This document shows, one piece after another, positions 1 through 64,000 of a DNA stretch of 64,000 bases. This DNA comes from Actinomycetota bacterium (GTDB lineage Bacteria; Actinomycetota; Thermoleophilia; Gaiellales; F1-60-MAGs149), in contig VFJZ01000003.1 of the NCBI GenBank assembly GCA_009885805.1, forward strand, positions 1-64,000. Direction: 5' to 3'. Each line of letters starts with the position of its first letter. The stretch's first letter is position 1. Made by a program: the position numbers and the translations under genes. The notes under the pieces are model-generated. The model did not search any database and had not been told where the DNA came from. It saw only the letters and a program-made list of their open reading frames with translations.

Positions 1-337
1 CCTCGTCGTCGTCGTCCTCGGTCGAGGTGCCGCCGGTCGTGGCGTCGTCATCGTCGTCGTCGGTTGTCGTGCCACCGGTCGTGGTGCCACCGGTCGTGGT
101 GCCCGTATCAGTCGTGGTGTCGCCGGTCGTGGTGCCCGTATCCGTGGTCGTGGTGGCCACGGTCGTGGTCGCCTCGGTCGTCGTCGACGCCGTGGTGGGA
201 GCCGTGGTCGTGCCGAGGGTCGTCACGCTGTCCGACCCGGAACCCGGCAGCGACCGGGCGAGCGCGCCCGTCCCCAACCCCGCCACGATCAGGCCGACGA
301 GCAGGGCGACTCCGTATCCGATCTTGTTCTTCTTCAT
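1..337 (-). CDS. Secreted/anchored Thr-rich low-complexity protein (3' end outside window)
   Basis: Reading leftward from an ATG at 337, the protein begins MKKNKIGYGVALLVGLIVAG, a lysine-rich start followed by a hydrophobic segment that serves as signal peptide or membrane anchor. After residue about 40 it becomes a threonine-rich stretch of TTT-x-TTT and TTTGG units, then runs of aspartate (DDDDDD, EDDDDE) near the window edge. It looks like an extended, exposed surface spacer. No catalytic domain is visible. A weak NANNNT box (CATGGT) lies 6 nt upstream of the start. The C-terminus is cut by the window, so the overall family is unknown. Confidence 0.6.
   Translation of the reverse strand, partial: MKKNKIGYGVALLVGLIVAGLGTGALARSLPGSGSDSVTTLGTTTAPTTASTTTEATTTVATTTTDTGTTTGDTTTDTGTTTGGTTTGGTTTDDDDDDATTGGTSTEDDDDE
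71..142. repeat. Short direct repeats inside the Thr-rich gene
   Basis: The 15-bp unit GCCACCGGTCGTGGT occurs in tandem at 71-85 and 86-100. The 19-bp unit CGGTCGTGGTGCCCGTATC occurs at 91-109 and again at 124-142. On the minus strand they encode the Thr/Gly repeats of the partial gene. Copy number could vary by slippage. Confidence 0.75.
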
Positions 338-383
338 GACCACACCATGCCCGGTGGCGGGTCAGCAGTCGAAAAGGTGAGGG

Positions 384-1229
384 TTATGAGTTGGTAAAGG
401 ATCGCGTCGACCGCAGCGGCGGTGGTTCGTCGACGAAGCCGCGGATCCGTGCCCTCATGAGCAGGCGATCGTCCAGCCCGTCGAAGATCGTCCGGCGCAA
501 CCCGAAGCGGTCCCACGGTCGCTGGTTCGTGCCGTACTCCGTGCCGACGGCGGCGACGTAGCCAGCCTCGGCGCAGAGACGCTGCTCACGCTCCCCGAAG
601 TAGCCGCGCGGGTAGCAGTAGAGCCTCGCCGGCCGCCCGAGGTGGCCGGTCAGTACCTCGGCGCAGCCGACGATCTCCTCACGCGCGGCGGCGTCGTCGA
701 GGGCCGGCAGGTCGCGGTGCGTCAGCGAATGCGCCTCGAAGCGCACAGCGGACGTTCTCTCCACGTCGCGCATCTCGTCCCAGGCGATGAACGCCGGGTG
801 CCGGTCGGGGCGGTAGATGTCGTCGAACCGGACGTCGCCGTCGACCGCGCCCGGCACGACGAAGATCGTCGCCGGCCAGCCCCGCTGTGCGAGTTCGGGA
901 ATCGCGTGGTCGAGCAGTTCCGCGTAGCCGTCGTCGAACGTCAACGCCAGGGCGCGTTCGCCCGCTGCGAGTTCCATGCGGTCGAGTCCGGCCAGGTCGA
1001 CGACGCGGAATCCACTCGCCTCGATCTCGGCGCAGGCGCGGCGGAACGAGCGCGGGCTGACCGCCAGCACGTCGAGTCCGTGCCCCACGCGGTGCCAGTA
1101 GAGGACGGCGAGGCCGTCGCGCGGCTCCCTGCGCCTGGCCGCGGCTGCGGCCGAGAGGCGGACCAGCGTCGCCTTCGTCACGGCCCGCGCGAGCCGCGCT
1201 CCCTGCCTGGTGTTGAGTCCGCGCGCCAC
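384..1229 (-). CDS. Polysaccharide deacetylase (NodB/CE4 family)
   Basis: About 281 residues if started at GTG 1229. NodB-fold motifs are visible in order: TFDDGY (the two metal/catalytic aspartates), EAHSLTHRDL (the H-x3-H metal motif) and CYPRGYFGERE (motif 3). The family removes N- or O-acetyl groups from polysaccharides such as peptidoglycan or GlcNAc polymers. No clear signal peptide is seen, although the N-terminus is Arg/Ala-rich. The start is chosen because a TACGGT -10 box (minus strand, 1241-1236) lies exactly 6 nt before GTG 1229; a longer open frame upstream would run through the divergent gene. Context is an exopolysaccharide locus, so it probably modifies that polymer. Confidence 0.85.
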   Translation of the reverse strand: MARGLNTRQGARLARAVTKATLVRLSAAAAARRREPRDGLAVLYWHRVGHGLDVLAVSPRSFRRACAEIEASGFRVVDLAGLDRMELAAGERALALTFDDGYAELLDHAIPELAQRGWPATIFVVPGAVDGDVRFDDIYRPDRHPAFIAWDEMRDVERTSAVRFEAHSLTHRDLPALDDAAAREEIVGCAEVLTGHLGRPARLYCYPRGYFGEREQRLCAEAGYVAAVGTEYGTNQRPWDRFGLRRTIFDGLDDRLLMRARIRGFVDEPPPLRSTRSFTNS

Positions 1230-1235
1230 GGCCGC

Positions 1236-1245
1236 ACCGTACAGT
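1236..1245. promoter_or_regulatory. Overlapping divergent -10 boxes of deacetylase and hydrolase
   Basis: TACGGT on the minus strand (1241-1236) is 6 nt from GTG 1229. TACAGT on the plus strand (1240-1245) is 7 nt from ATG 1253. The two boxes share the central TA. This spacing predicts leaderless transcripts in both directions from one bidirectional promoter. Confidence 0.55.
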
Positions 1246-1252
1246 GCATCAG

Positions 1253-2844
1253 ATGCGGCGTGGTCTCCTCGTGCTGGCTGCCCTCGCGGTTGGCGCGCCG
1301 GCGGCAGCCGGCGCGCCCGTGACCGCCTACTCGCTCGGCACCGTCGGATTGCAGGTGCAGGAGTGGGACTCAAGCCTGCACGACCTGAACGTCGGCCTCG
1401 GCGGTCACATCGCCGTTCCCGTCGGCGTCGCGGCGGCGCCGGTCGTCGTGATCGAGCACGGCTCGTACCCAGTGTCCGCACGCCCGGTGGGGAGGCGTTG
1501 AACGACGCGACCTATCCGTGCCGCCCGGGAACGATCGCGATTGACTCGGCTGCCGGACACGCCGACCTTGTCTCGGCCCTTGCGGACGCCGGGTTCATCG
1601 TCCTCTCGATCAACGCCGGCGCCGCCTTTCCGATGGACAACGCGCTGCCCTACGGCGACGGCTTCGAGTCGTCGACGACCGGCGCCTTCGATGTCCGGGC
1701 GCAGCTCGTCGACCTCCACCTTGCCGCACTCGCCGTCGCGAACGTCGGTGGGCCGAACGCGTTCGGCCCACCCCTGGCGGGTCGGGCGGATCTGTCGCGC
1801 GTCGGGCTCGTCGGCCACTCCCGCGGTGGTCAGGGGATGGTCGAGGCGGCGCTCCGCAGCCATGTCGACTTCACGGTGCGCGGGCTGTTTCTGATCGCGC
1901 CGACGAACTTCTACGACCAGACACCGCCCGACCTGCCGCTGCACGTCCTCCTCGGATCGTGTGACGGCGACGTCTGGAACCTGTCCGGCGCCGCGTCCTA
2001 CGACGCCGCCAGGGGCGGGCGGACGACGCCGATCTCGCAGACCCTCGTCGTCGGCGCCAACCACAATTGGCACTCGACCGCGTGGGGCCCCGCGACGAGG
2101 TGGGGATTCGATGACGCGCCGACCTCGAGTTCGTGTCGCGCCGGCCAGGTCGGCCGCCTCCGCCCGACGAGTGCCCGGCAGCGGTTGGTGCTCCGAACGC
2201 TGGCGAAGGCGTTCTTCCGGCGCCACCTGGGCGGTGCGCCACCGTCGGCCGTGCTCGGCGAGACGTGGCTCGACTCGTCCGTCGTCGGCGTCGCGACCGT
2301 TCCGTCGTACGAAGGGTCGGCCGTCGACCGGCTGGACATCGACCGTCCCGCGCAGCGCTCGCTGACGGCGCTCGGCACGGCCGTTCGCGGCCGCGGTCTG
2401 GCGCTCGGCTATCGCACGCTCGCGCCGCCGTCGCTCGGCGCCGCGCCGCCCGCGCCCTGGTCGCCGCACCGCCTGTCCCTCCGCACGGTGCGCTGGAACG
2501 CGCCGGGCGGGTCGGTCTCGTACCCGCTCGCCTCGTTCGACGCGAGTTCCTACGACGCCGTGTCGTTCCGGATCGCGGCCGACACCTGGGTCCGTCGTGG
2601 CGCGGTCAGCTTCAACGTGGTGCTGCGCGACACCGACGGTGGCAGGCGGTCGGTTCGCGTTCGTATCCCGGCGCAACTGCCGAACGCCGGTGCGTACCGC
2701 AAGGCCGTACTCGGGACGGTGCGGATCCCGCTCAGCCGGTTCGGCGGCGTCGACCTGGCGAGCCTCCGCGTGCTCGAGTTGCGTGCGGTCGGCCCGCGCG
2801 GCGCCGCGCTCCTCGCCGACGTCGCGTTCGTCCGCCTGCCGTAA
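1253..2844 (+). pseudogene. Secreted alpha/beta serine hydrolase, frameshifted
   Basis: The first frame (from ATG 1253) gives a signal peptide, then HIAVPVGVAAAPVVVIEHG, and stops at 1501. The continuation, GGEALNDATYPCRPG onward, lies in the next frame to 2844. One indel near 1460-1490 separates them. The second part carries the nucleophile elbow GHSRGGQ (about 1818), an aspartate candidate in GSCDGDVW and a histidine candidate in GANHNWHS, as in cutinase/PETase/chlorophyllase-like hydrolases. The last 120 residues look like a beta-rich accessory domain. Full length would be about 530 residues. The frameshift may be decay or a sequencing error. Substrate unknown; probably extracytoplasmic ester bonds. 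Confidence 0.7.
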
Positions 2845-2847
2845 GGT
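2842..2847 (+). promoter_or_regulatory. -10 box TAAGGT for wecB
   Basis: TAAGGT overlaps the TAA stop of the preceding gene and lies 7 nt before ATG 2855, with no Shine-Dalgarno sequence. This fits a leaderless transcript. Confidence 0.45.
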
Positions 2848-2854
2848 GAGGGAG

Positions 2855-3951
2855 ATGCGATCGGTCCTCTGTGTCGTCGGAGCGCGCCCCAACTTCGTGA
2901 AGATGGCGCCGCTGCAGCGCGCCCTCGCCCGCGGCGGGGTCGACGCGCCACTGCTGCACACCGGCCAGCACTACGACCGGGTCCTCTCGGACTCGGTGCT
3001 GGAGCAACTGGGGCTGCCGGCCCCGACCCATCACCTCGGCGTCGGTTCGGGCAGCCACGCCGAGATGACGGCCGCCGTGATGATCGGCGTCGAACGGGTG
3101 CTGCTGAGGAGCGGTACGACGCCATCGTCGTGCCCGGCGACGTCAACTCGACGCTCGGCGCCGCGATCGCCGCCGCGAAGGTCGGCGTCCCGGTCATCCA
3201 TCTCGAGGCGGGCCTGCGCTCGCGCGACTGGACGATGCCGGAGGAGATCAACCGCGTCCTCGTCGACCGCATCGCCGACCTGCTGCTCGTGCACTCCGCC
3301 GATGCCGTCGACAACCTGCGCGGCGAGGGCACGGAGGAGCGGCGGATCGCCCTGGTCGGGAACACGATGATCGACTCCCTCTTCGACCTCCTCCCGGCGG
3401 CGCGGGCGACGGGTGTCCGTGACCGTCTCGGGCTCAGCCAGGGCGGGTACGTGCTGGTCACGCTCCACCGGCCGGCCCTCGTCGACGACCCGGACCGGCT
3501 CGGCGCGGTGCTCGAGGTCCTCGACGGCGTTGCGCGGAGCCTGCCGGTGGTGTTCCCGGTGCACCCGCGCACCCGCACCCGCCTGGAGTCGGCGGGCATC
3601 GATCTCGGCCGCGTCCGGGCGCTGCCGCCGCTCGAGTACCTGGAGTTCGCCGCGTTGCAGGCCGACGCCCGGCTCGTCGTCACCGACTCCGGCGGCGTGC
3701 AGGAGGAGACCTCCGCGCTCGGGGTCCCGTGCCTGACCTACCGCACGACGACGGAGCGGCCGGTGACCGTCACGCACGGGACGAATCGGCTGGTCGGCCT
3801 CGACCCGCAGTCCCTGGCGTCGGCGTGTCGAGAGGCGCTCGCGGTCGACCCGCCGACGGCGCCGCCGGTGATCCCATTGTGGGACGGGCGCGCCGGCGAG
3901 CGGGCCGCTGCGGCCGTCGCGGCGTTCGTCCGCGCCGACGCCGTCGCCTGA
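2855..3951 (+). pseudogene. wecB: UDP-N-acetylglucosamine 2-epimerase (WecB-like), frameshifted
   Basis: The start MRSVLCVVGARPNFVKMAPL and HTGQHYD are typical of non-hydrolysing UDP-GlcNAc 2-epimerases, which make UDP-ManNAc for surface polymers. At about 3105 the frame is lost: VLL should continue EERYDAIVVPGDVNSTLG, which is found one frame over and runs to 3951. That second part has VIHLEAGLRSRDWTMPEE, VTLHRP, VHPRTR and TDSGGVQEE, all family hallmarks. Combined length about 365 residues, normal for WecB. A single missing base in CTGCT-GAGGAG explains it. Either a recent mutation or an assembly error. Confidence 0.85.
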
Positions 3952-3953
3952 GG

Positions 3954-3986
3954 GTGTCGCAAAGGCGTGCGGCACGAATGCGACAC
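3954..3986. terminator. Two-tier hairpin between convergent genes
   Basis: GTGTCGCA (3954-3961) pairs with TGCGACAC (3979-3986). Inside it CGTGC (3966-3970) pairs with GCACG (3972-3976). It lies between the convergent wecB and beta-helix genes, has no U-run, and probably terminates transcription from both sides. Confidence 0.55.
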
Positions 3987-3992
3987 GGGTGA

Positions 3993-5966
3993 TCAGCGGG
4001 TGCGCGCGACGACGGCGCCGGAGACGAGGCGCCGACCGTCCGCCAGCCGCACCGCCACGCGGACGGTGTAGGCCCGGCCCGCGCCGAGACCGCGCACCCT
4101 GACGAGCCCGGGGCGGACCCGGATCCGCTTGCCACCGACGATCAATGTCCCGTTGACGACGGCCTTCGGGATCCGCACGACGACGTGGTGACGCCCGGAC
4201 GCGACCACCCTCGGCCGCAGTTCGGAGATCTTCGGCGTCCGCACCACCCGCACGCGGATGACTGCCGCCGGCGAGGTGCTGCCGGCGCCGTCGGTCGCCG
4301 TGACGCGGAACGTATAGGTGCTGCCGACCTTCAGGCCCGCCACGGTCGCGCGGAGCGTCGTCACCGTCTGCGTCGTGGCGCGGTTCGCCGTCACGTTGTA
4401 CGCCTTCGCCGCCCCCGCGCTCGGCGCCTTCCAGGCGAGCGTGACCGTCGTGCCGGAGAGCGCCGCACTCAGCCCCTCGGGAGCGGAGGGAACACCGGCC
4501 GGCGGCGGCTCGCCGGCCCCACCGCCGCCGTCGACCGGACCGCCGCCGCCGGGTGTGCCGTCCAGCAGTTCGTGTGCGCCGGGCTCGGGCGCGGTGCCGC
4601 AGAAGGTCGTCGGCGCGCCGTCGCAGCCGGCGTTGAGAGTCAGGCCGGACGGCGTGGTCACGCCGCGATCGCGGACGGCCGAGGCCGCCGTCAGGTGCAG
4701 GTCCGGCGCGGCCGGGTTCGGCGCCACGAGCGACGGCGCCGTGGTCGTGTCGCCCGCGCCCTTACCGGTCAGCGTGTTGAACGCCGCCGCCGTCGACACG
4801 AACTTGCCGTTCCAGACGAAGTCCGCACCGGGCGCCGACAGGTTGTTGCCGCGCTGGTCGTAGGCGGCAGCCGGCGTCCCCGAGACGTCGATCGCCTTGA
4901 AGAGCGCGCCCGTCAGGATGTTGTTCGTGATCGCGAGGCCCCGTGCGTTGCGAGTGACGATCCCCTCGGTCTCCGCGCCGTTCTTCCGGCCGCCGAGAAT
5001 CGTGTTGTGCGAGATCCGAAACGCCTGACTCGGCGAGGTGTCGACGTAGATCGCGGTCCGCACGTCGCTGATGCGGTTGCGCGTGATCGTCACGTTCCCC
5101 TGCGTCGTCGTGTCTTCGAACCAGCCGATGGCGATCGGGCATCCCGAGAGCGCGTTGCCGGAGACGGTCGCGTCCTGGAAACGGATCGACACGCAGTTCG
5201 TGTAGGCGCCCGCGACGGTCGAGTCGCGCAGCGTCTGACCGGCTCCCTTGAGATAGAGGCCGTGCGTGCCGTACGTGATACCTCCGAAGCCACAATCCGT
5301 GACGGTCATCCGCTCGTACACCGACCCGGCACCCTGGTCGATGACGCAGGAGTCGGCGACGTGCTCGATCACGGTGTCGGTCACGCGCCACCCGCTCGAG
5401 CCCGTCGTCACGTTGATCCCGACGCCGGTGCCGCCGGCCGCGGCGATGCCGGAGATGCGCGAGTGCTCGATGATGACGCCGACCGACGGCGCCGACGGCG
5501 ACTGGTGAAAGCCCTCGGCCGACGAGAGCGCCTCGATGTCCGTGAACCGCACGCTCTGCGCGCCCGCGAGGTAGACCGCCTGATTCCCGTTCCCCCAGTT
5601 GCGCAGCGTCAGATGCTCGAACGCGACGAAGCTCCGTCCGTAGACCTCGATGCCGGCGTACCCCGACCCGCCGGCGCCGTCGATGATCGCCCGACCGGTG
5701 CCGTAGGTGGTGAACACGATCGGCGCGGCGGCCGTGCCGTTTCCACGCGGTGACAGCATCCGATTCCAGACGCCACCGCCCGCGAAGCGGATGACGTCGC
5801 CCGCGGCGAAGGTCGTCGCGTTGACCTTCTCGACGGATCGCCACGGCGCCGCGATCGTCGCGGCGCCAGCGTCGTTCCCCGCAGGGCTCACGAAGTACTC
5901 GCGCGCCGCGGCCGGCTGGGCCGCGAGAGCGCAGGCGAACGCGAGGATGAGGGTACGACGGGACAT
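3993..5966 (-). CDS. Secreted right-handed beta-helix protein with fibronectin type III domain
   Basis: 657 residues from ATG 5966, which has a GGAGG Shine-Dalgarno a few bases upstream. Residues 1-21 form a signal peptide ending in AQPAAA, followed by EYFVSPAGNDAGA, the usual opening of parallel beta-helix (pectate-lyase/PbH1-type) proteins. Repeated N-x-I/V-T rungs (e.g. FEHLTLRN, ITNNILTG, ISHNTILGG) fill the middle. A Gly/Pro linker then leads to a fibronectin type III domain and a beta-rich C-terminal domain. Likely binds or cleaves extracellular polysaccharide; no catalytic residues can be assigned. It lies within the exopolysaccharide locus. Confidence 0.8.
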   Translation of the reverse strand: MSRRTLILAFACALAAQPAAAREYFVSPAGNDAGAATIAAPWRSVEKVNATTFAAGDVIRFAGGGVWNRMLSPRGNGTAAAPIVFTTYGTGRAIIDGAGGSGYAGIEVYGRSFVAFEHLTLRNWGNGNQAVYLAGAQSVRFTDIEALSSAEGFHQSPSAPSVGVIIEHSRISGIAAAGGTGVGINVTTGSSGWRVTDTVIEHVADSCVIDQGAGSVYERMTVTDCGFGGITYGTHGLYLKGAGQTLRDSTVAGAYTNCVSIRFQDATVSGNALSGCPIAIGWFEDTTTQGNVTITRNRISDVRTAIYVDTSPSQAFRISHNTILGGRKNGAETEGIVTRNARGLAITNNILTGALFKAIDVSGTPAAAYDQRGNNLSAPGADFVWNGKFVSTAAAFNTLTGKGAGDTTTAPSLVAPNPAAPDLHLTAASAVRDRGVTTPSGLTLNAGCDGAPTTFCGTAPEPGAHELLDGTPGGGGPVDGGGGAGEPPPAGVPSAPEGLSAALSGTTVTLAWKAPSAGAAKAYNVTANRATTQTVTTLRATVAGLKVGSTYTFRVTATDGAGSTSPAAVIRVRVVRTPKISELRPRVVASGRHHVVVRIPKAVVNGTLIVGGKRIRVRPGLVRVRGLGAGRAYTVRVAVRLADGRRLVSGAVVARTR

Positions 5967-6165
5967 GGCCTCCGGGAGGGCTGGGAGTGGTCGGGGCGCG
6001 GCGTCCGACGTGCTGGAGCACCTGCACGGCCTCGACAGACGAGGGATCGGCGCGCCACCCGTTCGAGGCGCCCCCGGATGGGGGAACGGCGCGTCGCCGT
6101 GCGTCAGGTTCCCCCTCCTGGGGTACCTCACCCGGTGCATTCCAGGCGGGTTGGACGGCGCAACC

Positions 6166-6171
6166 TATACT
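6166..6171 (+). promoter_or_regulatory. -10 box TATACT for the tyrosine autokinase
   Basis: TATACT lies 7 nt upstream of ATG 6179 and there is no ribosome binding site, which predicts a leaderless mRNA. It is the only recognisable element in the gene-free stretch 5967-6178. Confidence 0.5.
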
Positions 6172-6178
6172 CCGACGC

Positions 6179-7807
6179 ATGAGCCTCGGCACCGCGTGGC
6201 ACGTGGGCGACGGCGACGGCGCCCGCACCGACAGTGAGATCCAGGCGTTCGTCGGGCTCCTGCGGCGCCGGAAGTTCGTCGTCGCCGCGATCATCATCGT
6301 CGCCGCGATCGGTGCCGCCGGCCTCGTCTCGATCACCGCACCGGTGTTCGAGGGCCGCGCATTGATTCGCGCCGATTCGTCGGCCGCGCGGTCCGGTACG
6401 GCGTCCGATCAGCGCGAGGCGAGCATCGGGCTCGCCAACACGCAGGCAAAGGTCATCACCGACCCGGGGTTCCTGACGGAGGCCGCAGCGGCCCTCGGCA
6501 TCCCGTACCGCGAACTGTCGGCCAACATCTCCGCCTCGGTCGTCCCGGACACCGAGCTGATCAGGGTGACGGCGACCGCCGGTTCGCCGGACGGGGCCCG
6601 TGCGCTCGCGCAGCGCTTCGCCGAGCACGCGGTCGGCGACATCACGTCCGGGTACGCCGACGCGGCGGCGCAGCAACTGGCCGCCCTCCGCGACCAGCGC
6701 GACATCCTCCAGAGGGGACGCAGCGACCGCGCCGCCGAGCAGCGGCAGGCCCAGGCCCGCGGCGACAATACGCTCAGCGCGACGCTCGAGACCGAGATCG
6801 CCGACCTCGGCGGCCAGATCGGTCAGCTCGACGTGCAGATCTCGCAGACGATTGCGAGCGGGCCGCTGCTCAACGCGAGCGTCTCCCTGATCTCCCCCGC
6901 CACGGCCTCCGGAACGCAGATCTCGCCCCGTCCGCTGCGCAGCGTCGCACTCGGGGTCATGCTCGGCCTGATCCTCGGGATCGCCTTCGCCTGGCTGCTC
7001 GACCAACTCGACCGGCGCGTGCGGACGCTGTCGGAGGTGGAGGCGCTCGCCGGTGGTCTGATCCTCGGGACGATTCCGATCACCCGGTCGAACGACCCAC
7101 GCGTCATGTCTGCGCTCGAGAACGCCTTCGACTTCGTCCGCGTGAACCTCGCCATTGCGCCCCGCGACGGTCTCGCGCCGGCGATCGCGATCACCTCGTC
7201 GACGGAGGGCGAGGGGAAAACGTTCGTGACGCTCGAGTTCGCTCGCGCGCTCGCCCGCGCCGGACGCTCCGTCGCCGTGATCGACGCCGACCTCAGGCGC
7301 CGGACGCTGTCGCTGCGGACCGGTGCCGATCGCAAGGCCGGCCTCGGCGACGTCCTACGCGGTGACGTCCCGGCCGAGCGTGCCGTCCACGCGCTGGGCG
7401 ACATCACTGTCATGCCTGCCGGCCCGCCGACGCAGAACCCGTCGCCGCTGCTCGACTCGCGGATGTTCGAGGAAGCCCTCGCCGAGGTCCGGAAACGCTA
7501 CGACTTCGTCCTGATCGATACACCGCCCGCGTCGCACATCGCCGACGCCACGATCATCGGCCGCCGCGTCGACGGCATAGTGATCGTCGCGCGCCTCGGC
7601 GTCGCCGAGCGGAACGGCCTCCGTGCGACGATCGGTCTCTTCCGTCAGGACGCCTTCAACCTCCTCGGCGTGATCGTCCAGTCCGAGGCCGAGACCCTCC
7701 GCGCCGACTACTACTACACGCCAGCGCGCAAGGGCGGGCTACTGCGCCGCACGCCGAAGCGCGACCGGCCGGCGAACGTCGCAGGCTCGGCGCGCGGCAA
7801 GAACTGA
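6179..7807 (+). CDS. Polysaccharide co-polymerase/tyrosine autokinase (Wzz + BY-kinase)
   Basis: 542 residues. A Wzz-type N-terminus has a first membrane segment at about residues 29-48, a periplasmic domain with a coiled-coil-like Ala/Gln/Arg stretch, and a second membrane segment near residue 260. The cytoplasmic BY-kinase domain follows: Walker A TEGEGKT (about 341-347), Walker A' VAVIDADLR (about 364) and Walker B FVLIDTPP (about 443). The C-terminus has the short tyrosine cluster DYYYTPARK, probably autophosphorylated. Such proteins control chain length and export in Wzx/Wzy-dependent polysaccharide synthesis. It is followed after 11 nt by a glycosyltransferase. Confidence 0.9.
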   Translation: MSLGTAWHVGDGDGARTDSEIQAFVGLLRRRKFVVAAIIIVAAIGAAGLVSITAPVFEGRALIRADSSAARSGTASDQREASIGLANTQAKVITDPGFLTEAAAALGIPYRELSANISASVVPDTELIRVTATAGSPDGARALAQRFAEHAVGDITSGYADAAAQQLAALRDQRDILQRGRSDRAAEQRQAQARGDNTLSATLETEIADLGGQIGQLDVQISQTIASGPLLNASVSLISPATASGTQISPRPLRSVALGVMLGLILGIAFAWLLDQLDRRVRTLSEVEALAGGLILGTIPITRSNDPRVMSALENAFDFVRVNLAIAPRDGLAPAIAITSSTEGEGKTFVTLEFARALARAGRSVAVIDADLRRRTLSLRTGADRKAGLGDVLRGDVPAERAVHALGDITVMPAGPPTQNPSPLLDSRMFEEALAEVRKRYDFVLIDTPPASHIADATIIGRRVDGIVIVARLGVAERNGLRATIGLFRQDAFNLLGVIVQSEAETLRADYYYTPARKGGLLRRTPKRDRPANVAGSARGKN

Positions 7808-7818
7808 CCGCCACCGGC

Positions 7819-8934
7819 GTGCGGGTCCTCTTCATCACGCCGTCGCTCGGCATCGGCGGTGCCGAGCGGCTCGTCGGATCGACGGCGGCGCGCCTCGCCG
7901 GTCGCGGACACATGGTCGCGGTCGCCCATGGCCGGAGCGATACGCTACGAGGCCCGCTCGACGACGCCGGCGTGCCGGCCCTGCGGCTCTCCGATCGGCG
8001 GCTCGGCCCGAAGACGGCGGTCGCGTGGGTCCGGGCCATTCGCGGGGTCGTCGCGAGCTTCCGGCCCGACGTCCTCTACGTCCACTCCGTCCTCGGCGCG
8101 GTGGTCGCGCGCATCGCCGCCCCGCGCACGCCGATGCTCGTGACGGTGCACGGGATCGCAGCGAGCGACGAGCGGTCGGCGGCCCTCCTCCTGCGCCTCG
8201 TGCGGTGCCGCGTGACGGCGGTCTCGGCCGCGTCCGTCGACGGCCTCCGGCGGCATCGCCTCGCGCCGCCCGTAGACCTGCTGCCTCCGGCGATCGACAT
8301 CGCCGCACTGGAGGCCGCTGCCCGCCGCCCCGTGGCGGAGGATCCGGTCTACCACGACGCCCGGCTGATCGGCGTGGCCGATGCTCCGCTGCCCGGCTCG
8401 CCGCGTATCTGCTGCGTCGCCCGGCAGGAGCCGGAGAAGGGCGTCGACGTCCTGATCCAGGCGTTCGCGCTCGTTGCGCAGCTGCGGGCGGAACCGATTC
8501 TCCACCTCGTGGGAGCCGGCAGTCAGACGGGCGCCAACGAGGCGCTTGCCGCGTCGCTCGGCGTTCGCGAACGTTGCGAGTTCGCCGGCGTCCTCGCGAA
8601 CGCCGCGCCGGCGTTCGCCGCTGCCGACATCGTCGTGCTCCCGAGCCGTCGCGAGGGTCTGCCGGTCGTCGCACTGGAGGCGCTGGCACTGTCCAGGCCG
8701 GTGGTGGCGACGCGGGTCGGTGGCACGCCGGCCGTCGTCCGGGACGGCGAGACCGGCTGGCTGGTGCCGCCCGAGGACCCCGCGGCGCTGGCGGCCGCGA
8801 TCGAGGCGGCGCTGGACGATCCGGTGGAGGCCATGCGGCGCGGCGCTGCCGGCCGGGCACTGGTCGCGGCCGACTACGAGATCGGGCGCCTCGTGGACTC
8901 AATCGAGCAGCTCGTGGGCGGTTTGGTGCGATGA
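7819..8934 (+). CDS. Glycosyltransferase family 4 (GT-B)
   Basis: 371 residues from GTG 7819. The N-terminus VLFITPSLGIGGAERLV is the classic acceptor-domain opening of GT4 enzymes. The donor domain shows CVARQEPEKGVDVLIQAF, HLVGAGSQ, and VVLPSRREGLPVVALEALALSRPVV with the E-x7-E nucleotide-sugar motif. It transfers a sugar during repeat-unit assembly; donor and acceptor are not predictable. It lies 11 nt after the tyrosine kinase, so the two are probably one operon. It ends inside a long inverted repeat shared with the convergent neighbour. Confidence 0.9.
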   Translation: MRVLFITPSLGIGGAERLVGSTAARLAGRGHMVAVAHGRSDTLRGPLDDAGVPALRLSDRRLGPKTAVAWVRAIRGVVASFRPDVLYVHSVLGAVVARIAAPRTPMLVTVHGIAASDERSAALLLRLVRCRVTAVSAASVDGLRRHRLAPPVDLLPPAIDIAALEAAARRPVAEDPVYHDARLIGVADAPLPGSPRICCVARQEPEKGVDVLIQAFALVAQLRAEPILHLVGAGSQTGANEALAASLGVRERCEFAGVLANAAPAFAAADIVVLPSRREGLPVVALEALALSRPVVATRVGGTPAVVRDGETGWLVPPEDPAALAAAIEAALDDPVEAMRRGAAGRALVAADYEIGRLVDSIEQLVGGLVR

Positions 8935-8976
8935 CGCGGTGAAAGAAAGGGATCAGATCCCGTTCTTTCACCGCGT
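8934..8976. terminator. Long near-perfect palindrome between convergent genes
   Basis: Arms at 8934-8954 and 8956-8976 are 21 bp each with a single mismatch and a one-base centre (core GGGATCAGATCCC). The arms contain GAAAGAA, unusually AT-rich here. The stop codons of the glycosyltransferase and of the convergent cyclase-like gene both fall within it. It may act as a bidirectional terminator, or be a dispersed palindromic repeat. No second copy was seen in this window. Confidence 0.7.
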
Positions 8977-10045
8977 AGTAGCACCAGGCCGCGCCTGGAT
9001 GAAGCTCGGCTCGTCGACGCCGTGGACCGCGATCAGCAGGCCGTCGAGGAAGAACTTCGTCGCCCAGTTGAGCGCGCAGAACGAGCAGTACTCGCCCCAC
9101 ACCGGATAGGAGCCGGGCACCCCCCCGTGCGCCGCGATCCGGCCGGCGGCGCGGCCGCCGACGCCGGGTCGGCCGAGCTGAACCCGGGCGACGTCTTCGA
9201 GCAGGGAGCGTCCGACGACATCGTCGTCCTCGCGGCCCGGCTGCGTCCGCGCGAGGCGCAGCAGCACGGTTGCGATCTGCGCCTCGCCGGTCAGGCAGCG
9301 CCAGGTGGCTGCCGGGGAGAAGCCGGGCCCGAAGCGTCCCGCGAGGAAGCCGTCACGGCGGTACGCCGCCTTCAGCGCGTCGGTGGCGACGATCACCGCC
9401 TGCAGCAACTCCTCGTCCCCGGTCAGCGCGTGGACGCCCTGCAGTCCCTCGAGGACGTAGGCGATCGTGTGCAGGAGCGGCACCTCGTCGGGACTGAAAC
9501 CGGTGTTCGCAAACCAGCCGGCGGCGTCGCGCTGCGTCAGCGCCCAGCGGCAGTTGCGGAGTGCCGCGTCGACCAGGCCCTGCTCGCGGAGCGTCGTCCC
9601 GGCAACCGCCAGACCCCAGGCGCTGCGGGTGTTATAGGTGTGCACCTCGCCGCGGGCCAGCGCCGACAACTGCCTGCGCCACGAGCCGTCCGCTTCCTGG
9701 TGGTCGACGAGCCACGCCGCGGCGCGCTCGGCCGATCGTCGGTGGCGCCCGTCGCCGGCGGCGGTCGTCGTCGCCCGTCGCCTCGGAGTAGCCGAGGAAC
9801 GTCGGGATGATGTAGCCCGTCGTCTCCGGGTACGGCGCGGCCCACGACCCCGTGAGCGTGTCGAACCAGCCCGCGACGCCGCCACCCCCGCCGGCGTCGT
9901 GCGCCGCACGCAACCACGCGTATGTCGCGTCGAGTGCCGCCGCGAGGTCGACATCGCCGCGCGCCGGGCGACGCGAGTCGCGCAGCCCGCGGAGGAGGTC
10001 GCCGCGGCGGGGCGCGGTCAGGGCGCGGACGATCCTTGGCGTCAT
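8968..10045 (-). pseudogene. Alpha/alpha-barrel (terpene-cyclase/prenyltransferase-like) protein, frameshifted
   Basis: The start MTPRIVRALTAPRRGDLL (ATG 10045) reads through YIIPTFLGYSEATGDD, then loses frame near 9750-9775. The continuation AERAAAWLVDHQEADGSWR runs in another frame to 8968. Repeated helical units with DGSW and motifs such as NTRSAWGLAVAG resemble squalene-cyclase/prenyltransferase toroids, or the glycoside-hydrolase-like alpha/alpha barrels often found in polysaccharide loci. Total about 358 residues. No signal peptide. It lies 5 nt after the flippase stop but also has its own TAGATT -10 box 7 nt upstream. Whether the frameshift is real is unknown. Confidence 0.6.
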
Positions 10046-10050
10046 CGCTC

Positions 10051-11394
10051 TCAATCTACCGATCGGCGACGCACGCGTGACCGGAGGCCGGCGGCGAGCG
10101 CAGCGCGTTCGGGCCGCTCGAGCAGGATCAGATGCGAGATCGGCGTCCCCTCGATCCGCGAGACCGCGATCAGCGCGGAAACGCCGTAGCACGTGTACGC
10201 AATCGCCGACGCTGTCGCCGCACCGGTCGCGCCGAACGGTGGGATCAGCGCCAGGTCGAGGGTGATCATGACGACGATCTCACCGCCCGCGAGCCACGAT
10301 CCGAGCCCGGGCCGGCCGAGCGCGCGGAGCAGCCAGCCACTGACTCGCGCCATCGAGAGGAACCAGATGCCGGGCAGGAGGATCAGCATCGGCACGATCG
10401 CCTCCCGGTACGCGTCGCCGTACGCGAACAGGATCAGCAACGGCCCACCCGCGGCGACGACGAGGACGCCGACGATCGACCCGGTGCCGTTCAGGCGAAG
10501 CGCTCCCGCAGAGGTGCGCGCGTCGCCGTCGCCCGAGGAGATGACCGGCATCAGGGCCGTCGAGATCGCGTTCGGGACAAGGCCGACGAGTTCGGCCACG
10601 ATCTGGGCGATCGCGTAGATCCCGACGACCGAACGCGGTGCGAACGCGCCCAGGACGAGCAGGTCGAGACGGGCGTTGACGACCTGGAGGAGGCTGGCGA
10701 TCTCGGAGCGGATGCCGTAGCGATACGACTCGCAGAGGAGCGCCCGCGAGCAGCCGATGCCGCCCCGTGCGAGCAGCCACTGCCCACCGACGATCATCAC
10801 GATCTGGGCCGCCATCACGGCGAGCAGCGCCCCGGCGAGGCCGGCGTCCGCGACCAGGCCGAAGAGGACGGCGCCGAGCAATGTCGCGAGGCGGCCGGCC
10901 GTCATCAACACCGTCTTACGGGCGAACCGCCGATGCGCTCCCAGGAGACCCGACGTCAGGTAGTCGAGAATCGTCACCGGGACGAGTGCGGCGGCGAGGA
11001 ACCAGACAGTCTCGTCCGGTGGATCGGCCATCAGGTCGGGCGCCGTCGCCACCAGGATCGCCGCCACGACGACGGCGACGGCGCCGAGGGCGGCCGTCAC
11101 GATCAGACCGTTGCCGATCAGCCGCGGCGTCAGGCCGGGGTCCTGGCTGGCGCGATACTGCGTCGCCACCGGCAGGCCCAGCCCGAACAGCGAGACGCCG
11201 AGGATCGCCACCACCTGCAGGATCGCCAGCAGACCGCGATCGGCCGGCCCCAGGTACCGGGCGATGATGATCGAGCCGGCGAAGCCGACGACGAGGACGC
11301 CGACCTCGCCGAGCGCCGCGATGCCGGCGCCGCGGCGCAGTGCGCTCGACGCGCTCGCGTGGGATTCCTTGGGAGCGTCCGCGTCGTCGGCCAT
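10051..11394 (-). CDS. Polysaccharide flippase (Wzx-like, MVF superfamily)
   Basis: 447 residues with about 12-14 hydrophobic segments. The opening GIAALGEVGVLVVGFAGSIIIARYLGPADRGLLAILQ is typical of Wzx/RfbX-type oligosaccharide flippases: a helix-breaking start, then ARYLGPADRG. It would move lipid-linked repeat units across the membrane for the ligase/polymerase encoded nearby. Start ATG 11394 is preceded at 6 nt by GACTCT. It is divergent from the DUF4091-like lipoprotein gene (GTG 11432). Confidence 0.85.
   Translation of the reverse strand: MADDADAPKESHASASSALRRGAGIAALGEVGVLVVGFAGSIIIARYLGPADRGLLAILQVVAILGVSLFGLGLPVATQYRASQDPGLTPRLIGNGLIVTAALGAVAVVVAAILVATAPDLMADPPDETVWFLAAALVPVTILDYLTSGLLGAHRRFARKTVLMTAGRLATLLGAVLFGLVADAGLAGALLAVMAAQIVMIVGGQWLLARGGIGCSRALLCESYRYGIRSEIASLLQVVNARLDLLVLGAFAPRSVVGIYAIAQIVAELVGLVPNAISTALMPVISSGDGDARTSAGALRLNGTGSIVGVLVVAAGGPLLILFAYGDAYREAIVPMLILLPGIWFLSMARVSGWLLRALGRPGLGSWLAGGEIVVMITLDLALIPPFGATGAATASAIAYTCYGVSALIAVSRIEGTPISHLILLERPERAALAAGLRSRVRRRSVD
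10053..10058 (-). promoter_or_regulatory. -10 box TAGATT for the cyclase-like gene
   Basis: On the minus strand TAGATT ends 7 nt before ATG 10045. It overlaps the last codons of the upstream flippase gene, giving an internal leaderless promoter. Confidence 0.4.
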
Positions 11395-11419
11395 GTCGGG
11401 AGAGTCGCCGCCGCGCGGC

Positions 11420-11425
11420 TACGCT
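11420..11425 (+). promoter_or_regulatory. -10 box TACGCT for the DUF4091-like lipoprotein
   Basis: TACGCT lies 6 nt upstream of GTG 11432. The divergent flippase has GACTCT on the minus strand (11406-11401). Only 37 bp separate the two start codons. Confidence 0.45.
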
Positions 11426-11431
11426 TGGCAG

Positions 11432-12871
11432 GTGCGGGCTTCGGGGCTGCGGCGACCTCTCCCAACACTACTCGGAACGGCGGCCCTCCTCGTTGCCTCG
11501 TGCGGCGACGCGCGCGACCGTGATCTGGATCTGCGGCCGGCGTCGGCGCTCGCGAAGCTGCAGCAGTTGCCGCCGCCCGGCGTCGCGGCGCCGCTGCTCG
11601 CCCCGCGTGGTGGTCGGGCGGCGCTCCAGGTCGCGTTCACCGCGCCACCCGGAGTCGGCGTCACCGCCGATCTCGTGCTGCGCGGCCCGGGAGGCGCCAC
11701 CCTCGCTCCGTCGGCCGTTCGTGCCTACCTCGTCGCGCGCATCACCGTGTCGCGCGGAAGCGACGCGGTGCCGGCCGGTCTCCGCGGCGCCGTTCCCGAT
11801 CCGCTCCTGCCCCTGCCGGCCGTCGCCGTTCAAGCGCCGTTCCAGACGGTCTACGTCGAGATCGCCCCGCCGCGCGACGCGAAGCCGGGACGCTACAGCG
11901 GTGACCTCTCGCTTCGGGTCGGCGACGCCCGGGGCTCGACACCGGTCGTGGTCGATGTCGCTGCCGTGACCTTGCCGCAGCAGCGGGCACTGCGCACCTG
12001 GTTCCTCGTCTGGGAGGCCCGCGCCGAGCGGTTCGAGCAGGCGCCGATCGGCGCCGCGTACCGCGACCTGCTGCGATCGGAGCGGATCGGCGACGGTACC
12101 GAGACGAGCGCCGATCGGACGATCGGTGTCGACGCCTCGGCCACCGATGCCGTCGATGCTCGCGGAGTGCGGACGAGGGCGCGGGCGATTCGTGCGGCGC
12201 GGCCGGACGCGGTCCTCTACTCGTACGAGTTCGACGAGCCAGCAGCCGAGACGCGGGCCGACGTCGAGGCCTGGGGTCGGGCGCTCGCAGCGGCCGGGGC
12301 CGACGTCGGCCAGTTCGTCACGGCGCCACCCTGGGACGGGCTGGAACCTGGCCTCGTCGGCGTCTTCGCCGTCCATCTCCGCGACGCCGACGCCGCCCTC
12401 CGCGCGCGGGTCGCGGCCCTCGGCGCCGACCTGTGGATCTACACGTCGTGTTGCGAGCGGCCGGGCCATCCGACGCTCCTGCTCGACGACTCGGCCGCGT
12501 CCAACGCCGCGGTCGCGCCGGCAACGTGGCTCGCCGGCGGCCGCGGGCTCCTCTACTGGGGTGTCTCGGTCTACCGGGACGACCCGTGGCAGGTCGCCTC
12601 GATGGATCGTTCCGGCGTCGCGAACGGCGACGGCGTGCTGCTCTACCCCGGGCGCCCGGTCGGGCGGGACGGTCCCGTGCCATCCCTGCGCCTCAAGCTC
12701 TTCGACGCCGGCATGCAACTGGTCGACCTCGCGACCCTGGCGGACGCCCGCGGTGCGGGCAGCGAGGCGACCTCGGTGCTCGCCGCCCTGCTCCCGGGCG
12801 GTACCGCGGTGCTCGACACGGCTGCGTGGACGGCCGCGCAGGAACGGCTCGTCGTGCTCGCCGGCGGCTAA
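11432..12871 (+). CDS. Lipoprotein with DUF4091/glycoside-hydrolase-like domain
   Basis: 479 residues from GTG 11432. The N-terminus is Arg-rich, then hydrophobic, ending in the lipobox LLVASC, so it is a surface lipoprotein. The middle has beta-sandwich features (DLVLRGPGG, VYVEIAPPRDAKPGRYSG), followed by a region with YSYEFDEP, DLWIYTSCC and GLLYWGVSVY. These resemble DUF4091 domains related to GH123 hexosaminidases, where D-E pairs are catalytic. It may trim or recognise the locus's own polysaccharide. The downstream glycosyltransferase starts 9 nt later with its own -10 box. Confidence 0.65.
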   Translation: MRASGLRRPLPTLLGTAALLVASCGDARDRDLDLRPASALAKLQQLPPPGVAAPLLAPRGGRAALQVAFTAPPGVGVTADLVLRGPGGATLAPSAVRAYLVARITVSRGSDAVPAGLRGAVPDPLLPLPAVAVQAPFQTVYVEIAPPRDAKPGRYSGDLSLRVGDARGSTPVVVDVAAVTLPQQRALRTWFLVWEARAERFEQAPIGAAYRDLLRSERIGDGTETSADRTIGVDASATDAVDARGVRTRARAIRAARPDAVLYSYEFDEPAAETRADVEAWGRALAAAGADVGQFVTAPPWDGLEPGLVGVFAVHLRDADAALRARVAALGADLWIYTSCCERPGHPTLLLDDSAASNAAVAPATWLAGGRGLLYWGVSVYRDDPWQVASMDRSGVANGDGVLLYPGRPVGRDGPVPSLRLKLFDAGMQLVDLATLADARGAGSEATSVLAALLPGGTAVLDTAAWTAAQERLVVLAGG

Positions 12872-12874
12872 GCT
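12869..12874 (+). promoter_or_regulatory. -10 box TAAGCT for glycosyltransferase
   Basis: TAAGCT includes the stop codon of the lipoprotein gene and lies 6 nt before GTG 12881. Confidence 0.4.
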
Positions 12875-12880
12875 CAGTCG

Positions 12881-14047
12881 GTGGCGCGTGTCGTCGTGAT
12901 GCTCTGCGATGTCGATCTCGGGCGCCCTGACGGGTCGAGGACGCACACCGTCGAGGTCGCGCGCGGGCTCGCCCGTGAAGGCCTCGCGGTCGTGCTTGTC
13001 GCACGCGGCCCCGACCCCGCCATCGATGGTGTTCGCTACCGGGCCGGGGCGCCTTCGGTTTGCGGTCGCCTCGTCCGGATCGCCGGCGTGAACAGCGCCG
13101 CGATCGCCGCCCTTCGATCTGCTCCGAAGGGCGCGCGCGCGTTCTACGTCCGCAAGGACTGGGGGTCGCTCCCTGCGCTCGCCGTCGCCCGCCTGATCCT
13201 CCGCTGCCCGGCGACCGTCGAGGTGAACGACATGCCGTACGGCCGCGGCTACCGCCGCTCACCCGGCCTTCGTTCGCTCATCGTCGATCGCGCGAAGCGG
13301 ATGGCGGCCGGCCTCACCTGGCGCCTCGCAACACGGATCATCGCGATCACCGGAGCGCTCGCCGAGGTGATCCGTCGCGACTGGCGGGTACGCCCGGACA
13401 AGGTCGTCGTGATCGGCGTGGGGGTTGATCCGGGCCAGTTCGATGGGCGAGATCGCGCTGCCGCCGTCGTGGCGTGTGGGCTCGATCCGGCGCGGCGGCA
13501 CGTGCTGTTCGTCGGTGCGCTGGTCGGCTGGGTCGACTTCGAGACGCTCGTCGCGGGTGTCGCGGCGGCGTTCTCCGGTCGCAGTGACTGCGACCTCGTC
13601 ATCGTCGGCGACGGTCCCTGTCGGGCCGATGTCGAACGCCTGGTCCTCGAGCACGGGATTGCCGGCCGCACCGTCCTGACGGGGTTCGTCGCCGACCGCG
13701 ATCGCCTCGCCGCGTACATCGCGGCGGCGAACGTCTGCCTCCTCTGCCACCGGGTCGATCTGCTCGGTCGCACGGGCGCCAGCCCGGCGAAGCTCGGCGA
13801 GTACCTCGCCGCGGGTCGAGCCGTCCTCGCCGTGCGGCTTCCGGGTGTCGAAGAGGTCCTGACCGCCTGCGGCGGCGTCCTCGTCGAGCCCGGCGACGCG
13901 ACTGCCTACGGCGCGGCGCTCCGTCGGCTTCTCGACCACCGAGAGGAGGCGGATCGGATCGGGGCCGCCGCTGCGAGCGCGGTTCGCGAACGCTACACGT
14001 GGGAGGCCGTCGCTCGCGGGACGGTGCCGCTGCTGTGGGCGCGCTGA
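12881..14047 (+). CDS. Glycosyltransferase family 4
   Basis: 388 residues. The N-terminal domain opens VVVMLCDVDLGRPDGSRTHTVE, with the DGSRTH region in place of the usual Gly-rich loop. The C-terminal GT-B domain shows VIGVGVDPGQF, HVLFVGALVGWVDFE, LVIVGDGPCR and KLGEYLAAGRAVLAV. The E-x7-E pair is weak: only GEYLAAG and the later EEV are seen. Cytoplasmic, probably adding one sugar to the lipid-linked repeat unit. Its end overlaps the start of the O-antigen-ligase-like gene by 13 nt, so they are translationally linked. Confidence 0.85.
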   Translation: MARVVVMLCDVDLGRPDGSRTHTVEVARGLAREGLAVVLVARGPDPAIDGVRYRAGAPSVCGRLVRIAGVNSAAIAALRSAPKGARAFYVRKDWGSLPALAVARLILRCPATVEVNDMPYGRGYRRSPGLRSLIVDRAKRMAAGLTWRLATRIIAITGALAEVIRRDWRVRPDKVVVIGVGVDPGQFDGRDRAAAVVACGLDPARRHVLFVGALVGWVDFETLVAGVAAAFSGRSDCDLVIVGDGPCRADVERLVLEHGIAGRTVLTGFVADRDRLAAYIAAANVCLLCHRVDLLGRTGASPAKLGEYLAAGRAVLAVRLPGVEEVLTACGGVLVEPGDATAYGAALRRLLDHREEADRIGAAAASAVRERYTWEAVARGTVPLLWAR

Positions 14048-15411
14048 CGGACCTCGGCCGCACCGGCGTCGCGCTGGTCGCGCTGTGCTTCGTCGGCCTC
14101 CTCGGAGCCGCCTCGAGCGTCGAGCCCCTGATCGCGATCGGGGTGGTCGGTGCGACGGCCGCCTTCGCCCTCGCCTACCGGTCGGTGGCGATCCCGCTCG
14201 GGGTCACCGCGACGACGCTGTTCTACGTCGCCCTCGAGGGGCGGCTGCCGGTGGGCGGCACGACCGCCCTCGTGACGGCGTGGCTCCTGCTCGCCGTCGT
14301 GCTGACGCTCGCGCGCCGGGACGGCGAACGAGCGCCGACTGCGGGTGCCGTCGACGGATGTCTGGTCGCGCTCGGCGTTCTCGGCGCGCTCGTGATCGTC
14401 GGTACGACGTCGAGCCTTGCTCCGGAGTACGCCAGCCTGAAGGCGCAACTGTTCGTGGTCGAGGGCCTCGTCCCCTTCGCCGTCGGCCTGGTCGTGGCCC
14501 TCGCCCGCCACAGCCTGGTGCTGTTCATCCGCATCCTTGCGGCCGGCGGCCTCCTGACATCGCTCTATGGCGTCTACCTGCTGCTCGCCGGTGGCGCGGT
14601 GGAAGCCAACCAGGATCGCTTCACGATCTCGCAGCAGGTCAACCCGATCGGGTTCGCGCGTGCGTTGGCCGTGACCCTCATCGTGCTCCTCGTCCTGCTC
14701 GTCGACTCCCGCACGACGCGGACGCGGCTCGCGCTCGCCGTCGCCGCCGTGCCCGTCCTGATTGCGATGCTCAGCGCCGGTTCGCGCGGGCCGATGATCG
14801 GCCTGGTGGCTGCCGTCGTCGCGCTCGTCGCAGTTCGCCGCGGCTCCGGCGCCGGCTTCCGGCGCCTCGTCGGCTGGATCCTCGCGCTGATCGCGTTCGG
14901 TGTCGCTGCCGTCGTCCTCGTCGTCCCGCCCGAGACGGCCGGCCGTGCGCTCTCGATCTTCACAGGCAAGGACGAGTCCGGCGATTCTGCGACCCGATTC
15001 GAGCTCTGGGGGCAGGCACTCGCCTACCTGCCCGATAGCATCTGGGGCCTTGCGACCGGTGTCGGGACGGGCTCCTTCGCCGCGCTGTCGCCCGATGGGG
15101 ACTATCCCCACAACATCGTGCTCGAGGTCCTGCTCGAACAGGGTGTCCTCGGCTTCGCGGCGCTCGTCGTGTTTTTCTGGCTGACGGTCAGGGCGGCGTG
15201 GCGTCTCGGCCGTCGAGCCGGCGTCGACGGTCGCGTCGGCTCGCTCGTCTTCGCCCTGACGGTGTTCTCCCTGGTCGCGGCGATGTTCTCCGGCGACATC
15301 GGCGCGAACGGCGGTGTCTTTCTCTGGGCCGGGATCGCGGCCGGGATGGTTGCGCAGGTGCGGCAGGGCGATCGCCGAGCGGTCAGCCGTGCGATTCCGG
15401 CCGGACAGTAG
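14035..15411 (+). CDS. O-antigen ligase/polymerase-like membrane protein (Wzy_C family)
   Basis: About 458 residues from GTG 14035, with roughly 11-12 membrane segments and a larger external loop near residues 290-345. That loop contains RFELWGQALAYLPDSIWGLATGVGTGSF and YPHNIVLEVLLEQG, the H-N-x-x-L-E and GxGxGSF signature of the O-antigen ligase/Wzy_C family. It polymerises or ligates repeat units at the outer membrane face. The start overlaps the preceding glycosyltransferase. It is followed after 9 nt by the first FemAB-like gene. Confidence 0.85.
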   Translation: MGALTDLGRTGVALVALCFVGLLGAASSVEPLIAIGVVGATAAFALAYRSVAIPLGVTATTLFYVALEGRLPVGGTTALVTAWLLLAVVLTLARRDGERAPTAGAVDGCLVALGVLGALVIVGTTSSLAPEYASLKAQLFVVEGLVPFAVGLVVALARHSLVLFIRILAAGGLLTSLYGVYLLLAGGAVEANQDRFTISQQVNPIGFARALAVTLIVLLVLLVDSRTTRTRLALAVAAVPVLIAMLSAGSRGPMIGLVAAVVALVAVRRGSGAGFRRLVGWILALIAFGVAAVVLVVPPETAGRALSIFTGKDESGDSATRFELWGQALAYLPDSIWGLATGVGTGSFAALSPDGDYPHNIVLEVLLEQGVLGFAALVVFFWLTVRAAWRLGRRAGVDGRVGSLVFALTVFSLVAAMFSGDIGANGGVFLWAGIAAGMVAQVRQGDRRAVSRAIPAGQ

Positions 15412-15414
15412 GAT
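15409..15414 (+). promoter_or_regulatory. -10 box TAGGAT for first FemAB-like gene
   Basis: TAGGAT includes the stop codon of the preceding ligase gene and lies 6 nt before GTG 15421. Confidence 0.4.
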
Positions 15415-15420
15415 CAGACG

Positions 15421-16524
15421 GTGGTCGCTGCTCGCATCTCCCTCGTCGTCGACGAGCCCGGACTCGCCGCGCTCGAACCCGGCTGGGACGACCTCGTACG
15501 CGCGGCCGCCCGCCCCAGCCCCTTCCTCCTCCACGGCTGGGTGCACGAGTGGTGGCGGCACTTCGGCGGTGGCCGCCGACTGGCGGTTGCGGCGGCGCAT
15601 CGGGACGACCGCCTCGTCGGTCTGTTTGCGCTCTGTGCTCGGCGGCAGGCCGGTGTCTGGGTCGGCGAGTTCCTCGGCGCGCACGAGTCTGCCCTCGCCG
15701 ACGTGCTGCTCGCCCCCTCGGAGCCGATCCAGACCGCCTCCGGCCTGATCGCCGCAACGCGCGACTCGATGGGCGCGGTCGACCTGTTCGGCCTCCCTGG
15801 CGACAGCGTGCTGATGGCGGCGGCGCCGGTCGGTGCGCTGTGGTCGGTCGAACGGGTCTCGGCACCGACGATGACGATGCCCGACGGGTTCGAGGCCCTC
15901 TACGCCGAGCGGACCTCGTCGAAGACCCGCAACACCCATCGTCGGCGCCGGAAGCAGCTCGACGCGCTCGGCGAGGTGCGGTTTCGTGTCGCCAGGACCG
16001 CGGACGAACTCGTCCCGGCGCTGGCCGAGGCGCAGCGGCTGCACGCGCTGCGGTGGGCCGGGCGGCCGGACCTGTCGGAGTTCACGACGGTGCGCGGGCT
16101 GCCCTTCCACGCTGCGGTCGTCCGGCGCCTGGCGCCGCTCGACATCGTCCGGATCGTGCTGTGCGAGCTCGATGGGCGGGCGATCGCCCATCACTACTAC
16201 TTCGCGCTCGACGGGCGGATGGTCGTTCACTGCCTCGCCTTCGACCCGGCCTACCAGGACGTCTCGGTCGGCCTCACGACGAACCTCGAGACGCTCCGAG
16301 CCGCGAGCGACGAGGGTCTCACGCGCGTGGAGTTCCTTGGCGGCGACGAGCGCTACAAGCTCGAACTGGCGGACGGGCCGGCGCCGCTGTACCAGGCGAT
16401 CGGTCTCTCCCGAGGAGCTGGCGGGGCCGCGGTCACGGCCGCGCGACGGGCCGTCATCCGTCTTCGTCTGCGGCTCCGCTCGTCGGCCCGGGCGCGCCGC
16501 CTCTACGGCCGCCTCCGCGGATGA
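15421..16524 (+). CDS. FemAB/GNAT-type acyltransferase, paralogue 1
   Basis: 367 residues, built of two GNAT-like halves as in FemAB/BioF2-like (Acetyltransf_6, formerly CelD) proteins. Landmarks are PSPFLLHGWVHEWWRHFGG in the first half, then the basic block KTRNTHRRRRKQLDALGE, VLCELDGRAIAHHYYFALDG and EFLGGDERYKLELADG near the end. This family is common in exopolysaccharide loci, where it is thought to transfer acyl or aminoacyl groups; the substrate is unknown. Its 3' end overlaps the convergent paralogue by 71 bp. Confidence 0.8.
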   Translation: MVAARISLVVDEPGLAALEPGWDDLVRAAARPSPFLLHGWVHEWWRHFGGGRRLAVAAAHRDDRLVGLFALCARRQAGVWVGEFLGAHESALADVLLAPSEPIQTASGLIAATRDSMGAVDLFGLPGDSVLMAAAPVGALWSVERVSAPTMTMPDGFEALYAERTSSKTRNTHRRRRKQLDALGEVRFRVARTADELVPALAEAQRLHALRWAGRPDLSEFTTVRGLPFHAAVVRRLAPLDIVRIVLCELDGRAIAHHYYFALDGRMVVHCLAFDPAYQDVSVGLTTNLETLRAASDEGLTRVEFLGGDERYKLELADGPAPLYQAIGLSRGAGGAAVTAARRAVIRLRLRLRSSARARRLYGRLRG

Positions 16525-17593
16525 TCCGTCGCAGCAGGGCCGACCGCTTCAGCAGACGCCGGGCGCGCAGGTCGGCGACCCTGGCGAGCGCCGCTGGCCG
16601 CCCGGCCGCGCCGTGCGCCCAGCCGACCCCGTCGTTGAGCGGCTCGTTGCGATCGGACAGGCCGGCCTTGTAGTCCTCGGCGCCGCCCAGCAACTCGATG
16701 CGGGTGGCGCCGGTCGCGCACGCGTGCTCCAGCGCCGTCAGCATGGCGATCAGCCCGGGTGCGTTGCGAGCGTGGGCCGGGTCGTGGCCGATTCGGAACA
16801 GGCTGACGGTGGTGCCGGCGCGGAAGGCATACTGGAACGCGACGGGGGCGCCGTCGAGTTCCAGCAGGACGAGGTACGCCGCCCCGTGCGCCGCCATCTG
16901 GGGGGCGACGGCGAGGCTGAATGCGCGGCCCGAATCGGTGCCGAAGAGGGAGCCGTCGCGGAGCCCGTCCCACCGCGCCCGATGCACGGCGAACGCCGCT
17001 GGCAGCAGTCGCGTGATGTCGTCTGGCGAAGTCGCGACGTGAACCTCCAGCTCGCCGCTCGCCTCCAGCCGCCGCCGCCGCTTGCGGTGCGTCTTCCTCG
17101 TCTGCGCGGAGACGTGAGCGGCGTAGATCGCCTCCCAGTCGGGTCCGGCGTCGAGAACGTGCGCGGCAACCCGCTCGATCAATGTCAGGTCGCCGCCGCG
17201 GGCTGCGGCAGAGGTTGGACCAAGGCCCGCCAACTGGACGAGATCGGCGTGCGGGCGGGCGGCTGCCGCGAGGATCGTCGGCGTCTCCGGCGGCGCGGCC
17301 GGCGCCAGCAACAGGTCGCTCGCCTCGCCATCGAACCCGCCGACGAAGCTCCCGAGGCGCGCTCCGGCCCAGCGGTCGACCTGGAGCGGAAGTCCGCCGA
17401 CGAGACGGCCGTCGAGTTCTGCGGCGATCAGCAGGATCGTCGTCGCGGCGGCAAGGTGCTCGGCGCGGGCCGCGAGATACGTGGCGAGCATGAAAGGGCT
17501 GGGCCGCGCCGAGGCGACGACCATCGCGTCCCACTCGCCGCCCCGGCGCCGCAGGTCCGCCGGTGAGAGCGTCGTGGCGATCGGCGGCGGCAC
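16454..17593 (-). CDS. FemAB/GNAT-type acyltransferase, paralogue 2
   Basis: 379 residues from GTG 17593. It has the same architecture as its neighbours: ARPSPFMLATYLAARAEHLA, the basic block QTRKTHRKRRRRLEASGE, LLELDGAPVAFQYAFRAG and RIELLGGAEDYKAGLSD. The conserved GG-x-E/D-x-YK motif matches the other two paralogues. It is divergent from paralogue 3 and convergent with paralogue 1 (71-bp overlap). A TTGAAT box lies 6 nt upstream of the start. Probably modifies the exopolysaccharide or its precursor; substrate not inferable. Confidence 0.78.
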   Translation of the reverse strand: MPPPIATTLSPADLRRRGGEWDAMVVASARPSPFMLATYLAARAEHLAAATTILLIAAELDGRLVGGLPLQVDRWAGARLGSFVGGFDGEASDLLLAPAAPPETPTILAAAARPHADLVQLAGLGPTSAAARGGDLTLIERVAAHVLDAGPDWEAIYAAHVSAQTRKTHRKRRRRLEASGELEVHVATSPDDITRLLPAAFAVHRARWDGLRDGSLFGTDSGRAFSLAVAPQMAAHGAAYLVLLELDGAPVAFQYAFRAGTTVSLFRIGHDPAHARNAPGLIAMLTALEHACATGATRIELLGGAEDYKAGLSDRNEPLNDGVGWAHGAAGRPAALARVADLRARRLLKRSALLRRIIRGGGRRGGAPGPTSGAADEDG

Positions 17594-17655
17594 CCGGGGA
17601 TTCAAGCATGGCGAAGCGCTCAAGGATCCATGGCGAGCGGCCGATCGAACGGTCG

Positions 17656-18765
17656 ATGGCCGCTCTCCGCGTTCGGGTGCTGACCGATCCGGCCGAGCTG
17701 GCCGCAATTGCCGGCCCCTGGGACGCGCTCGTGCGCAACGCCGCCCTGCCCTGCCCGTTCGCGCTGCAGCCGTGGCTCGACGAGCGGATGCGGCGCCTCG
17801 CCGGTCGCGTTTCCCCCGCCATCCTCGTCGCCGAACGGGGTGGGGAGGTTGTCGGCGGGTTGCCGCTCGGCGTCGAGCGGCGCGTCGGTGTACGGGTCGC
17901 GGGCCTGCTGCCCGGCGACACCGTCTCCCACGTCGACATCCTGGCCGCCGACGAGGAGGCGGGCGAGGCGATCGTCGCCGCACTGGCGACCGTGCCCGCC
18001 GACCTGATCGTCGCGACCGGCATCGTCCCGGCGTCGCGGCTGGCGCAGGCGCCCGGCTTCAGGCTCGTCGAGCGCGAACGCTCCCCGTTCCTGCTGATGC
18101 CAGACGGCTGGGACGCGGCCTACACCGGGCTCGTCTCGAGCCGGCGCCGGCGCGAACATGCGCGGTGCGCGCGGCGGCTCGCCGCTGTCGGCGAGGTCAC
18201 GTTCAGCGACCACCGGACGCCGGAGGCCGTCGTCGCCGGCCTCGAGGAGGCCTTCGCGCTTCACGACGGACGCTTCGCTGCCGCCGTCGATCGGTCGGAC
18301 TTCCGTTCACCGGTGGATCGCGCAACGCACCTCTCGAAGGCGAGACGCCTCGCCGAGGCCGGGCACGTCCGCCTCGCGTTGCTGCGCGTCGAGGGTGAGC
18401 TGGCGGCGTTCGGCTATTCGCTCGTCGTCGGCGACGTCGGCTGGCTGTTCCGCTCGGCGATCGCCGAGCGATTCGTGATCGGCCAACCCGGCATCCAACT
18501 GCTCCACCACGCCCTCCGCGAGATGGCGGCCGAGGGCGTGACTCGGGTCGAGTTCCTGGGCGGCGCGTATCCCTACAAGCTGGCCCACGCGACGGGTGAG
18601 GTGCCGCTGCTCCAGGCGACCGGCTACGCCGCCGGCGCCCCTGCCAGGGTCGTTCTCGCCGCGCAGCGCGCCGCTGTCGGCGCGCGCGTCACCCTCAAGC
18701 GCTCGGAGACGCTGCGGCGTGCGTACGTCTCGAGCCGGCGCCTGCTGGGTCGCCGGGCGGCGTAG
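17656..18765 (+). CDS. FemAB/GNAT-type acyltransferase, paralogue 3
   Basis: 369 residues from ATG 17656. This start is chosen because MAALRVRVLTDPAELAAI aligns with the N-terminus of paralogue 1; ATG 17608 would add 16 residues. The protein shows LPCPFALQPWLDERM, the basic segment SSRRRREHARCARRLAAVGE, LRVEGELAAFGYSLVVGD and VEFLGGAYPYKLAHATGE. It is the third member of a local gene family. Divergence is high, suggesting old duplications. Likely cytoplasmic and involved in decorating the polymer. Confidence 0.78.
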   Translation: MAALRVRVLTDPAELAAIAGPWDALVRNAALPCPFALQPWLDERMRRLAGRVSPAILVAERGGEVVGGLPLGVERRVGVRVAGLLPGDTVSHVDILAADEEAGEAIVAALATVPADLIVATGIVPASRLAQAPGFRLVERERSPFLLMPDGWDAAYTGLVSSRRRREHARCARRLAAVGEVTFSDHRTPEAVVAGLEEAFALHDGRFAAAVDRSDFRSPVDRATHLSKARRLAEAGHVRLALLRVEGELAAFGYSLVVGDVGWLFRSAIAERFVIGQPGIQLLHHALREMAAEGVTRVEFLGGAYPYKLAHATGEVPLLQATGYAAGAPARVVLAAQRAAVGARVTLKRSETLRRAYVSSRRLLGRRAA

Positions 18766-18786
18766 CCGCTCTGGAACACTGCCGGG

Positions 18787-21195
18787 GTGCAACGGGCGCG
18801 GGCAGTCGTCATCGGCGGGGGAATCACGGGCGTCTGCGTTGCGCTGCATCTCGCGCGGGCCGGCCTGACCGACGTCGTCCTGGTCGAGAAGGGCGAGCTG
18901 ACGAGTGGCGCGACCTGCCAGGCGGCGGGCCTGGTCACGAACTTCAACCCCTCGCCGGCGATGATGCGGCTGCGCAGCTACTCGATCGAGCTGTATCGCG
19001 AACTCGGCGTGTTCGAGACGGTCGGTGGGTTGCGTCTGGCCTCGACGCCGGACAGTCTCGCCGAGCTGAGGCGGGGCGTCTCGCGTGCCCGCGGCATCGG
19101 GCTCGAGGCGGAGCTGGTCGGCCCGGATGAGGCGGTCGCGCTACTTCCGGCAGCGACCGATCGGGACCTGTACGGCGCCGTCTGGATGCCCCGTGACGGG
19201 CACCTCGATCCGCACTCGGCCACCTATGCGGTCGCGGCGGCGGCGCGCGCGCTCGGCGTGTCGATCCGCACGCAGACGCGCGTGACGGGGATCGATCTCG
19301 GCCCCGATCGCGCCGTCCGCGGCGTCGTCACCCAGGCCGGCACGATCGAGTGCGAGATCGTCGTCAACGCCGCCGGGATGTGGGCGCCTCGCATCTCCGC
19401 GATGGTCGGCGCCTTCACGCCGTCGATCCCGGTCGACCACCAGCACCTCGCCGTGAAGCCGGTCGCCGGCCACGAGTTGCCGCGCGACATGCCCTGCTTC
19501 CGCGACCCCGCGAATCTGACCTACGGCAAGAGCGAGTCGGGCGGGATGATGATCGGCGGCTACGAGGGCGATGCGCCTTCGCGCTGGGAGGACGGAGCGC
19601 CGTGGGAGCACGGTGGGCGCTCGCTGCCCCCGGACGAGGAGCGATTCGCGCCCCTGCTGGACGGCGCCGTGCGCCGGTTCCCGTTCCTCGACGGTGCCGG
19701 GATCGCCAAGCTGGTCTGCCATCCCGACGCGATGACACCGGATGCGAACCCGCTGCTCGGGCCGTACCCGGGCGTCCGCGGCTACTGGCTCGCGGCCGGT
19801 CTGTCGCTGAACGGGTTCGGCGGTGCCGGCGGCATCGGCAAGACGATCGCCGAGCTGATCACCACGGGCGCGGCCGAGATCGACGTTAGCGCGTACCGCC
19901 CCTGGCGGTTCGCCGCGGTCTACCGCGACCCGCTGTTCGCCGCGGCCACCGCGCGTGAGACGTACCGTTACTACTACTACCAGCGCTACCCGCACGATGC
20001 CGACGAGTGGGGACGACCGCGTCGCCTGTCGGCGCTCCACGGCCGGATGCAGGAGGCGGGCGGGGTGTTCGGCGCCAAGACGGGCTGGGAACGGGTCGAT
20101 CACGTCGAGCCGGGTCACCGGTCGCGGCGTTCGGGTGCGGATCAGCGCTCGTTCGGTTTCACGCGGCCGCCCTGGTTCGATCACGTCCGAGCCGAGCACG
20201 CCGCGTTCCGCGAGCGGGCCGGCATCATCGATATGACATCGTTCGGCAAGATCGCCGTCGAGGGGCCCGACGCGCTCACGCTGCTCGAGCGGGCCTGCTG
20301 CAACCGCATCGACCGTGCGGTCGGCGCCGTCGTCTACACGCAGATGCTCGACGCGCGCGGGGGCATCCTCGCTGACGTCACCGTCACGCGTCTGGCCGAG
20401 GATCGCTTTCGCGTGGTCACCGGCGCGGGCGCCGTCGCGACCGACCGCGGCCACATCATCTCGCTGATCCGGCCCGGCGAGCGCGTGGTCGTCCGTGACG
20501 TCACCGACGAGCTATGCGTGATCGGCCTCTGGGGGCCGCGTTCCCGCGACATCCTCCAGGCGGTCACGGACGAGGACGTCTCGGCCGCGGCCCTGCCGTT
20601 CCGGACCGCTCAGGAGATCGGCGTCGGCCCCGGTCGGGTCCTCGCGCAACGCATTACGTACGTCGGCGAACTCGGGTTCGAGCTCTACGTCTCGCCCCGC
20701 AACGCATTGCAGGTCTACGACCGAGTCGCTGCCGCCGGCGCGCCGCACGACCTCGCGGTGTGCGGCTACCGCTCGCTCGAGGGGCTGCGGATGGAGAAGG
20801 GGTACCGGTACGTCGGCACAGACCTGACCCCGGGTGACACGCCTGAGGAGGCGGGTCTCGGCTTCTGCGTCGCCGCTGACAAGGATTTCACCGGCAGCGA
20901 CGCGCTCCGGAGCCGGCCGGTCGCGAAGCGGATCCGGACGCTGCTCGTCGGCGACGACCCGTCGTACGTCACCGTCTACGGCGGCGAGGCCGTCCATCTC
21001 GACGGGGTCGTCGCCGGGCGCCTGCGCTCGGTCTCCTACGGCTACACGGTCGGCCGCAACGTCGGCTACGCGTACCTGCCGCCTGTCATCGCCGGGGGGA
21101 CCAGAGTCGCCGTCGAGGTGTTCGGAGAACTCGTTCCGGCCGAGGTCGCAGCGGACGTCCTCTACGACCCCACAAACGAGCGCGTGCGCGCGTGA
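18787..21195 (+). CDS. Dimethylglycine/sarcosine dehydrogenase-like FAD/folate enzyme
   Basis: 802 residues. The N-terminal DAO-type FAD domain opens with AVVIGGGITGVCVALHLARAG. A central FAO_M-like domain follows, then a folate-binding GcvT domain from about residue 440 (ERAGIIDMTSFGKIAVEGPDA) with a GcvT C-terminal barrel. This layout is that of dimethylglycine and sarcosine dehydrogenases, which oxidise N-methyl groups and pass formaldehyde to tetrahydrofolate. The family's covalent-FAD histidine (WHAAGL) is replaced here: GATCQAAGL. FAD is therefore probably non-covalent, and the substrate may differ. Its stop overlaps the nagA start by 4 nt (GTGA). Confidence 0.88.
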   Translation: MQRARAVVIGGGITGVCVALHLARAGLTDVVLVEKGELTSGATCQAAGLVTNFNPSPAMMRLRSYSIELYRELGVFETVGGLRLASTPDSLAELRRGVSRARGIGLEAELVGPDEAVALLPAATDRDLYGAVWMPRDGHLDPHSATYAVAAAARALGVSIRTQTRVTGIDLGPDRAVRGVVTQAGTIECEIVVNAAGMWAPRISAMVGAFTPSIPVDHQHLAVKPVAGHELPRDMPCFRDPANLTYGKSESGGMMIGGYEGDAPSRWEDGAPWEHGGRSLPPDEERFAPLLDGAVRRFPFLDGAGIAKLVCHPDAMTPDANPLLGPYPGVRGYWLAAGLSLNGFGGAGGIGKTIAELITTGAAEIDVSAYRPWRFAAVYRDPLFAAATARETYRYYYYQRYPHDADEWGRPRRLSALHGRMQEAGGVFGAKTGWERVDHVEPGHRSRRSGADQRSFGFTRPPWFDHVRAEHAAFRERAGIIDMTSFGKIAVEGPDALTLLERACCNRIDRAVGAVVYTQMLDARGGILADVTVTRLAEDRFRVVTGAGAVATDRGHIISLIRPGERVVVRDVTDELCVIGLWGPRSRDILQAVTDEDVSAAALPFRTAQEIGVGPGRVLAQRITYVGELGFELYVSPRNALQVYDRVAAAGAPHDLAVCGYRSLEGLRMEKGYRYVGTDLTPGDTPEEAGLGFCVAADKDFTGSDALRSRPVAKRIRTLLVGDDPSYVTVYGGEAVHLDGVVAGRLRSVSYGYTVGRNVGYAYLPPVIAGGTRVAVEVFGELVPAEVAADVLYDPTNERVRA

Positions 21196-22301
21196 CCGTG
21201 CTACGCGGTCACGTCCTCTGCCCGGATGCGTTCGGGCCGAGCAGGGTCGTGATCGAGGAGGGTGTCGTGGCGGCGATCGAGCCGGACGCCGACGCGCCGG
21301 ACGGCGTCTGGATCGTCCCCGGCCTCGTCGACATCCAACTGAACGGCGCCTTCGGCGTCGACTTCGCGGCGCCGGAGGGCCTGCCCGACGTTCGCGCCCG
21401 TCTTGCGGCCTCCGGCGTGACGACGTTTCTGGCAACGCTGGTGTCGGCGTCCCCGGGCGCCTACGAGGCGCCGCTCGCCGCGCTGGTGCCGGATGACGCG
21501 ACCGCCCTCGCCCGACTCGCCGGCGTGCACCTCGAGGGGCCGTGGTTGTCACCGGCGATGCCGGGCGCGCACGACCCGGCGGCGTTGCGTCCGCCGAGCG
21601 GGACCGAGATCGACGCCCTGCTCGCCGGCGGGACGATCCGCGTGGTGACGCTTGCGCCCGAGGTCGTCGGTGGACTCGACGCGATCCGGCGCCTCGTCGC
21701 GGCGGGCGTCCGGGTCGCGATCGGTCACACGAATGCGGACGCCGCGACGACCGTCGCCGCCCTCGCCGCCGGCGCGACGTTCGCTACCCACCTCTTCAAT
21801 GCGATGCGACCGTTCCACCATCGCGACCCCGGTGCGGTGGGAGCGCTCCTCGACGCCGACTGCGGTGCGACCGTGATCGCCGACGGCGTCCACGTCGCTG
21901 ACGAGGCGCTGCGTCTCGCGTGGCGGACAAAGGGCGCGGGTCGCCTCGCGCTGGTCTCCGACGGGGTCGCCGCGCTCGGACTCGAACCCGGCGCCCACCG
22001 GCTCGGGAACGTCGACATCAGCTCCGATGGACGGGTCTGTCGTCTCGCCGACGGCACCCTGGCCGGATCGGCGACGCCGCTGCTCGACGGCGTCCGCCGC
22101 CTCGTCGCTTGCGGCGTTCGCCTCGCCGATGCGGTTCGCGCCGCGACCGAGACGCCGGCGCTACTCGCCGGCCTCGACGCCGGCACGATCGCCGTCGGCG
22201 CCAGGGCCGACCTGCTGGTGCTGGACGACTCGCTGGAGGTGCTCGACGTCTACGCCGGCGGCGTCAGCGCGATGCGCCGAGCGTCGGCCGGGGATCGGTG
22301 A
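21192..22301 (+). CDS. nagA: N-acetylglucosamine-6-phosphate deacetylase
   Basis: 369 residues. Family motifs: VPGLVDIQLNGAFGVDF, VHLEGPWLSP (metal-binding Glu), VAIGHTNADA, ATHLFNAM (metal/substrate His), DGVHV, LVSDGVAA (catalytic Asp) and LAGSATPL. NagA converts GlcNAc-6-P to GlcN-6-P in amino-sugar catabolism and peptidoglycan recycling. It is translationally coupled to the dehydrogenase upstream, an unusual partner. No nagB, kinase or PTS gene is nearby. Its end overlaps the convergent Rid gene by 38 bp. Confidence 0.88.
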   Translation: MTVLRGHVLCPDAFGPSRVVIEEGVVAAIEPDADAPDGVWIVPGLVDIQLNGAFGVDFAAPEGLPDVRARLAASGVTTFLATLVSASPGAYEAPLAALVPDDATALARLAGVHLEGPWLSPAMPGAHDPAALRPPSGTEIDALLAGGTIRVVTLAPEVVGGLDAIRRLVAAGVRVAIGHTNADAATTVAALAAGATFATHLFNAMRPFHHRDPGAVGALLDADCGATVIADGVHVADEALRLAWRTKGAGRLALVSDGVAALGLEPGAHRLGNVDISSDGRVCRLADGTLAGSATPLLDGVRRLVACGVRLADAVRAATETPALLAGLDAGTIAVGARADLLVLDDSLEVLDVYAGGVSAMRRASAGDR

Positions 22302-22785
22302 CCGGGCCGCCGTCGAAGCGGACGACGAGCACGATCTCGACCGAGGCGTTGTAGGCGAGACCACGACAGCCGATCGCTGCGCGCGTCCCGAGACCGGCCG
22401 CGCCGAACACCTCGACCAGGAGGTCGGTCGCCCCGTTGATCACCCGCGGCTGATCGTTGAAGCCGAAGGCCGAGTTGACCCAGCCGGTCAGCTGCACGAC
22501 CTGGCGGACGCGGTCGAGATCGCCGAGCGCGTGCTTGAGCGCCGTCAGCGAAGACAGCGCGGCATAGCGAGCCGCCTCGTAGCCCTGCTCGAGGGTGAGG
22601 TCGTCGCCGACGACGCCGTTCAGGTACGTCTCGCCGTCCAGTTCCGGGACCGTCCCGGACAGGTAGAGCAGCTCGCCGACGGCGAGATGCGAGACGAACT
22701 TGGCGCCCGACGTGTCGAGCGCGTAGCTCGCGTCGATCGGGGTGAGGCGCAGCCCGAGGGCCTCGAGTCGGCGTTCAGTTTCCAT
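22264..22785 (-). CDS. RidA/YjgF-family protein (long form)
   Basis: 173 residues. It opens METERRLEALGLRL; the Rid fold is seen in GELLYLSGTVPELDG, EQGYEAARYAALSSLTALKHALGDLDRVRQVVQLTGWVNS and RAAIGCRGLAYNASVEIVLVV. The last arginine-and-carboxylate positions of the RidA active site (usual R-x-x-x-E) are changed (RAAIGCRGLAYNASVEI). It matches the longer YjgF-like subfamily rather than the classic 2-aminoacrylate deaminase. It shares a bidirectional promoter with the TauE-like permease. Confidence 0.82.
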   Translation of the reverse strand: METERRLEALGLRLTPIDASYALDTSGAKFVSHLAVGELLYLSGTVPELDGETYLNGVVGDDLTLEQGYEAARYAALSSLTALKHALGDLDRVRQVVQLTGWVNSAFGFNDQPRVINGATDLLVEVFGAAGLGTRAAIGCRGLAYNASVEIVLVVRFDGGPVTDPRPTLGASR

Positions 22786-22791
22786 GGCGGG

Positions 22792-22799
22792 ACGATACT
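22792..22799. promoter_or_regulatory. Overlapping divergent -10 boxes (Rid / TauE permease)
   Basis: TATCGT on the minus strand (22797-22792) is 6 nt from ATG 22785. GATACT on the plus strand (22794-22799) is 6 nt from GTG 22806. Only 20 bp separate the two start codons, so both transcripts are predicted to be leaderless. Confidence 0.55.
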
Positions 22800-22805
22800 G
22801 CCGCG

Positions 22806-23513
22806 GTGGAACTCGTGCTCGCGACCCTGCTGGTCGGCGTCGCCGCCTGCGTGCAGGGCACGATCGGGTTCGGGATGGCGCTGACATCGGCGGCCGCGCT
22901 GGCGCTGATCGATCCGGCCTTCGTCCCCGGCCCCCTGCTCGCGTCGAGCCTGCCCGTCTCGATCCTCGCGCTGCTGCGCGAGCGCGCCGACCTCGACCTG
23001 CGCGGGGTCGGCTGGGCGTTTCTCGGCCGCATCCCGGGAACGGCCGTCGGAGCAGTCGCGGTCGCCCGGATGTCCGTCGCCAGCCTGCACGTGGCCGTCT
23101 CGGCCTTCGTCCTCGCCGCCGTCGCCGTCTCGCTCCGGGCGCCGAGGTTCGAGCCGACACGAAACGTCCTCGTCGGTGCCGGCGTCGTGTCGGGCGTGAT
23201 GGGGACGATCGCCGCCATCGGCGGCCCGCCGATCGCCCTCGTCTACCAGCACGCGACCGGGCCGCGCCTCCGCTCGACGATCTCGCTGTATTTCATCGGC
23301 GGCTCGCTGCTGTCGGTCGGTGCCCTCTTCCTGGCCGGGGCGTTCGGGCGCCACGAACTGGCCCTGACCGCCGTGCTCCTGCCCGGGACCACCGCTGGCT
23401 TCTTCTGCTCCGGGCCGCTCCTGCGACACGTCGACGGCGGGCGCCTGCGGCCGGCGGTGCTCGGCGGAGCGGCCGTCTCCGCGGTCGTGCTGCTCGTCAC
23501 GGCGCTCAGCTGA
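22806..23513 (+). CDS. TauE/SafE-family membrane permease
   Basis: 235 residues and about 7-8 membrane segments. The two half-repeats are visible: ACVQGTIGFGMALTSAAALALIDP in the first half, and VSGVMGTIAAIGGPPIALVYQHATG in the second, both with the G-x-x-G-F/I-G signatures of TauE/SafE sulfite/organosulfonate exporters. Transport of small organic or sulfur anions is likely; the substrate is not known. It ends 8 bp into the convergent M24 peptidase gene. Confidence 0.82.
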   Translation: MELVLATLLVGVAACVQGTIGFGMALTSAAALALIDPAFVPGPLLASSLPVSILALLRERADLDLRGVGWAFLGRIPGTAVGAVAVARMSVASLHVAVSAFVLAAVAVSLRAPRFEPTRNVLVGAGVVSGVMGTIAAIGGPPIALVYQHATGPRLRSTISLYFIGGSLLSVGALFLAGAFGRHELALTAVLLPGTTAGFFCSGPLLRHVDGGRLRPAVLGGAAVSAVVLLVTALS

Positions 23514-24690
23514 AGCTGCGCGGCGCGGTGGTGAGAAGTTCGTAGCCCGTCTCGGTGACGAGGATCGTCTCCTCGAAGTTGGCGCCGCCGACGCCTGCGA
23601 CCGGCTGACGCTTCTCGACGCACAGGCACATCCCGGGCTCGAGGACGACAGTGCTCGACGCGGTGATCCACGGCTCCTCCCAGCAAAGCGATGTCGAGTG
23701 GCCCCAGGCCGCGAAGCCCGTCGGGGCGGCCAGGCCGGCTCGGACGAGGGCGCCGCTCGCCCACTGCTCGTCGCAGGCGCGCGCGACCGCGCCGACGGTC
23801 ACCCCGGGCCGGACGGCAGCGAGACCCGCAAGCGTGACGTCGCGGACGGCGTTGAGCAGCATCGCCTGGCGGTCGGTCGGGTCCGCTCCAACCACCCGGC
23901 TGCGCCCGAAGTCGAACAGGTACCCGTCGACGGAGCCGTACAGATCGACCCGTGCCATCTCGCCGGCGGCGAGGGCGCGGCGCGCGTCGTACGGCGCCGG
24001 CTGGCTCTGGGCGTAGTGGTGGGCGTGCGGTCCCGACGAGATCGAGATGCCGTGCAGGGCCGCGCCCTCGGCGACGACGATCGCGATGCCCGCGGCCGCC
24101 GCCTCGGCCTCGGTCGCGCCGGGCTGGCACGCCCGCATGATCGCGGTTACGGCCCGCGAGCCGATCGCGCTCGCCGCCCGCAGCAGCGCACGCTCGGCGG
24201 GGCTCTTCACGAGCCTCAGCCTCCAGCCGATGTCGCCGTGCGGCTCCAGTCGGTCGCCGACCCGCTCGGCGATGCGGTCGCGCCACGGCCACGCCAGGGT
24301 GTCGGCGCCGACGACGCCGATGCGACCGGCCGGCAGCGCCGTCGCGAGTAGGTCGGCGGTGACGCCGGCCACGTCGTCGGCGTGCTCGAAGCGGTCGGCG
24401 ACGGCGAGGTCCTCGCGGAACGCCGGCATGTCCACGACGAGCGTCGCGGGGCCGTCCACGGGGAGGAGCAACGCGGCATGCGACCTCGCCGACCAGCCGG
24501 GGCCGTCCGGGATGAACGGGAACGGGGACGTGTAGCCCGTGAGCCAGTGCACGTCGTAGAAGCGGTCGGTGGTGTGGCCGCCGCGGGACCAGACGAGGAG
24601 GCCGGCGAGTCCGCGGGCGGCGGCGAGCGTCCGAGCGCGCGCCTGACGCTCGCTGAATTCGGCCGGCTCGATGCGGGGCGGAAGCGGCAT
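23506..24690 (-). CDS. M24-family Xaa-Pro aminopeptidase/creatinase-like hydrolase
   Basis: 394 residues. A creatinase-type N-terminal domain with RGLAGLLVWSRGG and DVHWLTGY precedes the pita-bread domain. Metal-ligand positions are seen at VDLYGSVDGYLFDFGRSR (D...D), WGHSTSL (H), VLEPGMCLCVE (E) and ANFEETILVT (E). The first aspartate motif (usually D-x-G) reads D-L-Y-G, close to canonical. Cytoplasmic; cleaves Xaa-Pro peptides or amidino compounds. Start ATG 24690 is chosen over an upstream ATG that would overlap the divergent transporter. Confidence 0.82.
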   Translation of the reverse strand: MPLPPRIEPAEFSERQARARTLAAARGLAGLLVWSRGGHTTDRFYDVHWLTGYTSPFPFIPDGPGWSARSHAALLLPVDGPATLVVDMPAFREDLAVADRFEHADDVAGVTADLLATALPAGRIGVVGADTLAWPWRDRIAERVGDRLEPHGDIGWRLRLVKSPAERALLRAASAIGSRAVTAIMRACQPGATEAEAAAAGIAIVVAEGAALHGISISSGPHAHHYAQSQPAPYDARRALAAGEMARVDLYGSVDGYLFDFGRSRVVGADPTDRQAMLLNAVRDVTLAGLAAVRPGVTVGAVARACDEQWASGALVRAGLAAPTGFAAWGHSTSLCWEEPWITASSTVVLEPGMCLCVEKRQPVAGVGGANFEETILVTETGYELLTTAPRSFS

Positions 24691-24721
24691 GGTGCCGACA
24701 TCGTCTGCGACGCTACCCGCC

Positions 24722-25582
24722 GTGTCCACCGCCACCCGTGTCCGCGTCGCGCTCGCGGTGACCGTGCTGATGTGGGGGTCGGCCTTCGTGGCGATCAGGG
24801 TCGGTGCGCAGGAGTACGCGGTCGGGCCGTTTCTGCTGCTGCGGTTCCTGGTCCCGACCGTCGTGCTCGGCCTCTGGCTCGCGCGGACCGGTCAGCGTCT
24901 GCTGCCGCCGCGCGCCGATCGCGGCCGGGTGGTTCTGCTCGGCGTGTTCTTCGCTGTCTACATCGGGCTACTCGTGGCGGGCGAGCGGACGGTCGACGGC
25001 GGCACGGCGAGCATGTTGGCGGAGACGAGCCCGCTGCTCACGGCCGCGCTGGCGGTGCCGCTCCTCGGCGAGCGGGCCGGCCGCTGGCTCGTCGCCGGGC
25101 TGCTCACGGGATTTGCGGGGGCCGCGCTGATCGCGCTCGGCGAGGGCGGCGGCGGGCGCCTCGAAGCCGGCGCGCTGCTGATTCTCGGTGCCGCTCTGGC
25201 CCAGGCGCTGCTGCTCGTCGCGCAGAAGCCGGCGCTCGAGCGCCAGTCCGCGATCGCCGTCATCGCCCAGGCCTCGGCAGTCGGCTTCGTCCTCAGTCTC
25301 CCCTTCACGGCGGGCCTCGTCGACGCGGTTCGGTACGAGCCGGCGGAGGCGACGCTCGCCGTCGTCTTCGTCGCGATCACCACGGGCGCCGTGTCGTACG
25401 TGACGCTGGCCTACGCCATCGCCCGATCGCCCTCGACCGGTCAGGTATCGAGCGTGCTCTACCTGGTGCCGCCGGTGGCAGTCGCGATCTCATGGTTCTA
25501 CCCGGGCGAGACGCCCTCGGTCCTCGCCGTCGCGGGGGGCCTCGTCGCTCTCGCCGGGGTCGCGATCGCCCAGCATCGGTGA
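24722..25582 (+). CDS. EamA/DMT-family transporter
   Basis: 286 residues from GTG 24722, with a GACGCT box 7 nt upstream. Ten membrane segments are arranged as two EamA repeats: VLMWGSAFVAIRVGAQ ... LGVFFAVYIGLLVAGE in the first, and AGALLILGAALAQALLLVAQKPAL ... LVPPVAVAISWFYPGE in the second. These proteins export amino acids or metabolites. It lies 10 nt before a RidA gene, suggesting a shared role in amino-acid by-product handling. Confidence 0.85.
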   Translation: MSTATRVRVALAVTVLMWGSAFVAIRVGAQEYAVGPFLLLRFLVPTVVLGLWLARTGQRLLPPRADRGRVVLLGVFFAVYIGLLVAGERTVDGGTASMLAETSPLLTAALAVPLLGERAGRWLVAGLLTGFAGAALIALGEGGGGRLEAGALLILGAALAQALLLVAQKPALERQSAIAVIAQASAVGFVLSLPFTAGLVDAVRYEPAEATLAVVFVAITTGAVSYVTLAYAIARSPSTGQVSSVLYLVPPVAVAISWFYPGETPSVLAVAGGLVALAGVAIAQHR

Positions 25583-25592
25583 AGATGTGCGC

Positions 25593-25967
25593 ATGGACTT
25601 CGTGAACACGGCCGCCGCGCTCGACGGTGGCGTCTACTCCCACGCCGTCGTCGAAGGCGACCGCGTCTACGTCTCCGGGCAGGTCGCGACCGACCGGGCG
25701 GACGGCGGTCCGCCACCCGGCGACATCGAGGTCGAGACGCGGGTCTGCATGGAGTTGCTGGCGGCGGTGCTCGAGGAAGTGGGCCTGACGTTCGCGGACG
25801 TCGTCCGAGTCGGCGTTTACATGACCGACCTGCGCGAGTTCGACCGCATGAACGGCGTCTACGAGGGGTTCTTCGCGCCCGGCCGCTATCCGGCGCGGAC
25901 GTGCATCGGCGTCGCGGCGATCCCGGGTGGCTGCCGGATCGAGATCGACTGCGTGGCGCGTGCGTAG
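25593..25967 (+). CDS. RidA-family enamine/imine deaminase-like protein
   Basis: 124 residues, the usual RidA length. Motifs: GGVYSHAVVEGDRVYVSGQVA, CMELLAAVLEEVGLTFADVVRVGVYMTDLREFDRMNGVYEGFF, and PARTCIGVAAIPGGCRIEIDCVA with the active-site Arg and Glu (R-T-C ... R-I-E-I-D). It hydrolyses reactive 2-aminoacrylate-type imines. A GAAGAT box lies 6 nt before ATG 25593. It ends close to the convergent acyl-CoA operon and shares a palindromic terminator with it. Confidence 0.87.
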   Translation: MDFVNTAAALDGGVYSHAVVEGDRVYVSGQVATDRADGGPPPGDIEVETRVCMELLAAVLEEVGLTFADVVRVGVYMTDLREFDRMNGVYEGFFAPGRYPARTCIGVAAIPGGCRIEIDCVARA

Positions 25968-25978
25968 GTCGCCTGGCC

Positions 25979-25994
25979 GTCAAGCCGGCTTGAC
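25979..25994. terminator. 16-bp perfect palindrome at convergent gene ends
   Basis: GTCAAGCCGGCTTGAC is perfectly self-complementary and contains the TGA stop of the terminal enoyl-CoA hydratase gene. It lies 12 bp past the RidA stop. A bidirectional terminator is plausible; there is no U-run. Confidence 0.45.
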
Positions 25995-26741
25995 GCGCTG
26001 AAGGAAGGCGTCCAGCGCGGCTCCGACGGCCGGGTCGGCGAATGCCACCCGCTCCGCCTCGAACTCCCACGCCACCGCCGCTCCGTAGCTCGAGTCGAGC
26101 GCCAGGTCGATGCCGAGGCGTGTTAGACGTACGCCCTGGCCGGGTTTGGCCGCGATCAGCGCCGCCCGCTCCAGCGCGCGCTCGACCGACGTGCCGGGCT
26201 CGGCGCGCTCCTCGGCGAGCCCGATGGCATAGGCCTCGGCGCCCGTCAGACGCGGGTTCGCGAGGGCGAGCCACTTCGCCCGGCCAAGGCCGACCATCCG
26301 CGGCAGCAGCCAGGTCAGCCCGCTCGTCGGAGCGAGCCCGATGTCGACGTCGCCGACGGCGACGATCGCCTCGTCGTCGATGATCCGCATGTCGGCGAGG
26401 CACATCAACTCGAATCCGCCCGCGATTGCGGCGCCGTTCACGGCCGCGATCAGTGGACACGGGAGGGCCCGCACCGCCTCCGACAGGCGCCGGTAGCACT
26501 CCAGGTACGTACCGAACGCGGCCTCGTCGCCCGCCCTGATCTCCGCGAGGTCGCCCCCGGCGCAGAACGCCGGCGGCGCGCCGGTCAGCACCACGCACCG
26601 CGTCGCGGCATCGCCCGCCATCCCGCGGAGAGCCGCCGTCAACTCCGCCATCAGCGTGGATGACAGCGCGTTGCGCTTCTCCGGCCGGTTCAATGTCAGC
26701 AGGGTGACGCCCGGGCCGGGCGATTCGACGCGCAGGGTCAT
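25980..26741 (-). CDS. Enoyl-CoA hydratase/isomerase family protein (last gene of acyl-CoA operon)
   Basis: 253 residues. Crotonase motifs: LNRPEKRNALSSTLMAEL, FCAGGDLAEIRAG (first oxyanion-hole loop) and AAVNGAAIAGGFELMCLADMRI (second). At the catalytic Glu positions it has GFELM and DIGLAPTSG, where the second Glu of canonical hydratases is absent. It may therefore be an isomerase or ring-cleaving hydrolase rather than a hydratase. It overlaps the stop of the upstream ligase gene by 4 nt. Confidence 0.85.
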   Translation of the reverse strand: MTLRVESPGPGVTLLTLNRPEKRNALSSTLMAELTAALRGMAGDAATRCVVLTGAPPAFCAGGDLAEIRAGDEAAFGTYLECYRRLSEAVRALPCPLIAAVNGAAIAGGFELMCLADMRIIDDEAIVAVGDVDIGLAPTSGLTWLLPRMVGLGRAKWLALANPRLTGAEAYAIGLAEERAEPGTSVERALERAALIAAKPGQGVRLTRLGIDLALDSSYGAAVAWEFEAERVAFADPAVGAALDAFLQRVKPA

Positions 26742-27952
26742 GGACGATCTCCTTCGTAGAGTCGGAACAGGCGTCGCGTCTTCAAGGCCTGGCGCGGCAA
26801 CGCCTCGGGGGGCAGCAGTTCGATGCGTGGCGAGAAGCCGAGCCGCGAGCGGATCGCGGCAGCGATCGCGTCCGCATCGATGCCATCCGCCTCGACCTGG
26901 AGCAGCGGGTCGTAGTCGATCGGCGGCGCGTGTTCCAAAAGGACGCGGAACTCGCCGCTGACCGCCGGGCGCAGCGTCAGCAGGACATCCTGGATCGCGA
27001 GTGGGAAGACGTTGACGCCGCGGACGATGAACATGTCGTCCGACCGGCCGAGGAGTCGGAAGCGAAGGCCGTCCCGCCCGCACGCGCAGGGGACGCCGAG
27101 CACCTCGGCGAGATCGTGGCTGCGGTACCGCACGAGCGGACTCGCGCGCCGGTTGGGCGTGGTGTAGACCAGTTCACCGATGGCGCCGTCGATCGGTTGC
27201 AGGACGGCGCCGGTGGCCGGGTCGATCACCTCCACGACGACGTCATCGCCGGTGAGCAGGTGCAGTCCGCTCGCCTGCTCGCACTCGGCCGCCAGGTAGC
27301 CCGTCTCCGCCAGCCCGTAGATGTCGCGCGCGACGCACCCCCAGGTCTCCTCGATCCGCTCGCGGAACCCGGGCACGCCCATGCCGGCCTCGCCCGAGAA
27401 GAACCCGCGCTCCATCCCGAGCGACCGTGGCTCGACGCCGGCGTCGCGGGCGACCTGGGCGAGGCGCAGCGCGTAGCCGGGCGTCGAGTACAACGCCCAC
27501 GGTGTGCGCATCGCCTGCAGCAGCGTGATCAGGCGCTCGCTCGCGCCGACGCCGTAGGGCAGCACGGCGCAGCCCGCGGCCTCGAACCCCATGTGATCGG
27601 TGACGCCGCCGACGTATAGCGAGTAGTTCATGCACTCGGCGATCACGAGGCCCGGACGGGCGCCGGCGCAGGCCACGACGCGCGCGCCGATCGCGTCGAG
27701 CGCGACGAGGTCCTCGCGCGTCATGCCGATCCGCATCGGAATGCCCGTCGTCCCCCCGGTGCCCTGGATCCGCACGATCTCTGACAGCGGCGCGCCCTGC
27801 ATCTCGCCGAGCGGCGGGTGGGCGTCCTGGGAGCGGCGAAGCTCGTCCTTCGTCGTGAACGGCAGGTCGGCAAGACCGCAGGTGGCGAGGTCGACGCCCG
27901 CCTCGGCCCACTTCCGCCGGTAGAAGGGGCAGCTGTCGGCGATCCGCTTCAC
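26738..27952 (-). CDS. PaaK-type acyl/aryl-CoA ligase 2
   Basis: 404 residues from GTG 27952, which overlaps the TetR stop (GTGA). Features of phenylacetate-CoA ligases: FYRRKWAEAGVD near the N-terminus, LPFTTKDELR, the ATP loop IQGTGGTTGIPMRIGMT, IYGLAETG, and the C-terminal RLLGRSDDMFIVRGVNVFPLAIQDVL. It activates an organic acid with ATP to the CoA thioester. It differs clearly from the other ligase at the operon's head, so two acids or two steps are likely. Confidence 0.87.
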   Translation of the reverse strand: MKRIADSCPFYRRKWAEAGVDLATCGLADLPFTTKDELRRSQDAHPPLGEMQGAPLSEIVRIQGTGGTTGIPMRIGMTREDLVALDAIGARVVACAGARPGLVIAECMNYSLYVGGVTDHMGFEAAGCAVLPYGVGASERLITLLQAMRTPWALYSTPGYALRLAQVARDAGVEPRSLGMERGFFSGEAGMGVPGFRERIEETWGCVARDIYGLAETGYLAAECEQASGLHLLTGDDVVVEVIDPATGAVLQPIDGAIGELVYTTPNRRASPLVRYRSHDLAEVLGVPCACGRDGLRFRLLGRSDDMFIVRGVNVFPLAIQDVLLTLRPAVSGEFRVLLEHAPPIDYDPLLQVEADGIDADAIAAAIRSRLGFSPRIELLPPEALPRQALKTRRLFRLYEGDRP

Positions 27953-28497
27953 GCGGCGATCCCGGCCAGCACCAGCCGGACGTAGCGGTCGGCGATCGCG
28001 TCCGGGTCGAGGCGGCCGTCCGGCCGGTACCACAGGGCGACGTCGGTGCACATCGTGATCACGGCCGACGTCACGATCCCCGGCTCGTCGGTTCCGAGCC
28101 GGTCGATCGCCTGCCGGAACAGCGCCTGGTGCCGGTCGCGCAGCCCGATCACCTCGGTTCGGCCCGGCTCGTCGAGCGCCCGCAGTTCCGTGTCGGCGAC
28201 CAGGACCTCCGGCCGTCGCTCGGTATGGAAACGGACGTGCGCGCGCATGCCGGCGGCGAGCCGCGCGGTCGGGTCGTCGCCGGCCTCGTCCATCGCGGCG
28301 GAGACGGTATCCGTGAGGTCGGCCATCGCGGCGCGCATGATCGCCACCAGTAACTCCTGCTTCGACCCGAAGTGGTGGTAGAGCGATGCCATCTGCAGGT
28401 CGACTGCCCGGGCCAGTTCCCGCATCGACGCGCCGTGGTACCCGCGCTCCGCGATCAGCGTCGCGGCCGCCCGCTCGATCGCGCCGACCGTGCTCAT
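27949..28497 (-). CDS. TetR-family regulator inside the acyl-CoA operon
   Basis: 182 residues. The N-terminal HTH is intact: AAATLIAERGYHGASMRELARAVDLQMASLYHHFGSKQELL, followed by a helical ligand-binding domain. TetR regulators in such operons usually sense an acyl-CoA and repress their own operon. A candidate operator is the near-palindrome at 33632-33653 at the operon promoter. It lies between the SDR gene (5-nt gap) and the second ligase (4-nt overlap). Confidence 0.88.
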   Translation of the reverse strand: MSTVGAIERAAATLIAERGYHGASMRELARAVDLQMASLYHHFGSKQELLVAIMRAAMADLTDTVSAAMDEAGDDPTARLAAGMRAHVRFHTERRPEVLVADTELRALDEPGRTEVIGLRDRHQALFRQAIDRLGTDEPGIVTSAVITMCTDVALWYRPDGRLDPDAIADRYVRLVLAGIAA

Positions 28498-28502
28498 CCC
28501 TC

Positions 28503-29267
28503 TCAGCCCACCATCGTCAGCCCGCCCGAGACGGACAGGACCTGCCCGGTGCAGTAGCCGGCGGCCGCGGAGGCGAAGAAGGCGATGACGCGGGCCTGGT
28601 CGATCGGATCGGCCGCCCGCCGCATCGGGATGGCGCGGATCAGCTTCTCGATCAGCTTCGGATTGTCGCGCTGCTCCTGTTCGAGGAGCGGCGTCCAGGT
28701 CGGGCCCGGGCAGATGCAGTTGACCGTGACCTTGAACGGCGCCAGTTCTCGCGCGGCCGACTTCGTGAAGGCCATCACGCCGCCCTTGGCGGCCGCGTAG
28801 ACGGTCTCGCCCTTCGAGCCGACCCGACCGGCGTCGGAGGCGACGTTCACGATCGTGCCCGACTCCTGCTCGACCAGAGTCGGTACGGCCGCTCGGCAGA
28901 CGTGCAGTGTCGACCACAGGTTGACCGCGATCAGCTTCTGCCACATCTCGTACGGCTGCTCCCAGAAACGACCGGGCCCGTCCCAGCCCGCGATGTTGCA
29001 GATCGCGTCGAAGCCGCCGAGCGCGTCCCGCGCGGCGAGGACGGCCGCTTCGGTCGCCGGCCAGTCGGCGAGGTCGACGGCGAACGACGCGCGCCGACCG
29101 GACCCGTCGAGCAGGCCCATCGTCTCGTCGAGCCCGGCGGCGTTGATGTCGAGCAGGGCGAGGTGCGCGCCGTCGGCCGCCGCCAGTTCGGCGAACGACC
29201 GGCCCATGCCCGAGGCGGCGCCGGTGAGGAGGATCCGGCGCCCGTTGAGGGAGAAGCTCTCGTCCAT
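28503..29267 (-). CDS. SDR dehydrogenase, BadH-like
   Basis: 254 residues. Rossmann motif TGAASGMGRSFAELAAADG; NIAGWD at the NNAG position; Ser in VNVASDAGRVGSKGE; catalytic YAAAKGG; CPGPTWTPLL; end GQVLSVSGGLTM. The NxAGWD motif and the VLSVSGGLTM tail resemble 2-hydroxycyclohexanecarboxyl-CoA dehydrogenase (BadH). That is recalled family similarity, not a search result. It would oxidise a beta-hydroxyacyl-CoA. An AAAGGA Shine-Dalgarno lies upstream of ATG 29267. Confidence 0.85.
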   Translation of the reverse strand: MDESFSLNGRRILLTGAASGMGRSFAELAAADGAHLALLDINAAGLDETMGLLDGSGRRASFAVDLADWPATEAAVLAARDALGGFDAICNIAGWDGPGRFWEQPYEMWQKLIAVNLWSTLHVCRAAVPTLVEQESGTIVNVASDAGRVGSKGETVYAAAKGGVMAFTKSAARELAPFKVTVNCICPGPTWTPLLEQEQRDNPKLIEKLIRAIPMRRAADPIDQARVIAFFASAAAGYCTGQVLSVSGGLTMVG

Positions 29268-29277
29268 GGTGGTCCTT

Positions 29278-29958
29278 TCAGAGGGAGGTCTCGGCCAGCT
29301 CGTCGAGCAGGCGCGCAACGTGCGGATGGGAGGCGGCGCCGGCGTGCAGCAGCGCCTTCGCCTTGGCGAGCGTGCGTCGGCCGGCCTGCGCCGTCGCCTC
29401 GGTCGCGATGGCGACCGCTTGCGTCCGCGCCGAGCCGGCCGCAACGGCCTCCATGACGAGACCGGCGGCGACCGCCTCGCTGGCGTCGAGCCGCTGGCCG
29501 AGGAGGGCGACCTGCTGCGCGCGGCCGAGGCCGATCGCGCGGCTCAGTCGCCAGAGGCCGCCCCACGTCGGCAAGAGATCGCGCGTCACCTCGGGCAGGC
29601 CGAACGTGGCGTCCGCGCCGCAGACGCGTGCGTCGCAGGCAAGTGCCAGTTCGAGACCGCCGCCGAGGCAGTACCCCTCGATGGCGGCGATCACGAGGCA
29701 GGGGTGCGCCTCGATCTCGTCCATCAGCCGTTGCCCGGCCACGGTCGCCGCGAGCCGCTCCTCCAGCGTGAGGTCGGCGAGCTCCTTGATGTCCTGCCCT
29801 GCGCAGAACGACCGCGTCCCGGCACCGGCGATGACGACCGCCCGCACCGCCTCGTCGGCGGCGGCCGCGTCGAGTGCGGCCCGCAGCCGCGCGACCTCGG
29901 CCCGGTCGAGCGCGTTGCGCCGCCCCTCGCGGTCGATCACCAACTCGACGACACTCAT
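29278..29958 (-). CDS. Enoyl-CoA hydratase/isomerase family protein 1
   Basis: 226 residues, slightly short for a crotonase. Oxyanion loops: FCAGQDIKELADLTLEE and AAIEGYCLGGGLELALACDARV. GLPEVTRDLLPTWGG carries the usual second-Glu position (LPEV). The N-terminus begins directly at the first strand (MSVVELVIDREGRRNALD). It may hydrate the enoyl-CoA formed by the acyl-CoA dehydrogenase of the same operon. Start ATG 29958 overlaps the amidohydrolase stop by 4 nt. Confidence 0.86.
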   Translation of the reverse strand: MSVVELVIDREGRRNALDRAEVARLRAALDAAAADEAVRAVVIAGAGTRSFCAGQDIKELADLTLEERLAATVAGQRLMDEIEAHPCLVIAAIEGYCLGGGLELALACDARVCGADATFGLPEVTRDLLPTWGGLWRLSRAIGLGRAQQVALLGQRLDASEAVAAGLVMEAVAAGSARTQAVAIATEATAQAGRRTLAKAKALLHAGAASHPHVARLLDELAETSL

Positions 29959-30809
29959 CGCAGCCCGTACACCTTCCGCGCCGTCTCGTTCAGCAGCGCG
30001 TGCTTCGACTCCGGCTTCAGGCCGAGATCGTCGAGCTGGCGCATGCACTCGGCGTGCCGCACCAGCGGGTAGTCGGTGCCCCACAGTGTTTTGCCGCGAC
30101 CGCGACGCGAATCGAGGAACCGGATCATCTCGGGCTGCCAGTACTTCGGGGCGTAGGCGGACGTCCCGAGGTAGACGTTCGGGTGCTTGGAGCACAGCGC
30201 GATCGCCTCCTCCACCCACGGCCAGCCGGTGTGACCGCAGACGATCGTCAGCTCGGGGAAGTAAAGCGCGATCTCGTCGAGGTGCATCGGCCGCGCGACC
30301 TCGCCCGGCATGAAGTCGAGCGTGTGCCCGGTCGAGATCGTCACGACCGCGCCGAGCTCTGCGCACTTCGCGTAGTACGGCATGTACCAGGCGTGGTTCG
30401 GCGGCAGGCCGAACCCGTGCGGATGCAGGTGCATGCCGACGAACCCCTTGTTGCGGATGGCGTCCTCCATCTCGCGGACGCCCTCCATGCGCAGCCGCGG
30501 GTTGACGCCGTAGTGGCCGAAGATGCGGTCCTCGAAGCCGGCCGCGCGCGCCGCGACCACCTCCTCGACGAAGGTCTGCTCGATCGGTCGCTGGTGCCAG
30601 TAGTCCCACGTGAGGAGAGTCGGGATGATGATCCGCCCGATGCCGAGGGTCTCGAGGTGGGCCATGAACTCGGCCGGCGCGTAGCCGCGCAGTCCCTTCA
30701 GCCGGCCGACGGCCTCGAACACCGCCGACTCCGACGACTCGTGGAAGTTGCGCCGGATGTTGTCCTCGGTGAAGTGGCCGCACATGAAGTCGATCGCGAG
30801 GTCTTCCAT
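29955..30809 (-). CDS. Amidohydrolase-2 family (ACMSD-like) protein with altered metal motif
   Basis: 284 residues, a TIM-barrel amidohydrolase. Conserved parts: GMHLHPHGFGLPPNH (metal His), IVCGHTGWPWVEEAIAL (metal His) and LWGTDYPLV (metal Asp). The N-terminal H-x-H strand of the family is not canonical: the start reads AIDFMCGHF. Metal coordination may therefore differ. Relatives include decarboxylases and C-C hydrolases such as ACMSD and gamma-resorcylate decarboxylase. Within this operon it may decarboxylate or cleave a ring-derived intermediate. Confidence 0.75.
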   Translation of the reverse strand: MEDLAIDFMCGHFTEDNIRRNFHESSESAVFEAVGRLKGLRGYAPAEFMAHLETLGIGRIIIPTLLTWDYWHQRPIEQTFVEEVVAARAAGFEDRIFGHYGVNPRLRMEGVREMEDAIRNKGFVGMHLHPHGFGLPPNHAWYMPYYAKCAELGAVVTISTGHTLDFMPGEVARPMHLDEIALYFPELTIVCGHTGWPWVEEAIALCSKHPNVYLGTSAYAPKYWQPEMIRFLDSRRGRGKTLWGTDYPLVRHAECMRQLDDLGLKPESKHALLNETARKVYGLR

Positions 30810-31912
30810 CAGAAGGGCAGTCCCTGTCGTTCGAGGTGGCGGGAGATGATGAGCTGCTGGATCTGGGTCGTGCCGTCCAGGATCTGGAACGTCTTCGCGT
30901 CGCGGAAGAACCGCTCGACCGGGACGTCCCGCGTCAGGCCGGCGCCGCCGAGGACCTGCACGGCCTCCGTCGTCGCGCGCATCGCCGCGTTGCAACAGGC
31001 GTTCTTGGCGAGGGCGCAGCGGATCGAGGCGGCGCGATCGTGGCTCTCGGCGACGGCATCGATCGCCTGCAGCCACAGCGCGCGGGCCGCGGCGACCTCC
31101 GTGACGACGTCGGCGAGCAGGAAGCCGAGGCCCTGATGACGGATCAGCGGCTGGCCGAACGCCACGCGGGTGCGGGCGTGGTCGAGCGCATGGGTGAGCG
31201 CCCCCCGGGCGGTGCCGAGTGCGCAGGCGGCGATGTTCAGGCGCGCCTCGTCGAGGGTCGCCATCGCGAGCCGGAAGCCGTCGCCGTCGCTGCCGACGAG
31301 CTCGGCCCGGCAGCCGTCGAGGTGGAGCTCCGTCGCCGGCAGGCCGCGGAGGCCGAGCAGGTCCTCGTCGCGCCCGACCAGCAGCCCCTCGGCACCCCGC
31401 TCCGCGAGGAAGCAGGAGATGCCGGCCTCCGTCCGGGCCCAGATGCAGAAGACGTCGCCGACCGAGCCGTTCGTGATGTAGAGCTTCGAGCCGGTCAGCC
31501 GCCAGGCGCGGCCGTCGGGGACGGCGGTCGTCGTGAGCGCCGCGGCGTCGGACCCGGCGCCGGGCTCGGTGAGGCAGAAGCAGGGGATCGCGCTGCCATC
31601 GGCGATCCGCGGCAGCACGCGCGCGCGCTGCTCGTCACTGCCACCGTGCACGAGCGCGCCGACGCCGTCGCCGCAGTTGCCGAGCAGCATCGCGCAGGAC
31701 GCGCTCGCCGCCGCGATCTGTTCGACCGTCTCGAACAGCGCCCGCAGTCCGATGTCGACGCCGCCGTAGCTCTCCGGCACCGTCGCCGCGAACAGGCCCG
31801 CAGCCGCCATCGCGGCGTAGACGTCCCGGGGGAACGCCGCTGTCCGGTCGATCTCGGCGGCGCGCGGCGCGATCACGTCGCGGACGAGGGCGTCGACGGT
31901 CTCGGCGATCAC
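30809..31912 (-). CDS. Acyl-CoA dehydrogenase
   Basis: 367 residues from GTG 31912. Family motifs: FCLTEPGAGSDAAAL (FAD/substrate loop), LYITNGSVGDVFCIWARTE, RVAFGQPLIRHQGLGFLLADVVTEV, VQVLGGAGLTRDVPVERFFRDAKTFQILDGTTQIQ near the C-terminus. The catalytic carboxylate normally lies in the last segment (QIxEGTxxIQ); here it is ILDGTTQIQ, with Asp in the Glu position. It oxidises an acyl-CoA using an electron-transferring flavoprotein. GTGA overlap with the MaoC gene upstream. Confidence 0.88.
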   Translation of the reverse strand: MIAETVDALVRDVIAPRAAEIDRTAAFPRDVYAAMAAAGLFAATVPESYGGVDIGLRALFETVEQIAAASASCAMLLGNCGDGVGALVHGGSDEQRARVLPRIADGSAIPCFCLTEPGAGSDAAALTTTAVPDGRAWRLTGSKLYITNGSVGDVFCIWARTEAGISCFLAERGAEGLLVGRDEDLLGLRGLPATELHLDGCRAELVGSDGDGFRLAMATLDEARLNIAACALGTARGALTHALDHARTRVAFGQPLIRHQGLGFLLADVVTEVAAARALWLQAIDAVAESHDRAASIRCALAKNACCNAAMRATTEAVQVLGGAGLTRDVPVERFFRDAKTFQILDGTTQIQQLIISRHLERQGLPF

Positions 31913-32304
31913 GCCGCGAGGACCCTGAAGACGTGGTCGGCGACGGCGACCGTGGCGCCGTCCTGGTTCGTGACGACGACGTCGGCGTGCCCGCGACCGT
32001 CCTCGAGCGACGTGACGACGTACGACGCGTCCAGCGTGTCGCCGGCGAACACCGGTGCCGTGTGTCGGAGCCGATCGAAGCCGACGCTCGGCACCGCGAC
32101 GCCCGCGTCGGCGGTCGCGTCGACGGCCGCGGCCATCATGTACGCGATCACGAGGCTCCCGGGTGCGATCAGGGCGCCGTACGGCGAGGCGGCGGCGAAG
32201 GCGGCGTCGACGTGCAGCGGGTCGTCGTCGCCGGTGAGCGCGCAGAAGGCGGCGATCGTCGCCGCGCCGACCGTCGCCGTGTGGCTGCCGCGCGCGCCGA
32301 TCAT
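31909..32304 (-). CDS. MaoC-like hotdog hydratase
   Basis: 131 residues, the length of a single hotdog domain. FCALTGDDDPLHVDAAFAAASPYGALIAPGSLVIAYM is the MaoC/R-hydratase signature with catalytic Asp and His (D-x4-H). It probably hydrates an enoyl-CoA with R stereochemistry, a partner to the crotonases of the operon. Both ends overlap their neighbours by 4 nt. Confidence 0.85.
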   Translation of the reverse strand: MIGARGSHTATVGAATIAAFCALTGDDDPLHVDAAFAAASPYGALIAPGSLVIAYMMAAAVDATADAGVAVPSVGFDRLRHTAPVFAGDTLDASYVVTSLEDGRGHADVVVTNQDGATVAVADHVFRVLAA

Positions 32305-33617
32305 CGCTCCCGCTCGTCGCGCCAGCGGCGCGCCTTGTACGTCGAGCGCGGCACGTCGGCGGCGACGACCACCTCGCCGTGGATGCCGATCTTGCGGTGC
32401 AGTGCCTGCGCGACGGCCTCCGGGAACCCCTCCGGCGCTGCCGCGTGCGTCATCACCCGGAGCGTCAGGATGTCGGCCAGGCGAGCGTCGGACGTGAGGA
32501 CGACCTCGTACTCGTCAACCTCGGTGAAGGAGAACACGAGGTCGTCGACCGCCTGCGGGAACACGAGCACGCCCTTGACCTTGTGCACGTCGTCCGTGCG
32601 GGTGACGGACGCCACCTCGACGCCGCCGAACGGCCGGCCACAGGGGCAGTAGCCGGCGTCGTGCCAGATGCCGCCGTCGCGGAGCCGGCAGCGGACGACC
32701 GGGTTGTCGAGGTGGTAGAGGCTGGTGACGACGAGTTCGCCGAACTCGCCGTCGGCGACGTGCCGGCCCGTTTCGGGGTCGATCACCTCGGTAATCATGA
32801 ACGGGTCGAGGTTGTGCAGCAGGCCGGGGCGGGCGGCGCTGCCGATGCCGTGTTCGCAGGTGAACATGAAGTCGCTCCGCAACTGCGTGCAGCCGAAGCG
32901 ATCGGCGACCGGCGCCTGCCAGCTGGCGGCGAGGTTCTCCAGGTAGGAGAAGCCGACGCCTTCGAGGCCGGTCAGGAGGACCTCGATCGAGTCGCACGGC
33001 GGCTGCGTGTCGGCGACGGCGGCGAGGTGGCCGAAGTAGGACGTCGAGCCATACAACGCCTTGGGGCGGAACTGGCGCAGCAGGTCGAGTTTCCGCGCGG
33101 CGTCGTACGAGCCCGCTGGTAGGACGGTGAGGCCGTAGCCGACCGCGCCCTCCCACTCGATCCGTCCCCCGCCGAGCATCGTCAGCGGCAGCGTCAGTAG
33201 CGCGAGGTCGCCGGGCTCCAGACCGGCCCAGCGGAACATGTAGCCGTACATCTCGATCATCGAGGCGAGCTCGCGCGGCGTCTGCGCGTGCACCTCGACG
33301 CCCTGGCCGCTCGTGCCGCTGGTCGTATAGATCTGCAGTGGCTCGCGGAGCGAGACGGCGTGGGCGAGGCGCTCGCCCCACGGGGGATGCTCGCGCTGGT
33401 CGGCGAGGAAGTCCGCCTTCTCCACCGTCGGCACGAGCGCCGCGAGCGCCTCGAGCGAGTCGACCCGGCTGACGTCGGCGCCGGCCCGGCGCCAGTGCTC
33501 GCGATAGAACGGGTTCGTCGCCATCGCAGCGGCGAGGACGTCCCCGAGGCGCTCCGTCTGCAGCGTCCGTACGGCGTCCCGGTCGAGACGCTCGTACCGT
33601 GGGTTGTGGATGCGCAC
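32301..33617 (-). CDS. PaaK-type acyl/aryl-CoA ligase 1 (first gene of operon)
   Basis: 438 residues from GTG 33617, preceded at 6 nt by a perfect AGGAGGT Shine-Dalgarno (33630-33624), which fixes the start. PaaK-like features: NPFYREHWRRAGAD, the ATP loop YTTSGTSGQGVEVHAQTP, EVIDPETGRHVADGEFGELVVTSL and CPCGRPFGG, then TRTDDVHKVKGVLVFPQAVDD. It activates the entry acid of the pathway. Eight further genes follow with overlaps or short gaps, so transcription of all nine probably starts here. Confidence 0.88.
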   Translation of the reverse strand: MRIHNPRYERLDRDAVRTLQTERLGDVLAAAMATNPFYREHWRRAGADVSRVDSLEALAALVPTVEKADFLADQREHPPWGERLAHAVSLREPLQIYTTSGTSGQGVEVHAQTPRELASMIEMYGYMFRWAGLEPGDLALLTLPLTMLGGGRIEWEGAVGYGLTVLPAGSYDAARKLDLLRQFRPKALYGSTSYFGHLAAVADTQPPCDSIEVLLTGLEGVGFSYLENLAASWQAPVADRFGCTQLRSDFMFTCEHGIGSAARPGLLHNLDPFMITEVIDPETGRHVADGEFGELVVTSLYHLDNPVVRCRLRDGGIWHDAGYCPCGRPFGGVEVASVTRTDDVHKVKGVLVFPQAVDDLVFSFTEVDEYEVVLTSDARLADILTLRVMTHAAAPEGFPEAVAQALHRKIGIHGEVVVAADVPRSTYKARRWRDERER

Positions 33618-33631
33618 GACCCGACCTCCTC

Positions 33632-33653
33632 CCCTACCGAACGATCGATAGGG
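33632..33653. promoter_or_regulatory. Candidate TetR operator at the acyl-CoA operon promoter
   Basis: A 22-bp imperfect palindrome CCCTAnCGAnCGnTCGnTAGGG (18 of 22 positions symmetric). It lies just downstream of the minus-strand -10 box and upstream of the Shine-Dalgarno, the place where a repressor blocks initiation. ACCGAACG/CGATC half-sites resemble operators of TetR repressors that sense acyl-CoAs. Confidence 0.5.
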
Positions 33654-33659
33654 AGCATA
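33654..33659 (-). promoter_or_regulatory. -10 box TATGCT of the acyl-CoA operon
   Basis: TATGCT on the minus strand (33659-33654) places the transcription start near 33647, inside the palindrome. No clear -35 hexamer is seen at 17-18 bp. Confidence 0.4.
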
Positions 33660-33722
33660 CATCGGACGCGGGGAGGACTGGCGCCCGAGCTGACGAAAGC
33701 ACGCCCGGGGAGGACATAACCA

Positions 33723-34043
33723 ATGGGACGCCCGCGCCACTCAAGCCGCCAGATCGATCGACTGCTCACCGCCTTCATGGGAGACCCGAGCGCCTGGCGC
33801 TACGGCTACGAACTCGCGAAGGAAGCCGGCATTCCGACCGGCACCCTCTATCCGGCGCTCCTGCGCCTGGCCGACGACGACTTCCTCGACGACCACTGGG
33901 AGCTGCCCGACGATCGCGGCGGGCGCGTGCGCCGCATGTACCGACTGACGCCCGCCGGCCTCGAGTTCGCCGCGGGCCGGCTCACCGTCGATCGTCGAGA
34001 CGGCACCCGCCGCGGCCCCGTCACGGTCGGTCCCGCGGCGTAA
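33723..34043 (+). CDS. PadR-like winged-helix regulator
   Basis: 106 residues. The core YGYELAKEAGIPTGTLYPALLRLADDDFLDDHWELPDDRGGRVRRMYRLTPAGLEF is the PadR winged helix. The family's C-terminal dimerisation helix is short here. A GGAGG Shine-Dalgarno lies about 10 nt before ATG 33723. The ureohydrolase gene starts 6 nt after its stop, so it probably controls that gene. It is divergent from the acyl-CoA operon. Confidence 0.82.
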   Translation: MGRPRHSSRQIDRLLTAFMGDPSAWRYGYELAKEAGIPTGTLYPALLRLADDDFLDDHWELPDDRGGRVRRMYRLTPAGLEFAAGRLTVDRRDGTRRGPVTVGPAA

Positions 34044-34049
34044 GCGGCC

Positions 34050-34991
34050 ATGTCGTTCGAGCAGCCGGTCGACTCGGGGAAGATCGCCCGGTTCGTCGAC
34101 ATCGCCACGTTCATGCGCGCGCCGCAGATCGACGATCTCGCGCGCGTCGACATCGGCCTGTTCGGGATCCCGTTCGACCTCGGCCTCGCCTACCGCCCCG
34201 GTGCTCGCCATGCGCCCGCTGCCGTCCGCGAGGCTTCGCGGGTGATCCGCCGTGTCAATCCCACGACTGGCATCAATCCGTTCGAGCGCTGCCAGGTGGC
34301 GGACGTCGGCGACGTCAACTGCCATCCGTACGACTACGACGCGGGCATCGATGCGATGACCGCGTTCGTGCGCGCGCTCCGCGGGCACGGCGTCGCGCCG
34401 CTCGCCTGCGGCGGCGATCACATCATCACGCTGCCGTGCCTGCGCGGCCTCTACGATGGCACGCCGTTCGCCCTCGTCCAGTTCGACTCCCACTCGGACA
34501 CCCTTGACACCTTCTACGGCCGCCGGGTCACGCACGCCACGACCATCAGGCGCGCGCACGAGGAAGGGCTGATCGACGCCTCCCGCTGCGTGCAGATCGG
34601 CCTCCGCGGGTCGCTCTGGGACGGCAGCGACTTCGACTACGCGCGGGATGCCGGCATGCGCGTCATCACCTACGACGAGTACGACGCCATGGGTCGGGAC
34701 GCAGCGATCGCCGAGATCCGCCGGGTCGTCGGCAGTCACCCGTGTTACGTGACGTACGACATCGACGGCCTCGATCCGGTCTACGCGCCGGGAACGGCCG
34801 TTCTGGAGCCGGGTGGCTTCTCGATGCGCGACTCGCAGGTGATCCTGCGGAGCATGACCGGGCTCGACATCGTCGGCGGCGACGTCGCCGAGGTCTCGCC
34901 GCCGCTCGACGTCGGCGGCATCACCGTCACGAACGCCGCCAATCTCATGTTCGAGATCCTGTGCCTGATGGCAGCGCCGCGATCCAGCTGA
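34050..34991 (+). CDS. Ureohydrolase (agmatinase/guanidinobutyrase-like)
   Basis: 313 residues of the arginase fold. Manganese motifs: CGGDHIITLP (His), FDSHSDTLD (DAHxD variant with Ser) and TYDIDGLDPVYAPG (DxDxxDP), then GGDVAEVSPPLD (Glu). GLAYRPGARHAPAAVREASR near residue 50 is agmatinase-like rather than arginase-like. It splits urea from a guanidino compound; agmatine, guanidinobutyrate and related substrates cannot be told apart. PadR-regulated by context. An AruH-like aminotransferase further along would fit an arginine-to-guanidinobutyrate route, but that is inference. 3' overlap of 47 bp with the convergent hydrolase. Confidence 0.85.
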   Translation: MSFEQPVDSGKIARFVDIATFMRAPQIDDLARVDIGLFGIPFDLGLAYRPGARHAPAAVREASRVIRRVNPTTGINPFERCQVADVGDVNCHPYDYDAGIDAMTAFVRALRGHGVAPLACGGDHIITLPCLRGLYDGTPFALVQFDSHSDTLDTFYGRRVTHATTIRRAHEEGLIDASRCVQIGLRGSLWDGSDFDYARDAGMRVITYDEYDAMGRDAAIAEIRRVVGSHPCYVTYDIDGLDPVYAPGTAVLEPGGFSMRDSQVILRSMTGLDIVGGDVAEVSPPLDVGGITVTNAANLMFEILCLMAAPRSS

Positions 34992-35589
34992 TCACCTCGG
35001 CCCAGGCGGGGGTCGACGGGTCGAGATGCTCCAGGTGGCCGCAGCCGGGGAGCTCCACGTACGTCGCGTGCGGCGCGGCGGCGACGTAGCGGCGCGAGAG
35101 TTCCACGGGGACGTGCTCGTCCGCGTCCCCGTGCAGCACCAGATGCGGCGTCGCCACGGGACGGTCGACCGGGGAGGGAGCGCCGGCGGCCACGAGGCGC
35201 TCGGCCGCACCGGCGCAGGCTCCCAGCCGAACGGCGAGGTCGAGGTCCGTGACGGGGGCCTGCGCCACCGTCGGCAGCTTCAGCTGGGCCGCCGCGAGGA
35301 GGGCCAGATGCCCGCCGGCGGAGTGCCCGACGACGACCTCGGCTCGCGCGCTCGCGATCGCGGCAAGGACGTCGTCGAGCGGCTCGGGCCAGGTGCCGCC
35401 GGCGTCGAGGCGCCGGTACTCGACGTTCGCCGTCCGGTAGCCGCGCGCCCGCAGATCCGCGGCGACCGCCGCCTGCAGCGTGCGGTCGTAGCGTGCTCGC
35501 CAGCAGCCGCCGTGCACGAGCGTGACGACCGGCCCGTCGCCGTCGCCCTCGACGTCGACGACCTGCTCGGCGTGAGCGCCGTACCTCAC
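34945..35589 (-). CDS. Alpha/beta hydrolase, kynurenine-formamidase-like
   Basis: 214 residues from GTG 35589, overlapping the kynureninase stop (GTGA). HGGCW near residue 27 matches the HGGxW oxyanion motif of AFMID-type kynurenine formamidases. The nucleophile elbow is VVGHSAGGHL; LHGDADEHVP carries the acid and CGHLEHL the histidine. Adjacent to kynureninase it would convert N-formylkynurenine to kynurenine. No tryptophan 2,3-dioxygenase is in the window, so the first step must be elsewhere. Confidence 0.8.
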   Translation of the reverse strand: MRYGAHAEQVVDVEGDGDGPVVTLVHGGCWRARYDRTLQAAVAADLRARGYRTANVEYRRLDAGGTWPEPLDDVLAAIASARAEVVVGHSAGGHLALLAAAQLKLPTVAQAPVTDLDLAVRLGACAGAAERLVAAGAPSPVDRPVATPHLVLHGDADEHVPVELSRRYVAAAPHATYVELPGCGHLEHLDPSTPAWAEVISWIAALPSGTGSRT

Positions 35590-36725
35590 CGGACGAGCGC
35601 CGCGAGGGAGTCGGCGGCGCGGTCGCAATCCTCGTAGCTCGTGTACAGCGCGGTGGGAGCGAACCGCAGGACGTCCGGCTCGCGGAAGTCGCAGATCACG
35701 CCGTGCTCGCTGCGTAGCCGGCCGGCCAGCTTCCGGGCGTCCGGCACTCGCAGCGACAGTTGGCTGCCGCGTCGTGCCGGATCGGCGGGCGTCAGGAGGG
35801 AGACACCGGTGATGGCATCGAAGCGGTTCGCGAGGTAGCCCGTCAGCCGCTCGGAGCGGGCGCGAAGGGCCGGCATCCCGAACTCGTCGAAGAGGTCGAG
35901 CGAGGCGCCGAGCGGCGCCAGTGCGAGCACCGACGGCGTCGACAGCGCGAAGCCCGCGGCGCCGGCACCGGGTAGGAAGGCGTGCTCCATCCGAAACCGG
36001 TCGGCAGGGTCGACACCCCACCAGCCCGCGAGTCGCGGTGCCTGCTGGTGGCGCTCGTTGACGTAGATCGCGCCTGGCGCGCCCGGCCCGCCGTTCAGGT
36101 ACTTGTAGCTGCACCAGGCGGCCGCGTCGACGTCCCAGCGATCCAGTTCGAGCGCGATGTTGCCCGCCGCGTGAGCGAGGTCCCAGATCGCGATCGCGCC
36201 GGCCTCGTGAGCGCGCCGGGTCATCCCCTCGATGTCGGCCGCAGCTCCGGTCAGGTAGGAGACGCCCGCGAGGAGGGTGACGGCCACCGTCTCGTCGATC
36301 ACGTCGGCGTGCGCCCGGACGGCGTCGGCCGCGTCGAGTCCGTGCCAGGCTGCGTGGCTCGCCGCGACGTGCGCGTCCGAGCCGAACGCATCGGCGTCGA
36401 TGACGATGCGGAAGCGCTCCGGCGACGGCCGGTAGAGGGCGGCGAGCAGCAGATGCAGGTTCACGCTCAGCGTGTTCATCACCGCGACGTCCGGCGCGTT
36501 GGCACCGACGACCCGCGCCATGGCCGGCGCGAGGGCGTCCGCCGACGCGAGCCAGACGGCGTCGAACCACCCCTCGACCGCCAGCTCCGCCCACTCATCG
36601 AGGCGGGCAGCGAGGGCCTCGCGCGTCGCCAGCGGCTGCAGGCCGAGCGAGTTGCCGGCGTGGTAGGCCTCCGGCGGCAGGGCGAAGCGATCGCGCGCCG
36701 GTGCGGGGTCGCTATCGTCGTCCAT
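35586..36725 (-). CDS. kynU: Kynureninase
   Basis: 379 residues, PLP fold type I. AYHAGNSLGLQP at the N-terminus matches the kynureninase YLxGNSLGLxP motif; VAVMNTLSVNLHLLL, WDLAHAAGNIALEL, WCSYKYLNGGPGAPG (PLP Lys) and the later PSVLALAPLGASLDLFDE are family-typical. It converts kynurenine to anthranilate and alanine. It is cotranscribed with the formamidase-like gene, and divergent from the nucleoside hydrolase through a compact shared promoter. Confidence 0.92.
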   Translation of the reverse strand: MDDDSDPAPARDRFALPPEAYHAGNSLGLQPLATREALAARLDEWAELAVEGWFDAVWLASADALAPAMARVVGANAPDVAVMNTLSVNLHLLLAALYRPSPERFRIVIDADAFGSDAHVAASHAAWHGLDAADAVRAHADVIDETVAVTLLAGVSYLTGAAADIEGMTRRAHEAGAIAIWDLAHAAGNIALELDRWDVDAAAWCSYKYLNGGPGAPGAIYVNERHQQAPRLAGWWGVDPADRFRMEHAFLPGAGAAGFALSTPSVLALAPLGASLDLFDEFGMPALRARSERLTGYLANRFDAITGVSLLTPADPARRGSQLSLRVPDARKLAGRLRSEHGVICDFREPDVLRFAPTALYTSYEDCDRAADSLAALVR

Positions 36726-36733
36726 CGATCTGC

Positions 36734-36740
36734 CAGGATA
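36734..36740. promoter_or_regulatory. Overlapping divergent -10 boxes (kynU / nucleoside hydrolase)
   Basis: TATCCT on the minus strand (36740-36735) lies 9 nt from the kynU ATG. CAGGAT on the plus strand (36734-36739) lies 6 nt from ATG 36746. The start codons are 20 bp apart. Confidence 0.45.
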
Positions 36741-36745
36741 GAACG

Positions 36746-37636
36746 ATGCCCACCCGCATCGTGATCGACTGCGACCCCGGCACCGACGATGCCATCGCCA
36801 TCCTGCTCGCCGCCGCCAGTGACGAGCTGGATCTGGCTGCGGTCACCGTCGTCGCCGGGAACGTCGGTCTCGACCGCACGCTGCCGAACGCCCTGCGCGT
36901 CCTCGAGTTGGCCGGGCGCGCCGACGTCCCGGTCAGCGGCGGCGCGGCGCGACCGTTGATCTGGCCGGTCGAGCAGCGTGCCCTCGTCCACGGCGTCGAC
37001 GGCCTCGGCGACGCCGGGATCGGTCCGCCGGCGGCATCCGCGCAGACGACGCACGCCGCCGACGTCCTCGCCGCGCTCGACGGGGCCACCCTCGTCGCGA
37101 TCGGGCCGCTCACGAACGTCGCCATCGCCCTCGCGCGGCATCCCGGCGCCGCGGCCGGTATCCGGCAGCTGATCTGGATGGGCGGCGCGTTCGCCGGCGG
37201 TAACGTCACCGCGGCGGCGGAGTTCAACTGCTGGTGGGACCCGGAGGCGGCCGCGCGCGTCCTGCAGGCCGGGATCGACCTGGTGATCGTGCCGCTCGAC
37301 GCCACGCGGCACGCGACGGTGACGCCGGCGGAGATCGCCCTGCTCGCCCCCGACGCGCAGGCGATGCTCGGCCACTACCTGGAGGTCTGCCGGACCCGGT
37401 ACGGCGTCGACGAGTGCCGCCTGCACGATCCGCTTGCCGTCGCCGTCTTGCTCGACGAGGCGGTCGTGGAACTGGTCGATGCCCGGGTCGAGGTCGACTG
37501 TACCCGCGATGTCTCGCGCGGAGCAACGCTCGCCGAACGTCACGGCCGCACCGGGCCGGCGAACGCCCGCGTCGCGTTCGCCGCAGATACCGAGCGGTTC
37601 CGCTCGCTGCTTCTTTCGCACCTGCGCCAGAAGTGA
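36746..37636 (+). CDS. Inosine-uridine-type nucleoside hydrolase
   Basis: 296 residues. VIDCDPGTDDAIAILLAA is the calcium-binding DxDPGxDD motif; IGPLTNVAIAL, IWMGGAF, EFNCWWDPEAA and LHDPLAVAVLLD (catalytic/metal His-Asp) follow. It hydrolyses ribonucleosides to base and ribose. The stop codon TGA is also the first triplet of the zinc-operon operator, so the two transcription units abut. Confidence 0.9.
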   Translation: MPTRIVIDCDPGTDDAIAILLAAASDELDLAAVTVVAGNVGLDRTLPNALRVLELAGRADVPVSGGAARPLIWPVEQRALVHGVDGLGDAGIGPPAASAQTTHAADVLAALDGATLVAIGPLTNVAIALARHPGAAAGIRQLIWMGGAFAGGNVTAAAEFNCWWDPEAAARVLQAGIDLVIVPLDATRHATVTPAEIALLAPDAQAMLGHYLEVCRTRYGVDECRLHDPLAVAVLLDEAVVELVDARVEVDCTRDVSRGATLAERHGRTGPANARVAFAADTERFRSLLLSHLRQK

Positions 37637-37648
37637 TAACGGTTATCA
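37634..37648. promoter_or_regulatory. Candidate Zur box of the zinc uptake operon
   Basis: TGATAACGGTTATCA is a perfect 7-1-7 inverted repeat, the size and symmetry of Fur/Zur-family operators. It lies just upstream of a TAGACT -10 box (37651-37656) and the fused zinc transporter gene. A Fur-family gene closes the cluster. Confidence 0.75.
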
Positions 37649-37650
37649 GT

Positions 37651-37656
37651 TAGACT
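37651..37656 (+). promoter_or_regulatory. -10 box TAGACT of the zinc operon
   Basis: TAGACT is 3 nt from ATG 37660 and 9 nt from in-frame GTG 37666. The second start suits a leaderless or very short leader better. Zur bound at 37634-37648 would cover the region between -35 and -10. Confidence 0.4.
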
Positions 37657-37659
37657 CCG

Positions 37660-39366
37660 ATGCTCGTGGTCGGGTACCTGTCGCTCCCCTTCGTCCAGCG
37701 TGGCCTGCTCGAGGTGCTGTTCCTCGCAGTCGCGGCAGGAGCACTTGGTCCGTGGATCATCCTCAGGGGACTGGCGTTCTTCACCCACGCCGTCGGCACG
37801 GCGGCGTTCCCCGGCCTCGTCCTCGCCAGCGGTCTTGGCTTTGCCCCGGTACTCGGCGCCTACGGCGTCGCCGTCCTCTTTGCGGGATCGCTCGAGGTGC
37901 TGCGCCGCCGGCGCGGCGACCGGATCGACAGCACGACGGCGATCGTGCTCGTCGGTGCGCTCGCCGGCGGGGTGATCCTCGCCAGCGACGTGTTCGCCTC
38001 GCGCGCGTCCGTCGACTCGCTCCTCTTCGGGAGCCTCCTGCTGGTGGCGCCCGGGGACCTGCTGCTCGCTGCTGTCACCGCCGTCGGTGTCACGGTCGTC
38101 GCGCTGTTCGCCGCTCGCGCGTGGCTCGCTACCGGATTCGATCCCGAGCGCAGCGGCAGCGGGGGACGGCGCTCGCGGGTGCCTGATCTCCTGCTCTACG
38201 GCGCGGTCGCTCTCGCCGCGATCGCGACCCTGGCGGCGGTCGGTGCACTTCTGACCGCCGCGCTGCTGATCGTGCCGGCCGCGACGACCCGCCTCGTCGT
38301 CCGGCACGTCGGCCGCTGGCAGATGGCAACCGGTCTTCTCGCCGCGGTCGAGGGTGCGGCCGGGCTGCTCGTCGCGACCGAGCTGAACCTGCCGCCGGGC
38401 CCGACCATCACCGTCCTCGCCGGCTCCCTCTTCGCGCTCGTCGCCGTCGCACGGACACGTGCGGCCGCGGCCGCGGTGGCCGCAGCCGCGGCCGCGGTGC
38501 TCCTGGCCGGCTGTGGTGCCACCGACGACGACGACCGCGCCGTCGCCGGGCCGCGCATCGTCGCCACCACCGCGCTGATCGCCGACTGGGCGTCTGCGGT
38601 TGCCGGCGATCGGGCGGACGTCCACGCGATCCTCGCGGCCAACGCCGATCCGCACACCTATGAGCCGCGACCGCACGATCTCCTCGCAACCGCGGCGGCG
38701 GCGGTCGTGATCGCCAACGGACTCGGCTTCGATGACTGGATCGAGCCGGTCGCCGAGCAGGCCGGCTTCAACGGCCGGCGGCTCGATCTGTCGGCCGGCA
38801 TGCCCGTCCGGCGCGGCGATGATCCGCACTGGTGGAACGATCCGCGCAACGCGGAGAGCGCGGTGCGCCAGATCCGCGACGCACTCGTCGCCGCCGACCC
38901 TGGGGGCGTGGTGACGTACCGGCGCAACGCGGACGCCTATCTCGCGCGCGTCCGGGCGCTCGATGCGGCGATCGCGGCCTGCCTCGCCACGATCCCGCCC
39001 GGGCAGCGGACGCTCGTGTCGGATCACGACGCCTTCGGGTACCTCGCCGGGCGCTACCGGATCACGGTCGTCGGCGCGGTGCTCGGCTCCGGCTCGGGCC
39101 AGGCGCAGCCATCCGCGGCTGACCTCGCCGCGCTCGTCGAGACGGTCCGCCGCGAGCGGGTGCGCGCCGTCTTCGGCGAGGAGGCGCTGTCCCCGGACCT
39201 CGTCCGGCAACTCGCACGGGAGACGGGCGCGCGTGCCGATCTGACCCTGTACGGCGACGGTCTCGGCCTGCCCGGCTCGCCCGGTGGGACCTACCTCGGG
39301 ATGATGGCCGCGAACGCCAGTGCGCTCGCGACCGGCTTCGCGGGCGAACGCAGGGAGTGCGGATGA
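37660..39366 (+). CDS. Zinc ABC transporter permease fused to substrate-binding lipoprotein (ZnuB-ZnuA)
   Basis: 568 residues in one uninterrupted frame. Residues about 1-265 are an ABC-3 permease: LGPWIILRGLAFFTHAVGTAAFPGLVLA, IDSTTAIVLVGALAGGV, LLTAALLIVPAATTRL. An Ala-rich hydrophobic segment follows and ends in LLAGC (Cys285), exactly like a lipoprotein signal. Then comes a ZnuA-type binding protein: NADPHTYEPRPHD, DPHWWNDPRN, SDHDAFGYLAGRY and FGEEALSPD supply the zinc His/Glu ligands; no His-rich loop. The inner segment could act as an extra membrane anchor that puts the binder outside. Zur-controlled. Stop overlaps the ATPase start (ATGA). Confidence 0.88.
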   Translation: MLVVGYLSLPFVQRGLLEVLFLAVAAGALGPWIILRGLAFFTHAVGTAAFPGLVLASGLGFAPVLGAYGVAVLFAGSLEVLRRRRGDRIDSTTAIVLVGALAGGVILASDVFASRASVDSLLFGSLLLVAPGDLLLAAVTAVGVTVVALFAARAWLATGFDPERSGSGGRRSRVPDLLLYGAVALAAIATLAAVGALLTAALLIVPAATTRLVVRHVGRWQMATGLLAAVEGAAGLLVATELNLPPGPTITVLAGSLFALVAVARTRAAAAAVAAAAAAVLLAGCGATDDDDRAVAGPRIVATTALIADWASAVAGDRADVHAILAANADPHTYEPRPHDLLATAAAAVVIANGLGFDDWIEPVAEQAGFNGRRLDLSAGMPVRRGDDPHWWNDPRNAESAVRQIRDALVAADPGGVVTYRRNADAYLARVRALDAAIAACLATIPPGQRTLVSDHDAFGYLAGRYRITVVGAVLGSGSGQAQPSAADLAALVETVRRERVRAVFGEEALSPDLVRQLARETGARADLTLYGDGLGLPGSPGGTYLGMMAANASALATGFAGERRECG

Positions 39367-40112
39367 CGGGGGAGATCCTGCTCGAGGCCCGCGACCTCGC
39401 GATCGGCTACGACCGGCGGGTCGTCGTCAGCGGTCTCACCTTCTCGATCGCCGCCGGGCAGCGACTCGGGGTGCTCGGACCGAACGGCGGCGGCAAGTCG
39501 ACGCTGTTCCGTGCCGTCGCGGGCGCGTTGCCGCCGCTCGCCGGCAGCCTCGTCATCCGCGAGCGCGTCGGCGTCCTGCCGCAGACCCAGCGGTCGCGCC
39601 TCGACTACCCGGTCAGCGCCCTCGACGTCGCGCTGATGGGGGCGCTCGCGCGTCACCCCTGGTGGCGTTCGGCCGGTCGCGCGGAGCGGCGGCGGGCGCT
39701 CGAGGCGCTCGCCGCGGTCGGTCTCGCCGACCGGGCGGACAGTCTCTTCGGCGAACTCTCCGGCGGTCAGCGTCAGCGGGTCCTGCTTGCCCGCGCGCTC
39801 GTCGAGGAGGCGCAGCTGCTGCTGCTCGACGAGCCGTTCAGCGGCATGGACACGGCCTCGGCGACCGCCACCCTCGCCCTCATCGATCGCCTCGCCGCGC
39901 GCGGTCTCGGCGTCGCGATCGCGACGCACGACCTTGACCAGGCCCGCCGGTTCGACACGGTGCTGTGCCTGAACGGCCGGCAGATCGCGTTCGGGCCGCC
40001 TGCGGCCGTCCTCACGCGCCCGGTGATCGAGGAGACGTACGGCGGCGCCATCGTGGACGTCCCCGGCGGGGGCGGCGGAATCCTCCCGGCCCACCATCAC
40101 GACCATGCCTGA
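39363..40112 (+). CDS. znuC: Zinc ABC transporter ATP-binding protein
   Basis: 249 residues. Walker A GPNGGGKST, Q-loop LPQTQRS, signature LSGGQRQRV, Walker B LLLLDEPFSG and H-loop ATHDLD are all present. The C-terminus is His-rich (PAHHHDHA), perhaps sensing zinc in the cytoplasm. It powers the permeases encoded on both sides. ATG 39363 overlaps the preceding stop by 4 nt, and its end overlaps the next permease by 8 nt. Confidence 0.92.
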   Translation: MTGEILLEARDLAIGYDRRVVVSGLTFSIAAGQRLGVLGPNGGGKSTLFRAVAGALPPLAGSLVIRERVGVLPQTQRSRLDYPVSALDVALMGALARHPWWRSAGRAERRRALEALAAVGLADRADSLFGELSGGQRQRVLLARALVEEAQLLLLDEPFSGMDTASATATLALIDRLAARGLGVAIATHDLDQARRFDTVLCLNGRQIAFGPPAAVLTRPVIEETYGGAIVDVPGGGGGILPAHHHDHA

Positions 40113-40911
40113 CCTGCTTGCGCCCTTCGAGCAGGAGTTCGTCCGGCTCGCCGCCGCCGAACTCGTGCTGGTCGGCCTCGCGGGGGCCGTGGTCGGCTGC
40201 TGGGTGGTTCTCTACGGCCTCTCGTACGCGGCCGAGAGCCTCTCCCACGCCCTGCTCCCGGGGCTCGTCGCCGCCGGGCTGCTCGGCGTCCCGGCGCTCG
40301 CTGGCGGCGCGGTCGGCGCACTCATCGCGGCGGTCGCGATCGCCGCGATGGCCGGCGTCCGGCGGCTCGACCGCGATGTCGCAACGGCCGTCGTGGTGAC
40401 GACCGCGCTCGGCTCCGGCGCGCTCCTCGCGCTCGCTCCGGCTACGCCGCGCGGCCTCACGGCTGCACTCTTCGGTGACGTCCTCGCAGTCTCGCCTCGC
40501 GATCTGGCCGCGACGGCGGTGATCGTCGCCGTGCTCGCCGTTGTCCTCGCCGTGCTGCACCGCCGGCTGCTCGCCGACGGGTTCGACGAGGCGGCGTCCG
40601 GCGCCACCCGGGTCGCGCTGCTCGTCTGCATCGCCGCCGCCGTGCTGGTCGGCACGCGGGCGCTCGGCTCGTTGCTCGTCGTCGCGATCCTCGTCGCGCC
40701 CGCCGCGACCGCGCGCCTCGTGACGCGGCGCGTTCCGGCGATGCTCGCGACGGCGATGCTGGTCGCGGTCGGCGCCGGTGTGGCCGGGATCGAGATCTCG
40801 TACCACGCCGACACGGCGGCCGGTGCGACGATCGCGCTCTGCCTCGTCGGCGCGTACCTGGTGGCCGCGGCGCTAGGTCGCGGCGGTGCAGTCCGGGCAG
40901 GTGCCGCGTAG
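40105..40911 (+). CDS. znuB: Zinc ABC transporter permease
   Basis: 268 residues and about 8 membrane segments of the ABC-3 family: VVGCWVVLYGLSYAAESLSHALLPGLVAAGLLG, TTALGSGALLALAP, LGSLLVVAILVAPAATARLV. It is distinct in sequence from the permease half of the fused gene, so the transporter probably contains a heterodimer of permeases. Its end overlaps the convergent zur gene by 39 bp. Confidence 0.88.
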   Translation: MPDLLAPFEQEFVRLAAAELVLVGLAGAVVGCWVVLYGLSYAAESLSHALLPGLVAAGLLGVPALAGGAVGALIAAVAIAAMAGVRRLDRDVATAVVVTTALGSGALLALAPATPRGLTAALFGDVLAVSPRDLAATAVIVAVLAVVLAVLHRRLLADGFDEAASGATRVALLVCIAAAVLVGTRALGSLLVVAILVAPAATARLVTRRVPAMLATAMLVAVGAGVAGIEISYHADTAAGATIALCLVGAYLVAAALGRGGAVRAGAA

Positions 40912-41325
40912 CACGACGTCGTGCGCCTCGATTCGGTGGTCGACGCGGGCGGCGGCCCGTTCGATCGCCTCCTCGAGATGCGGGTCCTCGAACTGGCTGA
41001 CCCGGCCGCAGCGGTCGCAGACGAGGTGGTGATGGTGCTCGCCGCCCGGCTGCGCGGCCTCGAACCGGGCGGTGCCGTCGCCCATGTCGAGGCGTCGGAC
41101 GAGGCCGAGCCGGACGAGCAGCTCGAGCGCGCGGTAGATACTCGCAATGCCGACGCGCCCGCGTTCGCCCCGCAACTCGTCGGCGAGGTCCTGTGCGGTC
41201 GCGCAGCATGCGCGCGCCGCCAGCGCGTCGAGCACCTGGTCGCGAGCCGCGGCCGATCGATGTCCGGTCTGCCGCAGGACGGCACCGGCATGCGTTCGCC
41301 AGCTGTCGGCCTGTGCGCTCGCCAC
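40873..41325 (-). CDS. zur: Fur-family regulator, probably Zur
   Basis: 150 residues from GTG 41325. Winged helix: RDQVLDALAARACCATAQDLADELRGERGRVGIASIYRALELLVRLGLVRRL. The metal domain has the HHHHLVCDRCG cluster, and CPDC near the end, giving the two CxxC pairs of the structural zinc site. Neighbouring zinc transporter genes with a 7-1-7 box point to zinc sensing rather than iron. Start is chosen by TACCAT exactly 6 nt upstream. It is divergent from the ATP-grasp gene over 22 bp. Confidence 0.87.
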   Translation of the reverse strand: MASAQADSWRTHAGAVLRQTGHRSAAARDQVLDALAARACCATAQDLADELRGERGRVGIASIYRALELLVRLGLVRRLDMGDGTARFEAAQPGGEHHHHLVCDRCGRVSQFEDPHLEEAIERAAARVDHRIEAHDVVLRGTCPDCTAAT

Positions 41326-41331
41326 ACCCTC

Positions 41332-41341
41332 ATGGTACCGT
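41332..41341. promoter_or_regulatory. Overlapping divergent -10 boxes (zur / ATP-grasp)
   Basis: TACCAT on the minus strand (41337-41332) is 6 nt from GTG 41325. TACCGT on the plus strand (41336-41341) is 6 nt from GTG 41348. They share the central TA of GGTACC. Both messages should be leaderless. No Zur-type 7-1-7 box is seen here. Confidence 0.55.
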
Positions 41342-41347
41342 CGGAGC

Positions 41348-42472
41348 GTGGTGGGGCGCATTCTGGTGCTCGACGGGCATACAACCATCGCCCTCGCCGT
41401 CGTCCGCGCGCTCGGTCGCGGCGGCTACGCCGTGGGCGTGGGGGCCGATCGGGCGTCCTGCCTCGCGGGTCGTTCCCGGCACTGCCTGGCCGCGCACGCG
41501 CTGCCGTCGCCACTCGGGCCTCGGGCGGACTACGCCAGGGGCCTCGCCCAGGTTATCGCCGCCGACGAGTACGACTGCGTGTTCGCCTGCGACGACCTCA
41601 CCATCGCCCGCCTCGCGACGATCGATCTCGCGGTGCCGGCCGTGCCGACGACGGGCGTCGGCTGGCGCAGGCTGACGGACAAGGCGGAGCTCGCAGTGGT
41701 CGCCGAGGCGGCCGGCGTCCGCTATCCCCGCACGCTTCTCGCGGCAACCGGCGATGCGTTCGACACCCTCGGGCTGCCGCTCGCGGTGAAGGCGGTCTCG
41801 TCGGGCGTCGCCCACGAGGACCGCATCGTTCCTGCCAAGGGCGCCGTCATCGCCCTTGACCGTGCCGCCGCGGAGGCGGCGATCGCCTCCTTCACCGCGC
41901 GCGGCGCGCCCGCGATCGTCCAGGAGTGCGTGGTGCGCCACACCAAGCTGAACGCCGTCGTGTTCCGCCACGACGGGGCGACGACCGTGCGCTACGCGCA
42001 CCGCGTCCTGGCCGAGTATCCGACGGCTGGCGGCGTCGGCGTCTCGCTCGTCTCGATCCGGGCCGATGCCGGTCTCGGCGGCTCGTGCGTCGACGCGCTG
42101 GAGGCGGTCTGTCGCGAGGCGGGTTACGACGGAATCGCGCACGCCGAGTTCTACGTCGTCGACGGCGAGCCGGTGTTGATCGACGTCAACGCACGCTGCT
42201 GGGGGTCGACCTGGTTCGGCGAACTGCAGGGACTGCGAGTGCCCGAGCGGGCCGTGCGCGCGGCGTGCGGCGAGGCGTCACTGCCGCCGGCGAGCTACCG
42301 CCCGGGCCGGCGCTTCCACTTCGTGCCGGGGCTGCTCCGCTGGCTACGCGACGGCGGTCCGGAGCGCGGCCCGCGCTGGCCGCTTGTCCGGACGATCCGG
42401 CCCTGGGACGGCTTCGATGCGGTCTCGTTCCGGGATCCCGCCCCGCTGCTTCCGCTAGCCTCTCGCCGATGA
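41348..42472 (+). CDS. ATP-grasp carboxylate-amine ligase-like protein
   Basis: 374 residues. N-terminal GRILVLDGHTTIALAVVRALGRGGYAVGVGAD is the pre-ATP-grasp Rossmann-like domain. The ATP-grasp part has LTDKAELAVVAEAAGVRYPRT, LPLAVKAVSSG, APAIVQECV, and HAEFYVVDGEPVLIDVNARCWGST with the magnesium-binding E...N residues. Such enzymes join a carboxylate to an amine or carbamoylate a substrate; the substrate is unknown. It ends in ATGA overlap with the glutamine-synthetase-like gene, which suggests consecutive ligation steps. Confidence 0.82.
   Translation: MVGRILVLDGHTTIALAVVRALGRGGYAVGVGADRASCLAGRSRHCLAAHALPSPLGPRADYARGLAQVIAADEYDCVFACDDLTIARLATIDLAVPAVPTTGVGWRRLTDKAELAVVAEAAGVRYPRTLLAATGDAFDTLGLPLAVKAVSSGVAHEDRIVPAKGAVIALDRAAAEAAIASFTARGAPAIVQECVVRHTKLNAVVFRHDGATTVRYAHRVLAEYPTAGGVGVSLVSIRADAGLGGSCVDALEAVCREAGYDGIAHAEFYVVDGEPVLIDVNARCWGSTWFGELQGLRVPERAVRAACGEASLPPASYRPGRRFHFVPGLLRWLRDGGPERGPRWPLVRTIRPWDGFDAVSFRDPAPLLPLASRR
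42456..42461 (+). promoter_or_regulatory. -10 box TAGCCT for GS-like gene
   Basis: TAGCCT lies 7 nt before ATG 42469, within the end of the ATP-grasp gene, so the GS-like gene may also be transcribed alone. Confidence 0.35.
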
Positions 42473-43767
42473 GCGCGACGGAGTTGTCGATGATCGCGTA
42501 CTGCGATCTCGCCGGGTTCGTCCGCGGCCGCTCCGTTCCCGCCTCCGACGTGGAGGCGCGGACCGCCGGCGTCGGCTGGGTGCCGGCGAACCAGGCGATC
42601 AACTGCTTCGGGGCGCTCGCGGAGCCGAATCCGTGGGGGCCGGTCGGCGATCGCCGTCTGCTGCCCGATCACGAGACGAGGGTCCGCGTCGTCGGGACGG
42701 GCGACCGCCCGCCGCTCGACTTCGTGCTCTCCGACGCGGTCCATACCGACGGCTCGCCGTGGGACGCGTGCCCGCGCACCTTCCTGAAGCGCGCCGTCGA
42801 TGCCCTGCGCGCCGAAACCGGGCTCCGGCTGATGGCCGCGTTCGAGCACGAGTTCCAGGTTGTCGCAATGGTGCCGCACACCTTTGCGACACCCGAGGGG
42901 CCCTTCACCCTGCAGGCCCAGCGCGACGCCGAGCCATTCGCCGGTCTCCTCCACGGCGCGCTCGCCGAGGCCGGCTGCGAGCCCGAGATGATCCTCCCCG
43001 AGTTCGGTCCGGCGCAGTGGGAGGTCGTCGTCCGCCCGGCCGAGGGGATCCGGTCGGCGGATCGCGCGGCGATCCTGAAGGAGGTCGTCCGCGACGTCGC
43101 CCGTGGTCTCGGCAGGCGCGCGACGTTCGCGCCGCTGACCGCGCCCGACGGCATCGGCAACGGCGTGCACGTCCACCTCAGCCTGCTCGACGACGAGGGG
43201 CGAAACGTCCTTCACGACGCTTCGTCGGCCGGTGGGCTGTCCGCACTCGGCGGGTCGTTCGCGGCCGGGCTCCTGCGGCACCTACCCGCGCTGCTCGCCT
43301 TCACCGCGCCGAGCGCGATCTCCTATCTGCGCCTGACGCCCCATCGCTGGAGCGCGGCCGCCGCCGCGCTCGGCTATCGCAACCGCGAGTGTGCCGTTCG
43401 TATCTGCCCGGTCGCCGAGATGGCCGGTGGCGACCTCGGCCGCCAGTTCAACCTCGAGTACCGCGCGCTGGACGCGACGGCCTCGCCGCACCTCGCGCTC
43501 GGCCTGCTCGTGCGCGCCGGCCTCGCCGGCATCCGCGAGGAACTCGCAACCCCGACGATCCTCGACCGCGACCCCGGCGAGCTCACGGGCGCGCTGCCGG
43601 GCGACCTGCCGGCCGCGCTCGCCGCCGTGACGGCCGACGGCGTCCTGCGCAGCTGGCTGCCGGACGAGCTGTGGGACTGCTACCGATCGCTGAAGGCGGC
43701 CGAGCTGGCCGAGGTCGAAGGCCTCGACGCCACCGCTGCCTGCCAGCGGTACACGGCCGTGCTCTGA
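42469..43767 (+). CDS. Glutamine-synthetase-like ligase
   Basis: 432 residues. GS catalytic-domain motifs: AAFEHEFQV (E-x-E metal ligands), LPEFGPAQWEV, GNGVHVHLSL (metal His), YLRLTPHRWS (Arg) and FNLEYRALDATASPHLALG (E-x-R). A short N-terminal beta-grasp-like domain is present. Sequence and partners suggest a gamma-glutamyl-amine or related ligase rather than the housekeeping enzyme (shorter, with no adenylylation motif). Coupled to the ATP-grasp gene by a 4-nt overlap. Confidence 0.85.
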   Translation: MSATELSMIAYCDLAGFVRGRSVPASDVEARTAGVGWVPANQAINCFGALAEPNPWGPVGDRRLLPDHETRVRVVGTGDRPPLDFVLSDAVHTDGSPWDACPRTFLKRAVDALRAETGLRLMAAFEHEFQVVAMVPHTFATPEGPFTLQAQRDAEPFAGLLHGALAEAGCEPEMILPEFGPAQWEVVVRPAEGIRSADRAAILKEVVRDVARGLGRRATFAPLTAPDGIGNGVHVHLSLLDDEGRNVLHDASSAGGLSALGGSFAAGLLRHLPALLAFTAPSAISYLRLTPHRWSAAAAALGYRNRECAVRICPVAEMAGGDLGRQFNLEYRALDATASPHLALGLLVRAGLAGIREELATPTILDRDPGELTGALPGDLPAALAAVTADGVLRSWLPDELWDCYRSLKAAELAEVEGLDATAACQRYTAVL

Positions 43768-43769
43768 GC

Positions 43770-45008
43770 GTGAACATCACGTACCTGCACCAGTACTTCG
43801 CCACGCCGGACAGCGCGACCGGAACGCGCTCCTACGAGTTCGCGCGCAGGCTGGTCGCGCGGGGTCATCGCGTGACGATGATCTGCTCCGACGCCCAGCT
43901 GCCGCCGGCGCTCCGGGCGACGCGCGCCGTCCGGCGCGAGACGATCGACGGCATCGACCTGCGGATCATCGGCGTCGCGTACACCAACGAGATGGGGCAC
44001 GCCGCGCGGATCAGGAGTTTCCTGCGTTTCGCGCTGCGCGCGTCGGTCGAGACGGCACGCGTACCGGCCGATGTCGTCTTCGCGACCTCCACTCCCCTGA
44101 CGATCGCCCTCCCCGGCATCGTCGGTCGCGTCGCGCGTCGCGCGCCGCTCGTGTTCGAGGTACGGGACCTCTGGCCGGAGTTGCCGATCGCCGTCGGTGC
44201 CCTGCGCGGTCGCGCGCCGATCGCCGCCGCCCGCGCGATCGAGTGGTTCGCGTACCGGTCGGCCCGCGAGGTCATCGCGCTCTCGCCGGGGATGGCCGAC
44301 GGCGTTGCCCGTCGCGGCATCCCGCGCGAGCGCATCACCGTCATCCCGAACGGCTGCGATCTGGCGGCCTTCGACGTCGACCCGGCGTCGGGCGACACGA
44401 TTCGGGCCTCGGTTCCCGGCCTCGTGGTAGGTGCGCCCCTGATCGTCTATGCCGGGGCGTTCGGCGTGATCAACGGCGTGTCCTGGCTCGCCGACCTCGC
44501 CGCTGCCCTGAGGCCGCTCCGGGATGATGCCCGCTTCCTGCTCGTTGGCCGGGGGGCCGGCCGCGATGCGCTGCTGGCGCGTGCGCGCGAGCGGGGCGTC
44601 CTGGACGAGACGCTGTTCGTCCGCGACCCGCTGCCCAAGCGCGAGATGCCGGCGCTGCTCGCCGCGGCAACCGTCGCGACGGCCCTGTTCGAACCGGTGC
44701 CCGAGATGGAGGCGACGTCCTCGAACAAGTTCTTCGACGCGCTCGCTGCCGGTCGCCCGCTCCTGATCAACTACGGCGGCTGGCAGCGGGACCTGCTCGA
44801 GACGAGCGGTGCTGGGATCGCCGTCACGCACGCGGACCTGCGGGCGGCGGCGCGCGAACTCGCTGGCCTCCTCGCCGATCCCGTCCGGCTCAGCGCGGCC
44901 GGTGCGGCGGCGCGTGTCCTGGCCCGCAGCGAGTTCGATCGCGACGAGCAGGCGGCCCGCTTCGCGGCGGTCCTGGAACGGGCGGGGCTTAGCTCGACGC
45001 GTCGCTGA
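43770..45008 (+). CDS. Glycosyltransferase family 4 (WbuB-like)
   Basis: 412 residues from GTG 43770, 2 nt after the previous stop. YLHQYFATPDSATGTRSYEFARRLVARGHRVTMI is the WbuB/WcaL-type N-terminus. VFEVRDLWPELPIAVGALRG, NGCDLAAFDV, IVYAGAFGVINGV, FLLVGRGAGRDAL and SNKFFDALAAGRPLLINYGGW complete the GT-B fold. The last motif is the nucleotide-sugar loop, though E-x7-E is incomplete. It may glycosylate the product of the two ligases, or serve a surface polymer. 3' overlap of 20 bp with the convergent gene. Confidence 0.85.
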   Translation: MNITYLHQYFATPDSATGTRSYEFARRLVARGHRVTMICSDAQLPPALRATRAVRRETIDGIDLRIIGVAYTNEMGHAARIRSFLRFALRASVETARVPADVVFATSTPLTIALPGIVGRVARRAPLVFEVRDLWPELPIAVGALRGRAPIAAARAIEWFAYRSAREVIALSPGMADGVARRGIPRERITVIPNGCDLAAFDVDPASGDTIRASVPGLVVGAPLIVYAGAFGVINGVSWLADLAAALRPLRDDARFLLVGRGAGRDALLARARERGVLDETLFVRDPLPKREMPALLAAATVATALFEPVPEMEATSSNKFFDALAAGRPLLINYGGWQRDLLETSGAGIAVTHADLRAAARELAGLLADPVRLSAAGAAARVLARSEFDRDEQAARFAAVLERAGLSSTRR

Positions 45009-45441
45009 TGGCCGCGAGCGCCGCGAGCAGGTCGCGCCCGCTCTCGCCGTACAGCGGCGAGCGACCGTCGCCCAGCATCACCTCGGCCATTGCCACCGCG
45101 CGCGCGGTCGTGGTCGGCACCACGATCAGATCGGCGACGCGGAGTATCTCGTCCCTGACCGCCGGGTTCATGTACGGGTTCACGGCCGGGTTCGGGATGA
45201 TCTTGGTGCGCCGCACCTTCGCGGCATCCTTGGCCGCCTTGCGTAGCGCGTTCGCGAGCCCGGCCCGGTGGCGGACGGAGGCGAGGCGCAACTGGACGGC
45301 CTCCGGCAGCGACTCCACGCTCACCTCGCCGCTCGCCAGGGCCTCGAGATGCGGACCCCGCCGCTCGCCGGCCCGGTACACCAGGATCGCCACGGCGAGC
45401 GCGGCGGCGACCGCGAGTGCGACGACGATTGCGGAGGCCAC
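44989..45441 (-). CDS. Small single-pass membrane protein of unknown function
   Basis: 150 residues from GTG 45441. One N-terminal membrane helix (VVALAVAAALAVAILVY) precedes a charged, mostly helical cytoplasmic region with RKAAKDAAKVRRTKIIPNPAVNPYMNPAVRDEIL. I do not recognise a family. A TAGGAT box lies 6 nt upstream of the start. It is divergent from the acetamidase gene. Confidence 0.7.
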   Translation of the reverse strand: MASAIVVALAVAAALAVAILVYRAGERRGPHLEALASGEVSVESLPEAVQLRLASVRHRAGLANALRKAAKDAAKVRRTKIIPNPAVNPYMNPAVRDEILRVADLIVVPTTTARAVAMAEVMLGDGRSPLYGESGRDLLAALAAISDASS

Positions 45442-45447
45442 GCCTGG

Positions 45448-45453
45448 ATCCTA
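45448..45453 (-). promoter_or_regulatory. -10 box TAGGAT for small membrane protein
   Basis: On the minus strand TAGGAT (45453-45448) lies 6 nt before GTG 45441. The divergent acetamidase has CAGCGT (45460-45465) 6 nt before ATG 45472. Confidence 0.4.
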
Positions 45454-45471
45454 CTCACTCAGCGTGCCACC

Positions 45472-46410
45472 ATGCCGCCCATGGCCGAGCATGTCTTCGA
45501 TCCGAGCATCTTCCACCACGTCTGGGATCGGGACATCCCGACCGCCCTGACCGTCGCGCCGGGCGACGTGGTGCATTTCGACGTCCTGATGGCCGGTGAG
45601 CGGCAGATCGCCGCGGGCTACACCTATGCGGACTGCAGCTTCGACTTCGACACCCTCTACAACCTCTGCGGCCCGATCGACGTGGCCGGCGCCGAGGTCG
45701 GCGACACGCTCGCGATCGAGGTCCTCTCGCTGCAGACCGGGCCGTACGGATGGTGCGCGTTCCTGGAGGGCGTCGGCCTCCTTCCCGACGACTTCCCGGA
45801 GCCCTACGTCCATCACTTCGATCTCACCCGCGGCGAGACGACGACGCTCTGCGACGGCGTCGAGATCCCGATCGTGCCGTTCTGCGGGACGATGGGAACG
45901 TGCCCGGATCGGCCAGGGCAGTTCGCCCCGTTCCCACCCCACGAGGGCGGCGGCAACATCGACACGCGCCACATCACCGTCGGCACGCGCCTGTACCTGC
46001 CGGTGCACCTGGCCGGTGGCCGCTTCTCCTTCGGCGACCCGCACGCCGCACAGGGCGACGGCGAGGTCTGCGTCGCCGCCATCGAGTGCGGCATGAAGGC
46101 GAGTCTCCGCTTCGGGCTCCTGAAGCGCACCTCGCCGGGTCCGTGGTTCGTGACGCCGCCCGGATCGCTGACGCCGGCCGCCGACGTACGTGGTTACTAC
46201 GGCACGACCGGGATCGCGCCGGACCTGATGGAGGGTGCGCGGATGGCGGTGCGCGCGATGATCGAACTGCTCGGCATCGAGGAGGGGCTCGATCCGACCA
46301 TGGCGTACATGCTCTGCAGCCTCGCCGGCGACCTCAAGATCTTCGAGATCGTGGACATGGGGATGTGGAACGTCGGCATGTGCATGCCGAGGGCCGTGTT
46401 CACGGGCTGA
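45472..46410 (+). CDS. Acetamidase/formamidase family protein
   Basis: 312 residues. The FmdA/AmdA beta-rich fold is recognised by GDVVHFDVL, AGAEVGDTLAIEVLSL, IPFCGTMG-like IVPFCGTMGTC, PPHEGGGNIDTRHITVGTRLYLPVHLAGGRFSFGDPHAAQGDGEV and the Glu in GEVCVAAIE. It hydrolyses short amides to ammonia and acid. ATG 45481 is an alternative start. The following racemase-like gene starts inside its stop codon (TGATG), so the two are translated together. Confidence 0.88.
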   Translation: MPPMAEHVFDPSIFHHVWDRDIPTALTVAPGDVVHFDVLMAGERQIAAGYTYADCSFDFDTLYNLCGPIDVAGAEVGDTLAIEVLSLQTGPYGWCAFLEGVGLLPDDFPEPYVHHFDLTRGETTTLCDGVEIPIVPFCGTMGTCPDRPGQFAPFPPHEGGGNIDTRHITVGTRLYLPVHLAGGRFSFGDPHAAQGDGEVCVAAIECGMKASLRFGLLKRTSPGPWFVTPPGSLTPAADVRGYYGTTGIAPDLMEGARMAVRAMIELLGIEEGLDPTMAYMLCSLAGDLKIFEIVDMGMWNVGMCMPRAVFTG

Positions 46411-47588
46411 TGTTCCTCGATCTCATCAGGCGGCGGAACCCGGCGTTCGTCGAGGCCGTCTTCGCGTTGCACCAGGCCGGGGAGCTGCCGTCGGGGGCCT
46501 TTGCGATCGACCTCGACGCGGTCGAGGCGAACGCGCGGGCGCTCGCCGGTGAGGCGCGGCGCCTCGGGCTGGAGATCTTCGCGATGACGAAGCAGGTGGG
46601 CCGCAACCCGGCGTTCATCGCCGCCGCCGCGCGCGGCGGCATCGACGCGTGCGTCGCGGTCGACACGGCAGACGCCCGCGCCGTCGTCGCGGCCGGGTCG
46701 CGGCTCGCACACGTCGGGCATCTCGTGCAGGTGCCGTTCGCGGAGGTCGCCGCGATCGAGGCGTTGCGTCCCGCGAACTGGACCGTCTACGCGCTGGAGC
46801 GCGCCGTGACCGCCGCCGCACAGGCCGCCCGCGCCGGCCGGACGCAGGAGTTCCTCGCGCGCATCTGCGGGCCCGGCGACGTCTTCTACCGGACGCAGGA
46901 GGGCGGGTTCCCCGCCGACGACGTGCTCGGGGTGGCAGAGGACATCGACGCGCTCGACGGTGCCCGCTTCGCCGGCGTGACGACGTTCCCCGCCTTGCTG
47001 TTCGATCATGAGACGCGCGCCGTCCGCGCAACGCCGAACCTCGTCACGCTGGAGCGCGCGGCGCAGCGGCTCGCGGCAGCAGGTCTCCTGCCGCGCGTCA
47101 ACGGCCCCGGCACCACGTCGTGTGCGGTGATGGGCATCCTCGCCGACCACGGCGTCACCCAGGTCGAGCCGGGCCACGGCCTGACGGGCACGACGGCGCT
47201 GCACGTGTTCGAGGACCTCGTCGAGGTCCCCGCGGTCTGCTACGTGGCCGAGATCTCCCACCATCACGCCGGCGAGGCGTACGCCACTGGCGGCGGCTTC
47301 TACGTCGACCCGATCTTCCCCGACTACCAGGTGCGCGCCCTCGTCGGTCGTGACGCTGCGCAGGCGACGCTGGTCGATGCCGAACTGCAGTCGCCGGCGG
47401 GGATCGACTACCACGCAATGCTCCAGCAGCCCCGCCCGCTCGCGATCGGCGAGACGACGATCTTCGGGTTCCGGCCGCAGATCTTCGTCACCCGCGCCCT
47501 CGTCGCCCCGGTTGCGGGGGTTGGCGGTGGACGGCCTCGCGTCGCCGGCATCTGGGCCGCCGACGGGAGCGAGGTGGCGTGGCCGTGA
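46410..47588 (+). CDS. YhfX-like PLP enzyme (alanine-racemase fold III)
   Basis: 392 residues. MFLDLIRRRNPAFVEAVFALHQAG then FAIDLDAVEANARALAGEARRLGLEIFAMTKQVGRNP, with the PLP lysine in AMTKQ, matches the YhfX family of alanine-racemase-like proteins. VNGPGTTSCAVMGILADHGVTQVEPGHGLTG supplies the phosphate-binding region. No catalytic Tyr domain typical of alanine racemase (Ala_racemase_C) is evident. The reaction is unknown. It is coupled to acetamidase and to the Fe-alcohol dehydrogenase (GTGA). Confidence 0.8.
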   Translation: MFLDLIRRRNPAFVEAVFALHQAGELPSGAFAIDLDAVEANARALAGEARRLGLEIFAMTKQVGRNPAFIAAAARGGIDACVAVDTADARAVVAAGSRLAHVGHLVQVPFAEVAAIEALRPANWTVYALERAVTAAAQAARAGRTQEFLARICGPGDVFYRTQEGGFPADDVLGVAEDIDALDGARFAGVTTFPALLFDHETRAVRATPNLVTLERAAQRLAAAGLLPRVNGPGTTSCAVMGILADHGVTQVEPGHGLTGTTALHVFEDLVEVPAVCYVAEISHHHAGEAYATGGGFYVDPIFPDYQVRALVGRDAAQATLVDAELQSPAGIDYHAMLQQPRPLAIGETTIFGFRPQIFVTRALVAPVAGVGGGRPRVAGIWAADGSEVAWP

Positions 47589-48727
47589 CGCTGGAGGGGC
47601 CGTTCTGGAATCACCTGCCGATCCGGATCCGCTTCGGGGATGGCGTCACGGCCGAACTGCCCGGCATCCTCGCCGCTGCCGGGCTCGGCCGCCCCTTCGT
47701 CGTCCTCGACCCGAACGTCCCGAACCCGCCCGTCCCGGCCGGTGCGACCGTGTACGAGATCGCGGCGCACGAGCCGACGACGGCGAGCGTCGAGGCCTGC
47801 GGCGCGGCGCTCGCCGCCTCGGGTGCCGACGTCGTCGTCGCGATCGGCGGCGGGTCGGCGCTCGATACCGCGAAGGGCGCACGGATCGTCGCCGCCGCGG
47901 GTGCGCCGATCAGACGGTTCTGCTGGCCCGGCGCCGACGTCTCGACGATCCCGGCCAGCCCGATCCGTCTCGTCACGATCCCGACGACGTCCGGGACCGG
48001 CTCCGAGGTCACCGGCGGCTGCGTGATGTACCACGACGGCCACAAGGTGTCGGGCGCGAGTCCGGTGAACCGGGCCGACTGGGCCCTGGTCGACCCGCTC
48101 CTGACGCACGCGCTGCCGCCGGCGGCGACGCTCTCCACGGGCGTGGACGCGCTGGCCCAGGCGCTCGCGGCGGTCGTCGTCCGCGTCCGCACGCCGATCG
48201 GTGATGCGATCGGCCTCGAGGCGACTCGCATCTGTGCGGGCGCACTGCCCGCCGTCGTCCGCGACCCCCACGATGCCGCCGCGCGCAGCGCGATGGCGCT
48301 CGGCTCGATGATGGCCGGCCTCGCGATGAACATCTCGGAGGCCGGCACCGAGCACTCGCTGGCCGAGCCGCTGGGGTCGGTCTACGGGTTGCCGCACGGG
48401 CTCACGATCGGCCTGGTCCTGGCGGAGACGATGGACGTCGATCGCCGGCACGTGCCCGATCGCTTCGAGCGCATCGCCGACGCGCTCGGCGAGCCCGCCG
48501 ACTCCTCGGCGGACGGCTCGCGGGCCGTTCGCGGCGTGCAGCGGATCCTCGCCGACTGCGGCTTTCCGACGATGCGTGACTGCGGCGTACGTGAGGCCGA
48601 CGTCGACCGGCTCGTGACGCTGTGCGAGGAGGCGTGGATCCCGGTCGAGCCGGGCCCGTGGACGCGCGACGACATCGCGGGCGTCTACCGAGCCGGGCTG
48701 GCGCTCGCCAGCCGAGCCGGAACCTGA
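47585..48727 (+). CDS. Iron-containing alcohol dehydrogenase
   Basis: 380 residues from GTG 47585, which overlaps the previous stop by 4 nt; GTG 47579 is possible. NAD-binding VVAIGGGSALDTAKGA, IPTTSGTGSEVTGGCVMY, and metal ligands DALAQAL (Asp), EHSLAEPLGSVYGLPHGLTIGLVL (two His) mark family III Fe-ADH. The usual third metal His is the one in GLPHG. It would oxidise an alcohol or reduce an aldehyde formed by the upstream enzymes. Confidence 0.87.
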   Translation: MTLEGPFWNHLPIRIRFGDGVTAELPGILAAAGLGRPFVVLDPNVPNPPVPAGATVYEIAAHEPTTASVEACGAALAASGADVVVAIGGGSALDTAKGARIVAAAGAPIRRFCWPGADVSTIPASPIRLVTIPTTSGTGSEVTGGCVMYHDGHKVSGASPVNRADWALVDPLLTHALPPAATLSTGVDALAQALAAVVVRVRTPIGDAIGLEATRICAGALPAVVRDPHDAAARSAMALGSMMAGLAMNISEAGTEHSLAEPLGSVYGLPHGLTIGLVLAETMDVDRRHVPDRFERIADALGEPADSSADGSRAVRGVQRILADCGFPTMRDCGVREADVDRLVTLCEEAWIPVEPGPWTRDDIAGVYRAGLALASRAGT

Positions 48728-48777
48728 GCCGCCCAGGATAGGCCGTCCGGCCGTGGCGCAAGCGCTCCCGCGTGGCG

Positions 48778-48783
48778 TAGGGT
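48778..48783 (+). promoter_or_regulatory. -10 box TAGGGT for collagen-like gene
   Basis: TAGGGT lies 6 nt before ATG 48790 with no ribosome binding site between. Confidence 0.4.
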
Positions 48784-48789
48784 GGCGTC

Positions 48790-49416
48790 ATGATCCACTC
48801 GAACCTGCGGCTGATCGCCGTTTGTGCGGCGGTGTCCGCCCTGGTCAGCGCGACCGCCGGCGTTGCCGCTAGCAGGTACGTCGTATCGAACTCGGCCCAG
48901 ATCAGGCCCGGCGTGGTCAAGACGTACCACCTGTCGAATGGCACCCGCATGCAACTGAAGGGCATCGCCGGCCCGGCGGGACCCCAGGGCCCGAAGGGGC
49001 CACCCGGCGTTGCCGGCCTGCCCTCCGCGTCCGGCACCGCCAGGGTGGGCGTCGGCCCGGTGCTGATCGGCGCGAACACCCGCGCGATCACGCTCGTCCA
49101 GGGGACGGGGCGGATCGCGGTTCCGGCCAACGGTCGCGTCGCGGTCGTCGCGAACTACACCCTGTCGACCTTCACGTCGGGCAACGGCGCCTGCCGGGCC
49201 GTCGTCGAGACCGGTCCGGGGACGAACGCCTACACGGCGCTCGGGCTTGGCAACCGAAGTTATTCGTTGGCGGCGGCTGGGTCAACGGTCGTGACGATCT
49301 ACGACCGCAGTCCGGCCCTGGCCGGAGGGAGCCTCAATGTCGGCGTGGAGTGCAGCGCCGCGGCCGGCGAGGTGTCCCTGAAGGACCTGGGCCTGCTCGT
49401 CTTCACGACGCAGTGA
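48790..49416 (+). CDS. Secreted protein with short collagen-like segment
   Basis: 208 residues. A signal peptide or anchor (LRLIAVCAAVSALVSATAGVAA) is followed by a short spacer, then seven or so G-x-y triplets (GIAGPAGPQGPKGPPGVAG), then a C-terminal domain of about 130 residues rich in beta strands, with two cysteines (NGACRA, VECSA). Collagen-like stems with a globular head are common surface proteins in this kind of actinobacterium. Function is likely structural or adhesive. Confidence 0.75.
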   Translation: MIHSNLRLIAVCAAVSALVSATAGVAASRYVVSNSAQIRPGVVKTYHLSNGTRMQLKGIAGPAGPQGPKGPPGVAGLPSASGTARVGVGPVLIGANTRAITLVQGTGRIAVPANGRVAVVANYTLSTFTSGNGACRAVVETGPGTNAYTALGLGNRSYSLAAAGSTVVTIYDRSPALAGGSLNVGVECSAAAGEVSLKDLGLLVFTTQ

Positions 49417-49419
49417 CGG

Positions 49420-50490
49420 TCAGCCGAGGAGGTCGCCGAGTCGCCGGGCGCGTCGGAGAATCTCGACGTCATCGAACGGCAGTGGCTCGGCGAGATCGGG
49501 AGCGACGTCCGCCAGCGCGGCCCGGGCCTCGTCCGTGAAGTGCACCGTGCCGTCGTCGTCGATCCGATCGATGCCATCCGCGCGCCCGATCCGCTCGCAG
49601 AACGCCGCCGCCTCATCCGCGTCGACATTCGGCGGCAGGTCGAGCGCGACGGCTCCGGACGTGATCCGGACCGGGTAGCCACCGGGGAGACCGTGCGGCG
49701 CCGGTGTCGACCAACGTAGCGGCTCGCTACCGGGCAGCAGCGCCTCCAGTACGGGGAGGGTCGCGGCAGCGGTGACGTGGTTGTAGCGCAGGCCCGGAGC
49801 GATCGGCAGTCCGCCGTAGGCGAGGTCGTCGGCGCGAACGGCGTCGTCACCGACGTACACGCGCGGCCCGTCGTTCGGATCGGCCGGCGGCGTCGACTGC
49901 ATGACGCCGTAGACGTGATGGTGCTGGCCGACGACCCGGATCAGCGGCGGCGTCTGGCCGGGATGCTGCTGCCGCCAGGCGGACCGCGCTCGCAGCAGGA
50001 GCATCGAGACGTTGCCGAGCCCGACCGTTGGCGCGAGGCCGTGCCGGGCGAGCAGCGGATGCGTGATATCCGGCAGCGACAGGTTGGCGACCGGGCCCGT
50101 GTAGCCCTGTTCGCGGACGGCGCGCATCACCGCGACGAGGCAGGGCAGTTGAAATGGCAGCCGTAGCGCGAGACCGGCCCCGCCAATCGCCCGGGCGACG
50201 GCGTCGCTGCGGCCGACGAGGGCCCAGGGGCTCTGCAGGGACGCCGCCTGGACGACGAGGTCGGGCCGCAGGTCGCGCAGCAGACGCTCGAACGAGTACT
50301 GGTCGCGCGGCTCGGTCTCGACCGCCCGCACGGTCACGTCGTAGCAGGAGACGAGCGTCGCGGCCTTCTCGCGCAGACCGCTGCCGGCGACGTCCACCAG
50401 GACGAGTTCGCGGACACGGCCCGACGCCGCCAGGCCTGCGGCGAACCGCTCGCCCATGTCCCCGACTCCGATCAGGAGAACCTGCGACAT
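49420..50490 (-). CDS. NAD(P)-binding oxidoreductase-like protein
   Basis: 356 residues. VLLIGVGDMGERFAAGLAASGRVRELVLVDV is a dinucleotide-binding fold resembling lactate/malate or saccharopine dehydrogenases, and DLVVQAASLQSPW fits the next strand. The rest (VVGQHHHVYGV, LRYNHVTAAATLPVLEALLPG, HGLPGGYPVRI) is not assignable to a known enzyme by eye. A TATGCT box lies 8 nt upstream of ATG 50490. The substrate is unknown. Confidence 0.65.
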   Translation of the reverse strand: MSQVLLIGVGDMGERFAAGLAASGRVRELVLVDVAGSGLREKAATLVSCYDVTVRAVETEPRDQYSFERLLRDLRPDLVVQAASLQSPWALVGRSDAVARAIGGAGLALRLPFQLPCLVAVMRAVREQGYTGPVANLSLPDITHPLLARHGLAPTVGLGNVSMLLLRARSAWRQQHPGQTPPLIRVVGQHHHVYGVMQSTPPADPNDGPRVYVGDDAVRADDLAYGGLPIAPGLRYNHVTAAATLPVLEALLPGSEPLRWSTPAPHGLPGGYPVRITSGAVALDLPPNVDADEAAAFCERIGRADGIDRIDDDGTVHFTDEARAALADVAPDLAEPLPFDDVEILRRARRLGDLLG

Positions 50491-50517
50491 CGTGAGCGAG
50501 CATACTATGGCGGCGCG

Positions 50518-51780
50518 TCAGGCGCGCTCGACGCGGATCCGCAGCTCCTTGAGGCCGTTCGTGAAGTTCGAGCGGAGCCGACGCGGCGGCGCGATCACCT
50601 CGATCCGGCCGACGCGGGCGAGCAGTTCCTGCAGCATCACCGTCAGCTCCAGGCGGGCGAGATGCGCACCCAGGCAGAAGTGGGGGCCACCGCGACCGAA
50701 GGCGGCGTGCTCGTCGCGCTTGCGGGTCAGGACCATCCGGTGCGGGTCGGCGAAGGCGTCCGGGTCGCGATTCGCCGCCGCGAACCAGACGACGACGCGT
50801 TGTCCGGCGGCGATGCGGACGCCGCGGATCTCGGTGTCCGCCGTCGCCGTGCGGCGGAAGTGCCAGACCGGCGAGGCGAGGCGAAGCAGCTCGTCGACCG
50901 CGGTCGGGTAGAGCGCCGGGTCGGCGCGGAGGGCGTCCATCGCCCACGGGTTCTCGATCAGCTGCAGGAGGCCGAGTGCCATCCCCTGCCGGGTCGTCTC
51001 GTTGCCGGCAACGACGAACAGCGCGAAGTTGTTGTCCAGCGCGACGTCGTCGAGCAGCGCGTCGTCGATGCGCATGTTGGCGAGGATCGAGAGCACGTCG
51101 TCGGTCGGCTTGGTGCGGCGGGCGTGCAGCATGGGTCGCCCGAGCGCCGACATCTCGACGGCGGCCTCGGAGCCGAACGGCAGGTACTTGAACTCCTCCG
51201 CCTCCGGCGAGCCGGCCAGCACGTGCGCGATCTCGGGATCGGTGTCGATGATCATCCGGTCGCCGAGCGCGACCAGACGGTCGAGGTGCTCCTCGGGCAC
51301 GCCGAGCATGTGCCCGAGCGCGCGGATCGGGATGACGGCGGCGATGTCGTGGACGAACTCCAGTTCGTCGCCGCGTGCGAGCGCCGCGTCGATGGTCTGG
51401 ACCGTGAGGCGGCGGATGGTGTCCTCGTAGGCTGCGACGGCGCGCGGGGTGAAGTCACGCGCGAACTGGCGGCGCCAGGCCGTATGGCGGGGCGCGTCCG
51501 TCTCCATGAAGTTGCGCCGCGCCTCGAGGACGTCCGGTTCCATCCACTCGATCTGGGCAGCGCCGTTCGCCTCGGACGAGAAGAGGCGCGCGTTCTTCAG
51601 GACGTGGACGACGTCGTCGTACCGCGTCACGTTCCAGAAGCCGTCGCCAGGCTCGGGCCCCGCCTGCCAGTGGACCGGGGCCTCGCGCTGGAGCAGTTCG
51701 AAGACGTCCCACGGTTCGCGCTCTGCGAAGAGGTCGTGGTCGAGCAGGTCGACGTCGGCGAGCGTCAGTCCGGCGGCCAT
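50518..51780 (-). CDS. Cytochrome P450 (CYP124/125/142-like)
   Basis: 420 residues. I-helix VVAGNETTR (proton-relay Thr), K-helix DELLRLASP (ExxR), heme loop FGRGGPHFCLGAHLARLE (Cys ligand) and the end RLRSNFTNGLKELRI. The last motif and the FMETDAPRHTAWRR region resemble CYP125/CYP142-type enzymes that oxidise steroid or fatty side chains. A ferredoxin is not adjacent. The start ATG 51780 is preceded by TATACA 6 nt upstream, inside a palindrome. Confidence 0.9.
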   Translation of the reverse strand: MAAGLTLADVDLLDHDLFAEREPWDVFELLQREAPVHWQAGPEPGDGFWNVTRYDDVVHVLKNARLFSSEANGAAQIEWMEPDVLEARRNFMETDAPRHTAWRRQFARDFTPRAVAAYEDTIRRLTVQTIDAALARGDELEFVHDIAAVIPIRALGHMLGVPEEHLDRLVALGDRMIIDTDPEIAHVLAGSPEAEEFKYLPFGSEAAVEMSALGRPMLHARRTKPTDDVLSILANMRIDDALLDDVALDNNFALFVVAGNETTRQGMALGLLQLIENPWAMDALRADPALYPTAVDELLRLASPVWHFRRTATADTEIRGVRIAAGQRVVVWFAAANRDPDAFADPHRMVLTRKRDEHAAFGRGGPHFCLGAHLARLELTVMLQELLARVGRIEVIAPPRRLRSNFTNGLKELRIRVERA

Positions 51781-51786
51781 GCGGAT

Positions 51787-51794
51787 TGTATACA
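51787..51794. promoter_or_regulatory. TGTATACA palindrome at the P450 promoter
   Basis: TTGTATACAG contains the perfect palindrome TGTATACA, similar to GntR/FadR-type operators (GTnnnAC core). It overlaps the minus-strand -10 of the P450 and lies upstream of the methyltransferase gene. No GntR gene is in the window. Confidence 0.35.
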
Positions 51795-51831
51795 GTATCC
51801 CGTTCGAGGATGCAAGCTACGCTTCGCGTCG

Positions 51832-52428
51832 GTGGCGCGCGCGAACCCGTACCGCAGGCCCGATCACTTCGCGCAGCGGGCGCAGAAGAGCGGCTATCCG
51901 GCTCGCTCGGTGTTCAAGCTCGCGGACATCGACGGCCGCGCGCGCCTGCTCCGCCGTGGCATGCGCGTGATCGACCTCGGCGCGGCGCCGGGATCGTGGA
52001 CGCTGTACGCCGCCGAGCGCATCGGCGCCGAGGGACGCGTGCTCGCCGTCGACCTGCAGCCGATCACCGTCGCCCTGCCGCCGACGGTGACGGCGATCGT
52101 CGGCGACGCCCTCGACCTCGCCAACGACGACCTCGCTCTGCACGCGCCGTACGATCTCGTGCTCTCGGACATGGCGCCGGCAACGACCGGCTCGCGGCAG
52201 ACCGACGCGATCCGGTCGGCCGCCCTCGTCGAGCGGGCGATCGGGGTCGCGGACGCCCTCGCCCGGCCGGGCTCGGCTTTCGTCGCGAAGCTGTTCATGG
52301 GCGCCGAGTACGACGCCGTGCGGGAGCTGCTCCGGCATCGCTACGACGCGCTTCGCACGCTCAGGCCCGAGGCCGTGCGCGCGCGCAGCGTCGAGGTGTT
52401 CCTCGTCGCGACCGGGCGGAAGGCGTGA
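51832..52428 (+). CDS. rlmE: RlmE/FtsJ-type rRNA methyltransferase
   Basis: 198 residues from GTG 51832, with TACGCT 8 nt upstream. RRPDHFAQRAQKSGYPARSVFKLADID holds the first catalytic Lys (SVFKL); VIDLGAAPGSWTLYAAE is the SAM site; LVLSDMAPATTGSRQTDA holds the Asp; FVAKLFMG the second Lys; SVEVFLVA the Glu. The K-D-K-E tetrad is complete. It 2'-O-methylates 23S rRNA U2552 in E. coli. The following decarboxylase overlaps its stop (GTGA). Confidence 0.88.
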   Translation: MARANPYRRPDHFAQRAQKSGYPARSVFKLADIDGRARLLRRGMRVIDLGAAPGSWTLYAAERIGAEGRVLAVDLQPITVALPPTVTAIVGDALDLANDDLALHAPYDLVLSDMAPATTGSRQTDAIRSAALVERAIGVADALARPGSAFVAKLFMGAEYDAVRELLRHRYDALRTLRPEAVRARSVEVFLVATGRKA

Positions 52429-53814
52429 TCCCACCGGAGGTCGCCGAGGACCTGTCCGCCGGCCCCGCGTTCGCCACGCTCGTCTCGGACTTCCTCCGCG
52501 ACGCGCGTTCGCGGACGGTGACGGCGCCACCGGTGGGCGTCTTCGCGGACGTCGCCGCGCTGTTCGACGAGCCGGCGCCCGCCGTCGCCCGGTCGCTGGC
52601 CGATGTCCTCGACGACGTGCGCCGGCGCGTCCTTCCCCACACGGCCTGGTTGCACGATCCGATGCACATGGCGCACCAGTTGTCGACGCCGCTGCCGGCC
52701 GCGATCTGGGCCGAGGCGCTCGTCTCGGCGCTGAACCAGTCGCACGCCGTCTCCGAGCTGTCGCAGGCGACGACGGCGATCGAACGACGGGTGATCCGCT
52801 GGCTCGCCGATCTCGCCGGCCTCGGCGCCGAGGCCGGTGGGACGATGACGGTCGGTGCGACGGAGGCGACGTTCTCGGCGCTCCTGGCGGCCCGCAACCA
52901 GGCGCTGCCCGACGCCTTCGACGACGGTGTCCGCGGCGGCGAGGCCGTCGTCTACTGCTCCGAGCACGCCCACTACTCGGTCGAACGTGCCGTTGCCCTC
53001 CTCGGGCTCGGACGTCGCGCCGTCGTCGGCGTCCGTTCCGACGCGGCGTTCAGACTCGATCCGGCGGCCCTCGATGCGGCACTCGCGGCCGAGCGCAGGA
53101 CGGTTGTCGCCGTCGTCGCGACGGCGGGATCGACGGCGGTCGGCGCGTTCGACGACCTCGTCGCGATCGGCGAGATCTGTGCTCGCCGCGGCGTGTGGCT
53201 GCACGTCGACGGCGCCCACGGCGCCTCGGCGCTGCTCTCGGCCCGTCACCGGCACCGGTTGCGCGGCGTCGAGCAGGTGCGATCCCTCGCCTGGGATCCG
53301 CACAAGATGATGTTGCTGCCGCTGGCTACCAGCGCGCTCGTCGTCGCGGACGAGGGCGACCTCGACGCCGCCTTCTCGCAGAGCGCCCCGTACCTGTTCC
53401 ACGATCCCTCGGCGCGTCCGCCGGACCAGGGCGTGCGCTCCTTCCAATGCTCCCGTCGCGCCGACGCGCTCAAGCTCTGGATCGCGTGGCAGCGGTACGG
53501 CAGCGACGGCTTCGCGGCGCTCTACGACCACCTCTGCGAGACGACCCGGGCGATCTACGAACTCGTCGACGAGCACCCGTCGTTCGAGACGCTGCACGAG
53601 CCAGTGCAACATCCTCTGCTTCCGGCTGCGTGACTCCGACGGCCGCGAGGAGCGCCTGCGGCCGGCGTGGAACAGTTCAGGCGGTGGGCACGTCTCGCTG
53701 ACCCGTCTGAACGGTCGACCAGCGTTGCGGATCACCGTCATGAATCCACTGACCGAGCCGGAGGATGGCCGCCGGCTGCTGGACGGCCTGGCGGGGCTTG
53801 CGCCGCACGTGTAG
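52425..53814 (+). pseudogene. Group II PLP-dependent decarboxylase, frameshifted near its end
   Basis: The main frame from GTG 52425 gives HTAWLHDPMHMAHQ, GTMTVGATEATFSALLAARN, WLHVDGAHGAS and WDPHKMMLLPL (PLP Lys) of aromatic-L-amino-acid/glutamate-type decarboxylases. At 53601-53604 (GAG CCAG TGC) the frame shifts. The true C-terminus CNILCFRLRDSDGREERLRP ... ITVMNPLTEPEDGRRLLDGLAGLAPHV reads in another frame to TAG 53814. About 463 residues in total. One extra base explains it. It overlaps the convergent NlpC gene. Amine substrate unknown. Confidence 0.82.
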
Positions 53815-54240
53815 ACGCGGCCGGACGGCGCCGAGCAGGTCCTCGCGCGCGCCGAGCCGGCCGATCCGAACACCGCGGCTCGCGCCCGACGCGCCGATGA
53901 AGCGGCCCCCGCCCAGGTAGATGCCGACGTGGTCGGAGGTGCCGCCGCTGCCGAAGGCGAGGATGTCGCCCTTCCGGAGCCGCTTCACGCGGGGCAGCGT
54001 CTGCCACAGGACGTTCGACTGGTGGGGCAGGTCGACGCCGAGCGAGCGGTAGACGGCGACGACGAGGCCCGAGCAGTCGACGCCGCGGCGGCTGGCGCCT
54101 GCCCAGACGTACGGTGTATCGATGTACGTCCGGGCGATGACCGCCGCTCGCTCGCCGGCGGAGGGCGGCGGTGTCGGAGCATGGGAGACGCCGGTCGACG
54201 CCAGTGCGACGGCGACCGGCACGAGTGCTGTGTCCAGCAT
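53677..54240 (-). CDS. NlpC/P60-family cell-wall hydrolase
   Basis: 187 residues. A weak signal peptide (LVPVAVALASTGVSHA) precedes the NlpC/P60 domain: YVWAGASRRGVDCSGLVVAVYRSLGV has the catalytic Cys, and GGTSDHVGIYLGGGRFIGAS has the His. It would cleave gamma-D-Glu-diaminopimelate bonds in peptidoglycan. The domain ends near residue 145. The last 40 residues lie antisense to the true end of the decarboxylase gene and may not be conserved. No clear promoter is seen upstream. Confidence 0.85.
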   Translation of the reverse strand: MLDTALVPVAVALASTGVSHAPTPPPSAGERAAVIARTYIDTPYVWAGASRRGVDCSGLVVAVYRSLGVDLPHQSNVLWQTLPRVKRLRKGDILAFGSGGTSDHVGIYLGGGRFIGASGASRGVRIGRLGAREDLLGAVRPRLHVRRKPRQAVQQPAAILRLGQWIHDGDPQRWSTVQTGQRDVPTA

Positions 54241-54420
54241 CGAGCGGGGGTCCTTTCGGTGGTCACCTGCGGGCCGGTCCGGCCAGCGGCGACGGTCGGG
54301 GAACGCGCGACGCCTGCTCCATCGGAGCGGCCAGCGCGAACCCCTTCGCTGTCGTTGAGTGTCAAACCCTATCAGGTGCAGGAGAAACGTCGTCCGCGCC
54401 TTTCAGCCGATTTCGGCATG

Positions 54421-54426
54421 TATCGT
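54421..54426 (+). promoter_or_regulatory. -10 box TATCGT for M24 peptidase
   Basis: TATCGT lies 7 nt before ATG 54434. The rest of the gene-free stretch 54241-54433 shows no gene or clear hairpin. Confidence 0.45.
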
Positions 54427-54433
54427 CTCGCCC

Positions 54434-55585
54434 ATGTCCGATGGCCTCCTGCTGGTCGCCGAGTCCAAGGCGAACGGCGACATGTATGCGGCGTGCCGCT
54501 TCCTGACCGCCGACCCGGTGCTCTACCTGGAGACGGGCGACCGGCGGATCCTCGTCGCGACCGGCTTCGACGTCGAGCTCGCGAAACGCACGTCGGCGGC
54601 GAGCGAGGTCTGGGCGGTGGAGGAGCTGGTCGCCGCCGAGCGGGCGCAGGGGCTGGGCGAGGCGGAGCTCGACCTGGCGCGTGCGCTGAACGCCGTGCGC
54701 CGAGCCGGCGTCACGGCCGTACGCGTTCCCCGCTGGTTCCCCCTGGCCGAGGCCGACCACCTCCGCGCGAACGGCGTCGAGGTCACGCTTGACGCCGCCG
54801 ACACGGTCGCGACGCGCCGGCGGACGAAGGGGGCGGCCGAGATCGAGCTGCTCCAGGCCGTGCAGCGCGAGGTGGAGCGCGGCATGGAACTCGTCCGCGA
54901 CACGCTCCGCCGCTGCGACGTCGGCGGGGATCGGACGCTGCAACTCGACGGGTCGACGCTGACGTCCGAGCGTCTCGCCGCCATCGTCCAGCAGGCGTGG
55001 CTTTCCCGCGGGCTCGAGCCGGTCCCCCCGATCATGGCCGGCGGCGCGCAGGGTGCCGATCCGCACGAGCACGGGCACGGGCCGCTGCGGGCGGGGGAGT
55101 CGATCGTCTTCGACCTCTTCCCGCGCCACGCGACAACCCGGGTGTACGGGGACATGACGCGGACGTTCTGCGTCGGCGAGCCGCCCGCGGAGGTGAGGGA
55201 GGCGCACGATGCGTGCCGGGCTGCGATCGAGGCCGCACTGGCGGCGGTGCGGCCCGGCATGACCGGCCGCGACCTCAACGGCATCGTCTCCGACCTGTTC
55301 CGGGAGCGGGGCTTCCCGTCCCAGATGCACCCTGCCGAGACACTCGACGCGCCGCGGCCGTGGTCGTACATTCATGGACTCGGCCACGGTGTCGGCTTCG
55401 AGGTGCACGAGCCGCCGAGCGCCGGGACACAGGGGTTCTCGCCGCTCGCGGTCGGCGACTCGTTGACGATCGAGCCGGGTCTCTACCGGCCCGGCGTCGG
55501 GGGCTGCCGGATCGAGGACCACGTCATCCTGACCGCCGACGGCTGCCGCAACCTGAACACGATGGACTACGGCCTCGTGGTCTGA
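54434..55585 (+). CDS. M24-family metallopeptidase (Xaa-Pro type)
   Basis: 383 residues. Metal ligands in order: IVFDLFPRH (Asp), VYGDMTRTFCVG (Asp), GLGHGVGFEVHEPP (His), LTIEPGLY (Glu), CRIEDHVILT (Glu). The set is complete. The N-terminal creatinase-like domain is short (MSDGLLLVAESKANGDMYAACRF). A cytoplasmic aminopeptidase is likely. It has a leaderless-type promoter and overlaps the convergent aminotransferase by 19 bp. Confidence 0.88.
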   Translation: MSDGLLLVAESKANGDMYAACRFLTADPVLYLETGDRRILVATGFDVELAKRTSAASEVWAVEELVAAERAQGLGEAELDLARALNAVRRAGVTAVRVPRWFPLAEADHLRANGVEVTLDAADTVATRRRTKGAAEIELLQAVQREVERGMELVRDTLRRCDVGGDRTLQLDGSTLTSERLAAIVQQAWLSRGLEPVPPIMAGGAQGADPHEHGHGPLRAGESIVFDLFPRHATTRVYGDMTRTFCVGEPPAEVREAHDACRAAIEAALAAVRPGMTGRDLNGIVSDLFRERGFPSQMHPAETLDAPRPWSYIHGLGHGVGFEVHEPPSAGTQGFSPLAVGDSLTIEPGLYRPGVGGCRIEDHVILTADGCRNLNTMDYGLVV

Positions 55586-56739
55586 AACGCGGCGATCCGG
55601 CGACACGCTTCGAGGAGCCGGTCCTCGTCGGCGACCAGTCCGATCCGGACGTGCCCGGCGCCCGACGGGCCGAACCCCTCCGTGGGCGTGACGCCCACAC
55701 CCTGCTCCTCGAGCAGCGACAGTGCCCACGAGATCGAATCGAGCCCGCTCGCGGAGATGTCGGCCATCACGAACATGCCGGCCTCCGGTTCGTGCGGCTC
55801 GATGCCGGGGACGGCGCGGAGCGCGTCGACGACGACCCGGGCGCGACTCGCGTAGGCGGCGCGCATCGCGGCGGTCGCATCCTGCGGCGCCGTCAGCGCC
55901 GCCAGGCCGGCGTCCTGGACGAACGGCGGCGACCCGAACAGCATCGACTGGACCAGCACGTCGACGTGCCCGGTCAGTTCCTCCGACCCGACCACCCAGC
56001 CATGCCGGAACCCGGTCATCGCGTGGGACTTCGACAGCGAGCCGATCACGGCCACACGATCCTCGGCACCCCGGATCGCGAGGGCGCTCACGTGCTCGCC
56101 GTCGTAGACGAGGTCGGCGTAGACCTCGTCCGTGACCAGCCAGAGGTCGTGCTCGACGGCCAGCCGCCCGAGTTCGTCCAGCGTCGCCCGTGACAGCGTC
56201 GCGCCGGACGGATTGTGGGGCGTGTTCACCACGATCAGCCGCGTCCGCGGCGTGATCCGCGCCGCGACATCGGCCGGATCGAGCTTGAATCCCCGCGCCG
56301 CGCGGAGCGGGACGTGGACGACCCTCGCGCCCGTCGAGGCCATCACGCCCTCGTAGGTCGCGTAGGACGGTTCCGGCAGGAGGATCTCGTCGCCGGCCTC
56401 GGCGAGCACGAGACAGACGGCGAACAGCGCGGCCTGTGCGCCGGGCATGAACACGACCTGCTCGGGCCCGATCGGGCGATGCGCGTAGCGCTCGACGTGG
56501 CGCGCGATGGCGGCCCGCAGGGGCGCCTCGCCGCGGGAGTCGGTGTAGAAGTTGCGGCCGGCCCGGATCGACGTGACGAGTGCGTCGGCGATGTGGTCGG
56601 CGACCGCGAAATCCGGCTCGCCGATCGACAGGACGATGACGTCGTCGCCGGCCCGCGAACGGGCCTGGGCCCGCTCGTGCACCTGCCAGACCCGGGACCC
56701 CTCGCCGTGCAGCCGGGACGTCAGCGAGGCGTAGCGCAC
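55567..56739 (-). CDS. Class I/II aminotransferase (AruH-like)
   Basis: 390 residues from GTG 56739. LSIGEPDF, GAQAALFAVCLVLAEAGDEILLPEPSYATYEG, VVNTPHNPSG, VTDEVYADLVYDG and SLSKSHAMTGFRHGW (PLP Lys) define fold type I subgroup I. The N-terminus (RYASLTSRLHGEGSRVWQVHERA) resembles arginine:pyruvate transaminase AruH. That would make 2-ketoarginine. It lies 4 nt after the nitrilase gene, likely one operon. Specificity is inference. Confidence 0.88.
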   Translation of the reverse strand: MRYASLTSRLHGEGSRVWQVHERAQARSRAGDDVIVLSIGEPDFAVADHIADALVTSIRAGRNFYTDSRGEAPLRAAIARHVERYAHRPIGPEQVVFMPGAQAALFAVCLVLAEAGDEILLPEPSYATYEGVMASTGARVVHVPLRAARGFKLDPADVAARITPRTRLIVVNTPHNPSGATLSRATLDELGRLAVEHDLWLVTDEVYADLVYDGEHVSALAIRGAEDRVAVIGSLSKSHAMTGFRHGWVVGSEELTGHVDVLVQSMLFGSPPFVQDAGLAALTAPQDATAAMRAAYASRARVVVDALRAVPGIEPHEPEAGMFVMADISASGLDSISWALSLLEEQGVGVTPTEGFGPSGAGHVRIGLVADEDRLLEACRRIAAFQTTRP

Positions 56740-56743
56740 GCGT

Positions 56744-57913
56744 TCAGTCGCCCCACATCGTGCGGACGTTCTCCCACGCCGCGTCGGCCGGGTCGGTGGA
56801 TGGCGCCAGGAAGCGGGAGCCGTGGTGTCGGTGCGCGGGCGCCGTCCAGGTGCCGCGCGCGACGAGACGATCGATGTTCGCGCGGTAGACCTCGTCCACC
56901 TCCGCGTGCTGGGCCGGGTCGGCCTCGAGCCAGAGGTTCCGCGGATGGATCGGCTCGTCGTACATCTTCCGGAACAGCTCGGTGCGGAGGTCCTTCAGCC
57001 AGTTCGAGTTGAGGTTCATCGCCCTGAAGTTGCGGAGCGCCTCGACGTCGACGATGCCGGCGCAGAAGCTGTTGGCGCCGCCGCGCGAGAGCCCGAGGAC
57101 GTTGCCCTGGTAGTCGACGACGTGTCCGCTGCCGCCGCCGATGTCGTACGGGTGCTCCATCTGCGGGTGGACGTACACCGGACCGACGTTCGGGCAGACC
57201 ATGTAGACGTTGTTGAAGTGCGCGTGGGCCCGGTTCTGCAGCAGCCACGTGCCGCCGGCGTCCGGTCCGGCCTGGGTCATCGGGACGGCCTCGGAGGGAC
57301 GGTAGATGACCTCGGCGCCACCGAACGTGAGGGCGCGGATCGCCTCCGGATACTCCCCGTCGGAGCAGCAGATGGTGCCGATGGTGCCGATGTCGGGCGT
57401 CCGTAGCACGGGATAGAACGCCTCCGGGCCGTCGCCGAACAGTTCGACCCAGCGGTCGTAGATGTCGTGCGGCGTGCATGAGCGCTCACGACACCAGAGA
57501 TGGTTCTTGGCCGCGCGGTGGACGATCTCGCCCTGCGGCGAGATCACGAACAGCATGTTGAAGAAGCGGTCCGGCATCACCTCGGGCCAGCGCGCCTTGC
57601 ACTGGCAGATGATGTAGGTGTCGTAGAGCTTCGCGAGCGCTGCCAGCCGGTCGGTCTCGGGTCCAGGCAGGTCGATGAACAACTCCCGTGCGGCGGTCGT
57701 GTGCGGGATGTCGAAGATCTCGTCCGTGAAGCCGGTCAGCGCGCCCTCCGCCAGCGCGATCAGCCGCACCGGCATGTTGATACCGATGATCGAGACGGCG
57801 GCGTGAATCGCGTCCTCGATGATGGCGAGGTTCCGCTCGATGTGCTTGCGGTGGCCGATGCCGTGTACTACGGTCGAGACGCCGACGGCCATGTAGGGAG
57901 CGACGGGCTGCAT
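56744..57913 (-). CDS. Nitrilase-superfamily carbon-nitrogen hydrolase
   Basis: 389 residues, long for the family. The Glu-Lys-Cys triad: LAEGAL (Glu), AAKNHLW (Lys), GTICCSDGEYPEAIRAL (Cys). C-terminal extension with HPRNLWLEADPAQHAEVDEVY. Likely an aliphatic amidase or N-carbamoyl hydrolase acting on the product of the coupled aminotransferase pathway. TACTCT lies 6 nt before ATG 57913. Confidence 0.85.
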   Translation of the reverse strand: MQPVAPYMAVGVSTVVHGIGHRKHIERNLAIIEDAIHAAVSIIGINMPVRLIALAEGALTGFTDEIFDIPHTTAARELFIDLPGPETDRLAALAKLYDTYIICQCKARWPEVMPDRFFNMLFVISPQGEIVHRAAKNHLWCRERSCTPHDIYDRWVELFGDGPEAFYPVLRTPDIGTIGTICCSDGEYPEAIRALTFGGAEVIYRPSEAVPMTQAGPDAGGTWLLQNRAHAHFNNVYMVCPNVGPVYVHPQMEHPYDIGGGSGHVVDYQGNVLGLSRGGANSFCAGIVDVEALRNFRAMNLNSNWLKDLRTELFRKMYDEPIHPRNLWLEADPAQHAEVDEVYRANIDRLVARGTWTAPAHRHHGSRFLAPSTDPADAAWENVRTMWGD

Positions 57914-57919
57914 GGGGGA

Positions 57920-57925
57920 AGAGTA
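57920..57925 (-). promoter_or_regulatory. -10 box TACTCT for nitrilase operon
   Basis: On the minus strand TACTCT (57925-57920) lies 6 nt before ATG 57913, predicting a leaderless nitrilase-aminotransferase message. Confidence 0.45.
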
Positions 57926-57966
57926 CGGAAGGGAACCGAGCCGGGGTCCGCACCGTCGGAGCATGC

Positions 57967-58821
57967 ATGATCCGATCCATGCGCTTCCTCATCTCGCTAC
58001 CCGTGATTCTCGCGCTCGCCGCCTGCGGCGGCTCCGACCCGGCGGCACCCGGCGCCGACAGCGTGGCCGGCATCGATCACGCGACCGGCGCGACCGACGT
58101 CGTGCTGCAGATGTCGCTCAGCGGCGGGTTCGTGCCCGTCGAGTACAACCTGCGGTCGGTGCCGATGGTCACGATCTACGGCGACGGCCGCGTCGTCGCG
58201 GACGGTCCGGCCCCGGCGATCTTCCCGGGGCCGGCGCTCTACCCGCTGAACGAGGGCCGCATCGACGAGGCAACCCTGCAGACCCTCCTGGCCGCGATCG
58301 ACGACGCCGGGCTGAACGCCGGCGCGATCGACTTCGGGCAGCCGCCGATCGCCGATGCGCCGTTCACGGTGCTGCAGCTCACGACCGGCGGGCGGACGCT
58401 CGCCCACTCGGCGAACGCGCTCGACATCACGGACGGCCAGGGCCTGACGACCGACCAGATCGACGCTCGCAAGCGGCTCTCCGGCATCGTCGCCAAGGTC
58501 CGGGAGACCGCCACGACGGCCGCTACCGCCCCGTATGTCGCGGCGGCGCTGTCGGCCTGGGTCGGCCCCTACCAGGGCGATCCGACCACTGACGCGCCGG
58601 TCGTCTGGCCGCTCGGCTCGCCCCTCGCCGCCGACCCGTCGAGCGGCACCGGCTATGGCTGCATCGCCGTCACCGGTGCGGACGTCGAGACGCTCCGCGG
58701 CGTCCTCGCTGAGAAGGCGAACGAGGCCACGCAGTGGGTGGCGGCAGCGGACACTTCCGCCACCTTCCGCGTCGTGCTCCGCCCCAGCCTCCCGCACGAG
58801 CAGCCCTGCCCTGCCGGCTGA
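57967..58821 (+). CDS. Lipoprotein of unknown function
   Basis: 284 residues from ATG 57967. ATG 57979 is an alternative, with CATGAT 7 nt upstream. A signal sequence ends in the lipobox LALAAC. The mature protein has VVLQMSLSGGFVPVEYNL and MVTIYGDGRVVADGPAPAIFPGPAL, a beta-rich extracellular domain, then three further blocks ending in HEQPCPAG. I recognise no family. Confidence 0.75.
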   Translation: MIRSMRFLISLPVILALAACGGSDPAAPGADSVAGIDHATGATDVVLQMSLSGGFVPVEYNLRSVPMVTIYGDGRVVADGPAPAIFPGPALYPLNEGRIDEATLQTLLAAIDDAGLNAGAIDFGQPPIADAPFTVLQLTTGGRTLAHSANALDITDGQGLTTDQIDARKRLSGIVAKVRETATTAATAPYVAAALSAWVGPYQGDPTTDAPVVWPLGSPLAADPSSGTGYGCIAVTGADVETLRGVLAEKANEATQWVAAADTSATFRVVLRPSLPHEQPCPAG

Positions 58822-58869
58822 TTAGTCCCATCGCTCAACCCGGGGCCACCGGCGGCCGATGACCTGTCT

Positions 58870-60801
58870 GTGGCCCTATCTGCGTTCGCCTGGCCGGCCT
58901 CGCTCGTCGTGCTCGTTGCGTACACCGCGCACGTCGTAACGGGCGCCGGCAAGGAGCAGGTCTCCATCGCGGCGTCGAACTGGGTTTACGTCGGCTTGAT
59001 GGGCATGGCGGCCGCCGGCCTCGTCGTCGGCGGCCTCCGGCGGCGCACCGAGCGCCTGCCATGGGTCCTGCTCGGCCTCGGGCTGGCGTCATGGGTCGGC
59101 GGTGAGGTGGCATGGGCTATCGATCAACCCGAGGCGCCCTCCTACAGCGACATTCTCTACCTCGGTTTCTACCCGCTCGCGTACGCCGCGATCGTGCTGC
59201 TGCTCGCAACCCGCGTCCGGCTGCCGGGCGTCGGCGCCGCGCTCGACGGCGCGATCGTGATGCTCGGCTCGGCTGCCGTCGGCGCCGCCGTCGTCGTGCG
59301 CGAGGTGTCGGCGGCGACGGGCGGGTCGGTCGCCGAAGTCGCCGTCGTCCTCGCCTACCCGGCCGCCGACGTGCTGCTGATCGCGCTGGTCGTGACGACG
59401 CTGTCGACGGGCGCCTGGCGCCGAGAGCCGATGTGGTTGCTGCTCGCGCTCGGTCTCGCCGCGCAGGCGGTCGCCGACTCGATCTACGCCTACCAGGCGG
59501 CCAGCGGCACCTACCTGGATGGCACCGCGCTCGACACACTGTGGCCGATCGCGGCGTTCCTGATGCTCGCGGCCAGCCGAAGGCCGGTCGGCGAGCCCGT
59601 GCGACGCAGCCTCGAGGAGGCCCCGGTCCTGACCGGGGCGGCCGCGATCGCAGCCTCGGCGATCCTCGCCGGGGGCTCGCTCGGCCGACTCGATGTGCTC
59701 ACCGCCGCCTTCGCCACCGCTGCGGTCCTCGGCGCGCTGCTGCGCCTGACACTGACGCTCCGCGAGAACCGGCACATGCTGCAGGCCGCGCGTCATGCCG
59801 CGACGACCGACGCGCTCACGGGGCTCGCCAACCGGCGCCTGCTGTTAGAGCGACTCCAGCAGGCGACCGAACGACCGGAGCAGACCGCGCTGGTCCTGTT
59901 CGACCTGGACGGCTTCAAGGACTACAACGACGCCTTTGGTCACGTCGCGGGAGATGCGCTCCTCGCCCGGCTCGGTGCACGCCTCCGGGCCGCCGCCCAG
60001 GACGCCGGCGGCGAGGCTTTCCGTCTCGGCGGCGACGAGTTCTGCGTGCTGGCGCCCCTCGCGGACGATCTCGCAGCGCGGCTCTCGGAGGCGCTCCGCG
60101 AGTCGGGCGAGGGGTTCGCGGTCGAGGCGTCGGCGGGCCTCGTCGAGATCCCCGGCGAGGCCGACGACGCCGTTCAGGCCCTGCAGGTCGCCGACCAGCG
60201 GATGTACCGTGAGAAGCACGGCAAGCCCCGTCGCCGCTCGGAGGTCTACGGAACCCTGCTGGCGGTGCTGAGCGAGGGCGAGCCGGCCGTGTACTCCCAC
60301 GCGCGCGACGTTTCGAGGCTCGCGGAGCGCGTCGCGTGCGCGCTCGATCTGCCGCCGGCGGAGGTTGCCTCCGTCCGCCGCGCCGCCGAACTGCACGACA
60401 TCGGCAAGATCGCGATCCCCGATGCGATCCTGCACAAGCCCGCTCCGCTCGACCAGCAGGAGTGGGCATTCATGCGCGATCACACCCTCATCGGCGAGCG
60501 GCTCGTCGCCGCCGCCGGCGGGCTCGATGACGTGGCGCGGATCGTGCGCGCCAGTCACGAGCGCGTGGACGGCACGGGGTATCCGGACGGCCTCGCCGGC
60601 GATCGCATCCCGCTCGCCGCGCGCATCGTCGCCGCCTGCGACGCCTTCGACTCGATGACGACGGATCGCCCGTACCGCCCCGCGATGACGGTTGACGCCG
60701 CGCGGCGCGAGCTCGTGTCGGCGGCCGGGACGCAGTTCGACCCGCTGGTCGTCGCGACTCTCGAGCGACTGCTCGCCCAGGAGCGGACGCAGGCGGCGTA
60801 G
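58870..60801 (+). CDS. Membrane GGDEF + HD-GYP protein (c-di-GMP turnover)
   Basis: 643 residues. About 8-9 membrane helices (residues 5-300) form an uncharacterised sensor. A GGDEF domain follows (ATTDALTGLANRR, FDLDGFKDYNDAFGH, RLGGDEFCVLAP), with an intact active site. The C-terminal HD-GYP domain has AELHDIGKIAIPDAILHKP, MRDHTLIGERL and HERVDGTGYPDGLAGDRIPLAARI, also intact. It can in principle both make and degrade cyclic di-GMP. GTG 58870 has no clear upstream signal. It stands alone in its transcription unit. Confidence 0.9.
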   Translation: MALSAFAWPASLVVLVAYTAHVVTGAGKEQVSIAASNWVYVGLMGMAAAGLVVGGLRRRTERLPWVLLGLGLASWVGGEVAWAIDQPEAPSYSDILYLGFYPLAYAAIVLLLATRVRLPGVGAALDGAIVMLGSAAVGAAVVVREVSAATGGSVAEVAVVLAYPAADVLLIALVVTTLSTGAWRREPMWLLLALGLAAQAVADSIYAYQAASGTYLDGTALDTLWPIAAFLMLAASRRPVGEPVRRSLEEAPVLTGAAAIAASAILAGGSLGRLDVLTAAFATAAVLGALLRLTLTLRENRHMLQAARHAATTDALTGLANRRLLLERLQQATERPEQTALVLFDLDGFKDYNDAFGHVAGDALLARLGARLRAAAQDAGGEAFRLGGDEFCVLAPLADDLAARLSEALRESGEGFAVEASAGLVEIPGEADDAVQALQVADQRMYREKHGKPRRRSEVYGTLLAVLSEGEPAVYSHARDVSRLAERVACALDLPPAEVASVRRAAELHDIGKIAIPDAILHKPAPLDQQEWAFMRDHTLIGERLVAAAGGLDDVARIVRASHERVDGTGYPDGLAGDRIPLAARIVAACDAFDSMTTDRPYRPAMTVDAARRELVSAAGTQFDPLVVATLERLLAQERTQAA

Positions 60802-60828
60802 CCGGTCGCTGCTGCGCTTCGCTCGGGC

Positions 60829-61098
60829 TCAGAGCCCGAACATCCGCTCCAGGTCGTGCCGCGAGTAGGCCTGGAACGCCGTCAGCGTCTCGGTGTTGGC
60901 GACGCCGTCGACGTGCAGCAGGTGTCCAGTCACGAGCGCCGCCATCTCGTCGTTCGTGCCGACCCGCAGGAGGGCCACGAGGTCGTAGCGGCCGGCGACG
61001 GAGAACACCTCGGAGACGCCGTCGATCTCGACGAGCTGCTGCGCGACGTCGACGATGCGCCCCCGATCCGTGTTGATGAGCACGATCGCGGTGACCAC
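60829..61098 (-). CDS. Lrp/AsnC-type ligand-binding domain protein
   Basis: 89 residues from GTG 61098, chosen because TACGAT lies exactly 6 nt upstream (an upstream ATG at 61128 would overlap the divergent gene). VVTAIVLINTDRGRIVDVAQQL ... GVSEVFSVAGRYDLVALLRV is the RAM/ACT-like domain of AsnC regulators, without the DNA-binding helix-turn-helix. Such stand-alone domains bind amino acids and may modulate full-length regulators. Confidence 0.8.
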   Translation of the reverse strand: MVTAIVLINTDRGRIVDVAQQLVEIDGVSEVFSVAGRYDLVALLRVGTNDEMAALVTGHLLHVDGVANTETLTAFQAYSRHDLERMFGL

Positions 61099-61103
61099 GC
61101 AGC

Positions 61104-61110
61104 TATCGTA
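61104..61110. promoter_or_regulatory. Overlapping divergent -10 boxes (AsnC-like / selenoprotein)
   Basis: TACGAT on the minus strand (61110-61105) is 6 nt from GTG 61098. TATCGT on the plus strand (61104-61109) is 8 nt from ATG 61118. The start codons are 19 bp apart. Confidence 0.5.
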
Positions 61111-61117
61111 GCGATCG

Positions 61118-61885
61118 ATGGGCTTCATCGAGGACGAACGCGCCTTCGTGCGTGGCTTTTATCCGACGTTCGAGTGGATCGAGTCGGCGGCGCCGACGAT
61201 CCGAACGGCGCCGCCGGTGCCGCTCGAGCGGGCGCGGGTCGCGCTCGTCACGACCGCGGGTGCGTACGTCACCGGCCAGACGCCGTTCGACCGCGGGGAC
61301 GACGGCGATCCGAGCTGCCGCTGCTTCGCTGCCGACGCGCGCATCCGCTTCTCGCATCCGGGCTTCGACACGGTCCGGGCCTATCGCGACCCCGACGTCG
61401 TGGTGCCGCTGGTGACGCTGGCCGCGCTTGCGTCCGACGGGATCATCGGTGCCGTTGCGCCGCGCGTGTTCTCGTTCATGGGGTACGTCCCAGACCCGAC
61501 GACGCTCCTCGCGGAGAGCGCGCCACGGGTGGCGCGAGAGCTTCTCGCGGACGCGGTCGATCTCGCCCTGCTCGTCCCGGCCTGACCGGTCTGCCAGCAG
61601 ACGGTCGGTCTGCTCCACCGAACGCTTGACGAGCACGGCGTTCCAGCGGTCTCGATCACCCAGGTCCGTGAGGTCGCGGCGCTCGTGAAGCCGTCGCTCG
61701 CCTGCCTGGTGGAGACGCCGTTCGGTCTCACGCTCGGCGCGGTCGGTGACGGCGCCCGGCACCGGCGGATCGTCCTGGCCGCACTCCGGGCCGCCTACGA
61801 CGAGCACGCGCCCGGGACGATCCTCGATCTCGGCGAGCGCTGGACGGCCGACGACGAGCGGCAGCGGCAGCTGGAGGTGAGGTGA
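61118..61885 (+). CDS. GRDB-family (glycine/sarcosine/betaine/D-proline reductase B-like) selenoprotein
   Basis: 255 residues if UGA 61583-61585 is read as selenocysteine (U156). Before it: MGFIEDERAFVRGFYPTFEW, VALVTTAGAY, DGIIGAVAPRVFSFMGY and VDLALLVPA. After it, in the same frame and without a stop: PVCQQTVGLLHRTLDEHGVP, AVSITQ, KPSLACLVETPFGLTLG. The result is U-P-V-C, the redox U-x-x-C motif of GrdB/PrdB-type reductases, placed where the family has it. A SECIS-like hairpin follows the UGA. As an ordinary stop, the product would lose its active site. Stop overlaps hyuA by 4 nt. No GrdA/C partners nearby; function unknown. Confidence 0.85.
61587..61620 (+). promoter_or_regulatory. Predicted bacterial SECIS element
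   Basis: Upper stem AGCAGAC (61596-61602) pairs with GTCTGCT (61608-61614), loop GGTCG starting with GG. Lower stem CGGT (61587-61590) pairs with ACCG (61617-61620), with an internal loop between. The apical loop begins 17 nt after the UGA, within the range reported for bacterial SECIS elements (about 16-37 nt). It lies in coding sequence, as expected for SelB recruitment. Confidence 0.75.
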
Positions 61886-63927
61886 CGCACCTGCGAGTGG
61901 CCGTCGATGTCGGCGGTACGTTCACCGACGTCTGCGTACTCGACGAAACCACATCCGACGTCTCCGTCGCCAAGGTGCCCTCGACGCCGGCCGACCCGAT
62001 GGAGGCGGTCATGGCCGGCGTGGCGGCGGCCGGCGTCGACCTGCGCGACGTGGCCCTCTTCTCGCACGGCACCACCGTCGCGACGAACGCGCTGATCACG
62101 CGTCGCTTCCCTCCCGTCGCGATGGTCACGACGCGGGGGTTCCGCGACGTGATCGAGATCCGGCGCGGCACGAAGCAGGACCTGTGGGATGCCTACAAGG
62201 ACGTCGCGCCTCCCTACGTGCAGCGGCGCCACCGGCTCGAGGTCGACGAGCGCGTCGACTACGCCGGCCGCATCGTCACCGCGCTCGACGAGGATGGCGC
62301 TCGGGCGACGGCGCGTACGCTGCGCCGGCGCGGCATCGAGACGGTCGCGGTCTGTTTCGTCAATGCCTACGCGAACGACGCCAACGAGCGGCGGATGCGC
62401 GAGATCCTGGTCGAGGAGATCCCCGGCGTGACGGTCTCGACGTCCAGCGAGACGCTGCCGGAGATCTTCGAGCACGAGCGGTTCTCGACGACCGTCGCCA
62501 ACGCCGTGCTCGCACCGCTCGTCGGCGGCTACGTGCGACGGCTGTCGGACCGCCTGCGCCAGGGCGGCTACGGCGGCGACCTCTTGCTCCTCCACTCCGG
62601 CGGCGGCGTGATGACGCCACGCCTCGTCGATCGCTATGCCGTTCGGCTCGCCGCCTCGGGTATCGCGGCGGGGGCGATCGCGGCCCGCCACATCGCCCTG
62701 CTGGCCGGTCACCAGCACGCGATCGGTCTCGACATGGGTGGCACCTCCACCGACATCTCCCTCGTCTACGACGGCGAGCTGCGCGTGACCAGGGAGTGGT
62801 TCGTCGAGTACGGCTATCCGATCTGCTTCCCGTCGATCGAGGTGCTGACGATCGGCGCCGGCGGCGGCTCGCTGGCCTGGATCGACGAGGCCGGCTCGCT
62901 CCGCAACGGGCCGCAGTCGGCCGGTGCCGATCCCGGTCCCGCCTGCTACGGCCGCGGTGGGACGGCCGCGACGAACACCGACGCCAACGTCGTCCTCGGT
63001 CGCCTCTCAGCCCGCCTCGTCGACGGAGCCGTGCCGCTCGACGCCGAGGCCGCCGCAGCGGCGGTCCGGCGCTCGGTCGCGGCGCCGCTGGGGCTCGACG
63101 AAAGCGCGGCCGCCCGCGCGGCACTGCAGGTCGCGAACGCCAACATGGCGGATGCCGTCCGGCTGATCTCGATCCGTCGCGGCTACGACCCGCGCGAGTT
63201 CGCACTCGTCGTCTTCGGCGGTGCCGGGCCGCTCCACGGGGCCGCCCTCGCCCGCGACCTGGCGATCCCCACCGTGATCGTGCCGCCGAACCCGGGGATC
63301 ACGTCGGCCCTCGGCTGCCTCCTCGTCGATATCCGCCACGACCTCGCGGCGATGTTCCTGCGGCCAGCGGACGACGTCGATCCGGCCGAGGTCGAGACCG
63401 AGTTCGCGAAGCTCGAGGCCGAGGCCCGCGAGCGCCTGGCGGTCGAGGGCGTCGCCGTCGGCGACATCAGCCTGCAGCGCTCGCTGTCGATGCGCTACCT
63501 CGGGCAGTGGCGCTCTTTGGACGTGCCCTGCGGCGTGGGCGCCGGCGCGGTCGAGGCAGCGGTGGCGCGGTTTCACGACGAGCATGCCCGCGAGTTCTCC
63601 TACCGCCGCGACGGTGCGGCCGTCGAGCTGTACCAGCTCGGGCTGCGCGCGATCGGCGTGACACCGAAGCCGACACTGCGGCCGCGGCCAACCGCGGCCC
63701 GGGCCGTCGCGAGCGAGGCGTCACGCCGTCCGGTGTACTTCGACGAGCATCCCGCCGCAATCGAGACTCCGGTCTACCGGCGGTCTGACCTGCCCGTCGG
63801 CGTCGTCCTCCACGGCCCGGCGGTGATCGAGCAACTCGACTCGACGACCCTCGTCCCACCCGACGTCACGGCCGTCGTCGACGAGTGGCTCAACATCCGC
63901 ATGACATTCGACGGGGAGGCACAGTGA
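61882..63927 (+). CDS. hyuA: Hydantoinase/oxoprolinase subunit A
   Basis: 681 residues, usual length. VAVDVGGTFTDVCVLDE is the ASKHA phosphate-1 motif; SHGTTVATNALI, EIRRGTKQDLWD, LHSGGGVMTP, GLDMGGTSTDISLVYDGE and FGGAGPLHGAALARDL follow in order. With HyuB it performs ATP-dependent hydrolysis of cyclic imides/lactams, or carboxylation in acetone- and acetophenone-carboxylase relatives. GTG 61882 overlaps the selenoprotein stop (GTGA), and its stop overlaps hyuB. The coupling implies that the reductase and this enzyme act on one pathway. Confidence 0.92.
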   Translation: MTHLRVAVDVGGTFTDVCVLDETTSDVSVAKVPSTPADPMEAVMAGVAAAGVDLRDVALFSHGTTVATNALITRRFPPVAMVTTRGFRDVIEIRRGTKQDLWDAYKDVAPPYVQRRHRLEVDERVDYAGRIVTALDEDGARATARTLRRRGIETVAVCFVNAYANDANERRMREILVEEIPGVTVSTSSETLPEIFEHERFSTTVANAVLAPLVGGYVRRLSDRLRQGGYGGDLLLLHSGGGVMTPRLVDRYAVRLAASGIAAGAIAARHIALLAGHQHAIGLDMGGTSTDISLVYDGELRVTREWFVEYGYPICFPSIEVLTIGAGGGSLAWIDEAGSLRNGPQSAGADPGPACYGRGGTAATNTDANVVLGRLSARLVDGAVPLDAEAAAAAVRRSVAAPLGLDESAAARAALQVANANMADAVRLISIRRGYDPREFALVVFGGAGPLHGAALARDLAIPTVIVPPNPGITSALGCLLVDIRHDLAAMFLRPADDVDPAEVETEFAKLEAEARERLAVEGVAVGDISLQRSLSMRYLGQWRSLDVPCGVGAGAVEAAVARFHDEHAREFSYRRDGAAVELYQLGLRAIGVTPKPTLRPRPTAARAVASEASRRPVYFDEHPAAIETPVYRRSDLPVGVVLHGPAVIEQLDSTTLVPPDVTAVVDEWLNIRMTFDGEAQ

Positions 63928-64000
63928 GCGAACTGCCGGCGAACCGCGTCTCCACCCTCGACCCGGTCACGTTCGAGGTGTTGAAGAACGCCTTCTCCAC
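63924..64000 (+). CDS. hyuB: Hydantoinase/oxoprolinase subunit B (start only)
   Basis: GTG 63924 overlaps the hyuA stop by 4 nt. Only the first 25 residues are in the window; LDPVTFEVLKNAFS is the typical HyuB N-terminus. The gene runs off the right edge. Confidence 0.85.
   Translation, partial: MSELPANRVSTLDPVTFEVLKNAFS

Follow-up and report, generated by a model that had tools for sequence, protein, structure and literature searches.

Cyclohexanecarboxylate is degraded by the products of the AliA/AliB/BadK/BadH/BadI genes, a pathway not known to include an amidohydrolase or PaaK-type ligases. An aerobic route for gamma-butyrobetaine exists in Sinorhizobium, and the phd genes of Corynebacterium are the equivalents of the cou genes. 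The cou pathway of R. jostii RHA1 is reported to involve a CoA ligase, side-chain beta-oxidation and, at the last step, an amidohydrolase-superfamily enzyme, CouO, which carries out a deacetylation in which an aromatic acid is formed (PMC4737184; the CouO account is also taken from part of PMC9618137). The pipUVWX genes of Rhodococcus ruber, again an actinomycete, serve a beta-oxidation-like shortening of an unusual acid; the authors liken this piperine route to hydroxycinnamate metabolism (PMC12753220, in extract). In Emergencia timonensis the bbu genes apply acyl-CoA dehydrogenase-family chemistry to a betaine acyl-CoA in the use of gamma-butyrobetaine (PMC8364193, in extract).

The locus described here occupies part of a 64 kb window, the whole stretch of DNA that was analysed. 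Nine genes, all on the minus strand, span 33617..25980 exactly (Table 1). Family scans identify two PaaK-type ligases, a MaoC protein, an acyl-CoA dehydrogenase, an Amidohydro_2 protein, two crotonases, an SDR and a TetR regulator, matching the assignments in the earlier note, which also described genes joined mostly by 4-nt overlaps. Such overlaps are present at five of the eight junctions (ligA/maoC, maoC/acad, amh/ech1, tetR/ligB and ligB/ech2); acad and amh overlap by 1 nt, and gaps of 10 nt and 5 nt separate ech1/sdr and sdr/tetR, respectively. The nine-gene operon is genuine. A survey of the literature (titles and abstract starts, mostly without subscription journals) found no paper describing this cluster and none on methylbenzoyl-CoA with an amidohydrolase.

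Table 1. Features of the operon and its surroundings.
Feature	Position	Strand	Description	Family or other detail
ligA	32301..33617	-	PaaK-type acyl-CoA ligase, 438 aa; first gene; core	PF00501/PF14535
maoC	31909..32304	-	hotdog hydratase-type protein, 131 aa; accessory	PF01575
acad	30809..31912	-	acyl-CoA dehydrogenase, 367 aa; core	PF02771/02770/00441
amh	29955..30809	-	Amidohydro_2 protein, 284 aa; core	PF04909
ech1	29278..29958	-	crotonase, 226 aa; core	PF00378
sdr	28503..29267	-	short-chain dehydrogenase, 254 aa; core	best NCBIfam BadH
tetR	27949..28497	-	TetR regulator, 182 aa	PF00440/PF17932
ligB	26738..27952	-	second PaaK-type ligase, 404 aa, short N-terminus; accessory	start GTG 27952
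ech2	25980..26741	-	second crotonase, 253 aa; accessory	PF00378
near-palindrome	33633..33652	.	20 bp, candidate TetR operator	16-35 bp upstream of ligA start
dimethylglycine-dehydrogenase-like	18787..21195	+	flavoprotein, 802 aa	435.6 bits to 4pab

A synteny search in other genomes recovered five of the nine genes as a recurrent set. By sequence comparison the conserved core is ligA, acad, ech1, sdr and amh, found in Actinomycetota and Alphaproteobacteria. All five genes are present in loci L083 and L085. L084, L086 and L185 show the order acad-sdr-amh-ech1, their ligA lying farther on within that region; on the Paracoccus plasmid pAK1 the arrangement is SDR-ACAD-amh-ECH, about 17 kb away from ligA. 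Since the five recur together in such distant genomes the gene set is not a matter of chance. Identities to core homologues are 45-52% for acad, 53-75% for amh, 44-55% for ech1 and 39-66% for sdr, while ligA shares 49-61% with cluster homologues in L079, L083, L085, L086, L179, L186 and L191. For maoC the only cluster homologue is in L085 (44%); L079 and L083 have a second crotonase 36% identical to ech2, a gene common to the actinobacterial relatives. The best match to ligB in the ten related loci scanned is the ligA homologue, at 27-30%, so ligB lacks a counterpart in those ten. On this distribution we class maoC, ligB and ech2 as accessory to the core. We caution that names of neighbouring genes in related loci are mostly by-eye readings of sequence starts, some of them model-checked, and that the simple gene caller used on these loci misses or misplaces genes at lower GC.

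Searches with amh returned one of 396 genomes in the phylum (E<=1e-55), the window's own, and none of 15 genomes from the same family (E<=1e-10). Within the class, homologues occur in 24 of 299 genomes (E<=1e-40, own included), the best other being 42% identical, and the clusters are mostly without synteny. An order search around Reyranellaceae gave the query genome alone (1/76) and a family search around Aminobacter gave 5/297.

What might such an operon do? The presence of PaaK-type ligases, the inclusion of amh in the core and the absence of a thiolase from the window and from the loci of close relatives bear out the proposal of a catabolic acyl-CoA operon that is unlikely to serve ordinary fatty acids. 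The best explanation as a whole, held tentatively and somewhat short of an even chance, is a single turn of beta-oxidation with no thiolase at its end. An acid would first be converted to its acyl-CoA by ligase A, the dehydrogenase would produce the 2-enoyl-CoA, crotonase 1 would hydrate it and the SDR would oxidise the 3-hydroxyl to give a beta-ketoacyl-CoA. Amh, with water, would then carry out a retro-Claisen reaction yielding acetyl-CoA and a free acid two carbons shorter. Since that acid would be released without its CoA, it may be reactivated and processed by ligase B, crotonase 2 and MaoC. That amh achieves a hydrolytic, thiolase-free cleavage of beta-ketoacyl-CoA is, in our estimate, only just less than an even prospect.

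The absence of a thiolase, already remarked on in the earlier note, holds for the 64 kb window, where three queries (E<=1e-10) detected no thiolase-like ORF; the search covered the window and 80 amh loci. None was detected in the loci of close relatives, L079-L087 (0/9), though amh is kept in all, with the caveat that absence is weak evidence for the short loci L080-L082 (6.7-10.2 kb) and for L084, where amh starts 2.1 kb from the contig end. The corresponding figure for the other amh loci is 39 of 71 (39/80 overall), a difference with Fisher p=0.002, or p=0.02 with sister loci collapsed to five. Given thiolases near distant relatives in 39 of 80 loci, the amh family cannot be regarded just as a replacement for thiolase.

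The protein itself passes Pfam PF04909 (Amidohydro_2) with 118.3 bits against a cut-off of 26.4, and an NCBIfam scan gave no match at E<=1e-5. The closest solved fold to the predicted structure (pLDDT 93.2) is 3irs (Z 28.4, rmsd 2.9, 268 aligned, 21% identity), which is BB4693 of Bordetella bronchiseptica; the entry title reports no function. After 3irs and 3cjp the next-nearest folds include decarboxylases, and likeness to the ACMSD fold is at Z 20 to 21. An HxH metal motif is defining for ACMSD. It is missing in amh, where IDFMCGHF aligns with IDIHTH of the CouO-like protein in L176, and in 92 of 97 aligned rows. The description of amh as ACMSD-like is right as to fold and superfamily only. 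In the tree amh falls in a 12-tip clade with support 1.0, and the L176 protein, 28% identical to amh, in the outgroup. On alignment and tree the amh branch is separate from the CouO-like branch, lacks HxH and has no characterised solved member. The identification of amh as CouO was dropped on the missing motif, the L176 protein standing in for CouO, and zinc chemistry like that of CouO is not to be assumed.

Both the missing HxH and the thiolases beside distant relatives count against hydrolytic cleavage by amh. Together with the decarboxylase folds they are points for a different role, in which amh catalyses another step, such as hydration, decarboxylation or hydrolysis of a branched intermediate, while the round is completed by a thiolase whose gene lies outside the operon. 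We consider this unlikely, given that the window and L079-L087 keep amh with no thiolase ORF and that CouO offers a precedent (PMC4737184, in part).

The window contains the CouO/PhdC gene combination (ligase, hydratase, SDR and amidohydrolase, without thiolase), and the annotated hydroxycinnamate-type cluster of L176 holds the same five functions as the core. This parallel also speaks for the thiolase-free scheme preferred above. Degradation of an aromatic side chain in the Cou/Phd manner would convert a phenylpropanoid to a benzoate, with amh in the role of CouO and ligase B activating the benzoate. The nearest NCBIfam family to ligB is indeed the phenylacetate-CoA ligases, although the PaaK model TIGR02155 (cut-off 646.3 bits) gives only 104 bits for ligA and 208.8 for ligB (scanned from position 27949), both far under. 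CouO is again the precedent, and TetR control is reported for a 3-(4-hydroxyphenyl)propanoate cluster of A. aromaticum (PMC9765128). Unlike cou, however, the operon has a PaaK-type ligase, a TetR instead of a MarR regulator and an amidohydrolase of the other branch, and no aromatic context was found around it. No intradiol dioxygenase (PF00775) or PaaA (PF05138) scores over cut-off in the 95% complete genome, the search comprising these two families, and by eye no aromatic genes were recognised beside close relatives. We regard an aromatic side-chain pathway as decidedly improbable. The pip system differs in its substrate, piperic acid, and in its amidohydrolase PipM, which acts on the amide and is said to be of subtype VIII (PMC12753220, in extract).

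The earlier note favoured an alicyclic or aromatic ring acid. The order ligase, dehydrogenase, hydratase, SDR is shared with the cyclohexanecarboxylate pathway, and in an alicyclic version the amidohydrolase or a crotonase would open the ring at the beta-keto-acyl-CoA stage. The best NCBIfam model for acad is cyclohexane-1-carbonyl-CoA dehydrogenase (NF043006) and that for sdr is BadH (TIGR03206), but scores are about half the cut-offs or less: 300.8 bits against 650 and 228.1 against 431.2, with acad reaching 127.9 against 575.35 for TIGR03207 (cyclohexanecarboxyl-CoA dehydrogenase). The term BadH-like is apt for the best model and not for its score. BadI and BadK are not in the best 25 family rows for ech1 and ech2, all 25 being under cut-offs, and AliA (TIGR03208) is absent from the seven families matched by ligA and the seven matched by ligB (E<=1e-5). 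Asp346 of acad occupies the position of the usual catalytic Glu, a substitution also seen in cyclohexanecarbonyl-CoA dehydrogenases and in the core dehydrogenases of L083, L084, L085, L086 and L185; yet the carnitine-context dehydrogenase of L190 likewise has Asp, and the pAK1 dehydrogenase has Glu. Relatives of amh occur in benzoyl-CoA-reductase-type clusters (L132, gene names by eye), but clusters of the close relatives have amine genes and no recognised ring genes, and related clusters lie beside TMADH-like, dimethylglycine-dehydrogenase-like, FolD/PurU or carnitine-type genes. These comparisons lend weak support to a ring acid as the substrate, and an alicyclic pathway has in our view a small chance of being correct. 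A route from anthranilate, based on the neighbouring kynureninase, formamidase-like and RidA genes, was discarded because no ring monooxygenase was seen and because clusters in the relatives showed none of these neighbours.

The core adjoins N-methylamine or carnitine-type genes in three lineages. A TMADH-like flavoprotein is encoded directly upstream of sdr in L079-L082. We do not accept it as a trimethylamine dehydrogenase. The tyrosine of NTEYCSI, which with the tryptophans of WGED and SRWE we take to form the TMADH substrate bowl, is Ser in L079, where both tryptophans are kept. Plasmid pAK1 carries FolD, PurU, ETF-QO and a DMGDH-like ORF. Near the core module, L086/L190 and L185/L186 have carnitine-DH-like and BKACE ORFs, and L191, which continues L084, has a BKACE ORF; the BKACE model scoring over its cut-off carries a name for 3,5-dioxohexanoate. 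This setting of the module in L084, L086 and L185 is a point in common with gamma-butyrobetaine utilisation, although bbu removes trimethylamine through BbuA and has CoA transferases, and the available portion of the source names no amidohydrolase (PMC8364193). Among the window ORFs no TMADH, FolD, PurU, ETF, carnitine DH, BKACE, AcuI or CaiB was found, and no N-methyl-type gene was found in L083 or L085. The one N-methyl-type ORF of the window is the DMGDH-like flavoprotein, 4.8 kb beyond the operon end, of a type with several members in the genome; it is a possible downstream step of the pathway. The context in the three lineages suggests a short N-methylated (betaine-type) acid, for example gamma-butyrobetaine or a homologue; we prefer this substrate class to an aromatic one, though at well below even odds. 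The full combination, in which the HxH-less branch hydrolyses beta-ketoacyl-CoA in place of thiolase and the operon serves a hitherto undescribed pathway for an amine acid that is N-methylated and possibly cyclic, is in our judgement improbable.

The regulator probably controls its own operon. TetR would bind the palindrome upstream of ligA and keep the operon off. The 18-bp core pattern of the palindrome has a single genomic site within two mismatches; similar palindromes lie upstream of sdr in L083 and of amh in L080-L082, and tetR homologues (42-45% identity) occur in L079 and L083.

Loss of the thiolase would alter the logic of beta-oxidation, with a free acid as product and renewed activation needed. 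If amh does cleave without an HxH metal site, the chemistry would be novel for this very large superfamily, and it would belong to a branch for which the nearest solved structure, 3irs, is of no known function. Assays can start directly from the conserved five-gene core, and knowing the substrate would reveal the diet of these uncultured bacteria.

The nine-gene operon is real and is conserved as a five-gene core. Its eight junctions comprise five 4-nt overlaps, the type that prevails in the earlier note, one 1-nt overlap and two gaps, of 10 and 5 nt. The gene names proposed there agree with both family scans, which give two PaaK-type ligases (ligA, ligB), a hotdog hydratase-type protein (maoC), an acyl-CoA dehydrogenase (acad), an Amidohydro_2 protein (amh), two crotonases (ech1, ech2), an SDR (sdr) and a TetR regulator (tetR); the top Pfam match of every gene exceeds its cut-off, and among the NCBIfam families listed for the nine genes none reaches its own.

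Coordinates of the features discussed
Feature	Sequence	Coordinates	Strand
Operon: ligA, maoC, acad, amh, ech1, sdr, tetR, ligB, ech2	Window	33617-25980	-
acad	Window	30809-31912	-
PadR regulator and agmatinase-family ureohydrolase	Window	33723-34991	
Alpha/beta hydrolase	Window	34945-35583	
Kynureninase	Window	35586-36725	
RidA/YjgF-type protein	Window	25587-25967	
RidA/YjgF-type protein	Window	22264-22785	
DMGDH-like flavoprotein	Window	18787-21195	
Hydantoinase/oxoprolinase A subunit	Window	61882-63927	
TMADH-like gene in two ORFs	L081	1156-3200	
amh relative and neighbours	L132 (Aromatoleum buckelii)	5065-16810	

A 20-bp near-palindrome at 33633-33652, 16 to 35 bp 5' of the ligA start, is a candidate operator to which TetR would bind. 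With up to two mismatches allowed, its 18-bp core pattern matches this site alone in the whole genome. Comparable palindromes occur at loci of amh relatives in other genomes (L numbers), 5' of sdr, the first cluster gene, in L083 and 5' of amh in L080 to L082, and a counterpart of tetR is likewise part of these clusters, at 42 to 45% identity in L079 and L083. The PadR and agmatinase-family genes are divergent from ligA and face the candidate operator. Also in the window are a kynureninase, above its NCBIfam cut-off, with an adjoining alpha/beta hydrolase, perhaps a formamidase, the two RidA/YjgF-type proteins close to the operon end and the hydantoinase/oxoprolinase subunit.

A scan of genomes with named organisms gave 321 confirmed amh relatives, the best 80 of which were retained as loci. 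Neighbours were counted when a homologue of the ligase, acyl-CoA dehydrogenase, crotonase or SDR lay no further than 5 kb away in the same orientation. At least one of the four types is present in 61 of these best 80 loci and all four in two, L083 and L085. The closest relatives in this set, L079 to L083, are from MAGs (74 to 76% identity), titled Actinobacteria, Actinomycetota and, in three cases, only 'uncultured bacterium'. Next, at 54 to 57%, come Rhizobiaceae, Reyranellaceae and Aminobacter carboxidus DSM 1086 (L086); the relative on plasmid pAK1 of Paracoccus sp. AK26 shares 53% and that of Ancylobacter moscoviensis 49%. In a tree of 95 sequences (97 minus two duplicates) the window amh and these relatives form a 12-tip clade with support of 1.0. 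The synteny search proposed earlier finds ligA, acad, amh, ech1 and sdr together in other lineages. Across ten loci compared, tetR and ech2 are common to the window, L079 and L083, maoC has a counterpart in L085 only and ligB in none. No acad was found in the available sequence of L079 to L082, and at the Ancylobacter locus (L087), within the clade, only amh was matched among the nine genes.

The AlphaFold2 model of amh, from 44 sequences, has mean pLDDT 93.2 and pTM 0.92. The nearest solved fold is the uncharacterised 3irs (Z 28.4, rmsd 2.9, 268 aligned), followed by decarboxylases, isoaspartyl dipeptidase and ACMSD (Z 20 to 22); LigY is among the Foldseek matches. The first-strand HxH motif is missing from 92 of 97 alignment rows, some loci being duplicated. 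The five rows that carry it are the outgroup, including an L176 protein annotated as 4-hydroxyphenyl-beta-ketoacyl-CoA hydrolase. Within the amh clade His127, His129, His162, His193 and Asp246 are conserved. The predicted fold marks amh as an amidohydrolase; its separate branch and lack of HxH mean that it is not a CouO. Its branch of the amidohydrolases is unstudied.

CouO offers the closest published logic. In R. jostii RHA1 it is reported to carry out the final deacetylation when hydroxycinnamates undergo beta-oxidation, giving an aromatic acid (PMC4737184). In acetovanillone catabolism a 95% identical homologue is called a beta-ketoacyl-CoA hydrolase and acetyl-CoA elimination is proposed (PMC9618137). 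In its general plan the operon resembles the Cou pathway; the amidohydrolase test places it outside that pathway. By analogy of gene content, amh is proposed to cleave a beta-ketoacyl-CoA with water; such hydrolysis would release the free acid, which would explain the second ligase, ligB. The 64-kb window yielded no thiolase-like ORF, in keeping with the earlier note. Such ORFs occur in 39 of the best 80 loci and in none of the nine closest, L079 to L087 (Fisher p 0.002; 0.02 with sister loci collapsed to five), an absence that is weak evidence because several loci are short. In the Aminobacter region L190 one lies about 20 kb from amh. Separately, an amh relative (39%) in L132 is flanked on one side by a thiolase and on the other by benzoyl-CoA-reductase-like genes, the latter identified by eye; L129, L130, L133 and L134 are similar, with thiolase adjoining amh.

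What is the substrate? The gene set makes an aromatic acid a candidate, but PF00775 and PF05138 are without any over-cut-off match in the genome. For the ring acid suggested previously, alicyclic NCBIfam models do score best for acad and SDR, but at half their cut-offs. The acad, like most core relatives, has Asp346 in place of the usual catalytic Glu, a point in favour of a ring acid, whereas the pAK1 enzyme retains Glu. A ring acid is possible, not favoured.

Neighbouring genes hint, with fairly low confidence and at the level of class, at an N-methylated acid. A TMADH-like flavoprotein lies directly 5' of sdr in L079 (663 bits against 1djn), L080 and L082; in L081 it is spread over two frames by a frameshift or assembly error. 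L079 also has dimethylglycine-oxidase/GcvT-like and PurU-like ORFs, and pAK1 has FolD, PurU, ETF-QO and a DMGDH-like ORF (34.5% identity to the window's). Round the Aminobacter module are carnitine-dehydrogenase-like (294 of 414 bits), crotonobetainyl-CoA-hydratase-like (264 of 500 bits) and BKACE ORFs. Against an N-methylated acid, the window holds only the DMGDH-like ORF among such genes and its genome has several like it, the L083 and L085 loci have no N-methyl-type gene, and the over-cut-off BKACE model carries another substrate's name. AcuI-type reductases occur in pAK1, L085 and L087; the AcuI model, scanned on the first two, is above cut-off in pAK1 and below it in L085. With DMGDH-like ORFs in its genome beyond that in the window, and four strong TMADH-like ORFs, the organism itself looks like a methylated-amine user.
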